A stretch of DNA of 64,000 nt. It comes from Candidatus Gallionella acididurans (GTDB lineage Bacteria > Pseudomonadota > Gammaproteobacteria > Burkholderiales > Gallionellaceae). Below the pieces are notes generated by a model, which was not told where the DNA came from, did no database searches, and saw only the letters and a program-made list of their open reading frames with translations. The stretch spans positions 1 through 64,000 of the forward strand of contig LSLI01000006.1 of assembly GCA_001577345.1 (NCBI GenBank), read 5' to 3'. The translations under genes and the position numbers were made by a program. This document shows positions 1 to 64,000 of this stretch, piece after piece. The stretch's first letter is position 1; each line of letters starts with the position of its first letter.

Positions 1-11
1 GGGCAGTAAAC

Positions 12-566
12 ATGAAAACAGCACAAGAAGTTCGCGCGGGTAACGTCATCCTGGTGGGCACTGAGCCTATGGTCGTGCTCAAGGCCGAGTACAGCCGTTC
101 CGGCCGCAATGGTTCGGTGGTGAAGATGAAAATGAAGAACCTGCTGACCGACTCCGCGCAGGAAACCGTATATCGCGCCGACGACAAATTCGAGCAGATC
201 CTGCTGGATCGCAAGGAAGTGACTTATTCTTATTTCGCCGATCCGATGTATGTGTTCATGGATGGCGAGTACAACCAGTATGAGATCGAGGCAGAAAGCA
301 TGGGCGACGCAATCAACTACGTTGAAGACAACATGCCCTGCGAAGTGGTGTTCTACAATGAGAAGGCGATTTCGGTCGAATTGCCCAATACCATCGTGCG
401 CGAAGTAATCTACACGGAACCGGCCGTGCGCGGTGACACCTCCGGCAAGGTAATGAAACCTGCAAAGATCAACACCGGGTTCGAGTTGCCAGTCGCGGCA
501 TTCATCGAGATCGGCGACAAGATCGAAATCGATACCCGCACCAACGAATTCAGAAAACGCGCCTGA
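12..566 (+). CDS. efp: Elongation factor P
   Basis: EF-P binds the ribosome between the P and E sites and relieves stalling at polyproline stretches. The 184-residue length and the three-domain beta architecture (KOW-like N-terminal domain, two OB folds) match the family; the C-terminal signature with [10 protein letters not shown] is clear. The tip loop reads SRSGRNG, placing Arg at residue 32. Arg32 is the residue rhamnosylated by EarP in many beta- and some gammaproteobacteria, instead of the lysine modified by EpmA. An earP gene is therefore expected in the genome, probably just upstream of this window, but it cannot be seen here. The ATG at 12 gives the family N-terminus. No strong terminator is visible downstream. 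Confidence 0.97.
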
Positions 567-882
567 TAAGAGCTGTCCGATTTAAAAGGCCGCCTGCGTG
601 GCAAGCTGCGCGAAATGAGCAGTTGAAACCCTCAGCTTCAGCTAAAGGGGCAAGCCGATCCGCGGTTTGCACCGGCCGGCATTCATTTGAATGGAATTCT
701 GGCATTTGCCTTCCGGACAGTTGAGGTTTTATCCGGCAACTCGTTTTTCAATGCGCCAAAACAACACTGCACCAAAGTTGCAAGTTTGTGTGAGGGAAAC
801 AGCGGCGCGTTGCCGACGAACATCCTGTAATCACGCAAAGCCAGACGCAGGCTGCGGCCCAGCCGATTACGGAATGAAGCCA
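567..882. other. Intergenic region, no gene supported
   Basis: Short overlapping open frames on both strands here have no recognisable domain, no convincing ribosome-binding site and no consistent codon use. I see no hairpin followed by a T run that would serve as an efp terminator. The segment separates efp from the convergent small membrane protein gene at 883-1347. Confidence 0.5.
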
Positions 883-1347
883 TCATCCGGGATTGTTGAT
901 GTTGTGCAGAAGGTTCTCCAGCAGGTCTTTGTACTCTATGGATATCCATGCTATCAAAGGCGTGAGGATTATTGCACTTATCAGGCTGTACATAATCATG
1001 CGTTTTTTATCCGTGCCCAGTGATTGGAATACAAGTATCACGGTAAATGTTCCAAGTACCAGTGGCCCAAATGTGACTGCATAAAACAGTCCTTTCCCTT
1101 CAATAAACTTTGTAGTCCTCTTGCCGCGCTTCTTCTCGATGTATCGTTTTATTGCGGGAATATGCCCCAGTTTATCAATGACCAGTATGATCACAGCGGC
1201 AAGGATAAAATTACTTATTCCAGCCGCAACGCAAACCCAGATCAAAGGCAAGCCAAATTCAACGCCAAGTGGAATGGCAATACCACGGCCCGTCAAGGGG
1301 TTGATGGTTGCAAGAACCACTGCGATCCATTTTTCAAACAGGCCCAT
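883..1347 (-). CDS. Small integral membrane protein, COG2426/Sm_multidrug_ex-like
   Basis: A 154-residue protein with about four hydrophobic segments (near residues 8-25, 32-58, 86-108 and 117-135). The layout resembles the putative small multidrug export family: an N-terminal NPLTGRGIAIPLGVEFGLP segment similar to the family's P...RGAIPLG motif, a basic cytoplasmic loop (YIEKKRGKR), then a second hydrophobic pair beginning GLFYAVTFGPLVLGT. The transport function of that family is largely a name, so the role is uncertain. The ATG at 1347 has a GAGGAC sequence upstream, at rather long spacing. It stands alone, convergent with efp. An alternative is an unassigned DedA-like or VTT-like membrane protein. 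Confidence 0.6.
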   Translation of the reverse strand: MGLFEKWIAVVLATINPLTGRGIAIPLGVEFGLPLIWVCVAAGISNFILAAVIILVIDKLGHIPAIKRYIEKKRGKRTTKFIEGKGLFYAVTFGPLVLGTFTVILVFQSLGTDKKRMIMYSLISAIILTPLIAWISIEYKDLLENLLHNINNPG

Positions 1348-1486
1348 AAAATTTTCGTCCTCGCGAGGGTGGCATCGAAGGCTGGTTGCTTCCCGATGCC
1401 GTTGCCGGCATCCGCACTACGTTACTGCCCGAACACGATCAGCCGCCGTTACTTCTGATTCGGTTCTGAGTAAAGTCGCCAAACAG

Positions 1487-1837
1487 CTATGCGCCGGTCT
1501 TTCGTGTGATCGCAATGAACACCCAGACTAGTGCCAAGGGGAGGAGCAGAACGAGCAGGAACGGAAATGCCAATCCTGCCAGGATCAGACCAGCGACTAT
1601 TACAGCACCCAGGACAAAAATGCCGATCCCGGCAAACACAAAGAGCAGGAAAATCGACGCGCAGAACAAAGCTGTCAAGCCTGCGATGAGTCCAGCTGCT
1701 CCGATTGTGCCCGCGAGCGGACCGGTAAGTTCCTGACCGTTGATTATGATTCTTGTCGACCCTGCCTCAAAAAACAATCCCCACAAGACGATGAGCAGCA
1801 TGCCGAGTGCAAGTACGATTGCAGCTTTCCTGGCCAT
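1487..1837 (-). CDS. Small hydrophobic membrane protein of unknown function
   Basis: A 116-residue, very hydrophobic protein with three or four predicted membrane spans (about residues 5-25, 41-70, 72-90 and 91-108), rich in Ala, Gly, Leu and Ile, with a short basic C-terminus. The ATG at 1837 follows an AAGGAG ribosome-binding site at 9-base spacing, which supports real translation. I do not recognise a family. It lies upstream of 883-1347 on the same strand with a 139-base gap, so the two may be co-transcribed, but nothing else links them. Confidence 0.65.
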   Translation of the reverse strand: MARKAAIVLALGMLLIVLWGLFFEAGSTRIIINGQELTGPLAGTIGAAGLIAGLTALFCASIFLLFVFAGIGIFVLGAVIVAGLILAGLAFPFLLVLLLPLALVWVFIAITRKTGA

Positions 1838-2011
1838 AATATAAAACTCCTTGAATGGTGCTTGAATTCGACAGAAATTAAGCGTATAAAATCCTTGTGG
1901 TTCCTGATCACTGGTTCGCCAAGATTAGCCATTACCGGGAGACGCCTATAGACACTTCAAAGATTAATTATCTGTAGTCATTACCCAAGTCAGAATCCGA
2001 TGACTGACTGT

Positions 2012-2068
2012 GTCGGCTTCCCATAAGCCGACAAATAAAGCCGCAGCTATGCGGCTTTATTATTTTTG
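2012..2068. terminator. Double hairpin, bidirectional terminator-like
   Basis: Two adjacent perfect hairpins: an 8-bp stem at 2012-2032 (GTCGGCTT/AAGCCGAC) and an 11-bp stem at 2034-2061 (AATAAAGCCGC/GCGGCTTTATT). The second is followed on the plus strand by ATTTTTG and preceded by A-rich sequence, so it could work in both directions. The gene ending nearest is the winged-helix ORF at 2141-2392 on the minus strand. The rest of 1838-2140 holds nothing else I can support. Confidence 0.7.
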
Positions 2069-2140
2069 TGGCCTGTTAATGGCGCGCAGCCATTCGGTTT
2101 CTTCCTGAGCTGCTGTCCAGCTTTGTCCCGGAACCGGTTG

Positions 2141-2392
2141 CTACGGCGATTTCAAAAGAGCTTTCGGTCTGCTGCCGGGGGCTGGATGTACATATCCGAC
2201 CAACCTGCAACGCACGCCCTCGATTTTTTTGCCTTTCTCGAACCTGGTTGAAAGGCACGACATGACTTCTCCTTTGGCAGCAAGTTCCAATATCTGGATG
2301 CGCACTTTTGCAAGCGAGATACCTGTGGCTACAGCAATTTCCGAGTCGAGTCTGTCACCTTGCATTTTCAGGTATTGCAAAATTTCATTCAT
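2141..2392 (-). CDS. Small winged-helix protein, paralogue of 6882-7136
   Basis: An 83-residue protein opening MNEILQYLK, followed by a helix-turn-helix (about residues 15-45, recognition helix around SLAKVRIQILELAAKGEV) and a beta-hairpin wing (TRFEKGKKIEGVRCRL). The size and layout fit a single winged-helix DNA-binding domain with a short disordered tail. It is clearly paralogous to the 84-residue protein encoded at 6882-7136: both start MNEILQYLK and share the wing motif. The ATG at 2392 has only a weak GGAAA upstream. It is divergent from the MFS gene at 2693, which it could regulate. The family is not recognised beyond the fold. Confidence 0.75.
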   Translation of the reverse strand: MNEILQYLKMQGDRLDSEIAVATGISLAKVRIQILELAAKGEVMSCLSTRFEKGKKIEGVRCRLVGYVHPAPGSRPKALLKSP

Positions 2393-2692
2393 GGATTCAT
2401 TTCCGGAAACGTGAGGGGTGCGGAGAGAAGTATATACCTACTGAAAGTTGGCGCATCGGCAGCTGTTTGCTTCTTTTCTTCCCGGACTATTCCAGTTATC
2501 AAGTCTTCTTCAGGTTGGCCCCCGGGATCACTGCTGGCAACTTGCACGAATCGCCCGGATTCGCTTGAGGCAGCGCAAATTGTAATTTCCATATTGACGG
2601 CCAGACTAAAATTATTGACTATTTGCCAATCGAATTATCAATCACCGTTTTCAATAATTTCATCTACCGTCCATGCTTCATGGAGATTCCAT
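2393..2692. other. Divergent intergenic region between winged-helix gene and MFS gene
   Basis: About 300 bases between two divergently transcribed genes, with an A/T-rich stretch at roughly 2580-2660 that probably holds the promoter of the MFS gene. I could not find a pair of -35/-10 boxes with acceptable spacing. The open frame that extends the MFS gene upstream to 2360 runs through this region, but its extra N-terminus does not look like a transporter. Confidence 0.4.
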
Positions 2693-3910
2693 ATGCTGCG
2701 TTCATTAAGCCGCCCCGATATTTTGGTAACAACCCTTGCTGCTGCGGGAATTATGATGGTGACCATGGGCGCGCGCCAGTCACTGGGGCTCTTTATCGCG
2801 CCGATCGATGCGTCGTTGGGGCTTGGCATTGCCACCATCAGCCTGGCTTTGGCCATCGGGCAATTCACCTGGGGTGCAATCCAGCCAATCGCGGGAGCTC
2901 TTGCCGACCGTTTCGGCCCGCGCGCCGTGCTGGTTGGCGGACTGCTGATTCTGGCCTTGGGCAGCGCCATCACGCCGTTCATGGGATCCGGATTCGGCCT
3001 GACTGTATCACTGGGCCTGCTCTCAGCGATGGGTGCGGGCGCAGGCAGCTTTTCCGTGCTGATTGGCGCGGCCGCGCAGCGCTTGCCCATAGAGGCACGC
3101 GGACCGGCTTCCGGGGCCATCAATTCAGGCGGATCCTTTGGCCAGTTTCTTTTCGCGCCCATCCTGCAAAAGCTGATTCAATCGCTAGGCTGGATGGGCG
3201 CGATGTGGACGATGTCACTGATGATACTGGCGGCGCTCCCGCTGGTTGGGAAACTGACGAATTCTTTGGCGGGTGCACCGGTCAGGCATGCGCATGAAGA
3301 TACCGGTGTGCTAAAGGCCATAGGCACGGCCATCAAGAACCCCAGCTATCTGCTGCTGCATGCCGGATTCTTCACCTGCGGCTTTCATATTGCCTTTCTG
3401 GTTACACATCTGCCGGGCGAGATCAATCTGTGCGGATTGCCGCCATCGGTAGCCAGCTGGTCCATTGCCATCATCGGTCTGGCCAATATATTCGGGAGTC
3501 TCGTTGCGGGATCGTGTGTTTCCCGATACCGCAGTAAATATATCCTGGCCACGATGTATGCCTCGCGCGTATTACTGATCGGCATTTACCTGATGATGCC
3601 GCGAACCGAACTGACGTTCTACCTGTTTGCGGCCGGCTTGGGCTTTACCTGGTTGGCGACCGTGCCACCAACGGCCGCCATTGTTGGAAAATTGTTCGGC
3701 ATTCGCTATTTGTCCACGCTGTTCGGCCTCACGCTGCTGAGCCATCAAATTGGCGGTTTTCTCGGCGCTTACCTAGGGGGCATAGTGATTACCCGATTTG
3801 GCGACTTTGGATGGATGTGGTACGCGGATATGGCGCTCGCGGCATTTGCGGCGTTGATCAATTTGCCAATTCGCGAATCGCCTGTCGCACTCTCCCTGGC
3901 CCCGGCCTGA
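2693..3910 (+). CDS. Major facilitator superfamily transporter
   Basis: A 405-residue protein with about 12 predicted membrane spans. The signature loop between TM2 and TM3 reads GALADRFGPRAVLVGG, close to the MFS consensus GxLaDrxGrr. The N-terminus (GARQSLGLFIAPI) resembles the OxlT/CynX/oxalate-formate antiporter-like branch. The ATG at 2693 was chosen over an upstream frame start because GGAG lies 7 bases before it and the protein then begins just ahead of TM1. The substrate cannot be read from sequence. The neighbouring divergent winged-helix gene (2141-2392) could be its regulator, which is inference. Confidence 0.85.
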   Translation: MLRSLSRPDILVTTLAAAGIMMVTMGARQSLGLFIAPIDASLGLGIATISLALAIGQFTWGAIQPIAGALADRFGPRAVLVGGLLILALGSAITPFMGSGFGLTVSLGLLSAMGAGAGSFSVLIGAAAQRLPIEARGPASGAINSGGSFGQFLFAPILQKLIQSLGWMGAMWTMSLMILAALPLVGKLTNSLAGAPVRHAHEDTGVLKAIGTAIKNPSYLLLHAGFFTCGFHIAFLVTHLPGEINLCGLPPSVASWSIAIIGLANIFGSLVAGSCVSRYRSKYILATMYASRVLLIGIYLMMPRTELTFYLFAAGLGFTWLATVPPTAAIVGKLFGIRYLSTLFGLTLLSHQIGGFLGAYLGGIVITRFGDFGWMWYADMALAAFAALINLPIRESPVALSLAPA

Positions 3911-3969
3911 CCGGCGATAAATCAACATGATGATTGCCGCAAATTATGGAATGCCCCGCAGGAAACATC

Positions 3970-4782
3970 TCAGTTACCTGGCTGGCTTGCCTGCTTGTGG
4001 GGCAGTTCATTCAGATGCTCAAACAGTCTCAATGCAAGCGCACGACGTCCGGTTTCCGGCATACCCTCAACAATGGCCGGCATTTTGGTATCGGGGTTGA
4101 TAGAAGAAGGGTTCAGCACCCAGACAAGGAATTTTTCCCTGCCAAGAATTTTCGTTTGCTCGGCCAAATCCAAAGGCGCTTTATTTCCGCCGAAACCGTT
4201 CACCTGGTGGCAGCTGAGACAGTATTTTTCCAATTCTGGCGCATCGCGAGATTTTTCCCCTGAAATCAGGCTTTGCTCGGAGGATACTGACATCAGTATC
4301 TCGTTGACTTGGTAAGGCCAGTAGGTACCGCCTTCACTGATCAGGCCGGGATGATGGATGTTGTCCCACACCAGATAGTAAGGGGCCAACGCTACATTCT
4401 CCTCATGCTGTTTCAGGTTGTTCACCCTGAATTCGCGCGCATTCTTTTTTGCGAAGACCAGGTAAGCGTGATACTGGTCAAAGCGCCCAGTTGGTATCCG
4501 GGAAACATAGCCATCCAGGGCCCTGAATTCGACAGTGGTACCTGCAGCCTTCCATTCGGCGCCAAATAGCACCCGAAAAATTTTTTCAACCGGATATCCC
4601 AGGTAAACCACATGCGGCCGGGTTTTTCCTGCTATCAAGTGCGGTTCGACCACTTCAACTTCTATGGGCGATTCGGCCAGCAGGCGTTTCAGCTCATTCG
4701 CATCGGGCAACACGGCGGCGTTTGAGTGGCTTGACAGCAACACCAAGAGCAAAAACAAAATGCCGTGAAATCTGATTAACAT
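3970..4782 (-). CDS. Exported monoheme c-type cytochrome with extra N-terminal domain
   Basis: A 270-residue protein with a cleavable signal peptide (hydrophobic segment to about residue 22, SNAA cleavage region) and one CXXCH heme-attachment motif, CLSCH, near residue 188. A downstream MPAI in NPDTKMPAI supplies a plausible axial Met, so the C-terminal third is a class I cytochrome c domain. The first roughly 160 mature residues form a separate domain I cannot name, with some likeness to modules beside molybdopterin or cytochrome oxidoreductases. It would act in the periplasm as an electron carrier or redox subunit. It is convergent with the MFS gene, and the next gene on its strand encodes an exported CMD-family protein. 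Confidence 0.85.
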   Translation of the reverse strand: MLIRFHGILFLLLVLLSSHSNAAVLPDANELKRLLAESPIEVEVVEPHLIAGKTRPHVVYLGYPVEKIFRVLFGAEWKAAGTTVEFRALDGYVSRIPTGRFDQYHAYLVFAKKNAREFRVNNLKQHEENVALAPYYLVWDNIHHPGLISEGGTYWPYQVNEILMSVSSEQSLISGEKSRDAPELEKYCLSCHQVNGFGGNKAPLDLAEQTKILGREKFLVWVLNPSSINPDTKMPAIVEGMPETGRRALALRLFEHLNELPHKQASQPGN

Positions 4783-4877
4783 GAGCTGCCCCGCATTGAT
4801 TTATTACCAGAAATTGTTAAGTCAGATTGGGTGTATTGGTAGTCGCAGTGTTTTCATTAAGGGAACATCAAACTGAA

Positions 4878-4893
4878 GCCCCGCATGCGGGGC
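4878..4893. terminator. 16-bp perfect palindrome, possible weak terminator
   Basis: GCCCCGCATGCGGGGC is self-complementary and sits 79 bases past the stop of the minus-strand gene at 4972-5616. On that strand it is followed by TTCAGTTT, a poor T run, so termination is possible but weak. It could also be a protein-binding palindrome. Confidence 0.4.
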
Positions 4894-4971
4894 GCAATAG
4901 CACTTGGTGTTGTCCGGCATATTTCATGCGGTCGCTCGTAACGCGCGGCCTTGTAAACATGCATGGACAAC

Positions 4972-5616
4972 TTATTTCGTTTTCCCGCCAGCAGAGTGGG
5001 GGCCCAATCGTGGCAAGAGTTTGCCGCCGCCCGGGACCGGATAGCGTGCCATGTTGAGTTCCATGGCCAGGAACGTATAATAGCCGCAGATGCCCGCCAA
5101 ATCCACTGCGCCCTGCTTTCCGAAGCGCGCCTCCACCTTGGCGTAGGCTTTGTCCGTCACGCGCTTGTTGCGGTTCAATTCCCATGCGAATTGGTATACC
5201 AGCGCTTCGTCTTCTGACATTCCTACTGGAGTCCGACCCAGGGCGATGCTGTCCGCCAATTCCTTTTTGATTCCTGCCTTGAGGGCGATGGGATAATGAA
5301 CATACCACTCGTAGTCCTGGGTCCACTCGCGAGCGGTGACCAGGATAGCCAGTTCGCTGAGCGTGGTGCCGATGGCGGGTTTGTAGCGCAGGTAATCTCC
5401 CATGCCGCGCGCAAGGTTCATCAGGATGGGGCTATACATGAGCGGCTCGAAGGGCCCGAACACCGGTGTCTTGCGTGCCGCCAAAAATTCCTCAGCCGCC
5501 CTGGTCTGCTCGGCGTTGTAGTCGGCGGGCGGGATCGTCGGCAAGCGGTTTTGGGCTTCCGCGTCGAAGGATAAAAGCGCGATGCATCCGGCAAGAAGGG
5601 TTTTTCGGAGGTTCAT
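4972..5616 (-). CDS. Exported carboxymuconolactone decarboxylase-family protein
   Basis: A 214-residue protein with a signal peptide (residues 1-21, ending SFDAEAQ) and a CMD/AhpD-like fold. The conserved helix region reads ELAILVTAREWTQDYEW followed by YVHYPIAL, where E-W-Y-V-H matches the conserved ExxxH of the CMD family. The CxxC pair of AhpD peroxidases is absent, so it is a gamma-CMD-like rather than an AhpD-type enzyme. The signal peptide places it in the periplasm, which is less usual for the family but known for exported CMD proteins. The ATG at 5616 has AAGGAG 5 bases upstream. Its substrate is unknown. It may be co-transcribed with the cytochrome at 3970-4782. Confidence 0.85.
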   Translation of the reverse strand: MNLRKTLLAGCIALLSFDAEAQNRLPTIPPADYNAEQTRAAEEFLAARKTPVFGPFEPLMYSPILMNLARGMGDYLRYKPAIGTTLSELAILVTAREWTQDYEWYVHYPIALKAGIKKELADSIALGRTPVGMSEDEALVYQFAWELNRNKRVTDKAYAKVEARFGKQGAVDLAGICGYYTFLAMELNMARYPVPGGGKLLPRLGPHSAGGKTK

Positions 5617-5814
5617 GGGAGCTCCTTGTGCGTTGAGTTCGGGCCGGACATGTCCTTGCGCCCGGATTTTTTGGGCGGATATTTATGCCATGTTTTCCGC
5701 CCCGGGGCAATGTTGAATCATCATGCGCACTGATGACTTGGCCAGTCTGCTCAGCGGAAGTTTGCTCCGCGGAAAATGGGATCAGGCCAAGAATATTCCT
5801 GACGCCCTTGCTGG

Positions 5815-6315
5815 CTACTTATCCAATTTTAATAAAAATGTAACCCCGATCAAATTGGCACTGAGGGATGGGGACAGCGTGCTGTTGCCCACATTGAAGT
5901 GCTGAAAGCCCAAGCGGACTATATCTTTGCCACCCTGGTATTCAACGCCGGCACCATAGGTTAGCCCCTCGTTGTTTACATTTCCGGATGAATAGACATC
6001 ATCCACGCCGGCCTTGGCATACAAATTGATGCCGCTGCCGCCCAGCGGTAAAAAACCGGCTATCGAAAAATCAGCTTCTCCGCTTGAGGAGAACGGGCCG
6101 ATTTTACCGAGAACACCACCTTGCACCTCATAGCCGTAGTACTCGTTTGGCCTTGCCGAAATCATGCCAGTGAAACCTGCTGCCGTGTTATTTATCCCGC
6201 TTTCGCTGGACTTGACTGAGTACAGCGAAAAGCCAACGTAGTCGTCTAAAGCCGACGCTTCCATTGCCGTGCCGAAGCTGAAACAAGCAAGCATTATCAA
6301 AACCACTTTTTTCAT
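5815..6315 (-). CDS. Small outer-membrane beta-barrel protein
   Basis: A 166-residue protein with a signal peptide (MKKVVLIMLACF..., cleaved near AMEASA) and alternating hydrophobic/polar strands rich in Gly, Tyr and Ser, ending in a hydrophobic strand (IGVTFLLKLDK) typical of 8-strand OmpA/OmpW/opacity-type barrels. Motifs such as LYAKAGVDDVYS and YGAGVEYQGG are characteristic. The frame continues upstream to a TTG at 6384, but the ATG at 6315 directly precedes the signal peptide and has AAGAAAG upstream. Its relation to the barrel at 40112-40744 is at fold level only. The function (porin, adhesin or structural) cannot be told. Confidence 0.8.
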   Translation of the reverse strand: MKKVVLIMLACFSFGTAMEASALDDYVGFSLYSVKSSESGINNTAAGFTGMISARPNEYYGYEVQGGVLGKIGPFSSSGEADFSIAGFLPLGGSGINLYAKAGVDDVYSSGNVNNEGLTYGAGVEYQGGKDIVRLGFQHFNVGNSTLSPSLSANLIGVTFLLKLDK

Positions 6316-6881
6316 ATTTTCTTTCTTGCTCAAGCCAACCAGATGCCATAAAAATGGAAAGTGCCAGTCTGCAAACATAATCAAGCATGATTATATCCGC
6401 GACCATTTGAATGGTACCCATAATATTTTTATATTTTCTGATTCCGCATCAGATGGAAAGCGGCACAGCCGACCCTTGTTCGGCGGGCAAGATGTACGAA
6501 ATGAGGTCTGGTGTAAAGCGCAAATGTCCGTATTGAACGATCATGGAAGATTCGGGTTTTCCTGCCGCAACGCTCAACGGGGATTCCGGACTGGATTGCA
6601 TGGTGATTAAAAAATACAAACGCTGCGCGGAACTATTTGCAAATTACCAAGTCTATGCTTTAGCTGGTGAAAGCCGGCGCACGTTTCTCCTCCCTGAGCG
6701 TGTTGTCTTAACCCCCTGTTAAGATATTTTGCCCTTGATGCAGCAGCACGCTCAAGGGCATTTTTTTCGCGAGCAGAAACAGCGCGTGGCTCAACGTGGT
6801 ATTTGCGTCAGAGGCTTAATAGGCGCAGGTGCTGCACAACATGCAAGTGGTTATTGCCATCCTGCGCCGTCAGCTTGAACA
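6316..6881. other. Long intergenic region holding an orphan terminator
   Basis: 566 bases with no convincing protein gene on either strand. Its A/T-rich left end (about 6420-6440) probably contains the promoter for the minus-strand beta-barrel gene. A clean plus-strand terminator lies at 6731-6767, although no plus-strand gene ends before it, so an untranslated transcript may be made here. Confidence 0.5.
6731..6767 (+). terminator. Rho-independent terminator with no upstream gene
   Basis: Stem GCCCTTGA (6731-6738) pairs with TCAAGGGC (6752-6759), with a 13-base loop, followed by A and seven Ts. It is a good intrinsic terminator reading on the plus strand, yet no plus-strand coding gene ends nearby, which suggests a small RNA or a decayed gene upstream. 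Confidence 0.75.
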
Positions 6882-7136
6882 TCAGTTAATAATTTGAGAT
6901 GCTTTCGATTTCCGCCCTGGTGCTGCAGGTGGGGTGATCCCGGACAAGCGGCATCTTATCCCTTCGATTTTCTTGCCATCCTCGAACCGAGTCGAGTGGT
7001 AAGTCATTACTTCACCTTGGGCGGCAAGTTCTGCCAAGTAGGTGCGTGTTTTGGAAAGCGAGAGGCCGGCAGCAACAGCAATCTCGGCATCAAGTTTTTC
7101 GCCATGTTTTTTTAAGTATTGCAGGATTTCATTCAT
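6882..7136 (-). CDS. Small winged-helix protein, paralogue of 2141-2392
   Basis: An 84-residue protein beginning MNEILQYLKKHGEKLDAEIA, with a helix-turn-helix (recognition helix near SLSKTRTYLAELAAQGEV) and a wing (TRFEDGKKIEGIRCRL), then a basic tail. More than half of the positions match the paralogue at 2141-2392, including the first nine residues and the wing. This points to duplication about 4.7 kb apart and to a conserved role. No ligand-binding cysteines cluster as in FeoC or ArsR proteins. It lies just downstream of the 37-residue membrane ORF at 7210-7323 on the same strand, so the two could form a small operon. Confidence 0.75.
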   Translation of the reverse strand: MNEILQYLKKHGEKLDAEIAVAAGLSLSKTRTYLAELAAQGEVMTYHSTRFEDGKKIEGIRCRLSGITPPAAPGRKSKASQIIN

Positions 7137-7209
7137 TTGATTGAGGTCTATTTTAAAGTTGAAAAAAGCCGGGAATTAGCCGGCCTTCCCTATTCTACCA
7201 GTTTGCTTG

Positions 7210-7323
7210 TCAATTAAGGCCAGCCCAACTGGCAATCGATACGGCCGCAGCAGCCAGCCAACCCCAAGCCATATGGAACTCACGGTCAGTCGAAGGGGTG
7301 CTACTTTTATTTTTAGCGCTCAT
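7210..7323 (-). CDS. 37-residue single-pass membrane protein
   Basis: A short ORF: ATG at 7323 and TGA at 7210-7212, preceded by AAGGAG 8 bases upstream of the ATG. The product has a polar, charged N-terminal half (MSAKNKSSTPSTDREF) and a hydrophobic C-terminal segment (HMAWGWLAAAAVSIASWAG) long enough for one membrane span. It resembles the 42-residue protein at 40863-40991: polar head, then GWLA-x3-V-x2-AS-x-A in the membrane segment. The strong ribosome-binding site and the second copy in the window argue that it is real. The function is unknown; cytochrome-oxidase-type small subunits and stress microproteins have similar shapes. Confidence 0.6.
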   Translation of the reverse strand: MSAKNKSSTPSTDREFHMAWGWLAAAAVSIASWAGLN

Positions 7324-7474
7324 TCTTGATCTCCTTGGTTAATTGGCCATCCCTAACCACCGGGACTCGTGTACGACTGAAGGATTTTGATTTGGTTCCG
7401 TAACACAGCAGGGTATTGAATGCCAAAAATCAGTAGAATCCATCATCTTGAATATCGTTAATGCCAATTTCTCC

Positions 7475-8587
7475 ATGAACACTTCAATTCCATCAGATCC
7501 AAAATCGCTGATGCGCACTATCATCCAGCGCATCGCCACCGGCCCGGAATTATCCAAGAACATCAGCCGCGAAGAGGCAAGGCTTGGCACCAAAGCCATC
7601 CTTGAAAACCGGATCGATCCGGTGCAGGTTGCAATCTTCTTTATCGCGCTCAGGATGAAACGCGAAACGCTGGATGAGAACAAAGGCGTACTGGATGCAG
7701 TGCTGGAGACGACCGGGCGCGTGGTCGCAATGGTCGATGAGGTGGTGGATATCGGCGATCCCTATGACGGCTACAACCGCTGCCTGCCCACCGCACCCTT
7801 TCTCGGCCCGTTGCTGGCGGAGCTGGGCGTGCACGTGGTCAGCCACGGGCTGGACCGGGTGGGGCCCAAGTATGGCGTGTGCGCGCGCCACATCCTCCAG
7901 GCGGCCGGCGTACCGGTGGACCTGTCCCCGGCACAGGCTGGTGCTCGCCTGTCCGATCCGGCACTGGGCTGGACCTACATCGATCAGGCGCAATCCAATC
8001 CGGGCCTGCACAATATGGTCGGGTTGCGTGCCCAGATCATCAAGCGCCAGGTGTTGACCACCGTGGAAGTGCTGTCCAAACCTGTCGCCGGGCGCAACAA
8101 GACCCACTTCATAACCGGCTTTGTGCACAAGCCTTACCCGCCCATCTATGCCGAACTGGCCCGTGTTGCCGGATTTGCCAGCGCGTGCATCATTCGCGGT
8201 GTGGAAGGCGGAGTAGTGCCGTCGCTGCGCCAGGCCGGCCGTTATTTTCATTACCACGACATGGGGCCTGAAAGCGAAGTGGCGATCGACCCGGCCGCAC
8301 TCGGTATCCGGCAGGAAGTCCGCGCCGTGCCGTTGCCGGGCTCGGTTACTGCGGCAGAAGGGGAGGATGAGATCGTTGCCGCGATAGACATTCCCGCCAC
8401 CGCACGTGCTGCTGCAGAAGCGGGAATGTCGGCATTGCTGGGAACGAAGGGTGCGTTCTACGACTCGCTGGTGCTGAGTGGTGCCATCATTCTGCACCAT
8501 GTCGGAAAAGCCGCCAGCCTTGCCGATGCCGCCGCACAGATACGCTCAGTGCTAGATTCGGGCCGCGCCGCCAGGAGAGTGGCGTGA
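7475..8587 (+). CDS. TrpD2-like phosphoribosyltransferase-family protein
   Basis: A 370-residue protein of the glycosyltransferase family 3/anthranilate phosphoribosyltransferase fold: an N-terminal helical domain (about residues 10-75, ARLGTKAILENRIDPVQVA) and a large alpha/beta domain. The canonical GTGGD phosphoribosyl pyrophosphate motif of TrpD is replaced by DIGDPYDGYNR, and the next motif HGLDRVGPKYG replaces HGNRSVSS, so it is unlikely to be the tryptophan-pathway enzyme. It belongs with TrpD2/YbiB-like proteins, some of which bind nucleic acid. The frame extends to a TTG at 7448; the ATG at 7475 was preferred, but neither has a good ribosome-binding site. Its stop overlaps the start of the Rieske gene, implying coupling. 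Confidence 0.75.
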   Translation: MNTSIPSDPKSLMRTIIQRIATGPELSKNISREEARLGTKAILENRIDPVQVAIFFIALRMKRETLDENKGVLDAVLETTGRVVAMVDEVVDIGDPYDGYNRCLPTAPFLGPLLAELGVHVVSHGLDRVGPKYGVCARHILQAAGVPVDLSPAQAGARLSDPALGWTYIDQAQSNPGLHNMVGLRAQIIKRQVLTTVEVLSKPVAGRNKTHFITGFVHKPYPPIYAELARVAGFASACIIRGVEGGVVPSLRQAGRYFHYHDMGPESEVAIDPAALGIRQEVRAVPLPGSVTAAEGEDEIVAAIDIPATARAAAEAGMSALLGTKGAFYDSLVLSGAIILHHVGKAASLADAAAQIRSVLDSGRAARRVA

Positions 8588-8895
8588 TGAGTGAATACTT
8601 TGCGGTCGCCGCGGCAGATGAACTGCAACCGGCGCAGATGAAACGCATCGCAGTCGGCGGCAAACGCCTGCTGCTGTGCAACTCCGCCGGCACGCTGTAC
8701 TGCGTGGACGAAATGTGCAGCCACGAGGATTATTCCCTGTACCTCGGCTGCATCCAGGATGGCAAAATAAAATGCTCATTGCACGGCAGCTATTTCGATC
8801 TCACCACCGGCCAGCCCACTTGTGACCCTGCGGATGCGCCGTTGTGCACCTATCCGGTAATGATAGACGCGGGCCGGGTGTGGGTCAAAGCCTGA
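8587..8895 (+). CDS. Rieske [2Fe-2S] ferredoxin
   Basis: A 102-residue soluble Rieske protein. The two cluster-binding loops are CSHEDYSLYLG (Cys-X-His) and CSLHG (Cys-X2-His), 17 residues apart, as in NirD-like and dioxygenase-ferredoxin Rieske proteins. There is no signal peptide, so it is cytoplasmic. The ATG overlaps the preceding stop by one base (TGATG), which implies translational coupling with the TrpD2-like gene; a GTG three bases earlier is an alternative start. The partner oxygenase or reductase is not in the window, so its electron acceptor is unknown. Confidence 0.9.
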   Translation: MSEYFAVAAADELQPAQMKRIAVGGKRLLLCNSAGTLYCVDEMCSHEDYSLYLGCIQDGKIKCSLHGSYFDLTTGQPTCDPADAPLCTYPVMIDAGRVWVKA

Positions 8896-8937
8896 AGCGG
8901 TTATTTTCCGAAAGTAGAACCTCGCGCAGGCAGCTTT

Positions 8938-10353
8938 TTATTTTGCGTCTGTCTTCCAAGTCCCCCCCAGGGCCGTGATCAGTCCCGCGTTGGCGAGCAG
9001 CCTTCGTCCGGTGATGTTGAGGCTGGCTTGTTGCGCACTGAGCGCTGTCGCCTGCGCAATCACGACATTCAGGTAACTTACCGTGCCGGCCTGGTACTGG
9101 TTCTGGGTCAACAGCAACGCTTCGGCTGCAAAACGGGTCGCCGAATCCTGCGCGGTAGTTTCATCGGCCAATTTGCGCAGCGCGGCGATATTGTCTTCAA
9201 CTTCCTGAAAGGCGGAGAGCACAGTCTGGCGATATGTGGCGACACTGGTGTCATAGACCGCAATTGCGGCATTCTTCTGCGCGGAGAATGCACCGCCATT
9301 AAATACGGTCATCGCGAGGGATGAGCCTACAGACCAGAAGCGATTTGGCAGTGTGAACAGTTGCGAGAAGCTGGAATTCTGGTAGCCGCTGTTGCCGGTC
9401 AAGGTCAGGGCCGGAAAAAACGCTCCCTGTGCCACGCCAATCTGGGCGTTGGCTGCTGCCATACGGCGCTCGGCGCCGGCGATATCGGGGCGCCGCTCAA
9501 GCAGGGCAGAAGGCAGGGCCAGCGGAACCGCCGGCAGCGTTGGCAGCCCGTTGGTGGGCTTGATCTCGAAATCGGCCGGGGGCTTGCCGATCAACACGGC
9601 GATTGCGTGTTCCAGCTGGGCCCGCTGCACGCCCAGATCAATGGCCTGGGCCTGGGTCGATTTCAGTTGCGTCTCCGCCATCGCAACATCAACGCGGCTG
9701 TCGACACCAGCTGCATAGAGGTTTTGGGTGATCTGCAGCGTGCGTTCGTAGGCCTTGCCGGTCTGTTCGAGCAGACGCCGCTGCTCGTCGTTGATGCGCA
9801 GCTGGAAATAGGACAGCACCAGCGTGCTCTGGGCCGACAACAGCGCGGCCTGCAGGTCCGATTGACTGGCCTGGGCCGAGGCCTTGCTGGATTCGACACT
9901 GCGCCCGATTTGTCCCCAGATATCCGGTTCCCAGCTGGCGCCCATGGTGGGGCGCACAATGTTGTAGATCGGCGACCCGGGCGTCACGGTTGATGTGCCG
10001 ACCGTTGATGACGGGGAAGAACCCTGTCCGCGTCCGACCGCCAATCCGGCGCCCACAGTCGGATAATAGGCGGCTTGGGCCACACCGAGCAATGCCAGCG
10101 CTTGCCGGTATTGCGCTGCAGCGGCTACCACATTCTGGTTTGATACCTCGACCTGCGCCACCAGACTGTTCAGTTCCGAGTCGTCATAAATTTCCCACCA
10201 GTTGCCGCGCGGCACCCCGTCCCTGGGCTCGGCCGGTTTCCAGTTTCCGGCCTCCTTGTAGGCGGCCGGCATTGCGACATCGGGGCGATGGTAGTCCGGG
10301 CCGACCATGCAACCGGTCAGCAGCAGGACAAGCAACAGAGCAAGCGTCTTCAA
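8938..10353 (-). CDS. RND efflux outer-membrane factor lipoprotein (OprM/NodT family)
   Basis: A 471-residue TolC-like outer-membrane channel. The signal peptide ends in a lipobox LLTGC (Cys15), followed by the family N-terminus GPDYHRPD. Two internally repeated outer-membrane-efflux domains follow, each with the long helical stretches and the RRPDI.AAE-type motif (LLERRPDIAGAERRMAAAN). It completes the tripartite pump with the adaptor and the two inner-membrane pumps encoded upstream on the same strand; the gap from the mdtC-like stop is 12 bases, so it is the last gene of the operon. The arrangement A-B-C-outer-membrane factor matches MuxABC-OpmB of pseudomonads. Confidence 0.93.
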   Translation of the reverse strand: MKTLALLLVLLLTGCMVGPDYHRPDVAMPAAYKEAGNWKPAEPRDGVPRGNWWEIYDDSELNSLVAQVEVSNQNVVAAAAQYRQALALLGVAQAAYYPTVGAGLAVGRGQGSSPSSTVGTSTVTPGSPIYNIVRPTMGASWEPDIWGQIGRSVESSKASAQASQSDLQAALLSAQSTLVLSYFQLRINDEQRRLLEQTGKAYERTLQITQNLYAAGVDSRVDVAMAETQLKSTQAQAIDLGVQRAQLEHAIAVLIGKPPADFEIKPTNGLPTLPAVPLALPSALLERRPDIAGAERRMAAANAQIGVAQGAFFPALTLTGNSGYQNSSFSQLFTLPNRFWSVGSSLAMTVFNGGAFSAQKNAAIAVYDTSVATYRQTVLSAFQEVEDNIAALRKLADETTAQDSATRFAAEALLLTQNQYQAGTVSYLNVVIAQATALSAQQASLNITGRRLLANAGLITALGGTWKTDAK

Positions 10354-10365
10354 GATGTGTTCCTG

Positions 10366-13300
10366 TCATTCATGGCGTATAGAGGGGAGAACAGGCTTGC
10401 TTCCCGGCCAAATATCCAGGCACCAAAGCCGGAAACGGTCGAGATACAGATAGACCACCGGGGTAGTATACAACGTCAACAACTGGCTCAGAATCAGTCC
10501 GCCGACGATGGAAATGCCCAGCGGCCGCCGGAACTCGGCGCCGTCGGAGAAGCCGATCGCCAGCGGCATGGCGCCGAATAATGCGGCCATCGTGGTGATC
10601 ATGATAGGACGAAAACGCAGCAAACAGGCTTGCCGGATCGCGTCGCGCGGAGACAGGCCGTCGCGCCTTTCGGCATCGATCGCGAAATCTATCATCATGA
10701 TGGCATTTTTCTTGACTATGCCGATCAGCAGGATGACACCGATCAGCGCGATGATCGAAAACTCCGTGCCGAAAGCCATCAGCGCCAGCAGGGCACCGAC
10801 TCCGGCCGAAGGCAGGGTTGACAGGATGGTTAACGGATGTATCAGGCTTTCGTAGAGTATGCCCAGCACCAGATAAACCGAGATCAGCGCGGCGAGTATC
10901 AGGAAAGGCTGGCTGTTGAGCGATGCCTGGAATGCCCTCGCGGTGCCCTGGAAATTGCCCTGCACCGAGCTCGGCACGCCAAGTTTTAGTATCGCGTCGT
11001 TGATGGCCTGCGTCGCATCGGACAGTGAAATGCCGACCGGCAGATTGAAAGACAGCGTTGCTGCGGCGAATTGTCCCTGGTGATTGACCACCAGCGGTGT
11101 AGCCGTCGGCTCATAATGCGCAAGCGAATCCAAAGGCACCTGGGCCGTTGTCCCGTTGGGACCGGGCGCGATGACATAAATATCCTTCAGTGTTTCCGGA
11201 CTCTGCAAATATTGCGGCGCCGCCTCCATGACGACACGGTATTGGTTGAGCGGGTTGTATATCGTCGATACCAGGCGCTGGCCAAACAGGTCGTTGAGCG
11301 TGGAGTCGATCAGGAATTGCGAAACACCCAGCCGTGCAGCGGCGTCTCTATCAACCACCAGCGTGGTTTGCAAGCCTTTATCCTGCTGGTCGGTGTTGAC
11401 GTCGGCAAGTTGCGGCAGTTTGCTCAAGGCCTCGCGGATGCGCGGCTCCCAAAAGCGCAGTTCGCGGATGGTGTCGGCTTGCAGCGTGTACTGGTACTGG
11501 GCGTTGCTGGGACGTCCGCCGACCCGGATATCCTGTTGCGGTTGCAGGTACAGGCTGGAGCCCGGTTCGCGCGCGATTCTGGGACGCAGGCGCGCAATGA
11601 TCTGGTCGGCAGAAATTTTCCGCTCCGCGAGCGGCTTCAGCGACACGAACATGAAGCCAGAGTTGCGCTGTCCGCCCCCGGTGAAAGCGATGACGTTGTC
11701 CACACCGGGGTCCGAGTGCACGATGTCCACATAGCTGGCCAGTTTTTCGCGCATCGCCTGGAAGGAAATACTCTGGTCGGCCTGAATGATGCCTATCATC
11801 CGTCCCACGTCCTGCTGGGGGAAGAAGCCTTTCGGTACGATGCTGTAGAGATAGATGTTGAGTCCGATGGTGGCCGCCAGCACCAGCAGCATGATGCGAC
11901 CATGGGCCAGCGCCCAATCGAGCGAGATGCGATAGCGGTTCAGCGCCGCCGCGAAAATGCGACCGCTGGCATGGTACAGGCGCCCGTGTTGTTCCTCTTT
12001 GCGCGGCCTCAGCAAATGCGCACACATCATAGGCGTGGTGGTCAGCGACAACACCAGCGAGACCAGAATGGCGGCGGAAAGTGTGACGGCAAACTCGCGG
12101 AACAGCCGCCCGATGATGCCGCCCATCAGCAGAATGGGGATGAATACCGCAATCAGCGACAGACTCATCGCCAGCACGGTAAAGCCGACCTCGCGCGCGC
12201 CGCGCCGCGCCGCGTCGAACGGCGAACTGCCGTTCTCGATATGGCGTGACACGTTCTCCAGAACCACCACCGCATCGTCGATGACGAAACCGGTAGATAT
12301 GGTCAACGCCATCAGCGACAGCATGTTCAGGCTGAAGCCCGCCAGATACATGACCGCGAACGTGCCAACCAGGGACACTGGAACGACGATGCTGGGTATC
12401 AGCGCCGCGCGGCCATTGCGCAGGAACAGGAACACCACCAGCACGACGAGGATCACGGAAATGATCAGTGTGCGTTCGACCTCATGCAGCGAAGCGCGGA
12501 TAGTCGGCGTGCGGTCCATCACCACATCGAGGTCGATCGCGCCCGGGATGGAGGCGCGCAACAGCGGCAGCAGGCCGCGCACGCGGGCCACGGTTTCGAT
12601 GATGTTGGCACCCGGCTGGCGGTATACGATCATCATCACCGCGGGCTTGCCGTTGAACAGTCCGGCGTTGCGCACGTCCTGTACCGAATCCTCGACGCTG
12701 GCGACATCGCCGATGCGCACCGCCGCGCCGTTGTGGAACGCGACGATCACCGGTATGTAGTCGGCCGCAGTCCTGGCCTGGTCGTTGGCCAGAATCTGCA
12801 AGTGGCGATCCCCCTCCTCGAAAGCTCCCTTGGGCCGGTTGGCATTCGTTGCGAAGATGGTTTTGCGCACATCTTCAGCGCCTATGCCGAGCCGGTTCAT
12901 TGCCGGCGGATCAAGTTCGACGCGCACCGCAGGCAGCGAACTGCCGCCGACCGTGACCTGGCCTATCCCGTCGAGCTGTGAAATCTTCTGCGCCAGAATG
13001 GTCGAGGCGGCATCGTACATCTGGCCGCGCGACAACGATGCCGAAGTCAGCGACAGGATGATGATGGGCGCATCTGCGGGGTTCACCTTGCGGTAGGTCG
13101 GATTGTTGGGCATGCCGGTCGGCAGCAGTGTCAGCGAAGCATTGATGGCAGCCTGCACATCGCGCGCGGCGCCGTCGATGTTGCGGGAAAGGTCGAACTG
13201 CAGGATCACGGCGGTATTGCCCAGCGAACTGCTGGAGGTGATCTCGGTGATGCCGGCAATCGTGCCCAGCGACCGTTCAAGCGGGGTGGCCACCGTCGAA

Positions 13301-13479
13301 GCCATGGTTTCCGGGCTGGCACCGGGAAGCGCAGCCTGCACGGCTATGGTAGGGAAATCGACCTGCGGCAGCGGCGCCACCGGCAACAATGTGAATGACA
13401 CGGCGCCGGCCAGGGCCAGGCCCAGCGTCAACAGCGTGGTTGCGACCGGGCGGTTGATGAATGGGGCGGAGATGTTCAT
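10366..13479 (-). CDS. mdtC: RND multidrug efflux pump subunit MdtC/MuxC
   Basis: A 1037-residue resistance-nodulation-division transporter with the standard layout: TM1 at about 12-30, a large periplasmic loop, TM2-TM6, a second periplasmic loop and TM8-TM12. The proton-relay Asp pair in TM4 is present in [13 protein letters not shown]. In E. coli, MdtB and MdtC form a heterotrimer working with MdtA and TolC. This gene follows mdtB with a 4-base ATGA overlap, so the two are translationally coupled. The N-terminus [14 protein letters not shown] is typical of the MdtC branch. Substrates are not readable from sequence; bile salts, novobiocin and other antibiotics are known for relatives. Confidence 0.95.
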
Positions 13480-16400
13480 GCCGGGTTCACGACTGCGCGC
13501 CGCCGCGCAAATCGGTCGAAAGCAAGATAAATGACCGGAGTGGTGAATAGCGTCAGTACCTGGCTCACGATCAGCCCCCCGACCATCGTGATGCCCAGCG
13601 GATGGCGCAATTCCGAACCGACGCCCGTGCCCAGCATCAGCGGCAGCGCGGCCAGCAGCGCCGACATCGTGGTCATCAGGATGGGCCGGAAGCGCAGCAA
13701 GCAGGCCTGGTAGATCGCTTCCCGCGGCGTCTTGCCCTGTTCACGCTCTGCGCTCAGCGCGAAATCGATCATCATGATCGCGTTCTTCTTGACTATGCCG
13801 ATCAGCAGGATGATACCGATGATCGCGATGATGCCGAGATCATTGCCCGACACCAGCAGCGCGAGCAGCGCGCCGACCGCTGCTGACGGCAGCGTCGACA
13901 GTATCGTCACGGGGTGGATGAAACTCTCGTAGAGCACGCCGAGCACGATGTACATAGTGACGATGGCGGCAAGGATCAGCAGCAGGGTGTTGTCGAGCGA
14001 GGCCTGGAAGGCCAGCGCGGCGCCCTGGAAGCCGGTCTCCACGCTGGCCGGCATGTCGAGTTCCGCGCTGGCCTTGCGTATCGCGGCAACTGCTGTGCCG
14101 AGCGAAACGCCAGGCGCGAGATTGAATGAAACGGTCGAGGCGGGGAACTGGCTGATATGGTTGACGGCCAGCTGGGTGGTTTTTTCGGTGACGCGTGCAA
14201 TCGACAGCAGCGGCACCTGGCTGCCGGTAGGCGAGACGATATAAATATTGTCCAGCGCAGCGATGCCCTTGTGGAATTCCGGCTTGACTTCCAGCACCAC
14301 GCGATACAGGTTGGATTGCGTGAATATGATCGAGATCAGGCGCTGGCCGAACGCATCGTAGAGCGCGTTGTCTATCGCGGCCGTGGTGATGCCGACGCGC
14401 CCGGCGCTGGCGCGGTCGATGTCGATATAGGCTTGCAGGCCCTGATCCTGGGTGTCGCTGGCGACGTCCAGCAATTCCGGCACCTTGCGCAGGCGGGCCA
14501 CCAGTTTCGGCACCCACAGCGCGAGTTCGTCCGGGTTGGCGTCCTGCACACTGTACTGGTATTGGGTGCGGCTGACGCGGTCTTCTATCGTGAGATCCTG
14601 CACCGGCTGCATGTAGGTCGTGATGTTGCCGAGCTTGTCTAGATGCGCCTGCAGGCGGCGGATTACACCGCTGGCATCGGTGTCGCGCTCGGACTTGGGC
14701 TTCAGGTTGATCAGCATGCGGCCGCTGTTGAGCGTGATGTTGCTGCCGTCGACGCCGATGAACGAGGACAGGCTCGCCACCGCCGGATCGGCCAGTACGA
14801 TATCTGCGACGGCCTGCTGGCGTTCCGCCATCGCGGCAAACGAGATCGACTGGGGAGCCTCGGTGATGGCCTGGATGACGCCGGTGTCCTGCACCGGAAA
14901 GAAGCCCTTGGGCACGAAAACATAGAGCAGCACGGTCAGCGCCAGCGTGGCGGCGGCGACCAGCAGGGTCGCGCCCTGGCGGTCCAGCACCCAGTTCAGC
15001 CAGATGCCATAGCGCGCGATTACCCGGTCAAAGAAGGCGCCGCTGGCGCGGTAGAAGCGCCCCTGCTGTTCCGGCGGTGTATGGTGCAGCAGGCGCGCGC
15101 ACATCATCGGCGTTAGCGTCAGCGACACCAGCGCGGAGATCAGGATGGCCACCGCCAGCGTGATCGCAAATTCGCGGAACAGCCGGCCGACCACGTCACC
15201 CATGAACAGCAGCGGGATAAGCACCGCGATCAGCGAGAAGGTCAGTGAGATGATGGTGAACCCGATCTGCTCGGAGCCCTTGAGCGCAGCCTGCATCGGG
15301 GATTCGCCGGCCTCGACGTAGCGCGAGATATTCTCGATCATGACGATGGCGTCATCAACGACGAAGCCGGTGGCTATCGTCAGCGCCATCAGGGTCAGGT
15401 TGTTGATCGAGAAACCCGCCAGATACATGACGCCGAAGGTGCCGATAAGGGACAGCGGCACGGCAACGCCCGGGATCAGCGTCGCCGGCACATTGCGCAG
15501 GAACACGAATATCACCATCACCACCAGTGCCACGGCCAGAAGCAGTTCGAACTCGACGTCATGCACCGAGGCGCGGATCGTGGTGGTGCGGTCGGTCAGC
15601 AGCCGGACATCCACGGTGCCGGGCAGGGCGGCCTGCAGCTGCGGCAATATTTTCTTGATGTGGTCGGCCGTCTCGATCACGTTGGCACCCGGCTGGCGCT
15701 GGATATTGAGAATGATGGCCGGCGCGCGGTTGGCCCAGGCCGCCAAGCGCACGTTTTCGGCGCCGTCAACCACGTCGGCAATGTCGCGCACGCGTATCGG
15801 CGAACCGTTCTTCCAGGCGAAGACGAGGTCGAGATACTCGGCGGCGGACTTGAGCTGGTCGTTGGCATCCAGCGTGGTAGCGCGCATCGGGCCGTCGAAA
15901 CTGCCCTTGGGCATGTTGACGTTGGCATTGGCGATGGCGGTGCGCAAATCTTCAAGGTTGAGCCCGTATGCCGTCAGCGCATTGGGATTGGCCAGGATGC
16001 GTACCGCCGGCCGCTGTCCCCCGCCTATGCTCACCAGCCCGACGCCGGGCATCTGCGAAAGTTTTTGTGCCAGCCGCGTATCCACGAGGTCTTCGAGCTT
16101 GGGTAGCGGCAGCGTTGCCGAGGTGATCGCCAAGGTGATGATGGGTGCATCGGCGGGATTGATCTTGCTGTAGATCGGCGGCATCGGCAGGTCGATAGGC
16201 AGGAACGAGCTGGCCGCGTTGATGGCTGCCTGCACTTCCTGTTCGGCGACATCCAGCCCCAGGGTCAGGCTGAATTGCAGCGTGATCACCGAGGCGCCGC
16301 CCGAACTGGCTGACGACATCTGGTTCAGGCCCGGCATCTGGCCGAACTGGCGCTCCAGCGGTGCGGTGATCGATGAAGTGGTTACGTCCGGGCTGGCGCC

Positions 16401-16556
16401 GGGATAGAGCGTGGTGACCTGGATAGTCGGGTAATCAACCTCGGGCAGGGCCGAGACTGGCAGCTCGCGGTAACCCATCAGCCCCGCCAGAACGATCGCG
16501 ACCATCAGCAGCGAGGTCGCTACCGGCCGCTGGATGAAAAGGCGCGACGGATTCAC
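13476..16556 (-). CDS. mdtB: RND multidrug efflux pump subunit MdtB/MuxB
   Basis: A 1026-residue RND transporter, paralogous to the downstream mdtC. It has the RND N-terminus ([15 protein letters not shown]), the [16 protein letters not shown] segment after TM1, and the TM4 motif [13 protein letters not shown] with both essential Asp residues. With MdtC it forms the inner-membrane part of a proton-driven tripartite pump spanning to the outer membrane. It overlaps both the adaptor gene upstream and mdtC downstream by 4 bases (ATGA), so all three are expected to be made in fixed ratio. No truncation or missing motif is seen. Confidence 0.95.
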
Positions 16557-17737
16557 TGCGGGCTCAGGCCGGCGCTTTTGCCTGCAGTGGTGCGAGCGCT
16601 GGGTGTCGTCACTTCGATTTTTGCGCCTGCACGCAATTTATCCGTGCCGTCGGTCACAACCTGTTCGCCGACGGCAAGCCCGTGCTCGATGGCGACGATA
16701 TCACCGGAAACCGGACCGAGCGTCACGGGGCGGATGGAGACCGTCTGGTCCCGGCCGACGACGTAGACGAAGGTACCTTGTGTACCGCGCTGTATCGCCG
16801 CGGTTGGTGCCAGAATTGCGTTGTGCCTGGTCTCCACACGCAACCGGGCATTCACGAACTGGTTGGGGAAAAGATTCTCGTCGGTATTGGCAAATTCCGC
16901 CTTGACCATGACAGTCCCGGTGGTGACGTTGATCTGGTTGTCCAATGTCAGGAGTTTGCCGGTGGCCAATCTGGTCTTGTTCTCGCGGCCGAATACATCG
17001 ACTGACAGCCTGTTACCTGCATGCACGCGCGCCAGCACTGCAGGGATATTGTCGGCCGGAATGGCAAACAGGACGTAGATCGGCTGGATCTGGGTAACCA
17101 CCACCACGCCGTTGATATCGGTAGTGCTGACCATGTTGCCCGAGTCGACCTGGCGTATCCCGAGCCGTCCGGACAAAGGGGCAGTGATGCGCGTGAAATC
17201 GACGTTCAACTGGGCGTTCGCTACCTGGGCGCGATCGCTCAGCACGGTGCCTTCATCCTGCAGCACCAGTGCTTCCTGGTCATCGACCTGCTGCTTGGCA
17301 ATGGAGTCTTTGGCCCAAAGAACGCGGTAACGGTCAAGATCGAGCTTTGCGCCGGCCAGCAGCGCCTGGTCGTGTGCCAGCTGGCCCCTGGCCTGGTCGA
17401 GTATCACCTGGAAAGGCCGCGGGTCTATTTGCGCCAGAACCGCGCCTTTCTTCACCGTCTGACCCTCGCGAAACAGGATGTGCTCCAGCAGGCCGTTGAC
17501 GCGCGCCTTGACCGTTGCCGTATTGAGCGCTGTGACGGTGCCCAGCCCGTCGATGTAAACGTCGATATCGCCGGCTCTGGCCATGGCGGCCTGTACCGGC
17601 ATCGGCTTCCCGCCACCGCCGAGAACCGGCTTTTTGTCTTCCGGTTTTGCGGGCGCGTTTGCCGGCTTGTGGAAAATCCAGAATGCAAGCACGCCGGCCA
17701 GCAACAATGCGGCGACCCCAAAAATTATCTTTCTCAT
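16553..17737 (-). CDS. mdtA: RND efflux periplasmic adaptor MdtA/MuxA
   Basis: A 394-residue membrane-fusion protein. The N-terminus has one membrane anchor (residues 5-23), then a Pro-rich linker, the biotinyl-lipoyl half-motifs ([18 protein letters not shown] and ...[20 protein letters not shown]), an alpha-helical hairpin between them and a beta-barrel domain. It links the MdtBC pump to the outer-membrane factor. It is the first gene of a four-gene operon (17737 down to 8938). The ATG at 17737 begins just before the anchor. Immediately upstream is an interspersed repeat (17762-18013), so the promoter is either within the repeat or between it and the preceding gene. No dedicated regulator is adjacent. 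Confidence 0.94.
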
Positions 17738-17761
17738 ATCAAAATGACCTGCACTCTGTAT

Positions 17762-18013
17762 TTATTGATGCTTCCATAATTCACGACATCCTTGCCGTCA
17801 TTGCGAACGAAGTGAAGCAATCCAGTGGTTTGCTGTCCCGGATTGCCGCGCCGGCTTCGCCTCTGCCGCGCTTCGCTCGCAGCTAAAGCCTTGTTGCAAT
17901 GACGGGGCACTATGGATTCCCGGAATTCGCGGGAATGACGCGCCAGTTTTTTAATTTCCCCTTACTGCATTCAGAAAGATGTGTCACTGTCATCAAATAT
18001 GAAAACATCAATA
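17762..18013. repeat. Interspersed composite repeat, copy 1
   Basis: A non-coding element of about 250 bp, almost identical over most of its length to 62582-62895. It starts with TTATTGATGCTTCCATAATT, contains the half-palindrome GTCATTGCGAACGAAGTGAA, the palindrome ATTCCCGGAATTCGCGGGAAT (17927-17936 region), and ends with a conserved tail CATCAAATATGAAAAC. Relative to copy 2 it lacks an internal segment of about 60 bp that holds a second palindrome half. It lies 24 bases upstream of the mdtA start. GTCATTGCGA... palindromes of this sort are common interspersed elements in proteobacterial genomes. Confidence 0.85.
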
Positions 18014-18178
18014 ATCATTGCAGCGGGTATTCAATCACATCACTGCGGATTGGTTTGATGCTACCAGTTTTTTATCAGCTTGAGCGGCGAGCCGCACGGC
18101 TTTTGCTGCGGCCGTTCCGGGTGGCGGGACACCACTTGATTCTCGCCGCCTGCGCTTCCGGCTGCATGGCCAAGGCGG

Positions 18179-19363
18179 CTATTTCTCTTCAATCCGCCCC
18201 ATTTTTTTCAGCCATGACTGCGCATCATTTTTCAGCCATGACTGCGAATACCGGTCATTCTTGATGTATGCGTTGAGGAAAGCCGTGCTGATCTGTTCGC
18301 TGGCAACTTCCAGCATGGCGCGCCGGGTCGGTGAGCCTGCGGCCCCGCGCACCGAAGCGGATGCCGCACCGCTCTGCCCGCCGGATGATTTTTTGCGGTG
18401 GCGGTTGCTGTCCCCGCTGTCCGAGTCGCCATCGCTGCCGCCGGATTCGGATTGCGGGTTGTCGCTTCCGGGAGAAGCCGGTTTGGACAGGTCCTCATTG
18501 CCTATCACGGCATGCGATGCGCCGCTCAATACCAGCAGGTATTTGTTTCCTGGCGGCATGTACCGGAATGGCGCCTGGTGAAGCGACGGCGGGACACTGC
18601 CGCGCATATCGCTATCCGTGTCGCTGGTTACCGACAGCACCGGCATGTTGATTTTCTGGTAACGCACCTCGAAATCCGAACCGGTAAAATCGGCATACGG
18701 GCTCAGTGCAATAACGCCGCCCACGCGCAATGGCAGGCCGGCGAACGAAATATTCTGCGGGGCTTCCCCGGCAACCAGCATCGCCGAATAGGCACCGATG
18801 TCAAAGCCCGCGATCGCGATGCGCGACAAGTCCATGTGCTGCACCACGGGGTCGTTTGATGCAGCCTGTTGCTTCAGGTAAGCCAGCAGCCTGGACAATA
18901 TATCAAGGCGTTCGGACACGATCCCGGAGGAATACATTTCATGCCTGAGGAATGTGTAATCGCGGGTGCGGGCGGCATCTGAAGACCAAACGTCCTCATC
19001 GCTTTTCAGCGGCTGCAGCGACAGGACGACGTATCCGGATTTCGCCCATGCGCCGCGCATATTTGCGGCAGCATCGGCCGATTCTCCCAGTCCGGGCAGA
19101 TAAATGACCAGAGGATATTTACCTTCCGGAACGGGTTGAATCACGGTGATATGAAAGGTCATGTTCCCGGCATCCGGTGCCGACCGGGTTGTTGAGGTCT
19201 CGTAATCGATACCAGAGTCATAGCCGCGGTCGGCAAACTGCTTTACCTGCGCTTGGTCAACCTGCGGCTTTTTTGCGAATGGTGTGCATCCCCCCAGCAG
19301 AATCGCGGCAAGAGCGGCCCCGGTAATGAAACAGGGTGCCGGATATCTAGAAATGAAGCGCAT
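18179..19363 (-). CDS. Alpha/beta-hydrolase-fold lipoprotein with Asp at the nucleophile position
   Basis: A 394-residue predicted lipoprotein: signal peptide with lipobox LLGGC, then an alpha/beta hydrolase domain (about residues 45-290) resembling predicted dienelactone hydrolases and acyl esterases. The nucleophile elbow, usually G-x-S-x-G, reads GFDIG, so the catalytic Ser is replaced by Asp. The acid (SDTDSD region) and the His (GASHAVIG) are in place. A low-complexity Ser/Gly/Asp-rich insert follows (about residues 300-350), and the C-terminus carries a tandem repeat (QSWLKN/QSWLKK) encoded by a near-exact duplication of about 24 bases at 18205-18250. The ATG at 19363 was chosen because it directly precedes the signal peptide. 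It may be a pseudoenzyme or an Asp-nucleophile hydrolase. Confidence 0.8.
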   Translation of the reverse strand: MRFISRYPAPCFITGAALAAILLGGCTPFAKKPQVDQAQVKQFADRGYDSGIDYETSTTRSAPDAGNMTFHITVIQPVPEGKYPLVIYLPGLGESADAAANMRGAWAKSGYVVLSLQPLKSDEDVWSSDAARTRDYTFLRHEMYSSGIVSERLDILSRLLAYLKQQAASNDPVVQHMDLSRIAIAGFDIGAYSAMLVAGEAPQNISFAGLPLRVGGVIALSPYADFTGSDFEVRYQKINMPVLSVTSDTDSDMRGSVPPSLHQAPFRYMPPGNKYLLVLSGASHAVIGNEDLSKPASPGSDNPQSESGGSDGDSDSGDSNRHRKKSSGGQSGAASASVRGAAGSPTRRAMLEVASEQISTAFLNAYIKNDRYSQSWLKNDAQSWLKKMGRIEEK

Positions 19364-19747
19364 GGCGTAAATGCATTTACGGGCTTTCAATATGGGCAAT
19401 CATCCCCATCAGGGAGAGAACAATTGTCCGAGGGTGGAATTCACAATGCGGCTGACGGGCAGTTTAAGGCATCGGGCTCAGACATTTATGTTTGCTTTGT
19501 AACCATTCCGGCTTCCCTGTGCGACTTTGGACACAGGGCGTTTTTGCGGGGCCGTGCGGGTTATAAAAAGCAACCAATATCAAGATATTAGGGCTTAACT
19601 TTAGCAGGTATTTGCTGTTTTCCTGATACAAAATTTTTGCGGCCTCCCGCCATCCACGGTATAAAGTTAGCCGGGATTGCGCGGCTGGCATGGTACGATA
19701 TTAAGTTGCGGGAAATTCATAAACAAATTTGGTTGGGGGATGTCAGC
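19364..19747. other. Divergent intergenic region, no gene supported
   Basis: 384 bases between two divergently transcribed lipoprotein genes. Frames here are short and lack ribosome-binding sites or domains. The A/T-rich part around 19560-19640 is the likely promoter area for the plus-strand gene; I could not assign boxes with confidence. Confidence 0.4.
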
Positions 19748-20884
19748 GTGAACTTCAAGAAGAGATTATCCATGGCTGCCGAGTCATTGGTGGCGCTATG
19801 CATGGTAGCCATCCTGGCAGTGGCATGCAACGGGGGAGGCACCCAGGCAGTGCCTGCCTACACTGTTTCTGCGGGGGCGGGTGAAGTATTGCAGCTCACT
19901 GTGGATATCGGGAATATGATTTACAGCTATTCAGTGCTGGACACCAGCTATGCCGCTTCAGGCGTCAGTGTGGGACAAAACAGCACCGGTACCCTGCTGG
20001 GCAGCAACCCTGACGGCACTTACAACGTGGGCCCATCGCTTGATGGTTTCATACAGGGCGGCAAGGTTATGCTGTTGGGCGGGGAACTGGCCGGGCACCT
20101 GGCAATTCCATTGATTGCAGGTTCTGTTAACGTTCCTGTTATAGGAATAAGCTACCCTGCGCCCAACCTTGTGTTCATAGCCGGCGTTTACAATTATCAG
20201 GGCTTCAGTTGCAAGGCATTGGGCATGGCAAATGCCAGTACCCCTGCTTGTGCTTCCCAATATGGAACGATGACCATCGCAGTGCTAAACCCGGTCAACC
20301 CGACCAGCGCTATTTACACCACTTGCGTGGGCGGGGATATTACGAATCAAAATGCTACTACAGGGCATCCATGTACAGGCGGCACTCTCACAGGAACTAT
20401 CCAGCCGACCTCGCTGGCAACGCCGGGCGTTTATAATGTACTGGACGCCGGCAATAATCATATCGGATGGTTCTTTGCGTTCACCGCCCTGAATGGACAG
20501 AATGTAGGCGTGATAGACCATGACGATTCAAAAACTCCCGCATACGGGCATACGGTACTGTCTGCCTATACCCCGCTGACCACAGGGGCCGGCGATGGCA
20601 GCTACTACGTCAACAACAACGAGGGGCAGGAAAGCTGGGTAACGCTTGCCACCACGCTGAATGCCAATAATTACTGGTTTGTCGGCCCATTGCCATGGAA
20701 TACATCAACAGCCCAATCCGGAGTACAGGGTACGTTTACCCCCAACTCGCCGTGGACTGGTTTGAGCACCTATAGTCTTTCATCGACCCCGGCGGTCTCG
20801 GGCGTGGCGATGGTGACCGGCACAGGCGTATACACGCAAACCGAATCAGATAAACCGGAATTGTTTAGCGTGGGCGTAAGATAA
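19748..20884 (+). CDS. Predicted surface or periplasmic lipoprotein, unknown function
   Basis: A 378-residue protein with a lipoprotein signal peptide (hydrophobic SLVALCMVAILAVAC, Cys near residue 28, followed by NGGGTQ). The mature part is Gly/Thr/Ser/Asn-rich and beta-predicted, with few charged residues, and with four cysteines in the middle (GFSCKALG, PACASQYG, TTCVGGD, HPCTGG) that could form two disulfides. The GTG at 19748 was chosen: it has GGGGGA 7 bases upstream and yields a normal basic n-region. I do not recognise a family; the composition suggests an extracytoplasmic beta-sandwich or adhesin-like protein. A strong terminator follows at 20917-20945, so it is probably monocistronic. 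Confidence 0.75.
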   Translation: MNFKKRLSMAAESLVALCMVAILAVACNGGGTQAVPAYTVSAGAGEVLQLTVDIGNMIYSYSVLDTSYAASGVSVGQNSTGTLLGSNPDGTYNVGPSLDGFIQGGKVMLLGGELAGHLAIPLIAGSVNVPVIGISYPAPNLVFIAGVYNYQGFSCKALGMANASTPACASQYGTMTIAVLNPVNPTSAIYTTCVGGDITNQNATTGHPCTGGTLTGTIQPTSLATPGVYNVLDAGNNHIGWFFAFTALNGQNVGVIDHDDSKTPAYGHTVLSAYTPLTTGAGDGSYYVNNNEGQESWVTLATTLNANNYWFVGPLPWNTSTAQSGVQGTFTPNSPWTGLSTYSLSSTPAVSGVAMVTGTGVYTQTESDKPELFSVGVR

Positions 20885-20916
20885 GGTCGGCAAGGTTCGC
20901 GGCTTGATGGTAGAAG

Positions 20917-20945
20917 AAAAAATCCCGGCATGGCCGGGATTTTTG
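20917..20945 (+). terminator. Rho-independent terminator after the unknown lipoprotein
   Basis: AAAAAATCCCGGC pairs with GCCGGGATTTTTG around an ATG loop: a 9-bp stem flanked by A run and T run, so it can work in both directions. It follows the plus-strand lipoprotein stop by about 33 bases and faces the minus-strand hemerythrin gene. Confidence 0.88.
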
Positions 20946-21042
20946 TTTGCGTTCCCTGGTACGCAGCCGGATATCAATCAGGAAGTTCGCCAAACGCCCG
21001 GAACTCCTTGCCCGGCTGGTCAAATGCCGGAGGACAGGTCAT

Positions 21043-21462
21043 TTATGCATGTTTGAACTGATCGGGCACAATCCTTCGCGGAAGTCCGCTGTCGTACTGG
21101 TAAATGTGATCTCCAATCTGTTTGTCCCCATACTGAATATGTGCAAGCACCCTACCAAACGGCCAGTGATTGAACCAGTCGCTGAACATGTCTTCTCCAA
21201 CGTAATCCAATTTGTCCTTGAGGTGTAGCGTATCCTTTATGAGCTCCGCGTGCATCCTCTTGTGCGACTCAATCTCGGGGAATCCGGACTGAACCATAAG
21301 CAGCTCCTCGGTTGCAAAATGCAATCTGGTATATGAAATCACCTCGTCAATGAGCCGGTAAATATCATTTCGCGACTCGTAATTTTTCACGGCGTCATTC
21401 AGTCTGTTAAGCATGTTAACGAGCTCCCGATGTTGCCGGTCAATTTCTGCCATATCGAACAT
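21043..21462 (-). CDS. Bacteriohemerythrin
   Basis: A 139-residue single-domain hemerythrin, an O2-binding non-heme diiron protein. All seven ligand positions can be placed: His in IDRQHRELV, His and Glu in HFATEELLM, two His in HKRMHAEL, and His and Asp in HIQYGDKQ. The usual N-terminal Trp-containing strand ahead of the first ligand is shortened; the protein starts only about seven residues before the first iron ligand motif. The ATG at 21462 has GAGGGGGAC upstream. Likely roles are oxygen storage, delivery or sensing, which suits a micro-oxic lifestyle. It lies 187 bases downstream of the acyl-CoA dehydrogenase on the same strand. Confidence 0.92.
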   Translation of the reverse strand: MFDMAEIDRQHRELVNMLNRLNDAVKNYESRNDIYRLIDEVISYTRLHFATEELLMVQSGFPEIESHKRMHAELIKDTLHLKDKLDYVGEDMFSDWFNHWPFGRVLAHIQYGDKQIGDHIYQYDSGLPRRIVPDQFKHA

Positions 21463-21649
21463 CAACAGTCCCCCTCACATTATGTTTGCAAATAACTTCC
21501 GGACATCAGATCCGGCGTATTACGAAAACTCCAGGCAGCCAATTTATTTGTTTTCGAGGCATGGTTTGCATTCTTCCGGCACAATCGGCTTGAGGGTTTC
21601 AGGGGAGTTTTGGCCGGCGGCAAGAACATGACAGGCGCAGTCCTGAAAA

Positions 21650-23359
21650 TCAATCTTGACGGGTCGCGCATCGCAGCAGCACTGCTTCGGTATCCACAAG
21701 TTCCGCCGGGTTGCCGTGGCACACGGGCATGACCCCGGTGGGCCGCACGGCAAGTCTTTTGTATGCGGCCAGACAGGCTTTGTGGAGCGGAGGATGTGCC
21801 GCATTTTCCAGCAGCAGCGCCAGCGTGAGAGTCCTCCCGGCGCCTTCGAGCCATAGTCGCGCCTCGCGTTGCTGCAGTTCCGCAGGCAGCTTAAGCAGCG
21901 TATCGAGGCGTTTGACATCGTCGTCCAGCCTGGCCTTTACCGGACCGCAGTCGAACCGTTTTACATGTGTAAGCGCCAGCCGTATCCGTGCGAACAAAGC
22001 TTCGTGGCTCCCTTCCTTCTGAATCGCCCTAAGCGCGTCCAGCGTGAGGATGTGAGTCGTGCCTTCCCAGATCGGCAGAACCTGGCAGTCGCGTAGCAGC
22101 CGGGGAAGGATGCTTTCTTCGATGTAGGCATTGCCGCCGATCGCCTCCATTGCTTCACTGACTGCGAAGACCGCGAGCTTGCCGCTCAGGGCCTTTGCAA
22201 TCGGTATCGATATCCGCATGAGTTTACGCGCTTCCTCATCTCCGTTATCGGCGCGGTCCAGGGCGCGAACGGTTTCGAACACGAGCACGAAAATTCCCAT
22301 ATGCTCGGCAACAAGATCGGCCATCGTTGCGCGCCACAGCGGCAGTTCGTCGAGCTTGCGACCGAAGGCATTGCGCCCGGCGCCATACTTGAGCGCCTCA
22401 AGCAGCGCTCTGCGCATGCCGGCCACGCTCGCGACGGCGTTATACAGCCGCGAGAGGTTGAGCATCTCGGTCATCTGTTTGAAGCCTTCGTTCTCACCGG
22501 CGACCAGGTAAGCCACGGTGTTTTCGAACGTCACCTCGCCAGTCGGCATAGAGCGCACGCCGAGTTTGTCCTTGAGCCGGTGTATGCGGATGGTGGCGGA
22601 ATTGCCGGAGGGTTCGCGGCGCAGGACAAGAAATAGCCCCAGACCTTTCGTGCCGGGCGCGCCTTCCGGCATACGCGCCAGCGCGAGTATCGCATCAGCC
22701 GCCACGTTGGAACAAAACCACTTGTCGCCGTTGAGCAACCAGAGACTGCCCTGCCGGGTCGCCGTCACGGCATTGCTCCCCACATCCGAACCGCCCTGCT
22801 TTTCGGTCAGGAACATCGCGCCTTGCCAGAGCTCGCCAGGTTCGCAGGCGGAGAGGTGGGCGATGGTCGTTGCATAAAGGGGGGTTTGCGGTCCTTTCGG
22901 TCTGCGTTCCAGAACACGGCCCACGCCATCGGTCATGCAGATCGGGCAATACATGCCGATTTCGCTCTGGGCGAAATAATATCCCGCGCCAAATCCGGCA
23001 AGATGCCTGAGCGCGCGATGCTTCGCCAGGAATTCCGGCTGATATTTTATCCCGATGATTCCGCGCCCGTAAGAAAGCTTTTCCAGCTCGCGGTAGTCGG
23101 GGTGCTGGACTATGCGGTCTATGCGAATGCCGCGGGCGTCGTGGGTCTGCAGCGTCGGGCCCTGTTTGTCGGCGCGCGCGGAGAGCTCCGTCGCGAGCGC
23201 TCCGCTTTCGCCAAGGGCGTTGAAGTGACTGCGCAGTTCGCTGAATCGAACTGTTCCGAACCAGAATTGCCAGAATTCCCCGCCAAGCGGATCCTCGTCG
23301 AACAGGTTGGCGAACCTGATCTCGGGAATGTTAAGCAAATCTCTTGTCGGGGCGGACAT
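21650..23359 (-). CDS. Acyl-CoA dehydrogenase family protein, AidB-like
   Basis: A 569-residue flavoprotein. The middle part holds the acyl-CoA dehydrogenase signature (MFLTEKQGGSDVGSN, then LWLLNGDKWFCSN) and the helical C-terminal domain (GNAYIEESILPRLLRDCQV, LPIWEGTTHI). Length and the TEKQGGSDV and WEGTT motifs match the AidB subgroup (about 540 residues), which carries extra C-terminal sequence and binds DNA in E. coli during the alkylation response. The catalytic Glu cannot be assigned with certainty by eye. The ATG at 23359 (MSAPTRDLLNIPE) was preferred; the frame runs 84 codons further upstream but that part looks non-coding. The true substrate is unknown. Confidence 0.85.
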   Translation of the reverse strand: MSAPTRDLLNIPEIRFANLFDEDPLGGEFWQFWFGTVRFSELRSHFNALGESGALATELSARADKQGPTLQTHDARGIRIDRIVQHPDYRELEKLSYGRGIIGIKYQPEFLAKHRALRHLAGFGAGYYFAQSEIGMYCPICMTDGVGRVLERRPKGPQTPLYATTIAHLSACEPGELWQGAMFLTEKQGGSDVGSNAVTATRQGSLWLLNGDKWFCSNVAADAILALARMPEGAPGTKGLGLFLVLRREPSGNSATIRIHRLKDKLGVRSMPTGEVTFENTVAYLVAGENEGFKQMTEMLNLSRLYNAVASVAGMRRALLEALKYGAGRNAFGRKLDELPLWRATMADLVAEHMGIFVLVFETVRALDRADNGDEEARKLMRISIPIAKALSGKLAVFAVSEAMEAIGGNAYIEESILPRLLRDCQVLPIWEGTTHILTLDALRAIQKEGSHEALFARIRLALTHVKRFDCGPVKARLDDDVKRLDTLLKLPAELQQREARLWLEGAGRTLTLALLLENAAHPPLHKACLAAYKRLAVRPTGVMPVCHGNPAELVDTEAVLLRCATRQD

Positions 23360-23882
23360 GATATTTTCATGGTACCACCAAATTATCGGCACAAGAATAT
23401 GCCGGAAGGCGTTAATTGTGACGGCAAAAAGCCGAACGTTATTCCTGCAAGCGAGGGTGGCAAGGGCAGGGGATGGGAAGGCGACGTTGAAAATTATTGC
23501 AGGCTGATTCAGCATGAATTTAGATACCGGAAGCAATTCTGATTTGAAACAAAAATCAGGCAATGAATCCAGGCCACCGAATCGAGTTTGATATAAACAG
23601 CGTGGCAGCATTAAAATACCAGCGCGTTGCGCCGGCGATATTCATCGTCACCGACTTGCGCTAATGGCATACACTAGCGGAGCTGAAGCAAACCTGATGC
23701 GAAGGACTCTATGCAAATCCTGATGCAGGAACACGGCGAGAGTGTATACCGCAACGATCTGGCGCCGCACCGCTGCCGAACCGGGCTATCGGGCTGCCAT
23801 GGCGTAACCGGCACGTTCTGAGGCCATGCTTTCGGCGGCATCCGGCAGAAGGCCGCGCCTGTGGCTGCGGACAGGGGGCGCC
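23360..23882. other. Divergent intergenic region, no gene firmly supported
   Basis: About 520 bases between the divergent acyl-CoA dehydrogenase and cyclopropane synthase genes. The A/T-rich parts near 23380-23420 and 23560-23620 probably hold promoters. A 36-codon frame at 23711-23821 has GAAGGA just before its ATG but no recognisable product; it may be a remnant. Confidence 0.35.
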
Positions 23883-25115
23883 ATGTTCATTGAGTATCGC
23901 CTTGAGAAACTGATCAAACGCATCACAGCGGGGCTGAGCATTCCGCTGCGGCTGGTGCTATGGAACGGCCGCGAGTTCAACCTCGCTACTGAACCCACCG
24001 TCACCGTCCACATTCCGACGCTGTCGGCGCTCAGGTACTTCATCCCGCCCGACCTCAACAAGCTCGGTGTGGCATTCGTGGATGGCCGCATACGCGTCGA
24101 GGGCTCGATCCACGAGATATTCAGGGTGGCGGAAAGCCTGGTGAGCAGCGTCGCCGCCAACAAGCCCGCCCGGTTTCATTTCTTCACGCGCCACAGCCAC
24201 AGACGGGATCGCGAGGCGATCGAATACCACTATGACGTATCCAACGATTTTTATTCCATGTTCCTGGACAAAAACATGGTTTACTCGTGCGCTTATTACC
24301 GGCGCGAGGATGACTCCCTGGAGACGGCACAGGAACAAAAGCTGGACCACATCCTGAACAAGCTGATGCTGAAACCCGGCGAGCGCTTTTTGGATATCGG
24401 CTGCGGCTGGGGGGCATTGATCCTGCGCGCCGCAAAGAAATATGGCGCCGTTGCCACGGGAATCACGCTCTCGAAGAATCAATACGAGCATGTCCGGAGC
24501 CTGATTCGGGAGCAGGGGCTGCAAGGCCGTTGCACGGTTGAGTTGCGCGATTACCGTGACCTGCCGGATGACGGTGTTTTCGACAAGATCGCGAGTATCG
24601 GCATGTTCGAGCACGTGGGCTTGAAGAATCTTCCCGTGTATTTCGGCAAGATATGCTCGCTGCTGGCCGACAACGGCCTGGTGCTGAACCACGGCATCAC
24701 CACCAGCGATGTGGACAGTGGCGAGGTCGGCCTGGGTGCGGGGGAATTTATCGATAAATATGTGTTTCCGGACGGCGAATTGCCGCACCTTAGCCTGGCG
24801 CTAAAGGAAATGGCGGCAGCCGGACTGGAAGTGACCGATGTGGAGTCGTTGCGGCGCCATTACGCGCGCACCTGCCGCGAATGGGCCGATCGCCTAGAAT
24901 CGAATCGCGACCGCGCGATCGCCAGTGCCGGGGAGCGGCGCTTCCGTATCTGGGAAATCTATCTCGCCGGGTGCGCCCACGCGTTTTCCCATGAGTGGAT
25001 CAACATCTATCAGGTTCTAGCGTGCAAGGCCAAAAATTCTGCGGCATTCCCCTTGCCCCTCACGCGCGAATACATGTACCGGGATTTGTCGAAAGCCGAT
25101 AATGCAGGAAGATGA
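23883..25115 (+). CDS. cfa: Cyclopropane-fatty-acyl-phospholipid synthase
   Basis: A 410-residue SAM-dependent enzyme that methylenates the double bond of unsaturated acyl chains in membrane phospholipids. An N-terminal lipid-binding region (1-115) is followed by the methyltransferase domain with the SAM motif FLDIGCGWGAL, the conserved YSCAYYR segment (bicarbonate/active-site Cys), EHVGLKN and YARTCREWADRL, all at family positions. The length fits the longer Cfa subgroup. The frame starts at an ATG at 23826, but the ATG at 23883, preceded by AGGGGG, gives the better N-terminus. It is monocistronic, convergent with the dienelactone hydrolase gene. It contributes to acid and solvent tolerance in other bacteria. 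Confidence 0.93.
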   Translation: MFIEYRLEKLIKRITAGLSIPLRLVLWNGREFNLATEPTVTVHIPTLSALRYFIPPDLNKLGVAFVDGRIRVEGSIHEIFRVAESLVSSVAANKPARFHFFTRHSHRRDREAIEYHYDVSNDFYSMFLDKNMVYSCAYYRREDDSLETAQEQKLDHILNKLMLKPGERFLDIGCGWGALILRAAKKYGAVATGITLSKNQYEHVRSLIREQGLQGRCTVELRDYRDLPDDGVFDKIASIGMFEHVGLKNLPVYFGKICSLLADNGLVLNHGITTSDVDSGEVGLGAGEFIDKYVFPDGELPHLSLALKEMAAAGLEVTDVESLRRHYARTCREWADRLESNRDRAIASAGERRFRIWEIYLAGCAHAFSHEWINIYQVLACKAKNSAAFPLPLTREYMYRDLSKADNAGR

Positions 25116-25259
25116 AATTGGCACCCTGCACCCGGGGGAGCGCACTCTTTGAATTCCGGGAAATTTTCAGAATGCTGGAGGCTTGTCGTAATGCTTGCCT
25201 TGGCATCTTCCCGGCAGCGCGCTTCGCCTGCCGGGAAGGTTCGTGTTCTCGGCAGACAC

Positions 25260-25991
25260 TCACGCAGCTGACTTGCCTTCGAATATTTCATCGAATAATT
25301 CGCGCATTTGCCGCCAGGAACGCGCATCAGCCCTGGCGTCATAGCGCGCCATTTCGGGGCGCCCCATCTTGTCGGACTCCGGGTTGGTGAAGCTGTGCAC
25401 AACGCCGCCGAACACTGTCATTTGCCAGTCAACCTTGCCGGCACGCATCTCCTCCTCGAAAGCCCGGCGTTGTTCCGGGGGAATGGAGGGATCATCCGCG
25501 CCGATGCAGACGAGTACCTTTGCCTTGATGTTCCTGGCGTCCTGCGCAGCCACCGTGCCCAGCCCGCTATGAAAACCCACAACGCCGGAAATATCGGCGC
25601 CGCTGCGCGCCAGTTCGAGCGCCATCGTGCCGCCGAAGCAATAGCCGATGGCGGCAATCCTGTCCGGATCGACCTCCGGGCAAGTCCTCAGAGCGTCAAG
25701 GCCGCCCCGGGCCCGCGCTCTCATCCGTTCAACGTCACTGCGCAGTGATTCCAGTATCGGTCTGATCTGGTTGAAATCGCGGATTATCTGGCGGTTGCCA
25801 TGAAGGTCACAGGCAAGCACAACATAGCCAAGACTTGCAAGCTGCCTGGCGCGCGACAGCGCATGTTCGCCCAGTCCGAACACTTCGGGAAATACCAGTA
25901 TTCCGGGCTTCCTGCCAGCCTCGGGCCCGTAAAACAACTGCGAATCCATGGATAGGCCATCGGCCTGATAGTTTATGTTTCGTGTCTGCAT
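25260..25991 (-). CDS. Dienelactone hydrolase-family protein
   Basis: A 243-residue alpha/beta hydrolase. The nucleophile elbow GYCFGG carries the Cys typical of dienelactone hydrolases; Asp in IGADDPSIP and His in GVVHSFTNP complete the Cys-Asp-His triad. There is no signal peptide. The ATG at 25991 has GGAG 8 bases upstream, and starting here removes an uncharacteristic 20-residue extension. It is the last gene of a one-strand cluster (ArsR regulator, old yellow enzyme, SDR, aldo-keto reductase, SDR, this gene), which suggests a role in handling lactones or other reactive carbonyl products. The real substrate cannot be inferred. Confidence 0.9.
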   Translation of the reverse strand: MQTRNINYQADGLSMDSQLFYGPEAGRKPGILVFPEVFGLGEHALSRARQLASLGYVVLACDLHGNRQIIRDFNQIRPILESLRSDVERMRARARGGLDALRTCPEVDPDRIAAIGYCFGGTMALELARSGADISGVVGFHSGLGTVAAQDARNIKAKVLVCIGADDPSIPPEQRRAFEEEMRAGKVDWQMTVFGGVVHSFTNPESDKMGRPEMARYDARADARSWRQMRELFDEIFEGKSAA

Positions 25992-26069
25992 AAAAATTCT
26001 CCGCCGTAGTTGATCATGCGTATCGGCTTTCCCAGGGTGATGCACTGCCAAGTGCCTGCTGCCCTATCC

Positions 26070-26879
26070 CTATGATTGTTCCCTGGCCGCTTCCGCCGCC
26101 TCGCGGATACTGCAATCCCTGCGCCAGCGTGTCGCCACATACCTGTGTCCGGTCATTCCGTCGGAATCGGCCGATGCCAGCCAGAGCAATGGTGGAATCA
26201 TCACGGCCGGATCGAGCAGGGTCGAGCGCACCGCATCTGATACGCCATCCGGGATCATGCCGGTAAGGGTCGCACCGCCGGGCAGAAGCGCATTCACGGT
26301 CACTCCCGTGCCGGCCAGCTCCTGGGCCCAGATGATGGTCTCCGAATCGAGCGCGGCCTTGGACGGGCCGTAGGGGGAGAAGCCGCGCCGGCGCATGGTC
26401 TCGTGGTTCATCGAGATGTTGACGATCCGGCCCCAGCCAGCCTTGAGCATGACCGGCACGGCGCAGCGTGCCATCATGAATGGTTCGTTCACATTGGTGT
26501 CGATCACCATGCGCCATATCTGAGGATCAATCGTCCAGAATTTTGTCGGCTCTGTCAGGAACGAATCGCTGACATATTTCATGCCGCGGCCGGCGTTGTT
26601 GACCAGGATGTCAAGCCGGCCGAAGCGTTCGACGGCCGTGTCGACGACGCGCCCGCAGTCTTCCTGTTGCGTAACATCGGCAAGCACAGGCAGTACCCTG
26701 TCCTTGCCGCAGCCCTGCGATGCTTCAGCGGCTACAGCTTCGATCTCCGAGCGCCCGCGTGCGGCGGTGATGACCACATGCGCGCCTGCCCTTGCCAGAC
26801 CAAGCGCCATGGCCCGTCCGAGTCCGCGCCCGCCACCGGTGACGATCGCAACCCGGCCCGAAAGTGAATTCTCTTCCAT
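26070..26879 (-). CDS. Short-chain dehydrogenase/reductase
   Basis: A 269-residue classical SDR. The NAD(P) motif TGGGRGLG is at residues 14-21, the NNAG motif at about 92-95, a Ser near residue 148 (VNISMNHE region) and the YxxxK pair in YGPSK. The arginine-rich patches after the Rossmann motif suggest NADP(H) preference, but this is only suggestive. It lies between the aldo-keto reductase gene (9 bases upstream) and the dienelactone hydrolase gene, all on the minus strand, so it is part of the carbonyl-detoxification cluster. The substrate is unknown. Confidence 0.9.
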   Translation of the reverse strand: MEENSLSGRVAIVTGGGRGLGRAMALGLARAGAHVVITAARGRSEIEAVAAEASQGCGKDRVLPVLADVTQQEDCGRVVDTAVERFGRLDILVNNAGRGMKYVSDSFLTEPTKFWTIDPQIWRMVIDTNVNEPFMMARCAVPVMLKAGWGRIVNISMNHETMRRRGFSPYGPSKAALDSETIIWAQELAGTGVTVNALLPGGATLTGMIPDGVSDAVRSTLLDPAVMIPPLLWLASADSDGMTGHRYVATRWRRDCSIREAAEAAREQS

Positions 26880-26888
26880 CCGATTCTT

Positions 26889-27875
<987 letters not shown>

Positions 27876-27945
27876 CATATCCTCCGTTTCCAAAAGTGAA
27901 ATTGAAAATCCCATCCCCCCCGGCGTGCAGGCACGCCGGGTTCAT

Positions 27946-28707
27946 TCAGGGATAGTCCTGTCGCGTGGGGCGAACCATGATGTCGCTGATGTGAACGTGG
28001 GGCGGCTGGGACACGATGTAGTGAATTGCATTCGCCACATCCTCTCCGTGCAGCAGGGGGCCGAATCTGTCGGTGAAATTCTGCACCATGTCGTCACCGT
28101 AGCCCGCAACTTCCTGAAACCCGCTGACTACTATGCCGGGCTCAACCAGCGACACGCGTATTCCTTTGGGTCCCACTTCGCGGCGCAGTCCTTCGGCCAG
28201 CGCATGCACGGCGAATTTTGTGGCACCGTACACCGCGCTGAACGGGGATATGTGCCTCCCCACGACCGAACCGATGATCACGATATCCGCGGCGCGTTTG
28301 GGGTAGCCGGACTGCTGTTGATCCAGCATTTTCCGGGCGGAAGTTTGCAGCAGGGCCAGGGCTCCGGTTACGTTGATTCTGAGCATCTCCTCAAATTCGG
28401 ACAAGTCGGCATCCTTCACTGAGCCACCCAAACCCCGCCCGGCGTTCGCAATCACGATATCGACCGGCTTGCCGAAATGCCCGGTTGCCGCGGCAAAGAG
28501 TTGCTCAAGCACGGTGGCATCAGATGCATCACCGGTGACGCCGGTAAATGCCGTTCCCAATTCCTGTTCGAGTGCGCGAAGTTTTGCCGCGTTGCGGCCG
28601 TTGCCGACCACACCGTAGCCACTGGCAATAAATTTTCTTGTTGTCGCTTCCCCGATGCCGGAAGTTGCGCCGGTAACGATTGCGATACGCGAATACTGTT
28701 CAGACAT
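27946..28707 (-). CDS. Short-chain dehydrogenase/reductase, YdfG-like
   Basis: A 253-residue SDR with the cofactor motif TGATSGIG (residues 11-18), the NAGRG motif, and the catalytic YGATK after a Ser in IIGSVVGRH. The layout is close to the YdfG/3-hydroxy-acid dehydrogenase type of NADP-dependent SDR. The ATG at 28707 has GGGAGA 7 bases upstream, which decides against the longer frame start at 28785. It is flanked by the old yellow enzyme gene upstream and the aldo-keto reductase downstream. With the second SDR of this cluster (26070-26879) it gives two unrelated SDR subtypes in one operon. Confidence 0.9.
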   Translation of the reverse strand: MSEQYSRIAIVTGATSGIGEATTRKFIASGYGVVGNGRNAAKLRALEQELGTAFTGVTGDASDATVLEQLFAAATGHFGKPVDIVIANAGRGLGGSVKDADLSEFEEMLRINVTGALALLQTSARKMLDQQQSGYPKRAADIVIIGSVVGRHISPFSAVYGATKFAVHALAEGLRREVGPKGIRVSLVEPGIVVSGFQEVAGYGDDMVQNFTDRFGPLLHGEDVANAIHYIVSQPPHVHISDIMVRPTRQDYP

Positions 28708-28801
28708 GATAGTTCTCCCGTTGGTCATGCGATTCTTCTTTGCAATCCAGATCGTTGCGCAGCCGTGCAAAAGCCCGGTGCGCAATCAGCCCGGTCGCGG
28801 G

Positions 28802-29878
28802 CTATGCAAATTCCTCCACCAGTTTCGGATAATCGGTATAGCCGGCCCGCGGATCATCAAGGCCGTATCCGTAGAAGGTTTCGGAGTGAAATGGATTGAG
28901 CGGCGCATTCAGTTGCAGACGGCGCGGCAGATCCGGATTCGAAATAAAATCCTTGCCAAAGGAGACCGCGTCGGCCTCGCCCGCCGCGACGACTTGCCGG
29001 GCCGTGTCGGGATTGAAACCTTCGTTTGCAATGAGCACGCCCTTGAAACGTTTCTTCAGTTCCGGACCGATGCGATTTTCCCCCAGTGACTCGCGGGTAA
29101 AAATGAAGGCGATACCGCGCTTGTCCAGCTGTTCTGCCACATATCCGAATGTGGACAGGGGATTCGAATCGCCCATGGTATGGGCATCACCCCTGGGAGC
29201 CAGGTGCATTCCGACCCGGCCCGCACCCCAAACGGAAATCGCGGCATCCGTCACTTCCAGCATCAGCCGCGCACGATTTTCGATGGGGCCGCCGTAGGCA
29301 TCGTTACGCTTGTTGGTGCTGTCCTGCAGGAACTGGTCCAGCAGGTAGCCATTGGCCCCGTGAATTTCGACGCCGTCGAATCCCGCCTGTTTGGCGTTTT
29401 CGGCACCCCGGCGGTAGGCCTCGACTATGCCCGGAATTTCGGAAATTTCCAGGGCGCGTGGCGTGACGTATTCACGCTGGGGACGCAGCAGGCTGACATG
29501 GCCCCGGGGAGCGATGGCACTCGGTGCGACAGGCAGTTCTCCGTCGAGAAAGTCCGGATGCGAAACGCGGCCCACATGCCAAAGCTGCAGGAACATGCGT
29601 CCTCCGGCGGCGTGAACGGCACTCGTAACCAGCTTCCAGCCCTGTATCTGCTGATCTGACCAGATTCCGGGAGTATCGGGATAACCGACTCCCTGGGGAG
29701 AAACGGAAGTTGCCTCGCTCAGGATCAGCCCGGCTCCGGCACGTTGGGCGTAGTACTCGGCCATCAATGCATTGGGCACGCGGCCACTGCTGGCACGGCA
29801 TCTGGTAAGGGGGGCCATCACGATGCGGTTGGGAAGATTCAGGTCTCCGACCCGGATGGATTTAAACAGGGTATTCAA
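28802..29878 (-). CDS. nemA: Old yellow enzyme family ene-reductase (NemA-like)
   Basis: A 358-residue FMN-dependent oxidoreductase that reduces activated C=C bonds and nitro compounds. The family N-terminus LFKSIRVGDLNLPNRIVMAP is complete and the active-site pair reads HGANGYLLDQF (His/Asn, as in OYE1). The start is a TTG at 29878, preceded by GGAG at 7-base spacing; it gives exactly the NemA N-terminus, while upstream codons do not. It lies 28 bases after an ArsR-type regulator on the same strand. E. coli NemA is controlled by a redox-sensing TetR regulator (NemR); here the ArsR protein probably takes that place. Confidence 0.93.
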   Translation of the reverse strand: MNTLFKSIRVGDLNLPNRIVMAPLTRCRASSGRVPNALMAEYYAQRAGAGLILSEATSVSPQGVGYPDTPGIWSDQQIQGWKLVTSAVHAAGGRMFLQLWHVGRVSHPDFLDGELPVAPSAIAPRGHVSLLRPQREYVTPRALEISEIPGIVEAYRRGAENAKQAGFDGVEIHGANGYLLDQFLQDSTNKRNDAYGGPIENRARLMLEVTDAAISVWGAGRVGMHLAPRGDAHTMGDSNPLSTFGYVAEQLDKRGIAFIFTRESLGENRIGPELKKRFKGVLIANEGFNPDTARQVVAAGEADAVSFGKDFISNPDLPRRLQLNAPLNPFHSETFYGYGLDDPRAGYTDYPKLVEEFA

Positions 29879-29906
29879 ATTTTTTCTCCTTAATTGTTGC
29901 GGGTTT

Positions 29907-30221
29907 TTAAAGATCACTCTTGATGCGATCAAGAAATTTGCCGATCAAGGCTTCATTGCGGGAATAGAAAATCCACTGTCCGACTTTCCGTGGTATCACC
30001 AGTCCTGCACGCTGCAAAGTGGCCAGATGGGCCGAGATGGTCGATTGGGAAAGGTTCGCTTTTTCGTAAATCTTGCCCGCGCAGACCCCGAGTTCAAATG
30101 AGTGCACCTGGGTGGGGAAGGACTTCTGCGGGTTCTTCAGCCATCCGAGCATTTCCCTGCGGACCGGATGGGCCAATGCCTTGATGACTTCGTCAATGTC
30201 GGGAGCGGGTTGTTTCGCCAT
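29907..30221 (-). CDS. ArsR-family winged-helix regulator
   Basis: A 104-residue winged-helix repressor: ALAHPVRREMLGWL at the N-terminus, the recognition helix within SQSTISAHLATLQRAGLV, and a wing ending GQWIFYSRN. The metal-binding ELCVCDL motif of ArsR/SmtB is missing; a single Cys (LGVCAGKIY) lies just before the recognition helix, so a one-Cys thiol switch sensing electrophiles is possible. It is the first gene of the cluster running to 25260, 28 bases ahead of the ene-reductase. An A/T-rich inverted repeat upstream (30257-30286) is a candidate operator for autoregulation. Confidence 0.92.
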   Translation of the reverse strand: MAKQPAPDIDEVIKALAHPVRREMLGWLKNPQKSFPTQVHSFELGVCAGKIYEKANLSQSTISAHLATLQRAGLVIPRKVGQWIFYSRNEALIGKFLDRIKSDL

Positions 30222-30256
30222 GGGATGCTGCCGGGTTTTCCGCGGGTCAATTGCAA

Positions 30257-30286
30257 TTTATATTTCGCTAATGGACGAATTATATA
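30257..30286. promoter_or_regulatory. Candidate operator for the ArsR-family regulator
   Basis: An imperfect A/T-rich inverted repeat, TTTATATTTCG (30257-30267) against CGAATTATATA (30276-30286), lies 36-65 bases upstream of the regulator's start. Winged-helix repressors of this size usually bind such dyads overlapping their own promoter. The assignment is by position and symmetry only. Confidence 0.4.
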
Positions 30287-30446
30287 TCGAATAAACTAGA
30301 AATACAAATGTCCGCTCCCGGCCGCAAATCCTGCCTGTAATTTTTGTCCGGCTTCCCGCAGAAAAATTGGCGGCGGCCGGGACGGCAACCGCGCATCCGG
30401 AATTGGTTTATGAAAACCCCGCATCCAACCCGTCCCGATAAAGCCC

Positions 30447-31877
30447 CTATGATTTCTCTGCAGCCATTGGGGAGCCTCCCAAAGCAACAAATAGCCGCAC
30501 ACAATCCTGGTAGCGCTGATGCTGCGCGCGAATAATTTCCAACTGTGTTTTTGACCATGCGCGCTGTGCATCCTGTACCTGCAGCAGCCCGGCAGCCCCC
30601 GCAAGGTAGCTGGTGCGCGCCATGTCCAGCGTGGCGGCGGCCGCGTTTACCGCGTTATTCATGATTGCAACTTCATCATCGTCATGAGCCAGTGAGGTCA
30701 GCGCGTCGGCCACCTGCACAAATGCGACCAGGATGGTTTGCCGGTATTGGGCCAGTGATGACTGATAAGCGTGCTCTGCCCCGCGTTTTTCAGCGGAGAG
30801 CTGGCCTCCATTAAAGATGGGGGCCGTCACTCCGGCCGCAAGCGACCAAGCGGTGGCTGCACTGCTGAAGATGCCGGCCGGCGTCAACGCTTCCTGCATC
30901 ATGTTTGCGGTCAGCGTGATCTGCGGGTAGAGATTGGCCGTGGCCACGCCAATCGCGGCGCTCGCCGCATGCAGGTTGGCTTCCGCCGCGAGGATGTCCG
31001 GCCGCCTTTTTACCAGTTCGGAGGGCAGGCTCACCGGCAGTTGTTGCGGCAGTGTGAAACTGTAAAAATCCAGACTGGGTGCCGTCCAGTCGGCGGGAGC
31101 CTTGCCGACCAGGATCGACAGCGCATGGCGGCTGGCACTCAAGCGCTGTTCCAGCGGCGGCAGCATGAACTGGTCGGCAAACAGCTGGCTTTGCGCGCTG
31201 GTGATATCCAGCTTCGTGGCCGCGCCCGCGGCATATGATTCCTGAACCAGTTCCAGTGTCTTCCGGTCCTCGGCTATGATCCGGCCGGCTGCGGCGATTT
31301 CCGCATTTGCCGCTGCCGCTTCCAGCGCGGCGGTGATGGTATTGCCGGTGAGCGTGATGTAGGTCGCGGCTATCTGATGGGTCTGGTAATTTGCCAAAGC
31401 CTGTTGCCGTTCGACAGCGCGTTTCCCGCCGCCAAAAAAATCCGGCGTCCAGCTTACCGAGGGACCAATCTCATAATAGCTGAATGGCGGTATGCTGAAA
31501 TTGCTGGGCCCGAACAATGCCACGCCATATGCCTGACGTCCTGCCGCGGCGCCCAGCGAGGCCTGGGGTAACAGGCTTCCACTTTCCGCTTTCACGGCTT
31601 CCTCGGCCTGTGCAAGGACCTCTTTCGCAGAGACCAGGTCGTAGTTGTTTTCCACGGCTTGCCGGATAAGGTCATTCAATGGTGCCGATGCAAACAGTGT
31701 CCACCATTCAGTCTCTATCTGTTTGCCCAGTGCGATGCGCTGTTGCATGGGTACCGCATCATCTTTTGAGGTGTAGGATTCCGGTTCTGGAGAGGCCGGG
31801 GTTTTGAAATCCGGGCCGGAGCTGCAGGCGCAAAGCAACAAGGTTGCCAGCAGCAGGTTCTGTCTGCTTGTCTTCAT
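30447..31877 (-). CDS. Efflux outer-membrane factor lipoprotein (NodT family)
   Basis: A 476-residue TolC-like outer-membrane lipoprotein. The signal peptide ends with LLLCACSSGPDF, giving a lipobox cysteine near residue 17 or 19. Two outer-membrane-efflux repeats follow, with the family motif VKRRPDILAAEANLHAASA. It is the third gene of an EmrAB-type operon and starts with a 4-base ATGA overlap with the MFS pump gene. It therefore supplies the outer-membrane exit of that pump rather than serving the RND system at 8938-17737, which has its own channel. Confidence 0.93.
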   Translation of the reverse strand: MKTSRQNLLLATLLLCACSSGPDFKTPASPEPESYTSKDDAVPMQQRIALGKQIETEWWTLFASAPLNDLIRQAVENNYDLVSAKEVLAQAEEAVKAESGSLLPQASLGAAAGRQAYGVALFGPSNFSIPPFSYYEIGPSVSWTPDFFGGGKRAVERQQALANYQTHQIAATYITLTGNTITAALEAAAANAEIAAAGRIIAEDRKTLELVQESYAAGAATKLDITSAQSQLFADQFMLPPLEQRLSASRHALSILVGKAPADWTAPSLDFYSFTLPQQLPVSLPSELVKRRPDILAAEANLHAASAAIGVATANLYPQITLTANMMQEALTPAGIFSSAATAWSLAAGVTAPIFNGGQLSAEKRGAEHAYQSSLAQYRQTILVAFVQVADALTSLAHDDDEVAIMNNAVNAAAATLDMARTSYLAGAAGLLQVQDAQRAWSKTQLEIIRAQHQRYQDCVRLFVALGGSPMAAEKS

Positions 31878-33484
31878 TCCATCACCGCAATTTCTTTTTT
31901 TCCAGGAGCATGAGCCGGCGGGCGCAACAGCAGCAACAGCGGGATCACTGCTATCGTCAGCACCATCATCAGCTTGTAGTCGTTGACATAGGCAATCATC
32001 GCCGCCTGATTGGTGATCATGCGGTCCAGTGCGGCGAGCCCGGGAAGGCTGTGGGCATCTATATGGTCTGATAGATAGGCCGGGTTGTTGAGGTTGTATG
32101 GCGTGATATGTTCGGCCAGGGACGCGTGCATGATTTGCGTGTTCCGGGTCAGCAGCGTCACGACGACCGAAATGCCGATCGCGCTGCCAAGATTGCGCAG
32201 CAGGTTGAAGAATGCGGTTCCCTCATTGCGCAGCGCCGCCGGCAGCGTGCCGAATGCAACAGTGGAAAGCGGCACATACACCAGGCCGATGCCAAATCCT
32301 TGGATGACACCGGAGATGACGATGAGGTTCTCGTTCATCAGCAGGTCAAAATTCGTCATTTGCCACAGCGAAAACGCGGTGAGCCCCAAACCCGCAGCCA
32401 TGATGGTCCGCGCATCGAATTTTCCGATCAGCTTGCCGACCACCATCATGCCTATCATCGTTCCGGCGCCACGGGGTGCTGTAACCAGCCCGCTGATAAT
32501 CACCGGGTAACCCATTTCGTTCTGCAGCATCGGTGGAATGAGAGCCAGTGTCGCAAACAGCACGACCCCGAGCAGGAAGATGAAGATGTTGGACATCACG
32601 AAATTGCGGTCGGCAAACAACGCCGGGCTCAGGAAGGGATGAGGACGGGTGAACGAATGGACCAGAAAATAATACAAGGCAACGACCGACACCATGGCTT
32701 CCGCGATGATCTCGCCGGAATTGAACCAGTCGTTGAGTTCTCCGCGGTCCAGGAACAGTTGCAGTGCGCCCACGCACAGGCTTAACGTGGCGAAGCCGAA
32801 AAAATCGAACTTGTTGAACAGTTTTTTCGTTTCAGGCATCGAGGCCGAGAGTCCCAGGAATGCGATGATCCCGATCGGCACATTGATAAAGAATACCCAG
32901 CGCCAGCTGTAATCTTCGGTAAGCCACCCGCCCAGCACCGGCCCCAGCACCGGCCCCAGCGTGACCCCGACGCCCCAGATGGCCATCGCCTTGCCATGAT
33001 TCTGCGGCGGATTGATATCGAACAGCACCGCCTGCGACAACGGCACCAGCGCGGCTCCGGAGATTCCCTGCAGCAGGCGGAACAGCACGATCTCCGGCAG
33101 GGTCGCGGCGAGGCCGCACAACGCGGAGGTCAGGGTGAATCCGACGATGGAAATCAAAAAAACCTTCTTGCGTCCGAATCGCCCGGCCAGCCACCCGGTC
33201 AGCGGAATCATGATGGCTGCCGCGATGATGTATGAGGTCAGCACCCAGCCCATCTGGTCCTGGGTTGCGGAAAGCGTTCCCTGCATTTGCGGCAGCGCGA
33301 CGTTGGCGATCGTCGAGTCCAGCGATTGCATGATGGTTGCCGCCATGATGGAGAAAGTGATCAGGGGGCGGTTCAGCCCGGCTGCGGATTCGTCGGCGTG
33401 CGGCGGGTGGGGTGTGGCGGAGCCTTCACCGGCTTCTTCGATGACTTCTTCAAGCGGGGATGGCTGCGCAGTATCGCCGGTCAT
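31874..33484 (-). CDS. emrB: DHA2-family MFS drug exporter, EmrB-like
   Basis: A 536-residue transporter with about 14 membrane spans, typical of DHA2 drug:proton antiporters. The motifs LDSTIANVALPQMQGTL (TM1), GWLAGRFGRKKVFLIS (loop 2-3) and LGPVLGPVLGGWL (TM5 antiporter motif C) are clear. Its start codon shares a base with the stop of the adaptor gene (TAATG), and its end overlaps the channel gene. It exports small hydrophobic toxic compounds with EmrA and an outer-membrane channel; the exact substrates are unknown. A LysR regulator is transcribed divergently from the operon. Confidence 0.93.
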   Translation of the reverse strand: MTGDTAQPSPLEEVIEEAGEGSATPHPPHADESAAGLNRPLITFSIMAATIMQSLDSTIANVALPQMQGTLSATQDQMGWVLTSYIIAAAIMIPLTGWLAGRFGRKKVFLISIVGFTLTSALCGLAATLPEIVLFRLLQGISGAALVPLSQAVLFDINPPQNHGKAMAIWGVGVTLGPVLGPVLGGWLTEDYSWRWVFFINVPIGIIAFLGLSASMPETKKLFNKFDFFGFATLSLCVGALQLFLDRGELNDWFNSGEIIAEAMVSVVALYYFLVHSFTRPHPFLSPALFADRNFVMSNIFIFLLGVVLFATLALIPPMLQNEMGYPVIISGLVTAPRGAGTMIGMMVVGKLIGKFDARTIMAAGLGLTAFSLWQMTNFDLLMNENLIVISGVIQGFGIGLVYVPLSTVAFGTLPAALRNEGTAFFNLLRNLGSAIGISVVVTLLTRNTQIMHASLAEHITPYNLNNPAYLSDHIDAHSLPGLAALDRMITNQAAMIAYVNDYKLMMVLTIAVIPLLLLLRPPAHAPGKKEIAVME

Positions 33485-34524
33485 TACCAGAAATCTTTCA
33501 GGCGGCTGTGATGCGTGTCGACTTTCACGACGGCGCTCAAGCCGGAATGCAAAGGTTGTTTGGGGTCGGGATCATCGATATGGATACGTACCGGCAGCCG
33601 TTGCACAACCTTGACCCAGTTGCCGGTGGCATTCTCAGGGGGAAGCAGGGAGAAGCTGGACCCGGTGCCGGAACTCAAACTTTCCACGCTGCCGTGAAAT
33701 GTGCTTCCGGGATAGGCATCGACTTCGATCGTGGCCTGCTGGCCGGGGCGCATGTGGGTAAGTTCGGTTTCCTTGAAGTTTGCCTGAACCCAGACATTCT
33801 TGTCGGATGTCAGCGAAAATACCGGCACGGCGGCATTTACGTAGTTGCCACTCTGGAATTGGTCGACCTTGGAAACGATGCCGTCCATCGGCGCCTTGAT
33901 CAAGGTGTAGGTCAGATTCAATTGCGCCCGCTCCAGCATCGCCCGGGCTTGTTGAACAGCGGGATGATCATCAATGTCCAGCGCGGGATCGTCGCTCAAC
34001 AGGGTGCGGACGTTGCTCTTCACCTGTTTTGCGGCGATCAGCCTCTGCTCGGCATCCGAAAGCGCGTGCTGCGCCTGATCCAGTTGCGCCTGTGAAGCGA
34101 TCCCCTTGGAGGCCAGATTCTTCTGGCGCTCAAATTCACGGGTTTGATAAAGCACGGTCGCTTCTGCTGCATGCGCATCGGCCTGGCGTTGCAGATAAGT
34201 CGCTTTCAGCGCGCCTATCTGCAATCTGGCATCGGCCAATTTGGCCTTTGCATCCTCGATCGCGATCAGGTAGTCGCGGTCATCAAGCTGGAAAAGTGGG
34301 TCGCCCTGGTGAACCTGCTGGTTTTCCCTGACGAAGATCTTCGTGACGCGCCCGGCAATATTGGTGCTGATGTCCACCCGGGCAGCCTGAACATAGGCAT
34401 CGTCCGTGGAAACAATGCGCCCGCCGGTAAAATAGACAACCGCGGCGATGCCTGTAAATACGATTGCCCCGCCGATAAACAGGTATCGGCGGATCCGGTT
34501 CTTGTTCATGCTGGGATTTTTCAT
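33484..34524 (-). CDS. emrA: HlyD-family efflux adaptor, EmrA-like
   Basis: A 346-residue membrane-fusion protein with one N-terminal membrane helix (about residues 13-32), then the split biotinyl-lipoyl domain (STDDAYVQAARVDISTNIAG and ...YTLIKAPMDGIVSKVDQFQSG), a coiled-coil hairpin of about 100 residues between the halves, and a C-terminal beta-barrel. It bridges the EmrB-like pump to the outer-membrane lipoprotein in the same operon. ATG codons at 34524 and 34509 are both possible starts; neither has a strong ribosome-binding site. The gene is divergent from a LysR-type regulator at 34726. Confidence 0.93.
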   Translation of the reverse strand: MKNPSMNKNRIRRYLFIGGAIVFTGIAAVVYFTGGRIVSTDDAYVQAARVDISTNIAGRVTKIFVRENQQVHQGDPLFQLDDRDYLIAIEDAKAKLADARLQIGALKATYLQRQADAHAAEATVLYQTREFERQKNLASKGIASQAQLDQAQHALSDAEQRLIAAKQVKSNVRTLLSDDPALDIDDHPAVQQARAMLERAQLNLTYTLIKAPMDGIVSKVDQFQSGNYVNAAVPVFSLTSDKNVWVQANFKETELTHMRPGQQATIEVDAYPGSTFHGSVESLSSGTGSSFSLLPPENATGNWVKVVQRLPVRIHIDDPDPKQPLHSGLSAVVKVDTHHSRLKDFW

Positions 34525-34594
34525 TTGCTATTGCGCGCCATATTGGTTCCCGACTCGGGATTGTAGTTGACATGGATTGCGTTGATAATACCTA

Positions 34595-34612
34595 ATAATG
34601 CATATACATTAT
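34595..34612. promoter_or_regulatory. Palindromic operator between emrA and the LysR gene
   Basis: ATAATGCATATACATTAT: perfect 6-bp arms (ATAATG/CATTAT) around a 6-bp A/T-rich centre. It lies 71 bases upstream of emrA and 114 bases upstream of the divergent LysR gene, where LysR-type regulators usually bind a T-N11-A dyad. The assignment is by position and symmetry. Confidence 0.55.
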
Positions 34613-34725
34613 GTTGTGGGATAGAATAATCACCGGCATGATCTGAATCGTTGCAAGCAGCAATGCTGGCTGGTGTGTTAGCCAGGAATTAATCCGGGAA
34701 GGCTGTTGCAGGATGGTAATGAACA

Positions 34726-35625
34726 ATGCGCGGCGCTGAATTCGCCGAATTACGTGCCTTTATGGAAGTGGTCGAGCAGGGCAACTTTTCCCGTGCGGCG
34801 ATCCATCTTGGCATGGCTGCGTCGACGCTGAGCCAGACCATACGCGCGCTGGAACAGCGGCTGGGGGTGAGTTTGCTGCATCGCACCACGCGCAGCGTAT
34901 CCCTTACCGAGGCGGGGGAACACCTGCTTGCGCGTATACGTCCCGCTTTCGAAGAACTGCATACGGCTGTTGAATCGATCAATGATTTTCGCGATGCGCC
35001 TATGGGCATATTGCGCCTCAGCGTTTCGTCGATACCCGCACAGATGATACTTGCGCCGATGTTGAAGGATTTTCTGGCGGCATATCCGGCAATCGAGCTG
35101 GACATCCATGTCGACAATTTCAACACCGATATCGTCAAGGGGCGGTTTGACGCGGGTATCCGCTACGGCAGGCTGATCGCCCAGGACATGGTCATGGTCA
35201 AGGCCAGTGTTCCGTCGCGTATCATCGCCGTGGCTTCCCCGGAATATCTTGCGACACATGTCATGCCCAAAACCCCGCAGGATTTGCAAAGCCACGCCTG
35301 TATTCGATTCAGGCGCGGTAACCAGCAAATAGTGACATGGGAGTTTGAGAAGAACAAGAAAAAGATCGAGGTCGGGGTGAGCGGTCCGTTGATCGTCAAC
35401 GATGTCGATCTGATGGTAAAGGCAACACGCGACGGGATCGGCATCGGTTACATGGCGGAGGCATATATGGGCCAGGACATTGCCGAGGGCAGGCTGGTTC
35501 CGATGTTGACCGACTGGTCTCCTACATACCATAGCTGGTATTTATATTACGCCAGCCGTCCGCATCTGCCGGCCCCGCTCAAGACGTTCATTCAATTTCT
35601 GCACGACCATATGCACAAAAATTAA
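34726..35625 (+). CDS. LysR-family transcriptional regulator
   Basis: A 299-residue LysR regulator. The N-terminal helix-turn-helix spans about residues 1-60 (FMEVVEQGNFSRAAIHLGMA, then STLSQTIRALEQRLGVSLLH), followed by the linker helix and a periplasmic-binding-protein-like effector domain (about 90-290, GRFDAGIRYG). Effector-domain sequence is close to the AaeR/YhjC-like group that often controls adjacent efflux genes. It is transcribed divergently from emrA-emrB-channel with a 201-base gap holding a palindrome, so it most likely regulates that operon. The effector is unknown. Confidence 0.93.
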   Translation: MRGAEFAELRAFMEVVEQGNFSRAAIHLGMAASTLSQTIRALEQRLGVSLLHRTTRSVSLTEAGEHLLARIRPAFEELHTAVESINDFRDAPMGILRLSVSSIPAQMILAPMLKDFLAAYPAIELDIHVDNFNTDIVKGRFDAGIRYGRLIAQDMVMVKASVPSRIIAVASPEYLATHVMPKTPQDLQSHACIRFRRGNQQIVTWEFEKNKKKIEVGVSGPLIVNDVDLMVKATRDGIGIGYMAEAYMGQDIAEGRLVPMLTDWSPTYHSWYLYYASRPHLPAPLKTFIQFLHDHMHKN

Positions 35626-35768
35626 TCCGGCCAGTCATGCCGCTGGAATTGCCGCCCTGACCCGAGATGCTGTGCCGGATCATTGGAGCGGGAAGCTTGC
35701 AAGCGGCTCGCTCCCGTGTTTGCGCCGTGCACTTATCCGGGTTTACCCGGCGTCTTGCTCGCCCAACG

Positions 35769-36194
35769 TCAAATATCCCATTCCCAGGGCAGTATCAGGT
35801 CGCCATTCTCAGTGCGTTTGCACAGCTTGTTCTGCTCTAGGGATATGACAGTATGGTCGCCGATGGCTGCGCCGGCACTGTTCAGTTTTTCAATGTCGGA
35901 CCTTTGTACCACCAGGCCGGCTGCCGTTCTGATTGCCAGTGGGAAAAGCTTCCCCCTGACCAGGGAAAGGCCTTTCTGGTAATTCTTCTTTCCCAGCAGG
36001 GCCAGCCCTTGCGCAATATCTTTGCGAACATGTTCAACAATGCCGGGCTTTGATGCGGCTATGCTGTCCAGTTCGGCCCTCGCTCGCTCAAGCCTGGCCG
36101 ATTGTTTTTCGGTGAGTGATTCAATTCCTGGCGCAGTCAGTTCACTCTCAATTTTCATGAGGGCTTCAATTTCTTTTGTCAAATTCACTCCCAT
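35769..36194 (-). CDS. Conserved-looking helical protein of unknown function
   Basis: A 141-residue, largely helical, charged protein with no signal peptide or membrane span. The first half (MGVNLTKEIEALMKIESEL, then TEKQSARLERARAELDSIA) looks like a short coiled coil; the second half contains a GLVVQRSDIEKLNSAG segment. I do not recognise a family. The ATG at 36194 has GGGAGAGG 5 bases upstream; the frame start at 36209 is a TTG and less likely. It ends convergent with the LysR gene and stands alone, with a long non-coding region upstream. Confidence 0.6.
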   Translation of the reverse strand: MGVNLTKEIEALMKIESELTAPGIESLTEKQSARLERARAELDSIAASKPGIVEHVRKDIAQGLALLGKKNYQKGLSLVRGKLFPLAIRTAAGLVVQRSDIEKLNSAGAAIGDHTVISLEQNKLCKRTENGDLILPWEWDI

Positions 36195-36914
36195 TTCAAC
36201 CTCTCCCAAAATCTATCATTGATCCTCCAGACTTTTCCATGATGCCGATGCATGCGGATCGTCCCTGATTGGACTTCATCCGGTCTTCCGGAATGCCGGT
36301 TTAAAATCCAACATGAAGACATGCTGCCATTGTACCCATGGACAGGTATTGGCCTGCGGCGTTTTTTCAGCAAACCAATATCCTAAAAAAAGTTTCATGG
36401 TGCTTAATTATCACGCGGGAGCAAGCTTGAAGTCCAATGCCTGCAATGGAAATGGCCGGTTCGGGTGTCCGGCATTCACGTCGCTTTCTGGCAGGCGGTT
36501 GAATCTCTGCATCGTAGTATCGAACTCCTATTATGTATTCATGTCGGAGTTGCGTCTTTTGCGGAGTACCGACGAACTATTGCATTGGAGTTCCCGTTGT
36601 TGCGTCGTTCCCATGACTGGCATTCAACTTAACATTAATTTAATTCTTGCTGATTTAATGATGGATATAGAATCAGGCGCACTTTTCAAACGAGGTTCAA
36701 CTTGACGCTTTTCCCATACCTTTTGTTGCAAAAATTACCAGCCTCTGTTTCCGGGAAAACCCGTAATTCATATGCCTTTCGCTGACGCCGGAGGAGTCAT
36801 CAGGCCATCACGGAACGTCGATTAATTCTGTTTAATTTTAACCGGACACCCGAGTTGGGTAGTCCGAACAAGGGCCTTCCCGCGGTGTTAATGCCGTGGT
36901 CTTCGGAGATAAAA
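36195..36914. other. Long non-coding region upstream of the LeuA-like gene
   Basis: About 720 bases with no convincing gene. A 130-codon plus-strand frame (36313-36705) is Cys- and Ser-rich, has no ribosome-binding site and no domain, so it is not accepted. The region becomes A/T-rich after about 36630 and must hold the promoter of the synthase gene. No leader peptide with a Leu run or T-box-like structure was found by eye. Confidence 0.4.
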
Positions 36915-38117
36915 ATGAATCTTATAAAACATGTCAGTATTTTTGATACCACTTTGCGTGACGGCGAACAGGCACCAGGCTATTCGCTTACAACCGAGCA
37001 GAAGGTTGGAATTGCGGAAGCATCCGAAAGGCTGGGCGTGAATACCATAGAAACGGGATTCCCCGCTTCATCTCCGAAAGATTTCGAGGCCACGCGAGAA
37101 ATCTGTCAAGTTTTGAGTCGTGCCGTACCGTGCGGTTTCGCCAGAACGGTTGTGGCGGACATTGATGCGTGCGCCCAGTCGATGGCTGCGGTTGCGCATC
37201 CCAGGATACAGCTGGCATCGGTGGGTTCGGATATCCATATCAAATACAAGCGCGGCATAACACGCCAACAAGTCATGCAGGAAACGGTGGGAGCGATTGA
37301 TCACGCCAAGCTCGTTGGTTTCAAGGATATCTCGCTGTTGCTGGAAGACGCGACTCGCAGCGATTTTTCATTTATGGAGCAGCTGATCGGTGCGGGCATA
37401 GAGCACGGCATCTCGTCAATTGTCGTGCCCGATACCGTCGGTTATTGCCTGCCCGGCGAATACTATGCGCTGGTGAAGGACTTGAGAGATTTTGTCGGTG
37501 AGGACATTCGAATTTCCGCACATTGCCACAATGATATGGGGCTGGCAGTGGCGAACAGTATTGCGGGTATCGAGGCAGGAGCCGATGAGGTTCAGGTGAC
37601 ATTGTGCGGTATTGGCGAGAGGGCGGGAAACGCAAGTATGGAGGAAGTAGTCGCGATTCTTTGTCACAAGGGAGAACAGCTGCATCGCACCCATGACATC
37701 GTGCAGCACCGTTTGCATGAAACCTGTACCCTGGTTGCGGGTTATCTCAATCTCAATATTCCTTTGCACAAGCCCATTATCGGGCGCAATGCTTTTTCGA
37801 CCGAAGCAGGGATGCATCAACAAGGGATCATGAAGTATCGCTTCACTTATGAATTCATGCGTGCGGCGGATTTTGGTGCGGAATCCAGGATGGTCATAGG
37901 CCGCCATAGCGGCCGTAATATCTTGAGGCAACGATTGGCCTGCGCGGGCATCAAGGAAATTGATTTCACGGTACTTGATCGCGTATATACCGCGATCATG
38001 AGCGATGAGAACGCGGAAAAATACAATGACCCCAAGCTTTTGATGGAGCAGTATAAATTACTGGACTCGCAGGGATCTCCAGCAGGCGCTGGTTATGTTG
38101 AGGCCGCTTCGAATTGA
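36915..38117 (+). CDS. 2-Isopropylmalate/homocitrate synthase-family enzyme, short form
   Basis: A 400-residue DRE-TIM metallolyase that condenses acetyl-CoA with a 2-oxo acid. The N-terminal motif DTTLRDGEQAPGYS, the metal-binding HCHNDMG and the GIGERAGNASMEE motif are all intact, and the STEAGMHQQG segment resembles LeuA. At 400 residues it lacks the C-terminal allosteric domain of LeuA (about 520 residues) and is the size of NifV-like enzymes, so leucine feedback is unlikely. No leuB, leuC, leuD or nif genes are near. The ATG at 36915 has GGAG 6 bases upstream. The following EamA-type transporter gene (40 bases later) suggests a dedicated product pathway; the substrate is unknown. Confidence 0.9.
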   Translation: MNLIKHVSIFDTTLRDGEQAPGYSLTTEQKVGIAEASERLGVNTIETGFPASSPKDFEATREICQVLSRAVPCGFARTVVADIDACAQSMAAVAHPRIQLASVGSDIHIKYKRGITRQQVMQETVGAIDHAKLVGFKDISLLLEDATRSDFSFMEQLIGAGIEHGISSIVVPDTVGYCLPGEYYALVKDLRDFVGEDIRISAHCHNDMGLAVANSIAGIEAGADEVQVTLCGIGERAGNASMEEVVAILCHKGEQLHRTHDIVQHRLHETCTLVAGYLNLNIPLHKPIIGRNAFSTEAGMHQQGIMKYRFTYEFMRAADFGAESRMVIGRHSGRNILRQRLACAGIKEIDFTVLDRVYTAIMSDENAEKYNDPKLLMEQYKLLDSQGSPAGAGYVEAASN

Positions 38118-38156
38118 GCCTTGAACCCCCGACCCTTAATAAATTGAGTCCGTCAA

Positions 38157-39116
38157 TTGCCATCAATTAGCGAAGGAACAATAACTGCCCCTGTAGCCGG
38201 GACGGTTCGGGTTAACGGCAGTGCTCAGTTGTCCGTCAGGGTAAAAAAGCACACTATCTTTGGTGCAGCCCTGGTTTTTACCGCTGCAGTCGGGTTCTCT
38301 GCCAAAGGAGTGCTGGTAAAAATTGCGTACAGCCTCGGAGTCGATCCGGTCACGCTGCTCGGGCTGCGCATGGCATTTTCCCTGCCATTTTTTGTGTTTA
38401 TATTGGTATGGTCCCGGGGCGACGGAATGGGCTGGACGGAATTGCTCGCCGCAAGCGGCCTGGGTTTCCTGGGCTACTACGTGGGGAGCTTCCTGGATCT
38501 GCTCGGCTTGCAGTACATCTCCGCAGGGCTTGAGCGGATGATCCTTTTTCTTTACCCCACGATAGTGGTGCTATTGTCCGCACTCATATACCGTAAAGCC
38601 GTCGGGAAAAAGCAGATGCTCGCGTTGTTCCTGAGTTACGGGGGAATCTATCTTGCGTTTATGCATGATGCGTCGTTCAATGACAAGAATATTCTTCTGG
38701 GGGGGCTGTTGGTTCTGGGGAATGGGCTTTCATTTGCCTGTTACCTGCTCGGCGGCGGGGTTGTCATTTCGAAGATCGGGGCGACGCGTTTTACTGCCGT
38801 TGCAATGACTTCAGCCTGTATCGCAAGCGTGATTCAGTTTGCATTATTGCGCCCATTGGCTGTGTTGGCCATGCCGTTGAAAGTATATGAGGTGACTTTG
38901 GCTATGGCGGTATTTTCTACGGTTCTTCCCGCTTTTCTCCTGTCGGAGGGTATACGGCGAATTGGCCCCGAGAGAGCTGCGTTGGTCGGTGCTGCCGGGC
39001 CGGTGATAACGATTATCCTTGCCTATTATTTGTTGGGCGAGCCCGTGTCATTATTGCAGATCGCAGGTTCGATCCTGGTTCTTTCCGGTGTGCTGCTTAT
39101 CAGTCTGGAGAAATGA
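38157..39116 (+). CDS. EamA/DMT-family transporter
   Basis: A protein of about 300 residues with ten predicted membrane spans in two repeated EamA domains; the second repeat ends with GAAGPVITIILAYYLLGEPV, the classic DMT signature. The start is uncertain: the frame opens with a TTG at 38157, but the first 30 residues are not membrane-like and no good ribosome-binding site is seen, so the real start may be an internal TTG or GTG nearer TM1. It follows the LeuA-like gene by about 40 bases in the same direction and is probably co-transcribed; it may export or import that pathway's product or precursor. Confidence 0.85.
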   Translation: MPSISEGTITAPVAGTVRVNGSAQLSVRVKKHTIFGAALVFTAAVGFSAKGVLVKIAYSLGVDPVTLLGLRMAFSLPFFVFILVWSRGDGMGWTELLAASGLGFLGYYVGSFLDLLGLQYISAGLERMILFLYPTIVVLLSALIYRKAVGKKQMLALFLSYGGIYLAFMHDASFNDKNILLGGLLVLGNGLSFACYLLGGGVVISKIGATRFTAVAMTSACIASVIQFALLRPLAVLAMPLKVYEVTLAMAVFSTVLPAFLLSEGIRRIGPERAALVGAAGPVITIILAYYLLGEPVSLLQIAGSILVLSGVLLISLEK

Positions 39117-39210
39117 TTTCGTTACTGCTACTTTATTGGATACATGGCATCAGGCTGGAATTTTCCGGTCGGCCTGCTCAGGCAGAAGTTTTTATAACAG
39201 TGAGGATTAA

Positions 39211-39438
39211 ATGAAAAAATTGATATTGATGGGCGCGTTGTTGCTGGCGTTAGCCGGTTGCGTGGGCATGCCCATGGGCGGCGGGTATGGCAATTATGGA
39301 TATGGCGGTATGGAAGGTCCCGGTTTTGAATTCGGCGGGGGTATGGATGGCGGCGGTTTTGGCGGTTTCGGGGATGGTGGGTTCGGGTATGGCGGATTCG
39401 GAGAGGGTGGTTTCGGTGGTATGGGCGATGATGATTGA
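39211..39438 (+). CDS. Glycine-rich small lipoprotein
   Basis: A 75-residue protein: lipoprotein signal peptide ending LALAGC (Cys17), then a low-complexity mature part made of Gly, Phe, Tyr, Met and acidic residues with repeats such as GGFGG, GYGGF and GEGGF, ending GDDD. The ATG has GAGGATTAA directly upstream. Such Gly-rich lipoproteins occur beside envelope-stress genes, but no function is established. It is followed by a terminator at 39464-39494 and then a Spy-like gene. The simple repeats make it prone to misassembly, but the frame is intact. Confidence 0.75.
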   Translation: MKKLILMGALLLALAGCVGMPMGGGYGNYGYGGMEGPGFEFGGGMDGGGFGGFGDGGFGYGGFGEGGFGGMGDDD

Positions 39439-39463
39439 ATCTTGGCCCGTATTCGATGGTAAC

Positions 39464-39494
39464 AATCCGGGGTGTGTATAAACCCCGATTTTTA
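39464..39494 (+). terminator. Intrinsic terminator after the Gly-rich lipoprotein
   Basis: CGGGGT (39468-39473) pairs with ACCCCG (39482-39487) around an 8-base loop, followed by ATTTTTAA. The stem is short but G/C-rich and the T run is good, so partial or full termination between the lipoprotein and the Spy-like gene is likely. Confidence 0.7.
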
Positions 39495-39513
39495 ATATAT
39501 TAAGGAGTTGTCA

Positions 39514-39954
39514 ATGAAAAATAGTCAGAAAATGATATTGGGGATGTTTGTTCTGTTTGGGGCTTGCATGATCGCCCCCGTTTATGCCGATGATACTTCA
39601 TCGAGCGGGGCTACCGGCATGACTCATCAACATCCCGATCCTGTTGCGAAAGTTGAAAAACGTCTTGCCAGCTTCAAGGAGGAACTCAAGATCACAAGTG
39701 ACCAGGAACAAGTGTGGGCTACGTATGCCGAAAAGACAAAGAGCAATGTCAAGGATATAAGAGACCGGATGGAGGAGGCGATGCACGACAAACCGCAAAC
39801 GGCACCCGAACGCTTCGATCGTCACATCGAATTGATGAAGCAGAGGCTGGCAAGCTTCGAGAAGATGGACGATGCGCTCAAACAGCTTTACATGGCATTA
39901 ACACCCGAACAAAAAGCCATAGCGGATCGGCATTTTGCCAAAATGCATCATTAA
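39514..39954 (+). CDS. Spy/CpxP-like periplasmic LTXXQ-motif protein
   Basis: A 146-residue exported protein: signal peptide (cleavage near VYADD), then an all-helical region with two LTXXQ-like motifs, ITSDQEQVW near residue 60 and LTPEQKAIADRHF at the C-terminus, and many Met, Lys and His. This is the layout of the Spy/CpxP family of periplasmic chaperones and metal-stress proteins. The ATG at 39514 was chosen because AAGGAG lies 6 bases upstream. It lies between the Gly-rich lipoprotein and a beta-barrel gene, which suggests an envelope-stress or metal-response cluster; no regulator is adjacent. Confidence 0.85.
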   Translation: MKNSQKMILGMFVLFGACMIAPVYADDTSSSGATGMTHQHPDPVAKVEKRLASFKEELKITSDQEQVWATYAEKTKSNVKDIRDRMEEAMHDKPQTAPERFDRHIELMKQRLASFEKMDDALKQLYMALTPEQKAIADRHFAKMHH

Positions 39955-40111
39955 AGCGGTACTGCACGCCCATGCCTGATTGCATTTAAACCAGCCCGGC
40001 CGAAAGCGGATGAAGTAATGCAATTTAAGGAGGCGCCGGTGGATGATTTTACGGGACAGATGTCTTTGTCATGAGCGATTCTTTAACTGTGGTGTTAAAA
40101 AGTACAAAGCC

Positions 40112-40744
40112 ATGAAAAAACTTGCGATTGTTATATTGCTATCTGGATTTGTTGTCCACCCAGTCTGGGCGGATGATTTCTATGACTTTCCGGTTCTGGA
40201 CGATAATGCCGGGAGGTTTTATGCCGGGGCAGATATGGTTTCGGCTACTTACAGTGGCTCGTTTTTCCCCAGCACCGCCGGCCTTCGCATTACAGGCGGT
40301 TACAACTTCTCATCGGCGTTCGCCATTGAGACGGGTTATGCGATATTGTCAAATACGAGCAACAACTGCAACTATGGATGCGGCTACGGGGGAGGGTATG
40401 GCTACGGGGGATATAGTAATTATCCCCCGCAGTACGCGTCGTACGCTTTCAACGCATCATCATTGCAAATCGCCGCGATAGGAAAGTATCCGCTCAGTGA
40501 TGCATTTTCCATATTCGGCAAGATCGGGTTTGATCACAACTCAATGAACTACGCTTCTACGGACAATAACGGCAACAATCTGCCCACCATAAGCGGCTCC
40601 CAGTCCAACCGGCTGTATGGCATCGGTGGTGAATATAACATGGGTGAAGGGATTGTTTTGCGCACGGATTTTGAAGACTTGGGCAATGTCGCCCCAGGGG
40701 TCGGCATGAGAATGATTTCGCTGGGTGGAGTTTACAACTTTTGA
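40112..40744 (+). CDS. Outer-membrane beta-barrel protein, OmpA-like transmembrane type
   Basis: A 210-residue protein with signal peptide (MKKLAIVILLSG..., cleaved near VWADD) and a mature 8-stranded-barrel-like region rich in Tyr, Gly, Asn and Ser, ending in a strand with terminal Phe (LGGVYNF), the classic BAM-recognised C-terminus. One extracellular loop is Gly/Tyr/Cys-rich (NNCNYGCGYGGGYGYGGYS). The start is not settled: an in-frame ATG at 40043 has a perfect AAGGAGG at 9-base spacing but would put 23 unusual residues before the signal peptide, whereas the ATG at 40112 gives a normal signal peptide without a clear ribosome-binding site. Confidence 0.82.
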   Translation: MKKLAIVILLSGFVVHPVWADDFYDFPVLDDNAGRFYAGADMVSATYSGSFFPSTAGLRITGGYNFSSAFAIETGYAILSNTSNNCNYGCGYGGGYGYGGYSNYPPQYASYAFNASSLQIAAIGKYPLSDAFSIFGKIGFDHNSMNYASTDNNGNNLPTISGSQSNRLYGIGGEYNMGEGIVLRTDFEDLGNVAPGVGMRMISLGGVYNF

Positions 40745-40862
40745 TCCGGTCGGCAGGCTTGAACAGCCAGCGCGCCTGCGTCAACGTTGCCCGAATTTTC
40801 CGCTCACCCCGCGCCCGTAGCCCGGCTTCGCAACAACTTCCAATCTAAAACGGAAAACTGGT

Positions 40863-40991
40863 TCAGCCGAATATATCTACAATGTACGGGGCAAAAGAAG
40901 CTACTGTAACGGACAAGGTGGCTAACCAACCAAGTTCGCTGAAGAATTCAATTTCATCTCTGTCGTATTGGGTTTCTGGTTTCAGGGACAT
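40863..40991 (-). CDS. 42-residue single-pass membrane protein
   Basis: A short ORF: ATG at 40991, TGA at 40863-40865, with a full AGGAGG 7 bases upstream and a good sigma-70-type promoter at 41080-41109. The product has a polar, acidic head (MSLKPETQYDRDEIEFF) and one hydrophobic segment (ELGWLATLSVTVASFAPYIV). It shares head-then-helix layout and the GWLA-x3-V-x2-AS-x-A pattern with the 37-residue protein at 7210-7323. Expression signals are the best of any small ORF in the window. The function is unknown; size and topology fit a small subunit or regulator of a membrane complex. Confidence 0.7.
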   Translation of the reverse strand: MSLKPETQYDRDEIEFFSELGWLATLSVTVASFAPYIVDIFG

Positions 40992-41079
40992 GATTGCAGC
41001 CTCCTAAAAGACTTGTAACGGTAAATGGCAATTTTGATTGCCATCGCACTTTGTTTGTAATGCCACAAAATGTGACAGC

Positions 41080-41109
41080 ATACTAAACATAGTTGAGTGA
41101 ATATGTCAA
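41080..41109 (-). promoter_or_regulatory. Sigma-70-type promoter for the 42-residue protein
   Basis: On the minus strand, a consensus -35 TTGACA (41109-41104) and a -10-like TAGTAT (41085-41080) are separated by 18 bases. Transcription would start near 41073, giving an 80-base leader before the ATG at 40991. Confidence 0.6.
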
Positions 41110-41197
41110 GTATTGCATGCAATCAGCAGTTATCCGGCAGCCAGCCAGGATGCTGCTCACGATTCTAAAAGCATTCCCCCGTTGCAGGTGAAGCAGA

Positions 41198-41851
41198 TTA
41201 CTGGGAGATAAAGGCGAGAAGTTCCGTTGGCTGGTTCACGCTGCCGTGCGCGCACCAGTTTTCGACGGATGCATCGGCACTGACATAGCCGTAGTTGGCG
41301 ATGATGCCGCGCATCCCTGCGGCGTTGGCGGCCTGCATGTCGCGCAGGTCGTCGCCGATATACAGGCACTGTGCGGGAGAAGCACCGATGATTTCGCAGG
41401 CTTTGAGCATCGGTTCGGCATGCGGCTTGGCATGGGCACAGGTGTCGCCGCTGACCAGGCAGGAAGCGCGCCCGGCATAGCCCAGCGCCTGCATCAGCGG
41501 CACGGTAAAGCGGTGCGGTTTGTTGGTGACGATGCCCCACTTGATGCCGTGCTGTTCCAGTGCGGCGACCAACTGCGCGGTGTCACCGAACAGTTTCGTA
41601 TGCACGCAGATGTTGCTGGCGTAGTAGTCGAGGAAGATGTCGCGCAGCGTGTCATAGTCAGAGTGCCCCGGCTCGATGCCGAAGCCAACCTTAAGCAGCC
41701 CGCGTGAGCCGTGCGACGCTTGCGGGCGCAGCACTTCGAGGGGAAGAGGGGGCAGGTGGCGGGTGGCGCGGGTGTGGTTGAGCGCGGCAGCGAGGTCGGA
41801 TGCGGTGTCGGCGAAAGTGCCGTCGAGGTCGAACAATACGGCCTTAATCAC
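41198..41851 (-). CDS. gph: Phosphoglycolate phosphatase, HAD family
   Basis: A 217-residue HAD-superfamily phosphatase: the nucleophile motif DLDGTFADT (DxD at 8-10), motif II in GIVTNKPH, the motif III Lys in HAKPHAEP and the motif [13 protein letters not shown], plus a helical cap between motifs I and II. It removes 2-phosphoglycolate made by oxidative damage repair or by Rubisco oxygenation. It starts 8 bases inside the end of ubiG and is translationally coupled to it, a pairing (ubiG-gph) usual in betaproteobacteria. A sugar-phosphate or FMN-type HAD phosphatase cannot be ruled out. Confidence 0.9.
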
Positions 41852-42539
41852 GACGGCAGCTGATTAAATAGTTAACGTCGGTATCTTTTCCCAATGAATA
41901 CACTTTGCTGAGCGGGTTGTAGCTCATGCCGGTCAGGTCGGACAGGTACAGCCCGGCATTGCGGCAGGACTGCGCCAGTTCGGAAGGCTTGATGAATTTG
42001 GCGTAGTCGTGCGTGCCGCGCGGCAACAGGTTCAGCACGTATTCCGCGCCGATCACGGCGAACAGGTAAGACTTCGGGTTGCGGTTCAGCGTGGAGAAGA
42101 ACACCCAGCCGCCCGGCTTGACCAGCCTGGCGCAAGCCGCGATCACGCTGTGCGGGTCGGGCACGTGTTCGAGCATTTCCAGGCAGGTGACGACATCGTA
42201 GTGGGCGGGCTGTTCGGTTGCCAGGTCTTCCACGGCGATCTTGCGGTAGTCGACCTGCTTGCCGCTTTCCAGCAGATGCAGTTGTGCGACCTGCAGGGCC
42301 TTGTCGGAAAGATCTATGCCGGTGACGTTTGCGCCCATTCCCGCCATGCTTTCCGACAGGATGCCGCCGCCGCAGCCAACATCCAGCACGGTCTTGCCGG
42401 CCAGGCCGGCGTGGCGGTCGATGTAGCCCAGGCGCAGCGGGTTGATGTCGTGCAATGGCTTGAATTCGCTGTTTGGGTCCCACCATTTGTGGGCCAGTTG
42501 CGAGAATTTTTCCAGTTCGATCGGGTCGGCGTTGGTCAT
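41844..42539 (-). CDS. ubiG: Ubiquinone biosynthesis O-methyltransferase UbiG
   Basis: A 231-residue SAM-dependent methyltransferase carrying out both O-methylations in ubiquinone synthesis. The N-terminus ([20 protein letters not shown], then [11 protein letters not shown]) is diagnostic for UbiG, and the SAM motif reads [13 protein letters not shown]. The ATG at 42539 gives the standard N-terminus; the frame extends 22 codons upstream without likeness to UbiG. It overlaps gph by 8 bases and is divergent from gyrA with about 160 bases between. Ubiquinone supports aerobic respiration. Confidence 0.96.
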
Positions 42540-42702
42540 GGCCTGCAGGTGTGTGTTATTGATTGACGAGGTGCCGACTCTAACAAAACTCAATGCTTTA
42601 GCCAAATAGTCCGGCTTGGCAAGCGGGTGGTTTAGGGTTGCATCGCTGTGCTAAAATGCTCGCTTTGTCACGCTCCAATTAGCCCGAGGTAAGAGTCAAT
42701 CC

Positions 42703-45261
42703 ATGGAACAGCAATTCGCCAAAGAAACACACCCCGTCAGCCTCGAAGAAGAAATGCGCAAATCCTATCTGGATTATGCGATGAGCGTCATCATCGGGCG
42801 TGCCCTGCCCGATGTACGCGACGGTTTGAAGCCGGTGCACAGGCGCGTTTTGTTCGCGATGCACGAGCTGTCCAACGACTGGAACAAGGCCTACAAGAAG
42901 TCGGCGCGTATCGTGGGCGACGTGATTGGTAAATACCATCCGCATGGCGACACCGCTGTGTACGACACCATCGTGCGCATGGCCCAGGATTTCTCGCTGC
43001 GTTATCCGCTGGTGGACGGGCAGGGCAACTTCGGTTCGGTGGACGGCGACAACGCGGCGGCGATGCGCTATACCGAGATCCGCATGGCAAAGATCGCCCA
43101 CGAGTTGCTGGCCGACCTGGACAAGGAAACAGTCAACTTCGGGCCGAACTACGACGGTTCCGAGCACGAGCCGCTGGTGTTCCCGTCACGATTCCCCAAT
43201 CTGCTGGTGAACGGTTCTTCCGGCATCGCGGTGGGCATGGCGACCAATATTCCGCCGCACAATTTAAATGAAGTGGTGGATGCCTGCCTGGCGCTGCTGA
43301 AGAACCCGGATCTGGATATCGAGCAACTGATCGAATACGTGCCCGCGCCGGATTTTCCGACCGCCGGTTTCATCTACGGCCTGGCCGGAGTTAAGGAAGG
43401 CTATCGCACCGGGCGCGGACGCGTGATCATGCGCGGACGCACCCATTTCGAGGACATCGGCAAGGGCGAGCGCCAGGCCATTATCATCGACGAGCTGCCC
43501 TACCAGGTGAACAAGGCCAATCTGCTGATCAAGATCGGCGAGCTGGTGCGCGAGAAGAAGCTGGAAGGCATTTCCGAGATTCGCGACGAGTCGGACAAGT
43601 CCGGGATGCGCGCGGTGATCGAGCTGAAGCGCGGCGAGAACGCCGACGTGATCCTGAACAAGCTGTACAAGGACACCCAGCTGCAGGACAGTTTCGGCAT
43701 CAACATGGTCGCGATCATCGACGGCCAGCCCAAGCTGCTCAATCTCAAACAGATCATTGATGCGTTCCTGCGCCACCGCCGCGAAGTGGTCACGCGCCGC
43801 ACCATTTTCGAATTGCGCAAGGCTCGCGAACGCGGCCATATCCTGGAAGGTCTGGCGGTGGCGCTGTCCAATGTGGACGAGATCATCGCGCTGATCAAGG
43901 CAGCACCCACGCCTGCTGATGCCAAACGCGGACTGATGGAACGCGGCTGGCGCTCTTCGCTTGTGGAGGATATGCTCAGCCGCGTCAGCGACGCTTCCCG
44001 CCCGGAGGGCCTGCTGCCCGAGTTTGGTCTGGTCGGCAAGGGCAAGACCGCCGGCTATCATTTATCCGACGCCCAAGCGCAGGCGATATTGGAGCTGCGC
44101 CTGCAACGCCTGACCGGGCTGGAGCAGGACAAGATCGTCGGCGAATACCGCGAAGTGATGGACAAGATCACCGACCTGCTCGACATCCTGGCCAGGCCGG
44201 AACGCGTGTCGCAGATCATTCATGATGAGCTGGTGGCGGTGAAAGCGCAGTTCGGCGACAAACGCCGCAGCGAGATCATCACGCACACCCAGGACATGAG
44301 CATGGAAGACCTGATCGCGCCCGAAGACGTGGTGGTCACGCTGTCGCATGGCGGTTACATGAAATCGCAGCGTCTCGACGAATACAAGGCGCAGAAACGC
44401 GGCGGCCGCGGCAAGCAGGCCACTGCAACCAAGGAAGACGATTTCATCGACAACCTGTTCATCGCCAATACGCATAATTTCATCCTGTGCTTCTCCAATC
44501 GCGGCCGCGTGTACTGGCTCAAGGTCTATGAGGTACCGCAGGGCAGCCGCATCTCGCGCGGCAAGCCGATAGTGAATCTGTTGCCCCTGGAAGAGGGCGA
44601 GAAGATCAATGCAGTATTGCCGGTCAGCGAGTTCGTCGAGGACAAATACGTGTTCTTCGCGACATCCGGCGGCACGGTGAAAAAGACCCCGTTGAACGAT
44701 TTCTCGCGACCGATGAAGCGCGGCATCATCGCGATCAATCTGGACGAAGACGACCACCTGATCGGGGTTGCGCTCACCGACGGCAAGCATGATGTGATGC
44801 TGTTCTCGAACGGCGGCAAGGCGGTGCGCTTCGACGAGAACGACGTGCGCGCGACCGGACGCGCCTCGCGCGGCGTGCGCGGCATGAAGCTTGCGCCCAA
44901 GCAGCAGGTGATCTCGCTGCTGGTGGCCGAGAACGAGCAGCAAAGCGTGCTGACCGCGACCGAAAACGGTTACGGCAAGCGCAGCCCCATCGTCGAGTAC
45001 ACCCGCCACGCGCGCGGCACGCAGGGCATGATCGCAATCAAGACTTCGGAGCGCAACGGCAAGGTGGTCGCCGCGACGCTGGTGGACGTGGACGACGAGA
45101 TCATGCTGATCGGCACCAGCGGCGTGCTGATACGCACCCGCGTCAAGGAAATTCGCGAGATGGGCCGCACTGCCCAGGGCGTGACGCTGATGAACGTGGA
45201 GAAGGGCGAAAAGCTGGCCGGCCTGAGCCGCATTGCCGAGCCGGAAGACGAGGCCCAGTAG
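42703..45261 (+). CDS. gyrA: DNA gyrase subunit A
   Basis: An 852-residue type IIA topoisomerase subunit. The breakage-reunion domain holds the active-site Tyr in [10 protein letters not shown] (about residue 123); the quinolone-resistance region reads HGDTAVYD, with Thr84 and Asp88 at the positions of E. coli Ser83 and Asp87 (Thr is the wild-type residue in some species). The C-terminal DNA-wrapping domain contains the GyrA box QKRGGRG. The stop is followed after only 6 bases by the AlbA_2-type gene, so the accessory pair is likely transcribed with gyrA. The usual next gene, serC, lies 2.2 kb away. Confidence 0.97.
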
Positions 45262-45267
45262 AAATAT

Positions 45268-46452
45268 ATGTTGACCGAAGCACAATTGGCTGAATTGTTA
45301 TCTGATCTGGAGTCGGATCGCGTTGAGCGCACGGTGTCTGTCACAGATACCGACAAGTTCTGCCAAGCAATTTGTGCTTTTGCCAATGATTTACCCAGCC
45401 ACCGCCAACCTGGCTATTTATTAATTGGCGTTAGGGATGATGGGAGCTTGGCGGGATTGTGTGTTACCAATCAATTGTTACTAGACCTCGGCGCTATTCG
45501 ATCGAATGGCAATGTTTTATTTCCTCCAGTAATGTCGGTGGCTAAGTTTAGCTTGAAAGGCGGCGATGTAGCAGTGGTTGAGGTTTTGCCATCTGATATG
45601 CCGCCGGTACGCTACAAAGGGCGAATATATATACGTGTCGGCCCGCGTAAGGCAGTTGCCACTGAGCAAGAGGAGCGCATCCTTAGCGAGCGTCGCACTG
45701 CTGCGGTTCGTTCCTTCGATGCACGCCCCTGCATTGAGTCAAACCTTGATGACTTAGCGTTGGGACAATTTGATGCCTATCGCCGAGAAGCTGTGGATGC
45801 TGAAACCATAGCGGCCAATCATCGTGACATTGAACAGCAGCTAGCTTCTCTCAGGATGTATGACCTTGGACGTGCTTGCCCGACTTTTGCAGGAATTTTG
45901 TTGTTTGGTAAAAATCCCCGGTTCTTTTTACCGGGGGCATATATCCAATATCTCAAATTACCTGGCTTGGATTTAACCGATATTCCGGAAGATCAAGCTG
46001 AAATATCGGGTGACTTGAATTCGATGTTACGCGAACTGGAATTAAGGATTAAGTCATTCGTTCAAACCTCGATGCATCAAGTGAACTCGTTAGAGGAACG
46101 GTTGTTGCCGGACTACCCCGAGTGGGCTTTGCGTGAACTGTTGATGAATGCGGTCATGCACCGCAATTATGAGAGCAATTCACCGGTTCGTTTTTATGTT
46201 TTCAGTGACCACATTGAGATTCAGAGTCCAGGTGGTTTATATGGAGAGGCTACATCGAGCAATTTTCCAACACGAAATAGTTACCGCAATCCAGTGATAG
46301 CAGAAGCAATGAAGTCGCTTGGTTTCGTTAACCGCTTTGGTTACGGTGTGCAGCGTGCCCAAGCATTGCTCAATGAAAATGGCAATCCGCCCGCAGAATT
46401 TTTGTTCGATGAACATGCGGTATTGGCCAAGATTTACCGGAGGGCAGCATGA
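45268..46452 (+). CDS. AlbA_2 (Schlafen-like) domain protein with GHKL-type C-terminus
   Basis: A 394-residue protein. Residues about 15-140 are an AlbA_2/Schlafen-type domain (FCQAICAFANDLP, GYLLIGVRDDGSLAGL). Residues about 290-390 resemble the HATPase_c_4 module often misnamed RecG helicase (WALRELLMNAVMHRNYE, then HIEIQSPGGLYG, then RFGYGVQRAQ). No signal peptide or membrane span is seen. The ATG lies 6 bases after the gyrA stop with no close ribosome-binding site, so translation is probably coupled to gyrA. The stop overlaps the ParA-like start by 4 bases (ATGA). Codon use is visibly richer in A/T third positions than gyrA or serC, pointing to horizontal gain. AlbA_2 proteins include RNA-cleaving and DNA-binding members; the role here is unknown. 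Confidence 0.85.
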   Translation: MLTEAQLAELLSDLESDRVERTVSVTDTDKFCQAICAFANDLPSHRQPGYLLIGVRDDGSLAGLCVTNQLLLDLGAIRSNGNVLFPPVMSVAKFSLKGGDVAVVEVLPSDMPPVRYKGRIYIRVGPRKAVATEQEERILSERRTAAVRSFDARPCIESNLDDLALGQFDAYRREAVDAETIAANHRDIEQQLASLRMYDLGRACPTFAGILLFGKNPRFFLPGAYIQYLKLPGLDLTDIPEDQAEISGDLNSMLRELELRIKSFVQTSMHQVNSLEERLLPDYPEWALRELLMNAVMHRNYESNSPVRFYVFSDHIEIQSPGGLYGEATSSNFPTRNSYRNPVIAEAMKSLGFVNRFGYGVQRAQALLNENGNPPAEFLFDEHAVLAKIYRRAA

Positions 46453-47435
46453 AAACGATAGCCTTTTTCAATAACAAAGGCGGCGTGGGAAAAACCTCAT
46501 TGGTGTATCACTTGGCGTGGATGTTTTCGGATCGTGGAATAAAAACATTGGCGGTTGATCTTGATCCGCAGGCTAATCTGACGTCCATGTTTCTGAAAGA
46601 AGAACGTTTGGAAGAGTTATGGCCGGACGGTGAGCACCCAGACACTGTTTATGGGGCGATTCGTCCAATTTTGAAGGGTGTCGGAGATATTGCTGAACCG
46701 CACATTGAAAAGATTACGGATAAGCTAGGGTTAATTCCGGGAGACCTCGGGCTATCCCAGTTTGAAGATAAGCTTTCGGACGCTTGGCCTCGTTGCCATA
46801 ATAGTGATGAGTCTGCTTTTCGTACCATGACTGCCTTTCATCGACTTGTGCAACATGGTGCTGCTCAGGGAGCAGAGCTGGTTTTGATCGATGTTGGCCC
46901 TAACCTGGGAGCGATTAACCGGTCAGCATTAATTGCCGCCGATCAAGTCTGCTTGCCGTTGGCACCCGATTTGTTTTCTTTGCAAGGTCTCAAGAATCTT
47001 GGACCAACACTGAATAAGTGGCGTGATGTTTGGAAGGGTCTGTTGGAGAAGGCTCCTATTGATGTTGCGATGCCCAAAGGGGCGATGCAACCCGTTGGTT
47101 ACATAGTCATGCAGCACGGTATTTTGAATAGCCGACCGGTGAAAGCCTATCAGCGTTGGCTGGATAAAATCCCTCAAACCTATCGTGAGTCCGTGTTGAC
47201 TGAGGACGCTACTAGGAATGTTCCTGTAGTTACAGAAGACCCGTATATGCTTGCACTATTGAAGCATTATCGTAGCCTGATGCCGATGGCAATGGAAGCG
47301 AACAAGCCGATTTTCTTCCTGAAATCAGCAGATGGTGCAATTGGATCACACCAAGAGGCGGTTGCGAGCTGTTATTCAGATTTCAAAAAACTGGCAGCTA
47401 AGATAGCCGCAAATGCAGGCATTGCGTTTTCTTGA
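46449..47435 (+). CDS. ParA/MinD-type P-loop ATPase
   Basis: A 328-residue ATPase with the deviant Walker A KGGVGKTS (residues 10-17, with the signature Lys), A' in LAVDLDPQANLTS and Walker B in LVLIDVGPNLGAINR. It lacks an N-terminal helix-turn-helix and no parB-like gene or parS-like repeat is near, so it is unlikely to be a chromosome-partition ParA. After the ATPase core there is about 90 residues of extra sequence (EDPYMLALLKHYRSLMPMA and onward). It overlaps the AlbA_2 gene by 4 bases, so the two products are made together and probably interact. The base composition matches its partner and differs from flanking housekeeping genes. Confidence 0.88.
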   Translation: MKTIAFFNNKGGVGKTSLVYHLAWMFSDRGIKTLAVDLDPQANLTSMFLKEERLEELWPDGEHPDTVYGAIRPILKGVGDIAEPHIEKITDKLGLIPGDLGLSQFEDKLSDAWPRCHNSDESAFRTMTAFHRLVQHGAAQGAELVLIDVGPNLGAINRSALIAADQVCLPLAPDLFSLQGLKNLGPTLNKWRDVWKGLLEKAPIDVAMPKGAMQPVGYIVMQHGILNSRPVKAYQRWLDKIPQTYRESVLTEDATRNVPVVTEDPYMLALLKHYRSLMPMAMEANKPIFFLKSADGAIGSHQEAVASCYSDFKKLAAKIAANAGIAFS

Positions 47436-47459
47436 AAATCTAAGACGGAGAGTGATGGT

Positions 47460-48560
47460 ATGACGATTTACAACTTTAGCGCCGGTCCGGCGGTGTTGCC
47501 GAAAGCAGTGTTGCAGCAGGCGCAGGCGGAATTGATCGATTGGCACGGCAGCGGCATGTCGGTGATGGAGATGTCGCACCGCGGCAAGGAATACATGGGT
47601 ATCCACGCACAGGCCGAAGCGGATCTGCGCGAGTTGCTGGGCATACCATCCAACTACAAGGTGCTGTTCCTGCAGGGCGGTGCGCACCTGCAGTTCTCCA
47701 TGGTCCCGTTGAACCTGTTGCGCGGCAAACTCTCCGCGGATTACATCAACACCGGTGAATGGTCGAAGAAGGCGATCGAGGAAGCGAAGAAATTCAGCTA
47801 TGTGAATGTGGCGGCGAGCAATGCCGACAAAAACGCAAGCTATGTTCCCGCTTTTGATTCATGGAAGCTGGACAAGGATGCGGCTTTTGTTCATTACACG
47901 CCCAACGAGACCATAGGCGGCGTCGAGTTCAACTGGGTGCCCGATGTCGGCGCGGTGCCTCTGGTGGCGGACATGTCGTCCAACATCATGTCGCGCGCCA
48001 TCGACGTGTCCAGGTTCGGCCTGATCTATGCCGGCGCGCAAAAGAACATAGGTCCCGCAGGCCTCACGATCGTGATTGTGCGTGAAGAACTGGTGGGCCA
48101 CGCCCCTTCCGGCTTGCCTGCCATGCTGGACTACAAGACCCATGCCGACAATGGTTCGATGTACAACACGCCCCCCACCTATGGCATCTACATGGCCGGG
48201 CTGGTGTTCCAGTGGCTGAAGAAGAATGGTGGCATCGCGGCGATGGAACGCGCCAACACCGCCAAGGCCAATCTGTTGTATGCGGCGATCGATGCCAGCA
48301 ACGGTTTCTACCGGTGTCCGGTGAACAAGGCGGACCGTTCGCGCATGAACGTGGCCTTTACTTTGAAAAATACAGGCACGCTGAAAGATGCCAATCTGGA
48401 CGGCGACTTCCTGAAGCAGGCCGACGCGCGCGGCCTGCTGCAACTCAAGGGTCACCGTTCGGTGGGCGGTATGCGCGCTTCGATATACAACGCGATGCCG
48501 ATCGAAGGGGTTCATGCCCTGGTCGGTTTCATGAATGAATTCGCAAACAGCAAGGGATGA
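47460..48560 (+). CDS. serC: Phosphoserine aminotransferase
   Basis: A 366-residue PLP-dependent class V aminotransferase converting 3-phosphohydroxypyruvate to phosphoserine, and also acting in pyridoxal phosphate synthesis. The N-terminus [15 protein letters not shown] is diagnostic, and the PLP Lys lies in [12 protein letters not shown]. The ATG has GGAGAG about 9 bases upstream. In related betaproteobacteria serC follows gyrA directly; here an A/T-richer two-gene pair intervenes. Downstream, serA follows by about 90 bases and pheA, hisC, aroF and tyrA continue the biosynthetic block. Confidence 0.96.
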
Positions 48561-48653
48561 CAGTGGACGTCTTTCAAAATCCATTCTTCCGGATTGCAGT
48601 GCAGAACGCACGGCGCGCAGCGACCCGGGAATGGATATGCACAGGTGCCCGTT

Positions 48654-49844
48654 ATGCCTAAGACCTTTCAGGTGCTGACGCTGAACAAGATCTCCGCGGT
48701 CGGCCTGGGCCGTTTGCCAGCCAAAAGATATGTCGCCGGTGCCGGTATTGCCGAACCGGATGCGATCCTGGTGCGCTCGCACAACATGCTCGAGATGCAC
48801 ATCCCCGACACGGTGCTGGCCATCGCGCGCGCGGGTGCGGGCACCAACAATGTGCCGGTGGACAAGATGAACAAGCGCGGCGTGCCGGTGTTCAATGCTC
48901 CGGGCGCCAATGCCAATGCGGTAAAGGAACTGGTCATCACCGGCATGCTGCTGGCTTCGCGCAATATTGTTCCCGCGCTGCATTTCACCGCCAGCCTGCA
49001 AGGCGATGATGCAGCGCTGCACAAGCTGGTCGAAGAAGGCAAGAAGCATTATGCGGGCACCGAGTTGCGCGGCCGCACGCTGGGTATCATAGGTCTGGGT
49101 GCGATCGGCCGTCTGGTGGCCGACACCGCGATCGGCCTGGGCATGAGCGTGATCGGTTTTGATCCGGAGATCACCGTGGATGCCGCGTGGAGCCTGTCCG
49201 CGCAGGTAAAGAAAGCAAACCGGGTGGAAGACCTGCTGAAGCACAGCGATTTTGTTTCCCTGCATGTGCCGCTGCTGGAAGCCACGCGCAACCTGATCAA
49301 CGACAAGCGCGTCGCGGCAATGAAGGCGGGCATGGTGTTGCTGAATTTTTCCCGCGATGCCATTGTCGATGAGGATGCCATACTGGCGGGGTTGGCGAAC
49401 AAGCAGGTGCGCTGCTATGTGTGTGATTTCCCCACCAGCAAAAACCGGAACAATCCCGGAGTGATCGCGCTGCCGCACCTGGGCGCATCCACCCGGGAGG
49501 CCGAGGACAACTGCGCGGTGATGGTGGTGGAACAATTGCGCGACTATCTGGAGCACGGCAATCTGGTCAATACGGTGAATTTCCCCAATGTCAGCATGCC
49601 GCGCGAATCATCCTTTCGTCTGGCGATCGCCAACAGCAACGTGCCGAACATGCTGGGGCAGATTTCCACGAAGCTTGCCGCAGCCGGCATCAACATCCAT
49701 AACATGCTGAACAAATCGCGCGGCGAAATGGCTTACACGCTGGTGGATACAGACAGCGCGATTCCGGCTAAACTGATCGCACAGATCGCCGCCATTCCGG
49801 GGGTGCTGATGGTGCGCGATCTTCCCTTGCTGAGAACGATATGA
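48654..49844 (+). CDS. serA: D-3-phosphoglycerate dehydrogenase
   Basis: A 396-residue 2-hydroxyacid dehydrogenase that begins serine synthesis. Visible parts: the substrate domain (RAGAGTNNVPVDKMNKRG), the Rossmann motif GIIGLGAIGRL, catalytic Arg, Glu and His (the His in LPHLGASTREAE), and a C-terminal ACT domain (about 320-396) able to bind serine. The ATG at 48654 gives the correct start; upstream codons are not family-like. The stop overlaps pheA by 4 bases (ATGA). The order serC-serA-pheA places serine and aromatic synthesis in one transcription unit. Confidence 0.94.
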   Translation: MPKTFQVLTLNKISAVGLGRLPAKRYVAGAGIAEPDAILVRSHNMLEMHIPDTVLAIARAGAGTNNVPVDKMNKRGVPVFNAPGANANAVKELVITGMLLASRNIVPALHFTASLQGDDAALHKLVEEGKKHYAGTELRGRTLGIIGLGAIGRLVADTAIGLGMSVIGFDPEITVDAAWSLSAQVKKANRVEDLLKHSDFVSLHVPLLEATRNLINDKRVAAMKAGMVLLNFSRDAIVDEDAILAGLANKQVRCYVCDFPTSKNRNNPGVIALPHLGASTREAEDNCAVMVVEQLRDYLEHGNLVNTVNFPNVSMPRESSFRLAIANSNVPNMLGQISTKLAAAGINIHNMLNKSRGEMAYTLVDTDSAIPAKLIAQIAAIPGVLMVRDLPLLRTI

Positions 49845-50911
49845 TTGAAAAATTGCAGCAATTGCGCGACCGGATCGACAAGCTGGATGACGAATTACTG
49901 AAACTCGTCAATCAGCGTGCCGCGCTGGCGCAACAGATAGGTCATCTCAAGGAAGATGGCGTGATGCTGCGCCCCGAGCGCGAAGCCCAGGTATTGCTGC
50001 GTTTGCAGAAACAAAACAGCGGGCCATTGAGCAATGCCGCGGTTGTCAGGCTGTTTACCGAAGTGATGTCGCAATGCCGGGCGCTGGAAGCGCCGTTGAA
50101 GGTGGCGTATCTGGGGCCTGAAGGGACGTTCAGCGAAGCTGCGATGCGCAAGCGCTTTGGGCAGGCAGCAGACGGAATGCCATGCGATACCTTTGATGAG
50201 ATATTCCGGGCAGTAGAAAGCGGAAGTGCCAATTATGGTGTGGTGCCGGTTGAGAATTCCAACGAGGGCATGATCGGGCACAACCTGGATCTGTTGCTGC
50301 AAACCGAGAAGGCCAGGATATGCGGCGAAGTGATGCTGCCGGTTCACCAGTGTTTGATCTCGCAATGCTCTGATATGAATGCGATCAGGACGGTATTCTC
50401 ACATCCGCAATCGTTCGGACAATGTCAGAACTGGCTGAATGCAAATTTGCCGAAGGCCATGCGTAATCCCGTTTCCAGCAATGCCGAAGCGGTTCGTTTA
50501 GCCGCAGAGCATCCCCATGACAGTGCAGCGATCGCGGGCAGGAATGCGGCGGAACTTTATGATGTGACTGTGCTTGCCGAGAACATTGAGGATGACCCGC
50601 GCAATACCACTCGTTTTTTAGTGATCGGGAATCAGGATGTGGCACCATCAGGAAGGGATAAGACATCTTTAGTGATGTCCACCGCGAACCGCCCCGGGGC
50701 GGTACACGATTTGCTGGTGCCGCTGGCCAAACACGGCGTCAGCCTGACCAAGCTGGAGTCGCGTCCGGCGCGCTCGGGACTTTGGGAATACGTGTTTTAC
50801 ATGGACATCGAAGGTCATCAAGCCGATATCAAAGTGGCTGCTGCATTGGCCGAGCTGAAACAGGTCGCCGCGTTCGTGAAGGTGCTGGGCTCATATCCGG
50901 TCGCCGTTTAA
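49841..50911 (+). CDS. pheA: Chorismate mutase/prephenate dehydratase (P-protein)
   Basis: A 356-residue bifunctional enzyme of phenylalanine synthesis. Residues 1-85 form an AroQ-type chorismate mutase (LRDRIDKLDDELLKLVNQRA), residues about 88-265 the prephenate dehydratase (YLGPEGTFSEAAM, with TRFLVIG at the end), and about 275-350 the ACT domain with the ESRP motif in KLESRPAR that binds phenylalanine. The start overlaps the serA stop by 4 bases. After the stop, a palindromic repeat separates it from hisC. Confidence 0.96.
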   Translation: MIEKLQQLRDRIDKLDDELLKLVNQRAALAQQIGHLKEDGVMLRPEREAQVLLRLQKQNSGPLSNAAVVRLFTEVMSQCRALEAPLKVAYLGPEGTFSEAAMRKRFGQAADGMPCDTFDEIFRAVESGSANYGVVPVENSNEGMIGHNLDLLLQTEKARICGEVMLPVHQCLISQCSDMNAIRTVFSHPQSFGQCQNWLNANLPKAMRNPVSSNAEAVRLAAEHPHDSAAIAGRNAAELYDVTVLAENIEDDPRNTTRFLVIGNQDVAPSGRDKTSLVMSTANRPGAVHDLLVPLAKHGVSLTKLESRPARSGLWEYVFYMDIEGHQADIKVAAALAELKQVAAFVKVLGSYPVAV

Positions 50912-50928
50912 ATTAAGACAAAAACTTC

Positions 50929-51020
50929 ATCCGCAGATTGCGCAGATTAACGCAGATTCATATGCGCTTAACAAAGATGTTTGTCTTTTTAATCTGTGGA
51001 AATCTGCGCAATCTGCGGAC
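50929..51020. repeat. Large inverted repeat (CGCAGATT type) between pheA and hisC
   Basis: The left part (50931-50958) carries CCGCAGATTGCGCAGATT and one more CGCAGATT unit; the right part (50991-51018) is its near-perfect complement (AAATCTGCGCAATCTGCGG). Together they can form a long hairpin of about 90 bases. CGCAGATT tandem/inverted repeats are a recurrent interspersed element in proteobacterial genomes. There is no T run directly after the stem, so it is not an obvious terminator. Confidence 0.8.
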
Positions 51021-51052
51021 AAAGGTTTTTGATCGAACAAGCAAGGTTTCGA

Positions 51053-52156
51053 ATGAACTATAGTGATTTAGCACCACCCTACATCCGCGCCATCGCGCCT
51101 TACCAGCCCGGCAAGCCGATTGCCGAGCTGGAGCGCGAGCTGGGCATCACCGGCATCGTCAAGCTGGCCTCCAACGAGAATCCGCTCGGTTGCAGCCCGC
51201 GCGCGGTGGCAGCGATGCACGAGGCGATCAAGACCATCGCGCTGTATCCGGACGGTAACGGTTTCGAGCTGAAGGACGCGCTGTCGAAGCGCTACGGAGT
51301 CGGGCACACCAGCATCGTGCTGGGCAACGGTTCCAACGACATGCTGGAGCTGGCCGCGCGCGCTTTTTTGACGGTGGGCGACAAGGCGGTGTACTCGGCC
51401 CATGCCTTCGCGGTATACCCGCTGGCGACGCAGGCGGTCGGGGCGACCGGCGTCAGCGTGCCCGCGATCGGTTTCGGCCACGACCTGAAAGCGATATTGG
51501 ATGTTGCCGTGGCGCAGCAGGCCAAGCTGATATTCATCGCCAATCCGAACAATCCGACCGGCACCTTCCTGGGCGCGGCGGACTTGCTGGATTTCATGCG
51601 CGCGCTGCCGCCGCAGATACTGGTGGTGCTGGACGAGGCTTACAACGAATACCTGCCGGCGGAATGCCGTTATGACAGCGTCAGCTGGCTCAGGGACTAC
51701 CCTAATCTTATTATTTCGCGCACCTTTTCCAAGGCTTATGGGCTTGCCGGATTGCGCGTCGGCTATGCATTCGCCGATGCGCAGGTAGCCGACATGATGA
51801 ACCGCGTGCGCCAGCCGTTCAACGTCAACAGCCTGGCGCAGGCCGCCGCGGTAGCGGCGCTGCAGGATACGGATTTTGTGCGGCAGACCTTCGAGCTGAA
51901 TCTGCGCGGCATGAAACGGATAGTGGAAGGGCTGGCGAAGCTGGGACTGGAGCATATCCCGTCTTGCGGCAACTTCGTCAGCTTCAAGATTGCCAATGCG
52001 GCGCGCATCTACCGGCGGCTGCTGGAGCTGGGCGTGATCGTCAGGCCGGTCGCCAATTATGCGATGCCGGATTATTTGCGGGTGAGTATCGGTTTGGAAA
52101 CAGAGAATGACAAATTTTTGTCGGCGTTGCAGCAAGTACTGGGAGAGCAAGTGTGA
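51053..52156 (+). CDS. hisC: Histidinol-phosphate aminotransferase
   Basis: A 367-residue PLP-dependent class I/II aminotransferase. Family marks are the N-terminal APPYIRAIAPYQPGKPI, the LASNENPLG motif, the FIANPNNPTG turn, and the PLP Lys in ISRTFSKAYGLAGLRVGY. Lying between pheA and aroF/tyrA, it may act in both histidine and aromatic amino acid transamination (HisC2 type). The ATG at 51053 has AAGG upstream and begins the family N-terminus; the frame start at 50996 lies inside the palindromic repeat. Its stop overlaps the aroF start by 4 bases (GTGA). Confidence 0.94.
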   Translation: MNYSDLAPPYIRAIAPYQPGKPIAELERELGITGIVKLASNENPLGCSPRAVAAMHEAIKTIALYPDGNGFELKDALSKRYGVGHTSIVLGNGSNDMLELAARAFLTVGDKAVYSAHAFAVYPLATQAVGATGVSVPAIGFGHDLKAILDVAVAQQAKLIFIANPNNPTGTFLGAADLLDFMRALPPQILVVLDEAYNEYLPAECRYDSVSWLRDYPNLIISRTFSKAYGLAGLRVGYAFADAQVADMMNRVRQPFNVNSLAQAAAVAALQDTDFVRQTFELNLRGMKRIVEGLAKLGLEHIPSCGNFVSFKIANAARIYRRLLELGVIVRPVANYAMPDYLRVSIGLETENDKFLSALQQVLGEQV

Positions 52157-53169
52157 TTATCGTAATGGGAAAAGACGTCACTGACGATCAAATTGGCGCA
52201 GTGGTAAAGAGGCTGGAAACGGCCGGATTGAAGGCCAACATTTCGCGCGGCATTGAGCGCACCGTGATCGGGGCGATCGGCGATGAAAGCCCGCTGACCG
52301 AGGAAATGTTTACGCCGCTGCCCGGCGTGGAATCGGCGATGCATATCGCCAAGCAATACAAGATCGTGTCTCGCGAATCGCACAAGGAAAATACCATCGT
52401 CGATGTTGCCGGCATCAAGCTGGGCGGCAACCAGATCCAGGTCATAGCCGGGCCGTGTTCGGTCGAGACACAGGAACAGATGGACCTGTCGGCCCGGTTC
52501 GTGCACGAGGCGGGCTGCCGATTGATGCGCGGCGGGGCATTCAAGCCGCGCACCAGCCCTTATACCTTTCAGGGCAAGGGCAAGGAAGGGCTGGACATGT
52601 TCCGCAACGCGGCAAGCAAATACAAATTGCCCATCGTCACCGAGCTGATGGATATCCGCATGCTGGACACTTTCCTGGAATACGATGTCGACGTGATCCA
52701 GATCGGCACGCGCAACATGCAGAACTTCGACCTGCTCAAGGAAGTCGGGCGCATCAACAAGCCGGTGATCCTTAAGCGCGGCATGTCCGCGACCATCTCC
52801 GAATGGCTGATGGCGGCGGAATACATCGCGGCGGGCGGCAACCACAACATCATCTTCTGCGAGCGCGGCATCCGCACTTTCGAGACCTACTACCGCAACG
52901 TGCTGGACGTGACCGCGATCCCGGTGCTGAAAAAGGAAACCCATCTGCCGGTGATCGTCGACCCGTCGCATGCGGGCGGCAAGGCCTGGATGGTGGCCTC
53001 ACTGTCACAGGCGGCGATCGCCGCGGGCGCGGACGGACTTCTTGTCGAGATGCACCCGAATCCGTGCGAGGCGTGGTGCGATGCCGACCAGGCACTGACG
53101 CCGCAGGAATTGAAAAATCTGATGGGTACACTGGGCGGTATTGCCAAGGCGATAGGCCGTACGTTGTAA
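52153..53169 (+). CDS. aroF: 3-Deoxy-7-phosphoheptulonate synthase (DAHP synthase, type I-beta)
   Basis: A 338-residue enzyme joining phosphoenolpyruvate and erythrose 4-phosphate, the first step of the shikimate pathway. An N-terminal ferredoxin-like regulatory domain (1-70), as in the Thermotoga-type enzyme, precedes the TIM barrel with VIAGPCSVE, GGAFKPRTSPYTFQG, ILKRGMSAT and VDPSHAGG. The start is a GTG at 52153 overlapping the hisC stop. It lies between hisC and tyrA, so phenylalanine and tyrosine synthesis are encoded as a unit. Confidence 0.95.
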   Translation: MIIVMGKDVTDDQIGAVVKRLETAGLKANISRGIERTVIGAIGDESPLTEEMFTPLPGVESAMHIAKQYKIVSRESHKENTIVDVAGIKLGGNQIQVIAGPCSVETQEQMDLSARFVHEAGCRLMRGGAFKPRTSPYTFQGKGKEGLDMFRNAASKYKLPIVTELMDIRMLDTFLEYDVDVIQIGTRNMQNFDLLKEVGRINKPVILKRGMSATISEWLMAAEYIAAGGNHNIIFCERGIRTFETYYRNVLDVTAIPVLKKETHLPVIVDPSHAGGKAWMVASLSQAAIAAGADGLLVEMHPNPCEAWCDADQALTPQELKNLMGTLGGIAKAIGRTL

Positions 53170-53285
53170 TTTGGAGTGCGCGGGCATGACCGCGCTTTAA
53201 ATTTGCACGGCGCGTTGCATCAGGTAAAAGCAGCGACATGTCGCCGTACTCCAAACAAGTTGAAACAAAGCAAGGTGGCAAGTTT

Positions 53286-54158
53286 ATGACTGCACCAAAA
53301 TTCAAAAAAATCGTTATCTTCGGAGTCGGCCTGATCGGCGGATCGTTTGCGCTGTCATTGCGCAAAGCCGGTGCAGTTCACGAAGTGGTCGGCTTCGGGC
53401 GCAGTGCAGCCAATCTGCAACAAGCCCGGCAACTCGGCATCATCGACCGTATCGGCCAGGACATCGCAGCCGAAGTCGGCGATGCCGATCTGGTGCTGCT
53501 GGCCACGCCGGTTGGGCAAATGGCGGATATTATGGCGCGCATCGCACCGCACCTTGGCGCACACACGCTGGTCACCGATGGCGGCAGCACCAAGAGCGAT
53601 GTGGTGCGCGATGCCTATGCGCAACTGGGCAGCAGGGTGGGGCAGTTCGTTCCCGCACACCCGATTGCCGGTGCCGAGTTGAGCGGTGCGGCAGCGGCGG
53701 GCGCCGATTTGTATCTGGGCAAAAAGGTCATATTGACCCCGCTGCCGGAAAATCCCGCGCATACGGTCGCCCGCGTGCAGGCAGCCTGGCAGGCCTGCGG
53801 CGCGAATATCCACCTGCTTACGCACACCGAGCACGATGCGGTGTTCGCCGCGGTGAGTCATTTGCCGCACCTGCTTTCGTTTGCATTGGTGCACGACCTG
53901 GCGCAGCGCGATAATCGCGACCTGTTGCTTTCCTTTGCCGCCAGCGGGTTTCGCGACTTCACCCGTATCGCCGCAAGTTCGGCGGAGATGTGGCGCGACA
54001 TCTGCCTCGCGAATCGCGAAGCATTGCTGAAAGAATTGCAGGCTTACATCGCGGAATTGAACCGGATGAGTACAGCACTGGCGGCAGGAGACGCGGTCAG
54101 GCTCGAACAGACCTTCCATGCCGCAAGCGAGCTGCGATCCGGCTGGACAGAAAAGTAG
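53286..54158 (+). CDS. tyrA: Prephenate dehydrogenase family protein
   Basis: A 290-residue NAD(P)-dependent enzyme of tyrosine synthesis. The Rossmann motif VIFGVGLIGGSFAL is at residues 9-22; later parts include VTDGGSTKSDVV, PAHPIAGAELSGAAAAGADL, the catalytic His and the DFTRIAASSAEMW motif. It has no ACT domain. The ATG at 53286 has AAGGTGG about 7 bases upstream. It may act on arogenate as well as prephenate, as in many relatives. No gene for EPSP synthase (aroA) follows, although tyrA-aroA is common; the Ara4N genes start 8 bases after the stop instead. Confidence 0.95.
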   Translation: MTAPKFKKIVIFGVGLIGGSFALSLRKAGAVHEVVGFGRSAANLQQARQLGIIDRIGQDIAAEVGDADLVLLATPVGQMADIMARIAPHLGAHTLVTDGGSTKSDVVRDAYAQLGSRVGQFVPAHPIAGAELSGAAAAGADLYLGKKVILTPLPENPAHTVARVQAAWQACGANIHLLTHTEHDAVFAAVSHLPHLLSFALVHDLAQRDNRDLLLSFAASGFRDFTRIAASSAEMWRDICLANREALLKELQAYIAELNRMSTALAAGDAVRLEQTFHAASELRSGWTEK

Positions 54159-54166
54159 AGACGGCG

Positions 54167-55819
54167 ATGAAGAATATTTCCAACAAGCAGCTCTGGCTGC
54201 TGCTGATTGCCGTCGCGGTGATCTGGTTCTCCAATCTCGAATACCGCAAACTGATCAAGCCGGACGAGGGCCGCTATGCCGAGATCCCGCGCGAGATGGT
54301 GGCCAGCGGTGACTGGGTTACGCCGCGCCTGAACGACCTCAAATATTTCGAGAAGCCGCCGCTGCAATACTGGGCGACGGCCACGGCTTACGAGTTGTTC
54401 GGCGAGCATCAATGGACTTCACGGCTGTGGGATGCGCTGACCGGTTTTGCCGGCATCCTGCTGGTGTGGTTCGTCGGCCTGCGTTTGTTCGGGCGCGAGG
54501 CGGCGAACTATGCCGCGATACTGCTGGGCGGCAGCATGCTGTATGCGCTGTTGGGACACATCAACACGCTGGACATGGGCGTCACATTTTTTCTCACGCT
54601 GGGCATCGTCGGCCTGTTGCTCGGCCAAACCGGCACCGACAGGAAAAAGCAGCGCGGGTGGATGTTGCTGGCCTGGGCTGCACTGGGCCTGGCGGTATTG
54701 AGCAAGGGGCTGATGGGCCTGGTGCTGCCCGGTACGGCATTGTTTCTCTATGCGGTGGTGCAGCGCGATTTTTCGGTGTTCAAGCGCATGCATTGGCTGG
54801 CCGGCATGGCGGTGTTTCTGCTGGTCACCGCACCGTGGTTCTACCTGGTGATGAAAGCCAATCCGGAATTCTTCCAGAAGTTTTTCATTTACGAACATTT
54901 CACGCGCTTCACCACCAAAGAGCTGGGGCGCTATCAGCCATGGTATTACTTCGTCCCGGTGTTGCTGACCGGCATGTTGCCGTGGACGGTGCTGATGTTC
55001 GATACCCTGATCAATGCATGGCGCGGTAGCGCTCTGCCGGGAGCTGCCCGGGGGACTTTCAATGCCGCGCGCTTTTTGCTGGTCTGGTCGGTGTTCATCT
55101 ATCTGTTTTTTACCATCTCGGATTCCAAGCTTCCTTCCTATTTGCTGCCGATGTTTCCGGCGCTGGCGCTGCTGATGGGCAAGCAACTGGCCGGGATGAG
55201 CCCGCGCAGACTGTTCTGGCTGATCGCCCCTGTCCTGCCGCTGACCCTGCTGGGCCTGGGACTGGCGCCGTTTACCGCGCGGCTGGCGGACACGCCGCTG
55301 CAAGTTCAGGGATACAGCGCATATGCCGGCTGGCTGGAGGTCGCAGCGCTGGTCTGGTCGCTGGGCGTGATCACCGCGCTGGTGTTGCTGCGCAGTGGCG
55401 GCAAGCCTGTCGCAGTGCTGGTGTTGTCGTTGAGCTCGCTGATCGCCGCGCAGCTCGGCACGTCCGGCTACAACACGATAGCGAAGGAGCGTTCCGGCTA
55501 CTACATCGCCGAGGCGATACGCCCCTACGTCAGTGCGAATGAGCCGTTCTATTCGGTGGACACCTACGAACAGACCCTGCCGTTCTACCTGAAGCGCACC
55601 TTCACGCTGGTGCAGTATCAGGATGAGATGGCATTCGGTATCATGCAGGAACCGCAGCGCTATATAGCGGACTACGCCGGCTTCGCGAAGGTCTGGCAGG
55701 CGCAAGCGGCAGCGCTGGCTATCATGCCGTTACCTACCTACCAGCAACTCAAGCAAATGGGTTTTGCGATGAAAATAATCTATGAAGATGCGCAATACAT
55801 CGTGGTAAAAAAACCATGA
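54167..55819 (+). CDS. arnT: Undecaprenyl phosphate-Ara4N:lipid A transferase (ArnT-like)
   Basis: A 550-residue GT-C glycosyltransferase with about 12-13 membrane spans and a periplasmic C-terminal domain. The signature KPDEGRYAEIPREMV after TM1 holds the catalytic Asp, and the following GDWVTPRLNDLKYFEKPPLQYW is characteristic. It transfers 4-amino-4-deoxy-arabinose to lipid A, lowering negative charge and so binding of cationic peptides such as polymyxin. The ATG at 54167 is 8 bases after tyrA and gives the family N-terminus. It overlaps the next, ArnE-like gene by 4 bases. Related GT-C sugars cannot be excluded, but the arn context is strong. Confidence 0.94.
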   Translation: MKNISNKQLWLLLIAVAVIWFSNLEYRKLIKPDEGRYAEIPREMVASGDWVTPRLNDLKYFEKPPLQYWATATAYELFGEHQWTSRLWDALTGFAGILLVWFVGLRLFGREAANYAAILLGGSMLYALLGHINTLDMGVTFFLTLGIVGLLLGQTGTDRKKQRGWMLLAWAALGLAVLSKGLMGLVLPGTALFLYAVVQRDFSVFKRMHWLAGMAVFLLVTAPWFYLVMKANPEFFQKFFIYEHFTRFTTKELGRYQPWYYFVPVLLTGMLPWTVLMFDTLINAWRGSALPGAARGTFNAARFLLVWSVFIYLFFTISDSKLPSYLLPMFPALALLMGKQLAGMSPRRLFWLIAPVLPLTLLGLGLAPFTARLADTPLQVQGYSAYAGWLEVAALVWSLGVITALVLLRSGGKPVAVLVLSLSSLIAAQLGTSGYNTIAKERSGYYIAEAIRPYVSANEPFYSVDTYEQTLPFYLKRTFTLVQYQDEMAFGIMQEPQRYIADYAGFAKVWQAQAAALAIMPLPTYQQLKQMGFAMKIIYEDAQYIVVKKP

Positions 55820-56187
55820 ATTTAATCAGCTTCGGCCTGATTTTCACCGGCGTGATGCTCAACGCCGCCGCGCAGATACTGATGAAATTGGGCACCAATG
55901 CCATCGGCCATTTCGAGTTCAGCATGGAAAACATCATGCCCATCGGCATGAAGTTTGCGACCGAGTGGCACATCATCACCGCCTTGTTTTGCTACGGCAT
56001 CAGCGTCGTGGTGTGGATGCTGGCGCTGTCGCGCGTGCCGGTCAGCATCGCGTTCCCCATGCTGTCCATGGCCTACGTGGTGACCGCTGTTGCCGCGTGG
56101 CAACTGTTGGGCGAATCCTTCAACCTGACCAAGATGTTGGGCATCGGCGTGATTATTTTTGGCGTCATTATTCTTTCGCGGGCTTAA
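55816..56187 (+). CDS. arnE: ArnE/ArnF-like small four-helix flippase subunit
   Basis: A 123-residue membrane protein with four predicted spans in an SMR/EamA-half layout (MNLISFGLIFTGVMLNAAAQ at the start, LSRVPVSIAFPMLSMAYV in TM3). In enterobacteria ArnE and ArnF form a heterodimer that moves undecaprenyl-phosphate-Ara4N across the inner membrane. Here only one such gene is present, so it may work as a homodimer or pair with a subunit encoded elsewhere. Its start overlaps the arnT stop by 4 bases (ATGA). The ArnE/ArnF distinction cannot be made by eye. Confidence 0.85.
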   Translation: MNLISFGLIFTGVMLNAAAQILMKLGTNAIGHFEFSMENIMPIGMKFATEWHIITALFCYGISVVVWMLALSRVPVSIAFPMLSMAYVVTAVAAWQLLGESFNLTKMLGIGVIIFGVIILSRA

Positions 56188-56217
56188 AGCCAATGCTGCC
56201 CACTAAACCGTCCGCCC

Positions 56218-56345
56218 TGAGGTATCGAAGGGCCTTTATAAAGTGGTTCAATACATCCGTTATGGTTCGATACCTCACCACGAACGGATGTACCCTGTGC
56301 TGTGGGCTTGTCGAAGCATCACCACGAACGGTTGCAGTACATCTT
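56218..56345. repeat. Nested palindromic repeat upstream of arnB
   Basis: Perfect 12-bp arms TGAGGTATCGAA (56218-56229) and TTCGATACCTCA (56266-56277) form a hairpin. A second, overlapping dyad pairs ACATCCGT (about 56253-56260) with ACGGATGT (56284-56291). The part around 56305-56330 with GGCTTGTCGAAGCA and CACGAACGG resembles a common interspersed repeat type of proteobacteria. It fills most of the arnE-arnB gap. Confidence 0.75.
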
Positions 56346-56358
56346 TACGGGTAAATTC

Positions 56359-57483
56359 ATGAATACATTCCTTCCTTTTTCCAAACCAACGATAGACGAA
56401 GCCACCATCGCCTCGGTCGCGGATACGCTGCGCTCCGGCTGGATCACCAGCGGCCCCAAGGTGCTGGAATTCGAGAAACAGCTTTCCGCCTATTTCGGTG
56501 GCCGCCCGGTGCGCACCTTCAATTCCGGCACCTGCACGATGGAGATCGCGCTGCGCATCGCGGGAATCGGTGCGGGCGACGAAGTCATCACCACGCCGAT
56601 TTCCTGGGTGGCGACCGCGAACGTGATCATCGAAGTCGGCGCGACGCCGGTGTTCGCCGATATCGACCCGGTCACGCGCAACATCGACCTGGACAAGCTG
56701 GAAGCCGCAATCACGCCGCGCACCAAGGCGGTCATTCCTGTCTATCTGGCCGGCAAGCCGGTGGATATGGACAGGCTGTATGCGATCGCGGACAAATACA
56801 ATCTGCGCGTGATCGAGGATGCCGCGCAGGCGATAGGTTCGAGCTGGAAGGAAAAACCCATAGGTTCGTTCGGCGATTTCGTCTCGTTCAGTTTTCAGGC
56901 CAACAAGAACATCACCACCTCCGAAGGCGGCTGCCTGGTGTTGAACGATGAGATCGAGGCAACATTTGCCGAAAAATACCGGTTGCAGGGCGTGACGCGC
57001 AGCGGCTGGGACGGCATCGAAGTGGACGTGCTGGGCGGCAAGTTCAACATGACCGACATCGCCGCCGCGATCGGCCTGGGCCAGTTTGCAAAATTGGATG
57101 CCATCACCGCGCAGCGGCGCAAACTGGCGAAACATTATTTCAAGACGCTGGGCAAGGATTTCGAAATGCAGACCGGCGCGCAACTGCCACCCGCGGAGTT
57201 CGAATCGACCAACTGGCATCTGTTCCAGGTTGTGCTGCCGGAGCGCATCGCTCGTCCCGACTTCATGGCGAAGATGAAGGAGCAACACAACATCGGCATC
57301 GGCTTCCATTACGCGCCTATCCATCTGTTCAAGCTGTATCGCGAGCGCGGCTTCAAGGAAGGGATGTTCCCGGTCGCCGAGCGCGTCGGCAAGCAGATCG
57401 TTTCGCTGCCGATGTTCTATGCGATGGATGAGGCGGATGTGGAGCGCACGTGTAAGGCGATGCGCGAGGTGTTGACAGAATAG
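56359..57483 (+). CDS. arnB: UDP-Ara4O aminotransferase
   Basis: A 374-residue PLP-dependent aminotransferase of the DegT/DnrJ/EryC1 family that makes UDP-Ara4N from the 4-keto sugar. The N-terminus LPFSKPTIDEATIASV and the RSGWITSGPKV segment match ArnB, and the PLP Lys lies in FSFQANKNITTSEGG. The ATG at 56359 is preceded by a weak GGG-containing site. It follows the palindromic element at 56218-56345; an unrelated A/T-richer gene separates it from arnC. Confidence 0.95.
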   Translation: MNTFLPFSKPTIDEATIASVADTLRSGWITSGPKVLEFEKQLSAYFGGRPVRTFNSGTCTMEIALRIAGIGAGDEVITTPISWVATANVIIEVGATPVFADIDPVTRNIDLDKLEAAITPRTKAVIPVYLAGKPVDMDRLYAIADKYNLRVIEDAAQAIGSSWKEKPIGSFGDFVSFSFQANKNITTSEGGCLVLNDEIEATFAEKYRLQGVTRSGWDGIEVDVLGGKFNMTDIAAAIGLGQFAKLDAITAQRRKLAKHYFKTLGKDFEMQTGAQLPPAEFESTNWHLFQVVLPERIARPDFMAKMKEQHNIGIGFHYAPIHLFKLYRERGFKEGMFPVAERVGKQIVSLPMFYAMDEADVERTCKAMREVLTE

Positions 57484-57553
57484 TCACCAATGCCATGCCA
57501 TGACTTTTTTTGCTAAATTACGGTAGGTGACTACAAAATTTGGAGCTGAGACC

Positions 57554-58075
57554 TTGGCAGAAGATAAGCACACAATAAGAAATTCTGTCATAGCTACTGT
57601 AATTGGTGGCCTCATACTTTCATTTATTCTTTGGCTTGTCGGATATTTTCCAACAGTCTGGGAAGGCCTTAAAAGATTGGCATCTTGGTTTTGGGGTGTA
57701 TCAATATCTTCCATGCCGACGCCAACTTGGGTTTTAGGGCTTCTTCTTGTAGGTTGTCTCCCGGTTTTGTGGGGGATTGGCTTGAGAATAACCAGTTTTT
57801 TTGTACCTGATGCTGTAGTTCCTTCCAATAATGAAACTGAGCTATCAAATAACGAGAGCAAGGTGCTAAAAGCTTTGGCTTCTGTAAATGGAGGTCCAAT
57901 CACCATTGATGTCATTGCAAGCAAAATCCAGCAGAATCGATTACGAACCGAGCAGGCAACTGACCTGTTAACACGCAAGGGATTTGTTCAGGGTTCGCGT
58001 GATATTTTTCACGGAACCAGCTACTACCTTAGCGAACCTGGGCGAGATTTGGTAATTAAGTTGGGCTATGCGTAA
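57554..58075 (+). CDS. Orphan membrane protein with C-terminal winged helix
   Basis: A 173-residue protein with two predicted membrane spans (about residues 12-34 and 60-82), then a linker with Asn/Ser/Glu and a C-terminal domain (about 100-170) that looks like a winged helix: ESKVLKALASVNGGPITIDVI, then a helix around EQATDLLTRKGFV and a wing ending SYYLSEPGRDLVIKLGYA. A TTG at 57554 has GGAG 8 bases upstream; a GTG at 57527 is an alternative with a poorer site. Codon use is richer in A/T than in arnB or arnC, between which it is inserted, suggesting recent gain. I do not recognise a family. It resembles small membrane-plus-winged-helix proteins near mobile or defence genes. Confidence 0.7.
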   Translation: MAEDKHTIRNSVIATVIGGLILSFILWLVGYFPTVWEGLKRLASWFWGVSISSMPTPTWVLGLLLVGCLPVLWGIGLRITSFFVPDAVVPSNNETELSNNESKVLKALASVNGGPITIDVIASKIQQNRLRTEQATDLLTRKGFVQGSRDIFHGTSYYLSEPGRDLVIKLGYA

Positions 58076-58101
58076 GCCGGCTGGGTTGGCTCGGTAGCCC
58101 G

Positions 58102-58238
58102 CGTAGGGCGCAGTAACCAACTGGCATTGCACCAAAGGTAGGCAATTCTCTAAGCTCTTCGAGCGTGAGAAGTTGACACCGCCGTATGTGTTTCTCCTAT
58201 GCATCCGATGCAATTCGCTCCGCTTATTGCACCCTACG
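58102..58238. repeat. Element with 15-bp imperfect terminal inverted repeats
   Basis: CGTAGGGCGCAGTAA (58102-58116) faces TTATTGCACCCTACG (58224-58238); 13 of 15 positions pair. The 137-bp unit lies between the orphan gene and arnC. GTAGGGTGCAATAA-type palindromes are common interspersed repeats in proteobacteria; the end structure is also compatible with a miniature inverted-repeat element. Confidence 0.7.
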
Positions 58239-58287
58239 ACAATCCCGATTTCGTTATCCGCGCCCCATGCGGTAAAATGCCGTCCTT

Positions 58288-59232
58288 ATGAGCACAACAC
58301 CCCAACTTTCCGTCGTCATCCCCGTCTATAACGAAGAGCAGGGCCTGCAGGCCCTGTTTGATCGCCTGTATCCTGCGTTGGACAAGCTTGGCATCTCATA
58401 CGAGATACTGTTCGTCAACGACGGCAGCCGCGACCGTTCCGCCTCTATCCTGCGCGAGCAGTTCCAGAAGCGTCCCGACGTCACGCGGGTGATCCTGTTC
58501 AACGGCAATTTCGGCCAGCATATGGCGATCATGGCGGCCTTCGAGCAGAGCCGCGGGCAGCGCATCGTCACGCTGGATGCAGATCTGCAGAATCCGCCCG
58601 AGGACACTGGCCTGTTGCTGGCGAAAATGGACGAGGGGCACGATTATGTCGGCTCGATCCGCCGCCAGCGCAGCGACAGCTGGTGGCGCCATGTGGCGTC
58701 GCGCATGATGAACCGGCTGCGCGAGCGCATCACGCGTATTCATATGACCGACCAGGGCTGCATGTTCCGCGCCTATGACCGCCGCATCGTTGATGCGATC
58801 AATAGCTGCAAGGAGGTGAGCACCTTCATTCCGGCGTTGGCTTATACCTTTGCGCGCAATCCCGCCGAAGTGATGGTGGGGCATGAAGAGCGCGAGGCGG
58901 GCGAATCGAAGTATTCGCTGTACAGCCTGATCCGCCTTAACTTTGACCTGATGACCAGCTTTTCGCTGGTGCCGCTGCAACTGTTTTCTATGCTGGGCAT
59001 CGCGATCTCGATGCTGTCGGCGTTTTTCGTGGTGTTCCTGGTGTTGCGCCGCATCATAATGGGGCCGGAAGCGGAGGGACTGTTCACACTGTTTGCGATA
59101 GCCTTCTTCCTGATCGGCATTACGCTGTTCGGTATCGGCCTGCTGGGTGAATACATCGGGCGTATTTACCAGCAAGTGCGCCACAGGCCGCGTTATCTGG
59201 TCGAGGCGATTCTGGAAAAACGTGATGAGTAG
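58288..59232 (+). CDS. arnC: Undecaprenyl-phosphate Ara4FN transferase
   Basis: A 314-residue GT-A glycosyltransferase linking 4-deoxy-4-formamido-arabinose to undecaprenyl phosphate. The N-terminal catalytic domain has SVVIPVYNEEQGLQALF, the VNDGSRDRS loop and the metal-binding TLDADLQNPPED. Two C-terminal membrane helices (about 230-255 and 265-290) anchor it to the inner membrane. The last 8 bases overlap the next gene's start (59225), so the formyltransferase is coupled. The ATG at 58288 follows a weak ribosome-binding site. Confidence 0.93.
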   Translation: MSTTPQLSVVIPVYNEEQGLQALFDRLYPALDKLGISYEILFVNDGSRDRSASILREQFQKRPDVTRVILFNGNFGQHMAIMAAFEQSRGQRIVTLDADLQNPPEDTGLLLAKMDEGHDYVGSIRRQRSDSWWRHVASRMMNRLRERITRIHMTDQGCMFRAYDRRIVDAINSCKEVSTFIPALAYTFARNPAEVMVGHEEREAGESKYSLYSLIRLNFDLMTSFSLVPLQLFSMLGIAISMLSAFFVVFLVLRRIIMGPEAEGLFTLFAIAFFLIGITLFGIGLLGEYIGRIYQQVRHRPRYLVEAILEKRDE

Positions 59233-60148
59233 TGCCGTGGTGTTTGCCTACCATAACGTAGGCTACCGCTGTTTAAGTGTGCTGTTGGCGCATGGCGTGG
59301 ATGTCGCGCTGGTGGTGACGCATAAAAACAACCCGAAAGAAACCATCTGGTTCGACAGTGTCGCCGAGCTGGCCGCATTGCACGGCATTCCGACCATCAC
59401 GCCGGACAACCCGAATACCCCGGAAGTCATCACGCAGATCCGCGCGCTGCAGCCGGATTTCTTCTTTTCATTTTATTACCGCGAAATGCTCAAGAGCGAG
59501 TTGCTGGAAATACCGAAGCGCGGCGCGCTGAACATGCACGGTTCGCTGCTGCCGAAATACCGTGGCCGCGTGCCGGTGAATTGGGCGATAATCCACGGCG
59601 AGACCGAAACCGGCAGCACGCTGCATTACATGACCGAGAAGCCGGACAACGGCGATATCGTCGCGCAGCAGGCTGTGCCTATCCTGCCAAATGACACGGC
59701 GCTGCAGGTGTTCCAGAAGGTGACCGTCGCGGCCGAGATCGCGTTGAACGATGTGTTGCCCGCGTTGCTGGCCGGCAATGCGCCGAGGATCAGGCAGGAC
59801 CTGGACAAGGGCGGGTATTTCGGCGGTCGCAAGGCGGAGGACGGTGTTATCGATTGGTCGCAATCGGCGCAGGCGATACACAACCTGGTACGCGCGGTGG
59901 CGCCGCCTTATCCGGGTGCGACGACGCGCCTGATGGGCAAGACTATGCGCGTCCTGCAGACGCTGGTGACAAAATGTACTGCGGCTGGTAAGGAACCACC
60001 TTCCTTCTACGTAAAGGAAGGCAAGGCTTATGCGATCTGCGGGCAGGGTGTGTTGCGCGTGGTGCAATTTGAGCTGGATGGCATCGCGATGAGCGCGGCG
60101 GAATTTGCGGCGAAGTACGGCGCACAGAGATTTGAATTTAATTGTTAA
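59225..60148 (+). CDS. arnA: UDP-Ara4N formyltransferase (stand-alone ArnA N-terminal domain)
   Basis: A 307-residue enzyme equal to the N-terminal half of E. coli ArnA. The formyltransferase motif reads NMHGSLLPKYRGRVPVNWAI, with the catalytic Asn and His, and the Asp lies in KPDNGDIVAQQ. The stop at 60148 is followed after 9 bases by a separate gene for the decarboxylase half, so ArnA is split here. The ATG at 59225 lies inside the end of arnC. N-formylation drives the otherwise unfavourable aminotransferase step. Confidence 0.93.
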   Translation: MSSAVVFAYHNVGYRCLSVLLAHGVDVALVVTHKNNPKETIWFDSVAELAALHGIPTITPDNPNTPEVITQIRALQPDFFFSFYYREMLKSELLEIPKRGALNMHGSLLPKYRGRVPVNWAIIHGETETGSTLHYMTEKPDNGDIVAQQAVPILPNDTALQVFQKVTVAAEIALNDVLPALLAGNAPRIRQDLDKGGYFGGRKAEDGVIDWSQSAQAIHNLVRAVAPPYPGATTRLMGKTMRVLQTLVTKCTAAGKEPPSFYVKEGKAYAICGQGVLRVVQFELDGIAMSAAEFAAKYGAQRFEFNC

Positions 60149-60157
60149 GGAAATAAA

Positions 60158-61198
60158 ATGAAAAAAGTACTGATACTCGGCGTGAACGGTTTTATCGGAC
60201 ACCATCTTTCCAACCGCATCCTTGCGACGACCGACTGGGAAGTCTACGGCATGGACATGAGCACAGATCGCATCACCGACCTGATCGGCAAGCCGCGCTT
60301 CCATTTCTTCGAGGGCGACATCACGATCAACCGTGAGTGGGTCGAGTACCACGTCAAGAAGTGCGATGTGATTTTGCCGCTGGTCGCGATTGCGACACCG
60401 TCAACCTACGTGAAGCAGCCGTTGCGCGTGTTCGAGCTGGACTTCGAGGCCAATCTGCCCATCGTGCGCGCGTCGGTCAAGTACGGCAAGCATCTGGTGT
60501 TTCCCTCGACTTCGGAAGTGTACGGCATGTGCCACGACGAGGAATTCGACCCGGCAGAATCCGAACTGGTCTGCGGCCCGATCAACAAGCCGCGCTGGAT
60601 CTATTCCTGCTCCAAGCAACTGATGGATCGCGTGATCTGGGGCTACGGCATGGAGGGCTTGAACTTCACGCTGTTCCGCCCGTTCAACTGGATAGGCGCC
60701 GGTCTGGATTCGATCCATACTGCAAAGGAAGGCAGCTCGCGCGTGGTCACGCAATTCCTCGGCCACATCGTGCGCGGCGAGAACATCAGCCTGGTGGACG
60801 GCGGGCACCAGAAACGCGCCTTCACCTATATCGACGACGGCATAGACGCGCTGATGAAGATCATCGAAAACAAGAATGGCATCGCCACCGGCAAGATTTA
60901 CAACATCGGCAACCCGACCAACAATTATGCGATTCGCGACCTGGCCGACATGATGCTTAAACTGGCGAAGGAATATGCCGAGTATCGCGACCCCGCCGCC
61001 AAGGTGAAGATCGTCGAGACGACTTCTGCGGCGTATTACGGCAAGGGATATCAGGACGTGCAGAACCGCGTGCCGAAGATCACCAATACCTGCGAGGAAC
61101 TGGGCTGGAAACCGACCATCAACATGGCCGACACGCTGCGCAATATTTTCGACGCGTATCGCGGCCAGGTTGCTGAAGCGCGCGGTCTGGTAGATTAA
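60158..61198 (+). CDS. UDP-glucuronate decarboxylase (stand-alone ArnA C-terminal domain)
   Basis: A 346-residue extended SDR equal to the C-terminal half of ArnA. The NAD motif GVNGFIGHH is at residues 8-16, the active-site Tyr and Lys lie in YSCSKQ, and FRPFNWIGAGLDSI is typical of ArnA. It oxidises and decarboxylates UDP-glucuronate to the 4-keto pentose used by ArnB. It follows the formyltransferase by 9 bases in the same direction. The two halves probably associate in trans. It is distinct from UDP-xylose synthase by the RPFNWIG motif. Confidence 0.93.
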   Translation: MKKVLILGVNGFIGHHLSNRILATTDWEVYGMDMSTDRITDLIGKPRFHFFEGDITINREWVEYHVKKCDVILPLVAIATPSTYVKQPLRVFELDFEANLPIVRASVKYGKHLVFPSTSEVYGMCHDEEFDPAESELVCGPINKPRWIYSCSKQLMDRVIWGYGMEGLNFTLFRPFNWIGAGLDSIHTAKEGSSRVVTQFLGHIVRGENISLVDGGHQKRAFTYIDDGIDALMKIIENKNGIATGKIYNIGNPTNNYAIRDLADMMLKLAKEYAEYRDPAAKVKIVETTSAAYYGKGYQDVQNRVPKITNTCEELGWKPTINMADTLRNIFDAYRGQVAEARGLVD

Positions 61199-61202
61199 AA
61201 AG

Positions 61203-61292
61203 CAGGACTGGGGTATGAGGACTGGGGACTGAGTAAAAGCCCGCTGCTCCGCCTTTATCTCAGTCCTTATCTCTCAGTCCTCAGTCCTTTTT
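61203..61292. repeat. Inverted repeat of GGACTGAG units upstream of arnD
   Basis: Units of AGGACTGGGG/GGACTGAG at 61203-61232 face CTCAGTCCT-type units at 61258-61287, followed by a run of Ts. The whole can form a long imperfect hairpin in the 100-base gap before arnD. It could act as an attenuating terminator or be another interspersed repeat. Confidence 0.65.
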
Positions 61293-61297
61293 TTATT

Positions 61298-62302
61298 ATG
61301 AAACTCGCCCTCAAAATTGATGTGGACACCTATCGCGGTACGCGCGAAGGCGTGCCGCGCCTGATCGAAGTGCTACAGCGCCATAACGCGCAGGCCACTT
61401 TTTTCTTCTCGCTGGGCCCCGATCACACCGGGCGCGCAATCAAGCGCGTATTCCGCCCCGGCTTTATCGGCAAGGTGTCGCGTACTTCCGTGGTGGAGCA
61501 CTACGGCATCAAGACCCTGTTGTACGGCACGCTGTTGCCGTCCCCCGATATCGGCAGAAAATGCGCTGACACCATGCGCATGGTAAAAGTCGCCGGTTTT
61601 GAAACCGGAATCCACTGCTACGACCATATCCGCTGGCAGGATTATGTGGCTGACAAGGATGCCGAGTGGACGCGGCGGGAACTGCAACTCGCAGTGGATC
61701 GCTACACAGAGATTTTTGGTGAGGCTCCGCATGCCCATGCCGCGGCCGGCTGGCAGATGAACCGCCATGCGCTGCGGATGATGCAGCAACTGGGTTTTCA
61801 ATACAGCTCGGATACGCGCGGCACGCATCCTTTCATTCCGACCTGGCAAGCCGAGATTATCGCCTGTCCGCAATTGCCGACGACCCTGCCGACGCTAGAT
61901 GAATTGATGAACCGCGACGGCATCACGCTTGAGAATATCGCGCAACATATCCTGCAGCTGACTGCAGAACCGTCTGCCACCGGTCGCACCCGCGCCGCGT
62001 TAGCCGGGGATTCGGCCGATTTCGGGAGCGGGTGCGAGGCCGGTATTCCCGCACCTGAGGGCTCCGCCCCACCGTGTCATACCGGCCACGTATATACGCT
62101 GCACGCGGAGCTGGAAGGCGGGAAATGGCTGCCGATATTCGAGCAGTTGCTGCAGGGCTGGCAGGAACAGGGCTACGAGCTGGTGTCCATGCAGCAATAC
62201 CTGCAGGGGCTGGACATTGCCTCATTACCCCGCCATGAGGTGGTGATGCGCGAGGTGGAGGGGCGGGTCGGTACGCTGGCCTGCCAGGGCGAAAAAAGCT
62301 GA
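61298..62302 (+). CDS. arnD: 4-Deoxy-4-formamido-arabinose-phosphoundecaprenol deformylase
   Basis: A 334-residue NodB-type polysaccharide deacetylase that removes the formyl group from the lipid-linked sugar. The metal-binding part reads LKIDVDTYRGTREGVPRL with ATFFFSLGPDHTG, and His residues lie in GIHCYDHIRWQ. E. coli ArnD is about 296 residues; the extra length here is mainly a segment at about 226-263 just before the conserved HVYTLHAELEGG, encoded by a palindromic, repeat-like stretch (61973-62086). The reading frame is kept. Whether the enzyme tolerates this surface insert is not known. Confidence 0.92.
   Translation: MKLALKIDVDTYRGTREGVPRLIEVLQRHNAQATFFFSLGPDHTGRAIKRVFRPGFIGKVSRTSVVEHYGIKTLLYGTLLPSPDIGRKCADTMRMVKVAGFETGIHCYDHIRWQDYVADKDAEWTRRELQLAVDRYTEIFGEAPHAHAAAGWQMNRHALRMMQQLGFQYSSDTRGTHPFIPTWQAEIIACPQLPTTLPTLDELMNRDGITLENIAQHILQLTAEPSATGRTRAALAGDSADFGSGCEAGIPAPEGSAPPCHTGHVYTLHAELEGGKWLPIFEQLLQGWQEQGYELVSMQQYLQGLDIASLPRHEVVMREVEGRVGTLACQGEKS
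61973..62086. repeat. Probable palindromic element inserted in frame within arnD
   Basis: About 114 bases encoding a Gly/Ala/Ser/Pro-rich stretch absent from the ArnD family. Its right part is bounded by a perfect 8-bp inverted repeat, GCCGGTAT (62039-62046) and ATACCGGC (62079-62086), ending exactly where ArnD homology resumes, and overlapped by GGTGCG/CGCACC. The length is a multiple of three, so the frame is preserved. Confidence 0.55.
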
Positions 62303-62435
62303 CCTGCTATTCAGTCTGTGACGATACATAGTGGCAGAAATCGTAGCGAGCGGCTTTGGGGCGGGGGATGCCGGAGCACAGTGCGTAGCCGCTCTGACAC
62401 GGTGTTGCGTAGCATCCTGGTGCGGGAAGAGCGGC

Positions 62436-62489
62436 CTGCATCTGCTCCCGCAATCGGCTGGCTTAGCCAGTAACGTGTCGCAGATGCAG
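62436..62489. repeat. Cruciform-like inverted repeat downstream of arnD
   Basis: CTGCATCTGC (62436-62445) and GCAGATGCAG (62480-62489) are perfect 10-bp arms; the loop contains a further CTGG-CTTAG-CCAG palindrome. No T run follows. The stretch 62303-62581 holds no gene I can support. Confidence 0.6.
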
Positions 62490-62581
62490 CATACACGACA
62501 GTATGTGAGGAGCGCGAGCACCGCCCGACCCCGCTCCGGAGTTGCGCATAACCACTGACTTGGTTGGCGTAGTTTGCCGAC

Positions 62582-62895
62582 TTATTGATACTTCCATAAT
62601 TCACGACACCCTTGCCGTCATTGCGAACGAAGTGAAGCAATCCAGCAAGACCAAGATGCATTTTTTTAAACCATCTGGATTGCCACGTCGGCTACGCCTT
62701 CTCGCAATGACAGCCTTACTGGATTGCCGCGTCGGCTTCGCCTCTGCCGCGCTTCGCTCGCAGCTGAAGCCTTGTTGCAATGACGAGACATTCTGGATTC
62801 CCCGAATTCGCTGGAATGACGTGCCAGTTTTTTAATTTCACCTTACCGCATTCCGAAAGATGTGTCACTGCCATCAAATATGAAAACCTCAATAG
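62582..62895. repeat. Interspersed composite repeat, copy 2
   Basis: About 314 bp, near-identical to 17762-18013 at both ends. It holds a full palindrome: GTCATTGCGAACGAAGTGAA...GCAATCCAG (from about 62617) facing CTGGATTGCC...TCGCAATGAC (about 62676-62711), then a second CTGGATTGCC unit, a CGAATTCGCTGGAATGAC unit and the shared tail ending near TATGAAAAC. It lies between the convergent arnD and ugd genes. Confidence 0.85.
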
Positions 62896-62938
62896 TCAGA
62901 TGGCTAGTCGTTTCATCAGTAGATTTATGTCGCTATGT

Positions 62939-64000
62939 TTAGTCCTTGCCAAACAAATCACGACTATAAACCTTGTCAGCCACGTCCCTGATATCGTCGG
63001 TGATGCGGTTGGCAACGATGATGTCGGACTCCTTCTTGAATTGCGCCAGGTTATTCACCACTCTGGAACGGAAAAACTCCGGCTCCTTGAGCGCGGGTTC
63101 ATACACAATCACTTCGATACCCTTGGCCTTGATGCGTTTCATGATGCCCTGGATGCTGGAAGAGCGGAAGTTGTCGGACCCGCTTTTCATCACCAGGCGA
63201 TGAATGCCGACTATCTTCGGGTTGCGCTTGACGATGCTTGCTGCAATAAAATCCTTGCGCGTGGTGTTTGATTCGACGATGGCATGGATCAGGTTTTGCG
63301 GGACTTCCTGATAGTTGGCGAGCAGCTGTTTCGTGTCCTTCGGCAGGCAATAGCCGCCGTAACCGAACGAAGGGTTGTTGTAGTGATCTCCGATACGCGG
63401 ATCCAGGCTTACTCCCTGGATGATCTGTTTGGTATCAAGCCCGTGAGTGGCCGCATAAGTGTCGAGTTCGTTGAAGAAGGCCACGCGCATCGCGAGGTAG
63501 GTATTGGCAAACAGCTTGACCGCCTCGGCCTCGGTTGAGTCGGTAAACAGCGTGGGGATATCTTGCTTGATCGCGCCTTGCTTGAGCAGGCCGGCAAAGG
63601 TCTCGGCGCGCTTTGAACGTTCGCCGACAACGATGCGCGAGGGATGCAGGTTGTCATACAGCGCGCGGCCTTCGCGCAAAAACTCCGGCGAGAAGATCAG
63701 GTTGCTGCAATTGAACCTGGCTCTGGCTTTGACGGTATAACCGACGGGAATGGTGGATTTGATCACCATCACGGCTTGCGGGTTGATGCCCATGACATCC
63801 TGAATGACCGATTCTATGGACTTGGTATTGAAATAGTTGGTCTCCGGGTCGTAGTCTGTCGGCGTGGCGATGATGACATAGTCCGCACCGGTATAAGCTG
63901 CGCGTTTGTCCAAAGTGGCCTTGAGGTTGAGCGTTTTGTGCTTCAGGTAATCCTCGATCTCGGCATCTTCAATGGTCGACTGCTTGCGGTTGAGCATTTC
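62939..64000 (-). CDS. ugd: UDP-glucose 6-dehydrogenase, partial at window edge
   Basis: At least 352 residues; the 5' part of the gene (roughly the first 40 residues, including the N-terminal Rossmann motif) lies beyond base 64000. The visible part has [46 protein letters not shown], the catalytic Cys in [14 protein letters not shown] and the C-terminal UDP-binding domain. The sequence is close to the enterobacterial Ugd type. It makes UDP-glucuronate, the precursor used by the ArnA decarboxylase, so it completes the Ara4N pathway beside the arn genes, though on the opposite strand and convergent with arnD. Confidence 0.95.

Follow-up and report, generated by a model that had tools for sequence, protein, structure and literature searches.

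According to our analysis, the window, a 64,000-nucleotide stretch of a "Ca. Gallionella acididurans" contig, carries two adjacent genes for an AlbA_2/GHKL protein and an orphan ParA-type ATPase, located between two housekeeping genes. The features of the locus are as follows:

42703..45261, + strand: gyrA, the housekeeping gene upstream of the pair and its presumed transcriptional host
45262..45267, + strand: 6-base gap from the gyrA stop to the effector start, the left insertion edge
45268..46452, + strand: effector candidate gene (394 aa, ATG start; SLFN_AlbA_2 and HATPase_c_4)
46449..46452, + strand: ATGA, the 4-base overlap of the effector stop and the ParA start
46449..47435, + strand: orphan ParA-type ATPase gene (328 aa, ATG start; AAA_31)
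47436..47459, + strand: 24-base gap from the ParA stop to the serC start, the right insertion edge
47460..48560, + strand: serC, the downstream housekeeping neighbour

The two overlapping reading frames that the original prediction had placed directly past the gyrA stop were confirmed at these positions, and the same 4-base overlap was found in 71 of the 77 loci where it could be measured. A scan for sigma-70 patterns between 44900 and 47700 returned 0 promoters, against a mean of 3.0 in shuffled sequences, which may hint at read-through transcription of the pair. The GC content is 0.45–0.50 within the pair and mostly 0.53–0.66 across the surrounding 12 kb; GC3 is 0.458 and 0.459 for the effector and ParA genes, in comparison to 0.819 for gyrA, 0.763 for serC, 0.757 for serA and 0.633 for pheA. 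Both measures bear out the earlier impression that the pair is more AT-rich than gyrA and serC.

The comparison with relatives revealed that gyrA–serC is the ordinary order of the genus, in which a serC match was obtained for 54 of 61 genomes. At 26 of the 30 serC loci examined, gyrA lies upstream without the pair, and the pair was found at 4 (own genome counted), confirming that it interrupts the usual gene order. In the nearest relative examined (L098/G052), in which gyrA and serC are 98.4% and 97.8% identical over the compared stretch, the site is empty and is occupied by an ordinary spacer. The presence of the pair is patchy in general (12 of 101 genomes, own counted). The gyrA–serC junctions of relatives therefore differ in presence and absence, and the patchy presence, the foreign GC3 and the empty site in the 98% identical sister together support the proposal that the pair is horizontally transferred DNA. 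Alleles of the effector and ParA genes have also been reassorted at gyrA–serC. When the edges were set against empty sites by eye, the spacer was seen to be exchanged and no duplication was obvious; end repeats of the insertion were not found, and the repeats within 45230–47470 are all short and imperfect. None of the neighbouring ORFs in the window was recognised as a recombinase, and together with the lack of end repeats and of an obvious duplication this led us to reject a mobile element with its own recombinase.

The first protein matched Pfam SLFN_AlbA_2 at residues 15–128 (E 1e-14) and HATPase_c_4 at residues 305–383 (E 3e-15), the latter preceded by the invariant N294; the Pfam matches of both proteins were all above the curated cut-offs. 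No Pfam domain follows HATPase_c_4, which ends 11 residues before the C-terminus at residue 383 of 394, and NCBIfam gave no match above its cut-offs. Residues E15, E20 and D57 are spaced like the Schlafen carboxylate triad, as judged against the triads published for rSlfn13, SLFN5 and SLFN11 (PMC8789055, PMC11615386). All 58 alignment rows have E15 and E20, and 53 of them have Asp at position 57; D58, which stands at the exact rSlfn13 spacing, is variable. Where rSlfn13 has K212, a lysine close to its active site, 53 of the 58 rows carry Thr and the remaining 5 carry Lys. SLFN5 lacks this lysine as well and showed no nuclease activity (PMC8789055), so the AlbA_2 domain might bind nucleic acid instead of cutting it. 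In structure comparison, the fold of the N-terminal domain matched domains of SAMD9 and SLFN14/11/13/5 with Z of 8.4–10.1, values modestly above the level near 8 that unrelated folds can reach; in one of the SAMD9 matches, the domain is bound to DNA. The effector is likely toxic and perhaps RNA-cutting. The original prediction of a nuclease or effector joined to an ATPase switch is supported as likely, with the nuclease activity itself being what we infer.

The second protein matched Pfam AAA_31 (E 1.2e-29). Its deviant Walker A motif is intact (K10, G14 and K15), with K10 and K15 present in 62 of 62 alignment rows, and its C-terminal part is common to most of the effector-linked ParA clade described below.

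The claim of a genuine two-gene system, in which both families recur as neighbours, held well: an AlbA_2 gene adjoins ParA in 78 of 80 ParA loci, and the other 2 begin at contig ends. The ParA relatives share 64–100% identity and their effector relatives approximately 45–98%. The same arrangement was found under the record titles of many phyla, and this recurrence excludes a chance pairing. Records of relatives include those of the environmental strains Simplicispira metamorpha DSM 1837 and Thiorhodococcus minor DSM 11518, which could supply study material. Among 274 genomes of the class, 8 contain both genes, 1 contains AlbA_2 alone (a 224-aa stub) and 1 contains ParA alone. One contig of a viral collection (L096) carries the pair as well. 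The pair was also located beside alaS, mutS, metH and other genes, in addition to Hma loci. Despite its position directly upstream of serC in 8 of the 10 carriers within the genus, the specific tie to gyrase that had been suggested was not upheld, since the varied insertion sites speak against a gyrase-specific general role; gyrA appears to be just one of many genes that can act as transcriptional host.

At other loci, the pair is linked to known anti-phage genes, as the original prediction had proposed to check, namely those of Hma (helicase-methylase-ATPase; HmaA/B/C in PADLOC). A close relative of hmaA and/or hmaB, whole or as a remnant, adjoins the pair in 15 of 80 loci, and none is beside it in the other 65. 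The comparison with defence genes covered Hma, and against these 15 of 80 loci, HmaA itself was found in no more than 12 of 299 genomes sampled across the phylum. On the ParA tree, the starred branches require a minimum of 5 changes of the Hma label. All nine loci in which Hma ruins were seen have an intact pair, and six of them belong to related Chlorobiaceae. Conversely, the pair is absent from all 10 HmaA loci examined (out of 14 HmaA matches), and therefore it can be no more than an optional addition to Hma; the genome of the window yielded no HmaA match at E 1e-100. Phage defence by the pair would be consistent with this linkage; a toxin-antitoxin or addiction role fits nearly as well.

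In a wider search, the ParA clade was found in 34 of 398 genomes. Its partners were AlbA_2 proteins in 20 (some broken), SIR2 in 4, RelA_SpoT in 4 and HEPN in 3; one genome had a protein without a Pfam match, one had no partner and in one the locus met a contig end. ParA-SIR2 pairs were also present in 4 of 6 hand-picked plasmid loci. The AlbA_2, SIR2 and HEPN types each correspond to one starred ParA clade in the tree, whereas the RelA_SpoT type is not a single clade. Among the partners, the R-x4-6-H motif is kept in 3 of 3 HEPN proteins and the G-x-G-x-S pattern is matched by 7 of 8 SIR2 proteins. These swapped toxin types suggest a little-known family of interchangeable self-defence or toxin-antitoxin modules.

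The decay of the pairs was mostly one-sided: a broken effector beside an intact ParA was observed in nine loci, the reverse in none and breakage of both in four (p 0.004 for 9 versus 0), in counts that rest on a ParA-first search favouring intact ParA, may include assembly errors among the breaks and may repeat loci between two collections. Searches beginning from AlbA_2 yielded 14 full-length effectors, all of them with an intact ParA. At one RelA_SpoT-type locus (L218/G381), ParA has an internal stop and its partner is whole, which speaks against an antitoxin reading.

Overall, the Hma linkage, the swapped SIR2, RelA/SpoT and HEPN partners and the mostly one-sided decay argue for an effector under an ATPase regulator. 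On balance, and with moderate confidence, we regard the pair as an effector-regulator module that has spread horizontally, most likely one of a toxin-antitoxin-like, abortive-infection kind. The first protein would serve as the effector, in which a GHKL ATP-binding domain is joined to a Schlafen/AlbA_2 domain, probably a tRNase-type RNase. The orphan ParA would bind this effector instead of partitioning DNA and, depending on ATP and an invader cue, would hold it inactive or free it. We infer that the effector is toxic and has an RNA target, that ParA is its holding partner and that phage or other invading DNA is the trigger.

A possible, if doubtful, alternative is that ParA acts as a sensor and activator and not as an antitoxin. 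On the nucleoid, it would recognise a replication intermediate or invading DNA and then switch on an effector that is silent alone, providing defence without addiction. ParA-type ATPases are non-specific DNA binders in the presence of ATP, and the effector's own ATP-binding domain could give it self-restraint. The Hma linkage and the type I or type ISP R-M genes near ParA in single loci of the wider clade also fit, as does the whole RelA_SpoT partner beside an interrupted ParA. However, intact pairs persist among Hma ruins, and an activator would not need to stay intact after its effector has broken, as ParA does in nine loci.

Retention of the pair where neighbouring Hma genes have been deleted would also be expected of a pure addiction module, that is, a selfish toxin-antitoxin pair with no dedicated anti-phage role that persists through operon hitching, post-segregational killing or allele exchange. 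The insertion sites next to housekeeping genes of unrelated function and the allele reassortment at gyrA–serC point the same way, but we consider this explanation unlikely. The effector matched 98 plasmid records, all at less than 60% identity (29% for the best among the matches listed). For ParA, the 90 matching records out of 50,697 phage records searched were likewise all below 60%, and among at least 5000 plasmid records the best of the matches listed reached 34%; two plasmid records of 60–80% identity were counted outside the matches listed and must be short matches, because the rows are ordered by coverage × identity. Moreover, SIR2, HEPN, RelA_SpoT and Schlafen types are also typical of abortive infection.

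A housekeeping role, with the AlbA_2-GHKL protein as a nucleic-acid-binding regulator and ParA as a positioning ATPase, for example adjusting gyrase or nucleoid state, appears very unlikely. Some database records do label distant AlbA_2-GHKL proteins as regulators, and the preference for the site upstream of serC within the genus would suit such a role, but the pair is patchy, foreign in composition, absent from the 98% identical sister and placed beside many unrelated genes, and distant ParA relatives have toxin-type partners instead. Hardly credible is a partition or maintenance system of the ParABS kind, or integrated plasmid debris: the ParA fold and intact deviant Walker A are shared with canonical ParABS, but there is no parB beside the pair (the genome's single ParB_N match lies approximately 20.3 kb into another contig, C8, beside a Soj-like gene), ParA falls in a separate clade, with two ParB-linked ParAs and two further ParA-family proteins of the genome grouping elsewhere, its partners are swapped toxin-type proteins, the plasmid relatives are distant among the matches listed and no insertion-end repeats were found, in agreement with the original rejection of partition. 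PADLOC also matched proteins of the window to pAgo-associated and PDC-M28B models, and these matches were not taken as membership.

The description of the system as undescribed requires qualification. A dyad of HEPN (MAE_18760 family) and ParA/Soj was predicted as a toxin-antitoxin system by Anantharaman et al. (2013; PMC3710099). It shares the common design of an RNase-type effector gene adjacent to a ParA/Soj-like ATPase gene; here, the effector is a Schlafen/AlbA_2-GHKL protein and not HEPN, and its gene comes first. HEPN partners occur within the present ParA clade as well, in other members only; they belong to Pfam RiboL-PSP and are likened to the MAE_18760 family as a HEPN type only. The clade adds SIR2 and RelA_SpoT partners, which go unmentioned in the passages of PMC3710099 consulted. 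Furthermore, proteins that combine a Schlafen part with a minimal histidine kinase and a wHTH have been reported adjoining BREX and BREX-related systems (PMC12839542). These resemble the present effector in combining Schlafen and histidine-kinase-type ATPase domains and in their linkage to DUF499-type (Hma) loci; the pair described here differs in having no C-terminal wHTH, in its ParA partner and in being mostly not beside Hma genes. A whole-word search of the main text of PMC12839542 did not return "ParA." Neither the pairing of Schlafen with ParA nor a ParA family with several effector types was found described in a literature search whose reach excluded most subscription papers and preprints, and to this extent the claim of novelty stands.

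A broader scenario seems plausible to us, although short of probable: the non-partition ParA clade may be a general immune switch, in which one ATPase scaffold drives interchangeable effectors (a Schlafen-GHKL RNase, a SIR2 NADase, a RelA/SpoT-type alarmone enzyme, a HEPN RNase and perhaps a nucleotide-cyclase-like protein) moved as two-gene cassettes that rely on housekeeping operons for their transcription and form a back-up layer where they enter Hma loci. ParA-type ATPases are nearly automatically classed as partition or positioning proteins; if the scenario is true, a large number of genes labelled "ParA family protein" have been misclassified, bacterial Schlafen proteins gain a dedicated partner, and whether nucleotide-driven dimerisation or DNA binding holds or fires the toxin becomes a testable question. 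If the clade does regulate unrelated toxic effectors, what an orphan ParA senses becomes directly testable too.

The best structural matches of the two proteins are both from Corynebacterium diphtheriae and are called uncharacterized: 3lmm (DIP2311) for the effector, at approximately 18–19% identity, and 3pg5 (DIP2308) for ParA, at approximately 27%. Going by these titles, the two locus numbers differ by 3 within the same organism, a hint that the linkage of the two families is old.

According to our analysis, the Schlafen-ParA pair is a real, transferred module, the visible representative of a broader family of ParA-effector pairs, with a putative role in defence and a putative direction of control. 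No description of such a module was found in the literature searched. In the window, it consists of two genes:

45268-46452, + strand: effector candidate, 394 aa, with SLFN_AlbA_2 and HATPase_c_4 domains (Pfam, above cut-offs)
46449-47435, + strand: ParA-type ATPase, 328 aa, with an AAA_31 domain (Pfam, above cut-offs)

As the original prediction held, these genes share a 4-base overlap, begin 6 bases past gyrA (24 bases separate them from serC) and are more A/T-rich than both neighbors (GC3 of 0.46 for each pair gene vs. 0.82 for gyrA and 0.76 for serC). A second low-GC stretch (0.48–0.51) lies at 40000-41249, adjoining a gene that resembles ubiG by eye.

The insertion of the pair into an otherwise common gene order, also predicted, was borne out by the comparison of gyrA-serC junctions. 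Close ParA relatives were found in 12 of 101 genomes, its own included; 10 of these belong to the genus, and in 8 of the 10 the pair lies, by coordinates, directly upstream of serC. A serC match was present in 54 of 61 genus genomes, and in the 30 loci examined gyrA stands upstream of serC without the pair in 26 and with it in 4, own genome included. The closest relative, with 98% identity in gyrA and serC, has an empty site. In the carriers shown, the gyrA-pair spacing is just a few bases, and the spacers at empty sites vary.

The two families also proved to be adjacent elsewhere, as a two-gene system would imply. The ParA search of the genome collection revealed 205 relatives, and in 78 of the best 80 loci the gene immediately upstream is AlbA_2 (a contig-end stub in one, broken in some), while the other 2 loci begin at a contig end. 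The 4-base overlap recurs in 71 of the 77 measurable loci of this set, one viral-collection contig included; this 37 kb contig, of putative viral nature, carries the pair at 6820-8969 (L096). Record titles name Pseudomonadota, Chlorobiota, Verrucomicrobiota, Acidobacteriota, Nitrospirota, and others, and single phylum placements may err because most records are metagenome bins. Among 274 genomes of the class, AlbA_2 and ParA each occur in 9, and both together in 8; the two unpaired cases are a truncated AlbA_2 stub in G269 and a locus of G277 (L145, 3692-6515), where a ParA of the AlbA_2 clade lacks AlbA_2 and the next gene encodes type ISP R-M coupler and N6-methylase domains. A genome can carry the pair twice, as seen ~18 kb apart in a Chlorobiaceae bin (L033 and L037, CAJEXI010000002.1) and on contigs C28 and C34 of G463.

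At gyrA-serC, identities and trees indicate different histories for effector and ParA. Loci L049, L052, and L053 have an effector close to that of the window (82–87%) and a distant ParA (72–74%), and L009-L012 show the reverse (63–65% and 88–89%). With groups picked after the identities were known, and trees of 28 rows selected from the set, grouping the window with L006-L012 was rejected for the effector (p 2e-29), as was grouping it with L006-L008, L049, L052, and L053 for ParA (p 0.0015). The halves therefore reassort and must remain compatible.

The pair occupies gyrA-serC (Gallionella group), sites beside alaS, mutS or metH, many single sites, and loci of the anti-phage system Hma. The suggested enrichment near defence genes was found for Hma: close HmaA/HmaB relatives, whole or remnant, flank 15 of the best 80 of 205 ParA loci (L016, L021, L022, L026, L027, L030, L032, L034-L037, L048, L054, L056, L082), leaving out L020, L070, and L084, which have distant relatives only. 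HmaA is rare (12 of 299 genomes), and by rough reckoning chance adjacency is therefore negligible. On the ParA tree (14 labeled rows, without L021 and L037, and including the distant L070), the Hma label has to change 10 times, and starred branches impose 5 or more of these changes. An intact pair sits beside Hma genes with internal deletions or shortened to stubs in L021 (a view limited by short contig ends), L030, L032, L034-L037, L082, and L152. None of 10 HmaA loci searched for the pair contains it. In L020 (3559-12881), the pair lies in different, Hma-like surroundings, with a DUF1156-type methylase on one side and an SNF2/PLD-helicase-like gene on the other.

The ParA clade is found in 34 of 398 genomes of the phylum, with the partners AlbA_2 (20, own included, some broken), SIR2 (4), RelA_SpoT (4), and HEPN (3); the remaining three comprise a partner without a Pfam match that looks cyclase-like by eye, a partnerless ParA, and a contig end. 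The partner of a distant ParA in G513 (L220, 3717-4448) has no Pfam match at E 0.1 and by eye resembles a class III nucleotide cyclase. In six plasmid loci with distant relatives of the ParA, hand-picked among the 30 matches listed, a SIR2 gene overlaps the ParA end in four (Vibrio ponticus, Salmonella enterica, Spirosoma, and Photobacterium), and a clear partner was absent in two. In a hand-chosen 37-row ParA tree, the AlbA_2 (15), SIR2 (7), and HEPN (3) types each form a single supported clade, and the RelA_SpoT type (3 rows) requires two changes. Long branches set off four further ParA-family rows: three from the own genome, one of which has a ParB neighbor, and a plasmid ParA, which also has one. 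Many ParA rows have a common C-terminal SL-P-Q-P and DG-G pattern. One HEPN-ParA pair (L219, G545, 1231-4541) directly follows a 542-aa CTP synthase-like gene (pyrG, by eye), a further housekeeping host. Distant AlbA_2-GHKL relatives (~28% identity) on many enterobacterial plasmids (H4-H30 among the matches listed) adjoin a gene annotated as a TrlF family AAA-like ATPase, which may be a further effector-ATPase pairing.

The AlphaFold2 model of the effector (pLDDT 88, pTM 0.63) matches 3lmm over its full length, and its domain orientation is unsure because the rmsd is 10.4 despite a Z of 22.6. Structural matches of the N-terminal domain are 2kyy, SAMD9 (in tRNase and in DNA-bound structures), and SLFN14/11/13/5; the C-terminal part matches histidine-kinase ATPase domains. 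Across 58 aligned rows, E15 and E20 never vary and position 57 (D57) is Asp in 53, and the spacings between the three are 5 and 37; the published triads are E205/E210/D248 for rSlfn13 and E191/E196/D233 for SLFN5 (PMC8789055), and E209/E214/D252 for SLFN11 (PMC11615386). The position of the rSlfn13 active-site lysine is mostly Thr, a warning on the nuclease reading because SLFN5, as described in the same paper, lacks this lysine and nuclease activity was not seen (PMC8789055). The ParA model (pLDDT 92, pTM 0.91) matches 3pg5, then Soj. Both best matches come from one organism, 3lmm being DIP2311 and 3pg5 DIP2308, and these close numbers suggest that the pairing predates the present family.

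The simplest reading is that the effector would be held in check, or fired, by its ATP-dependent ParA partner; such a toxin-antitoxin-like pair would probably act against invaders. By analogy, it probably works like the HEPN-ParA dyad, for which a 2013 paper (PMC3710099) postulated an antitoxin role of the ParA/Soj ATPase. The Schlafen-ParA pair falls outside that dyad, as delimited there, because its effector is different. If the HEPN family named in that paper is the one found here, the two may share a single ParA clade.

Decay of the halves was surveyed in 116 loci, five being re-fetched copies, with more repeats between the two collections possible. Both genes are intact in 98 and broken in 4; in 9 the effector is broken beside an intact ParA (L072 would be a tenth, at a contig end), and the reverse was found in none of the 116. 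The rest are two loci cut by contig ends, L145 (ParA without effector), and L146 (an effector stub without ParA). This one-sided decay (9 vs. 0, p 0.004) is suggestive only, as the survey was mostly ParA-first and favors intact ParA; in AlbA_2-first searches, all 14 full-length effectors have an intact ParA. A possible counter-example to ParA as an essential antitoxin is the RelA_SpoT-ParA locus of G381 (L218, 1737-3494), where ParA has an internal TAG and the RelA_SpoT gene reads through whole.

Elsewhere in the window, at 8938-17737 on the minus strand, ORFs of 471, 1037, 1026, and 394 aa have sizes that suggest an RND efflux operon.
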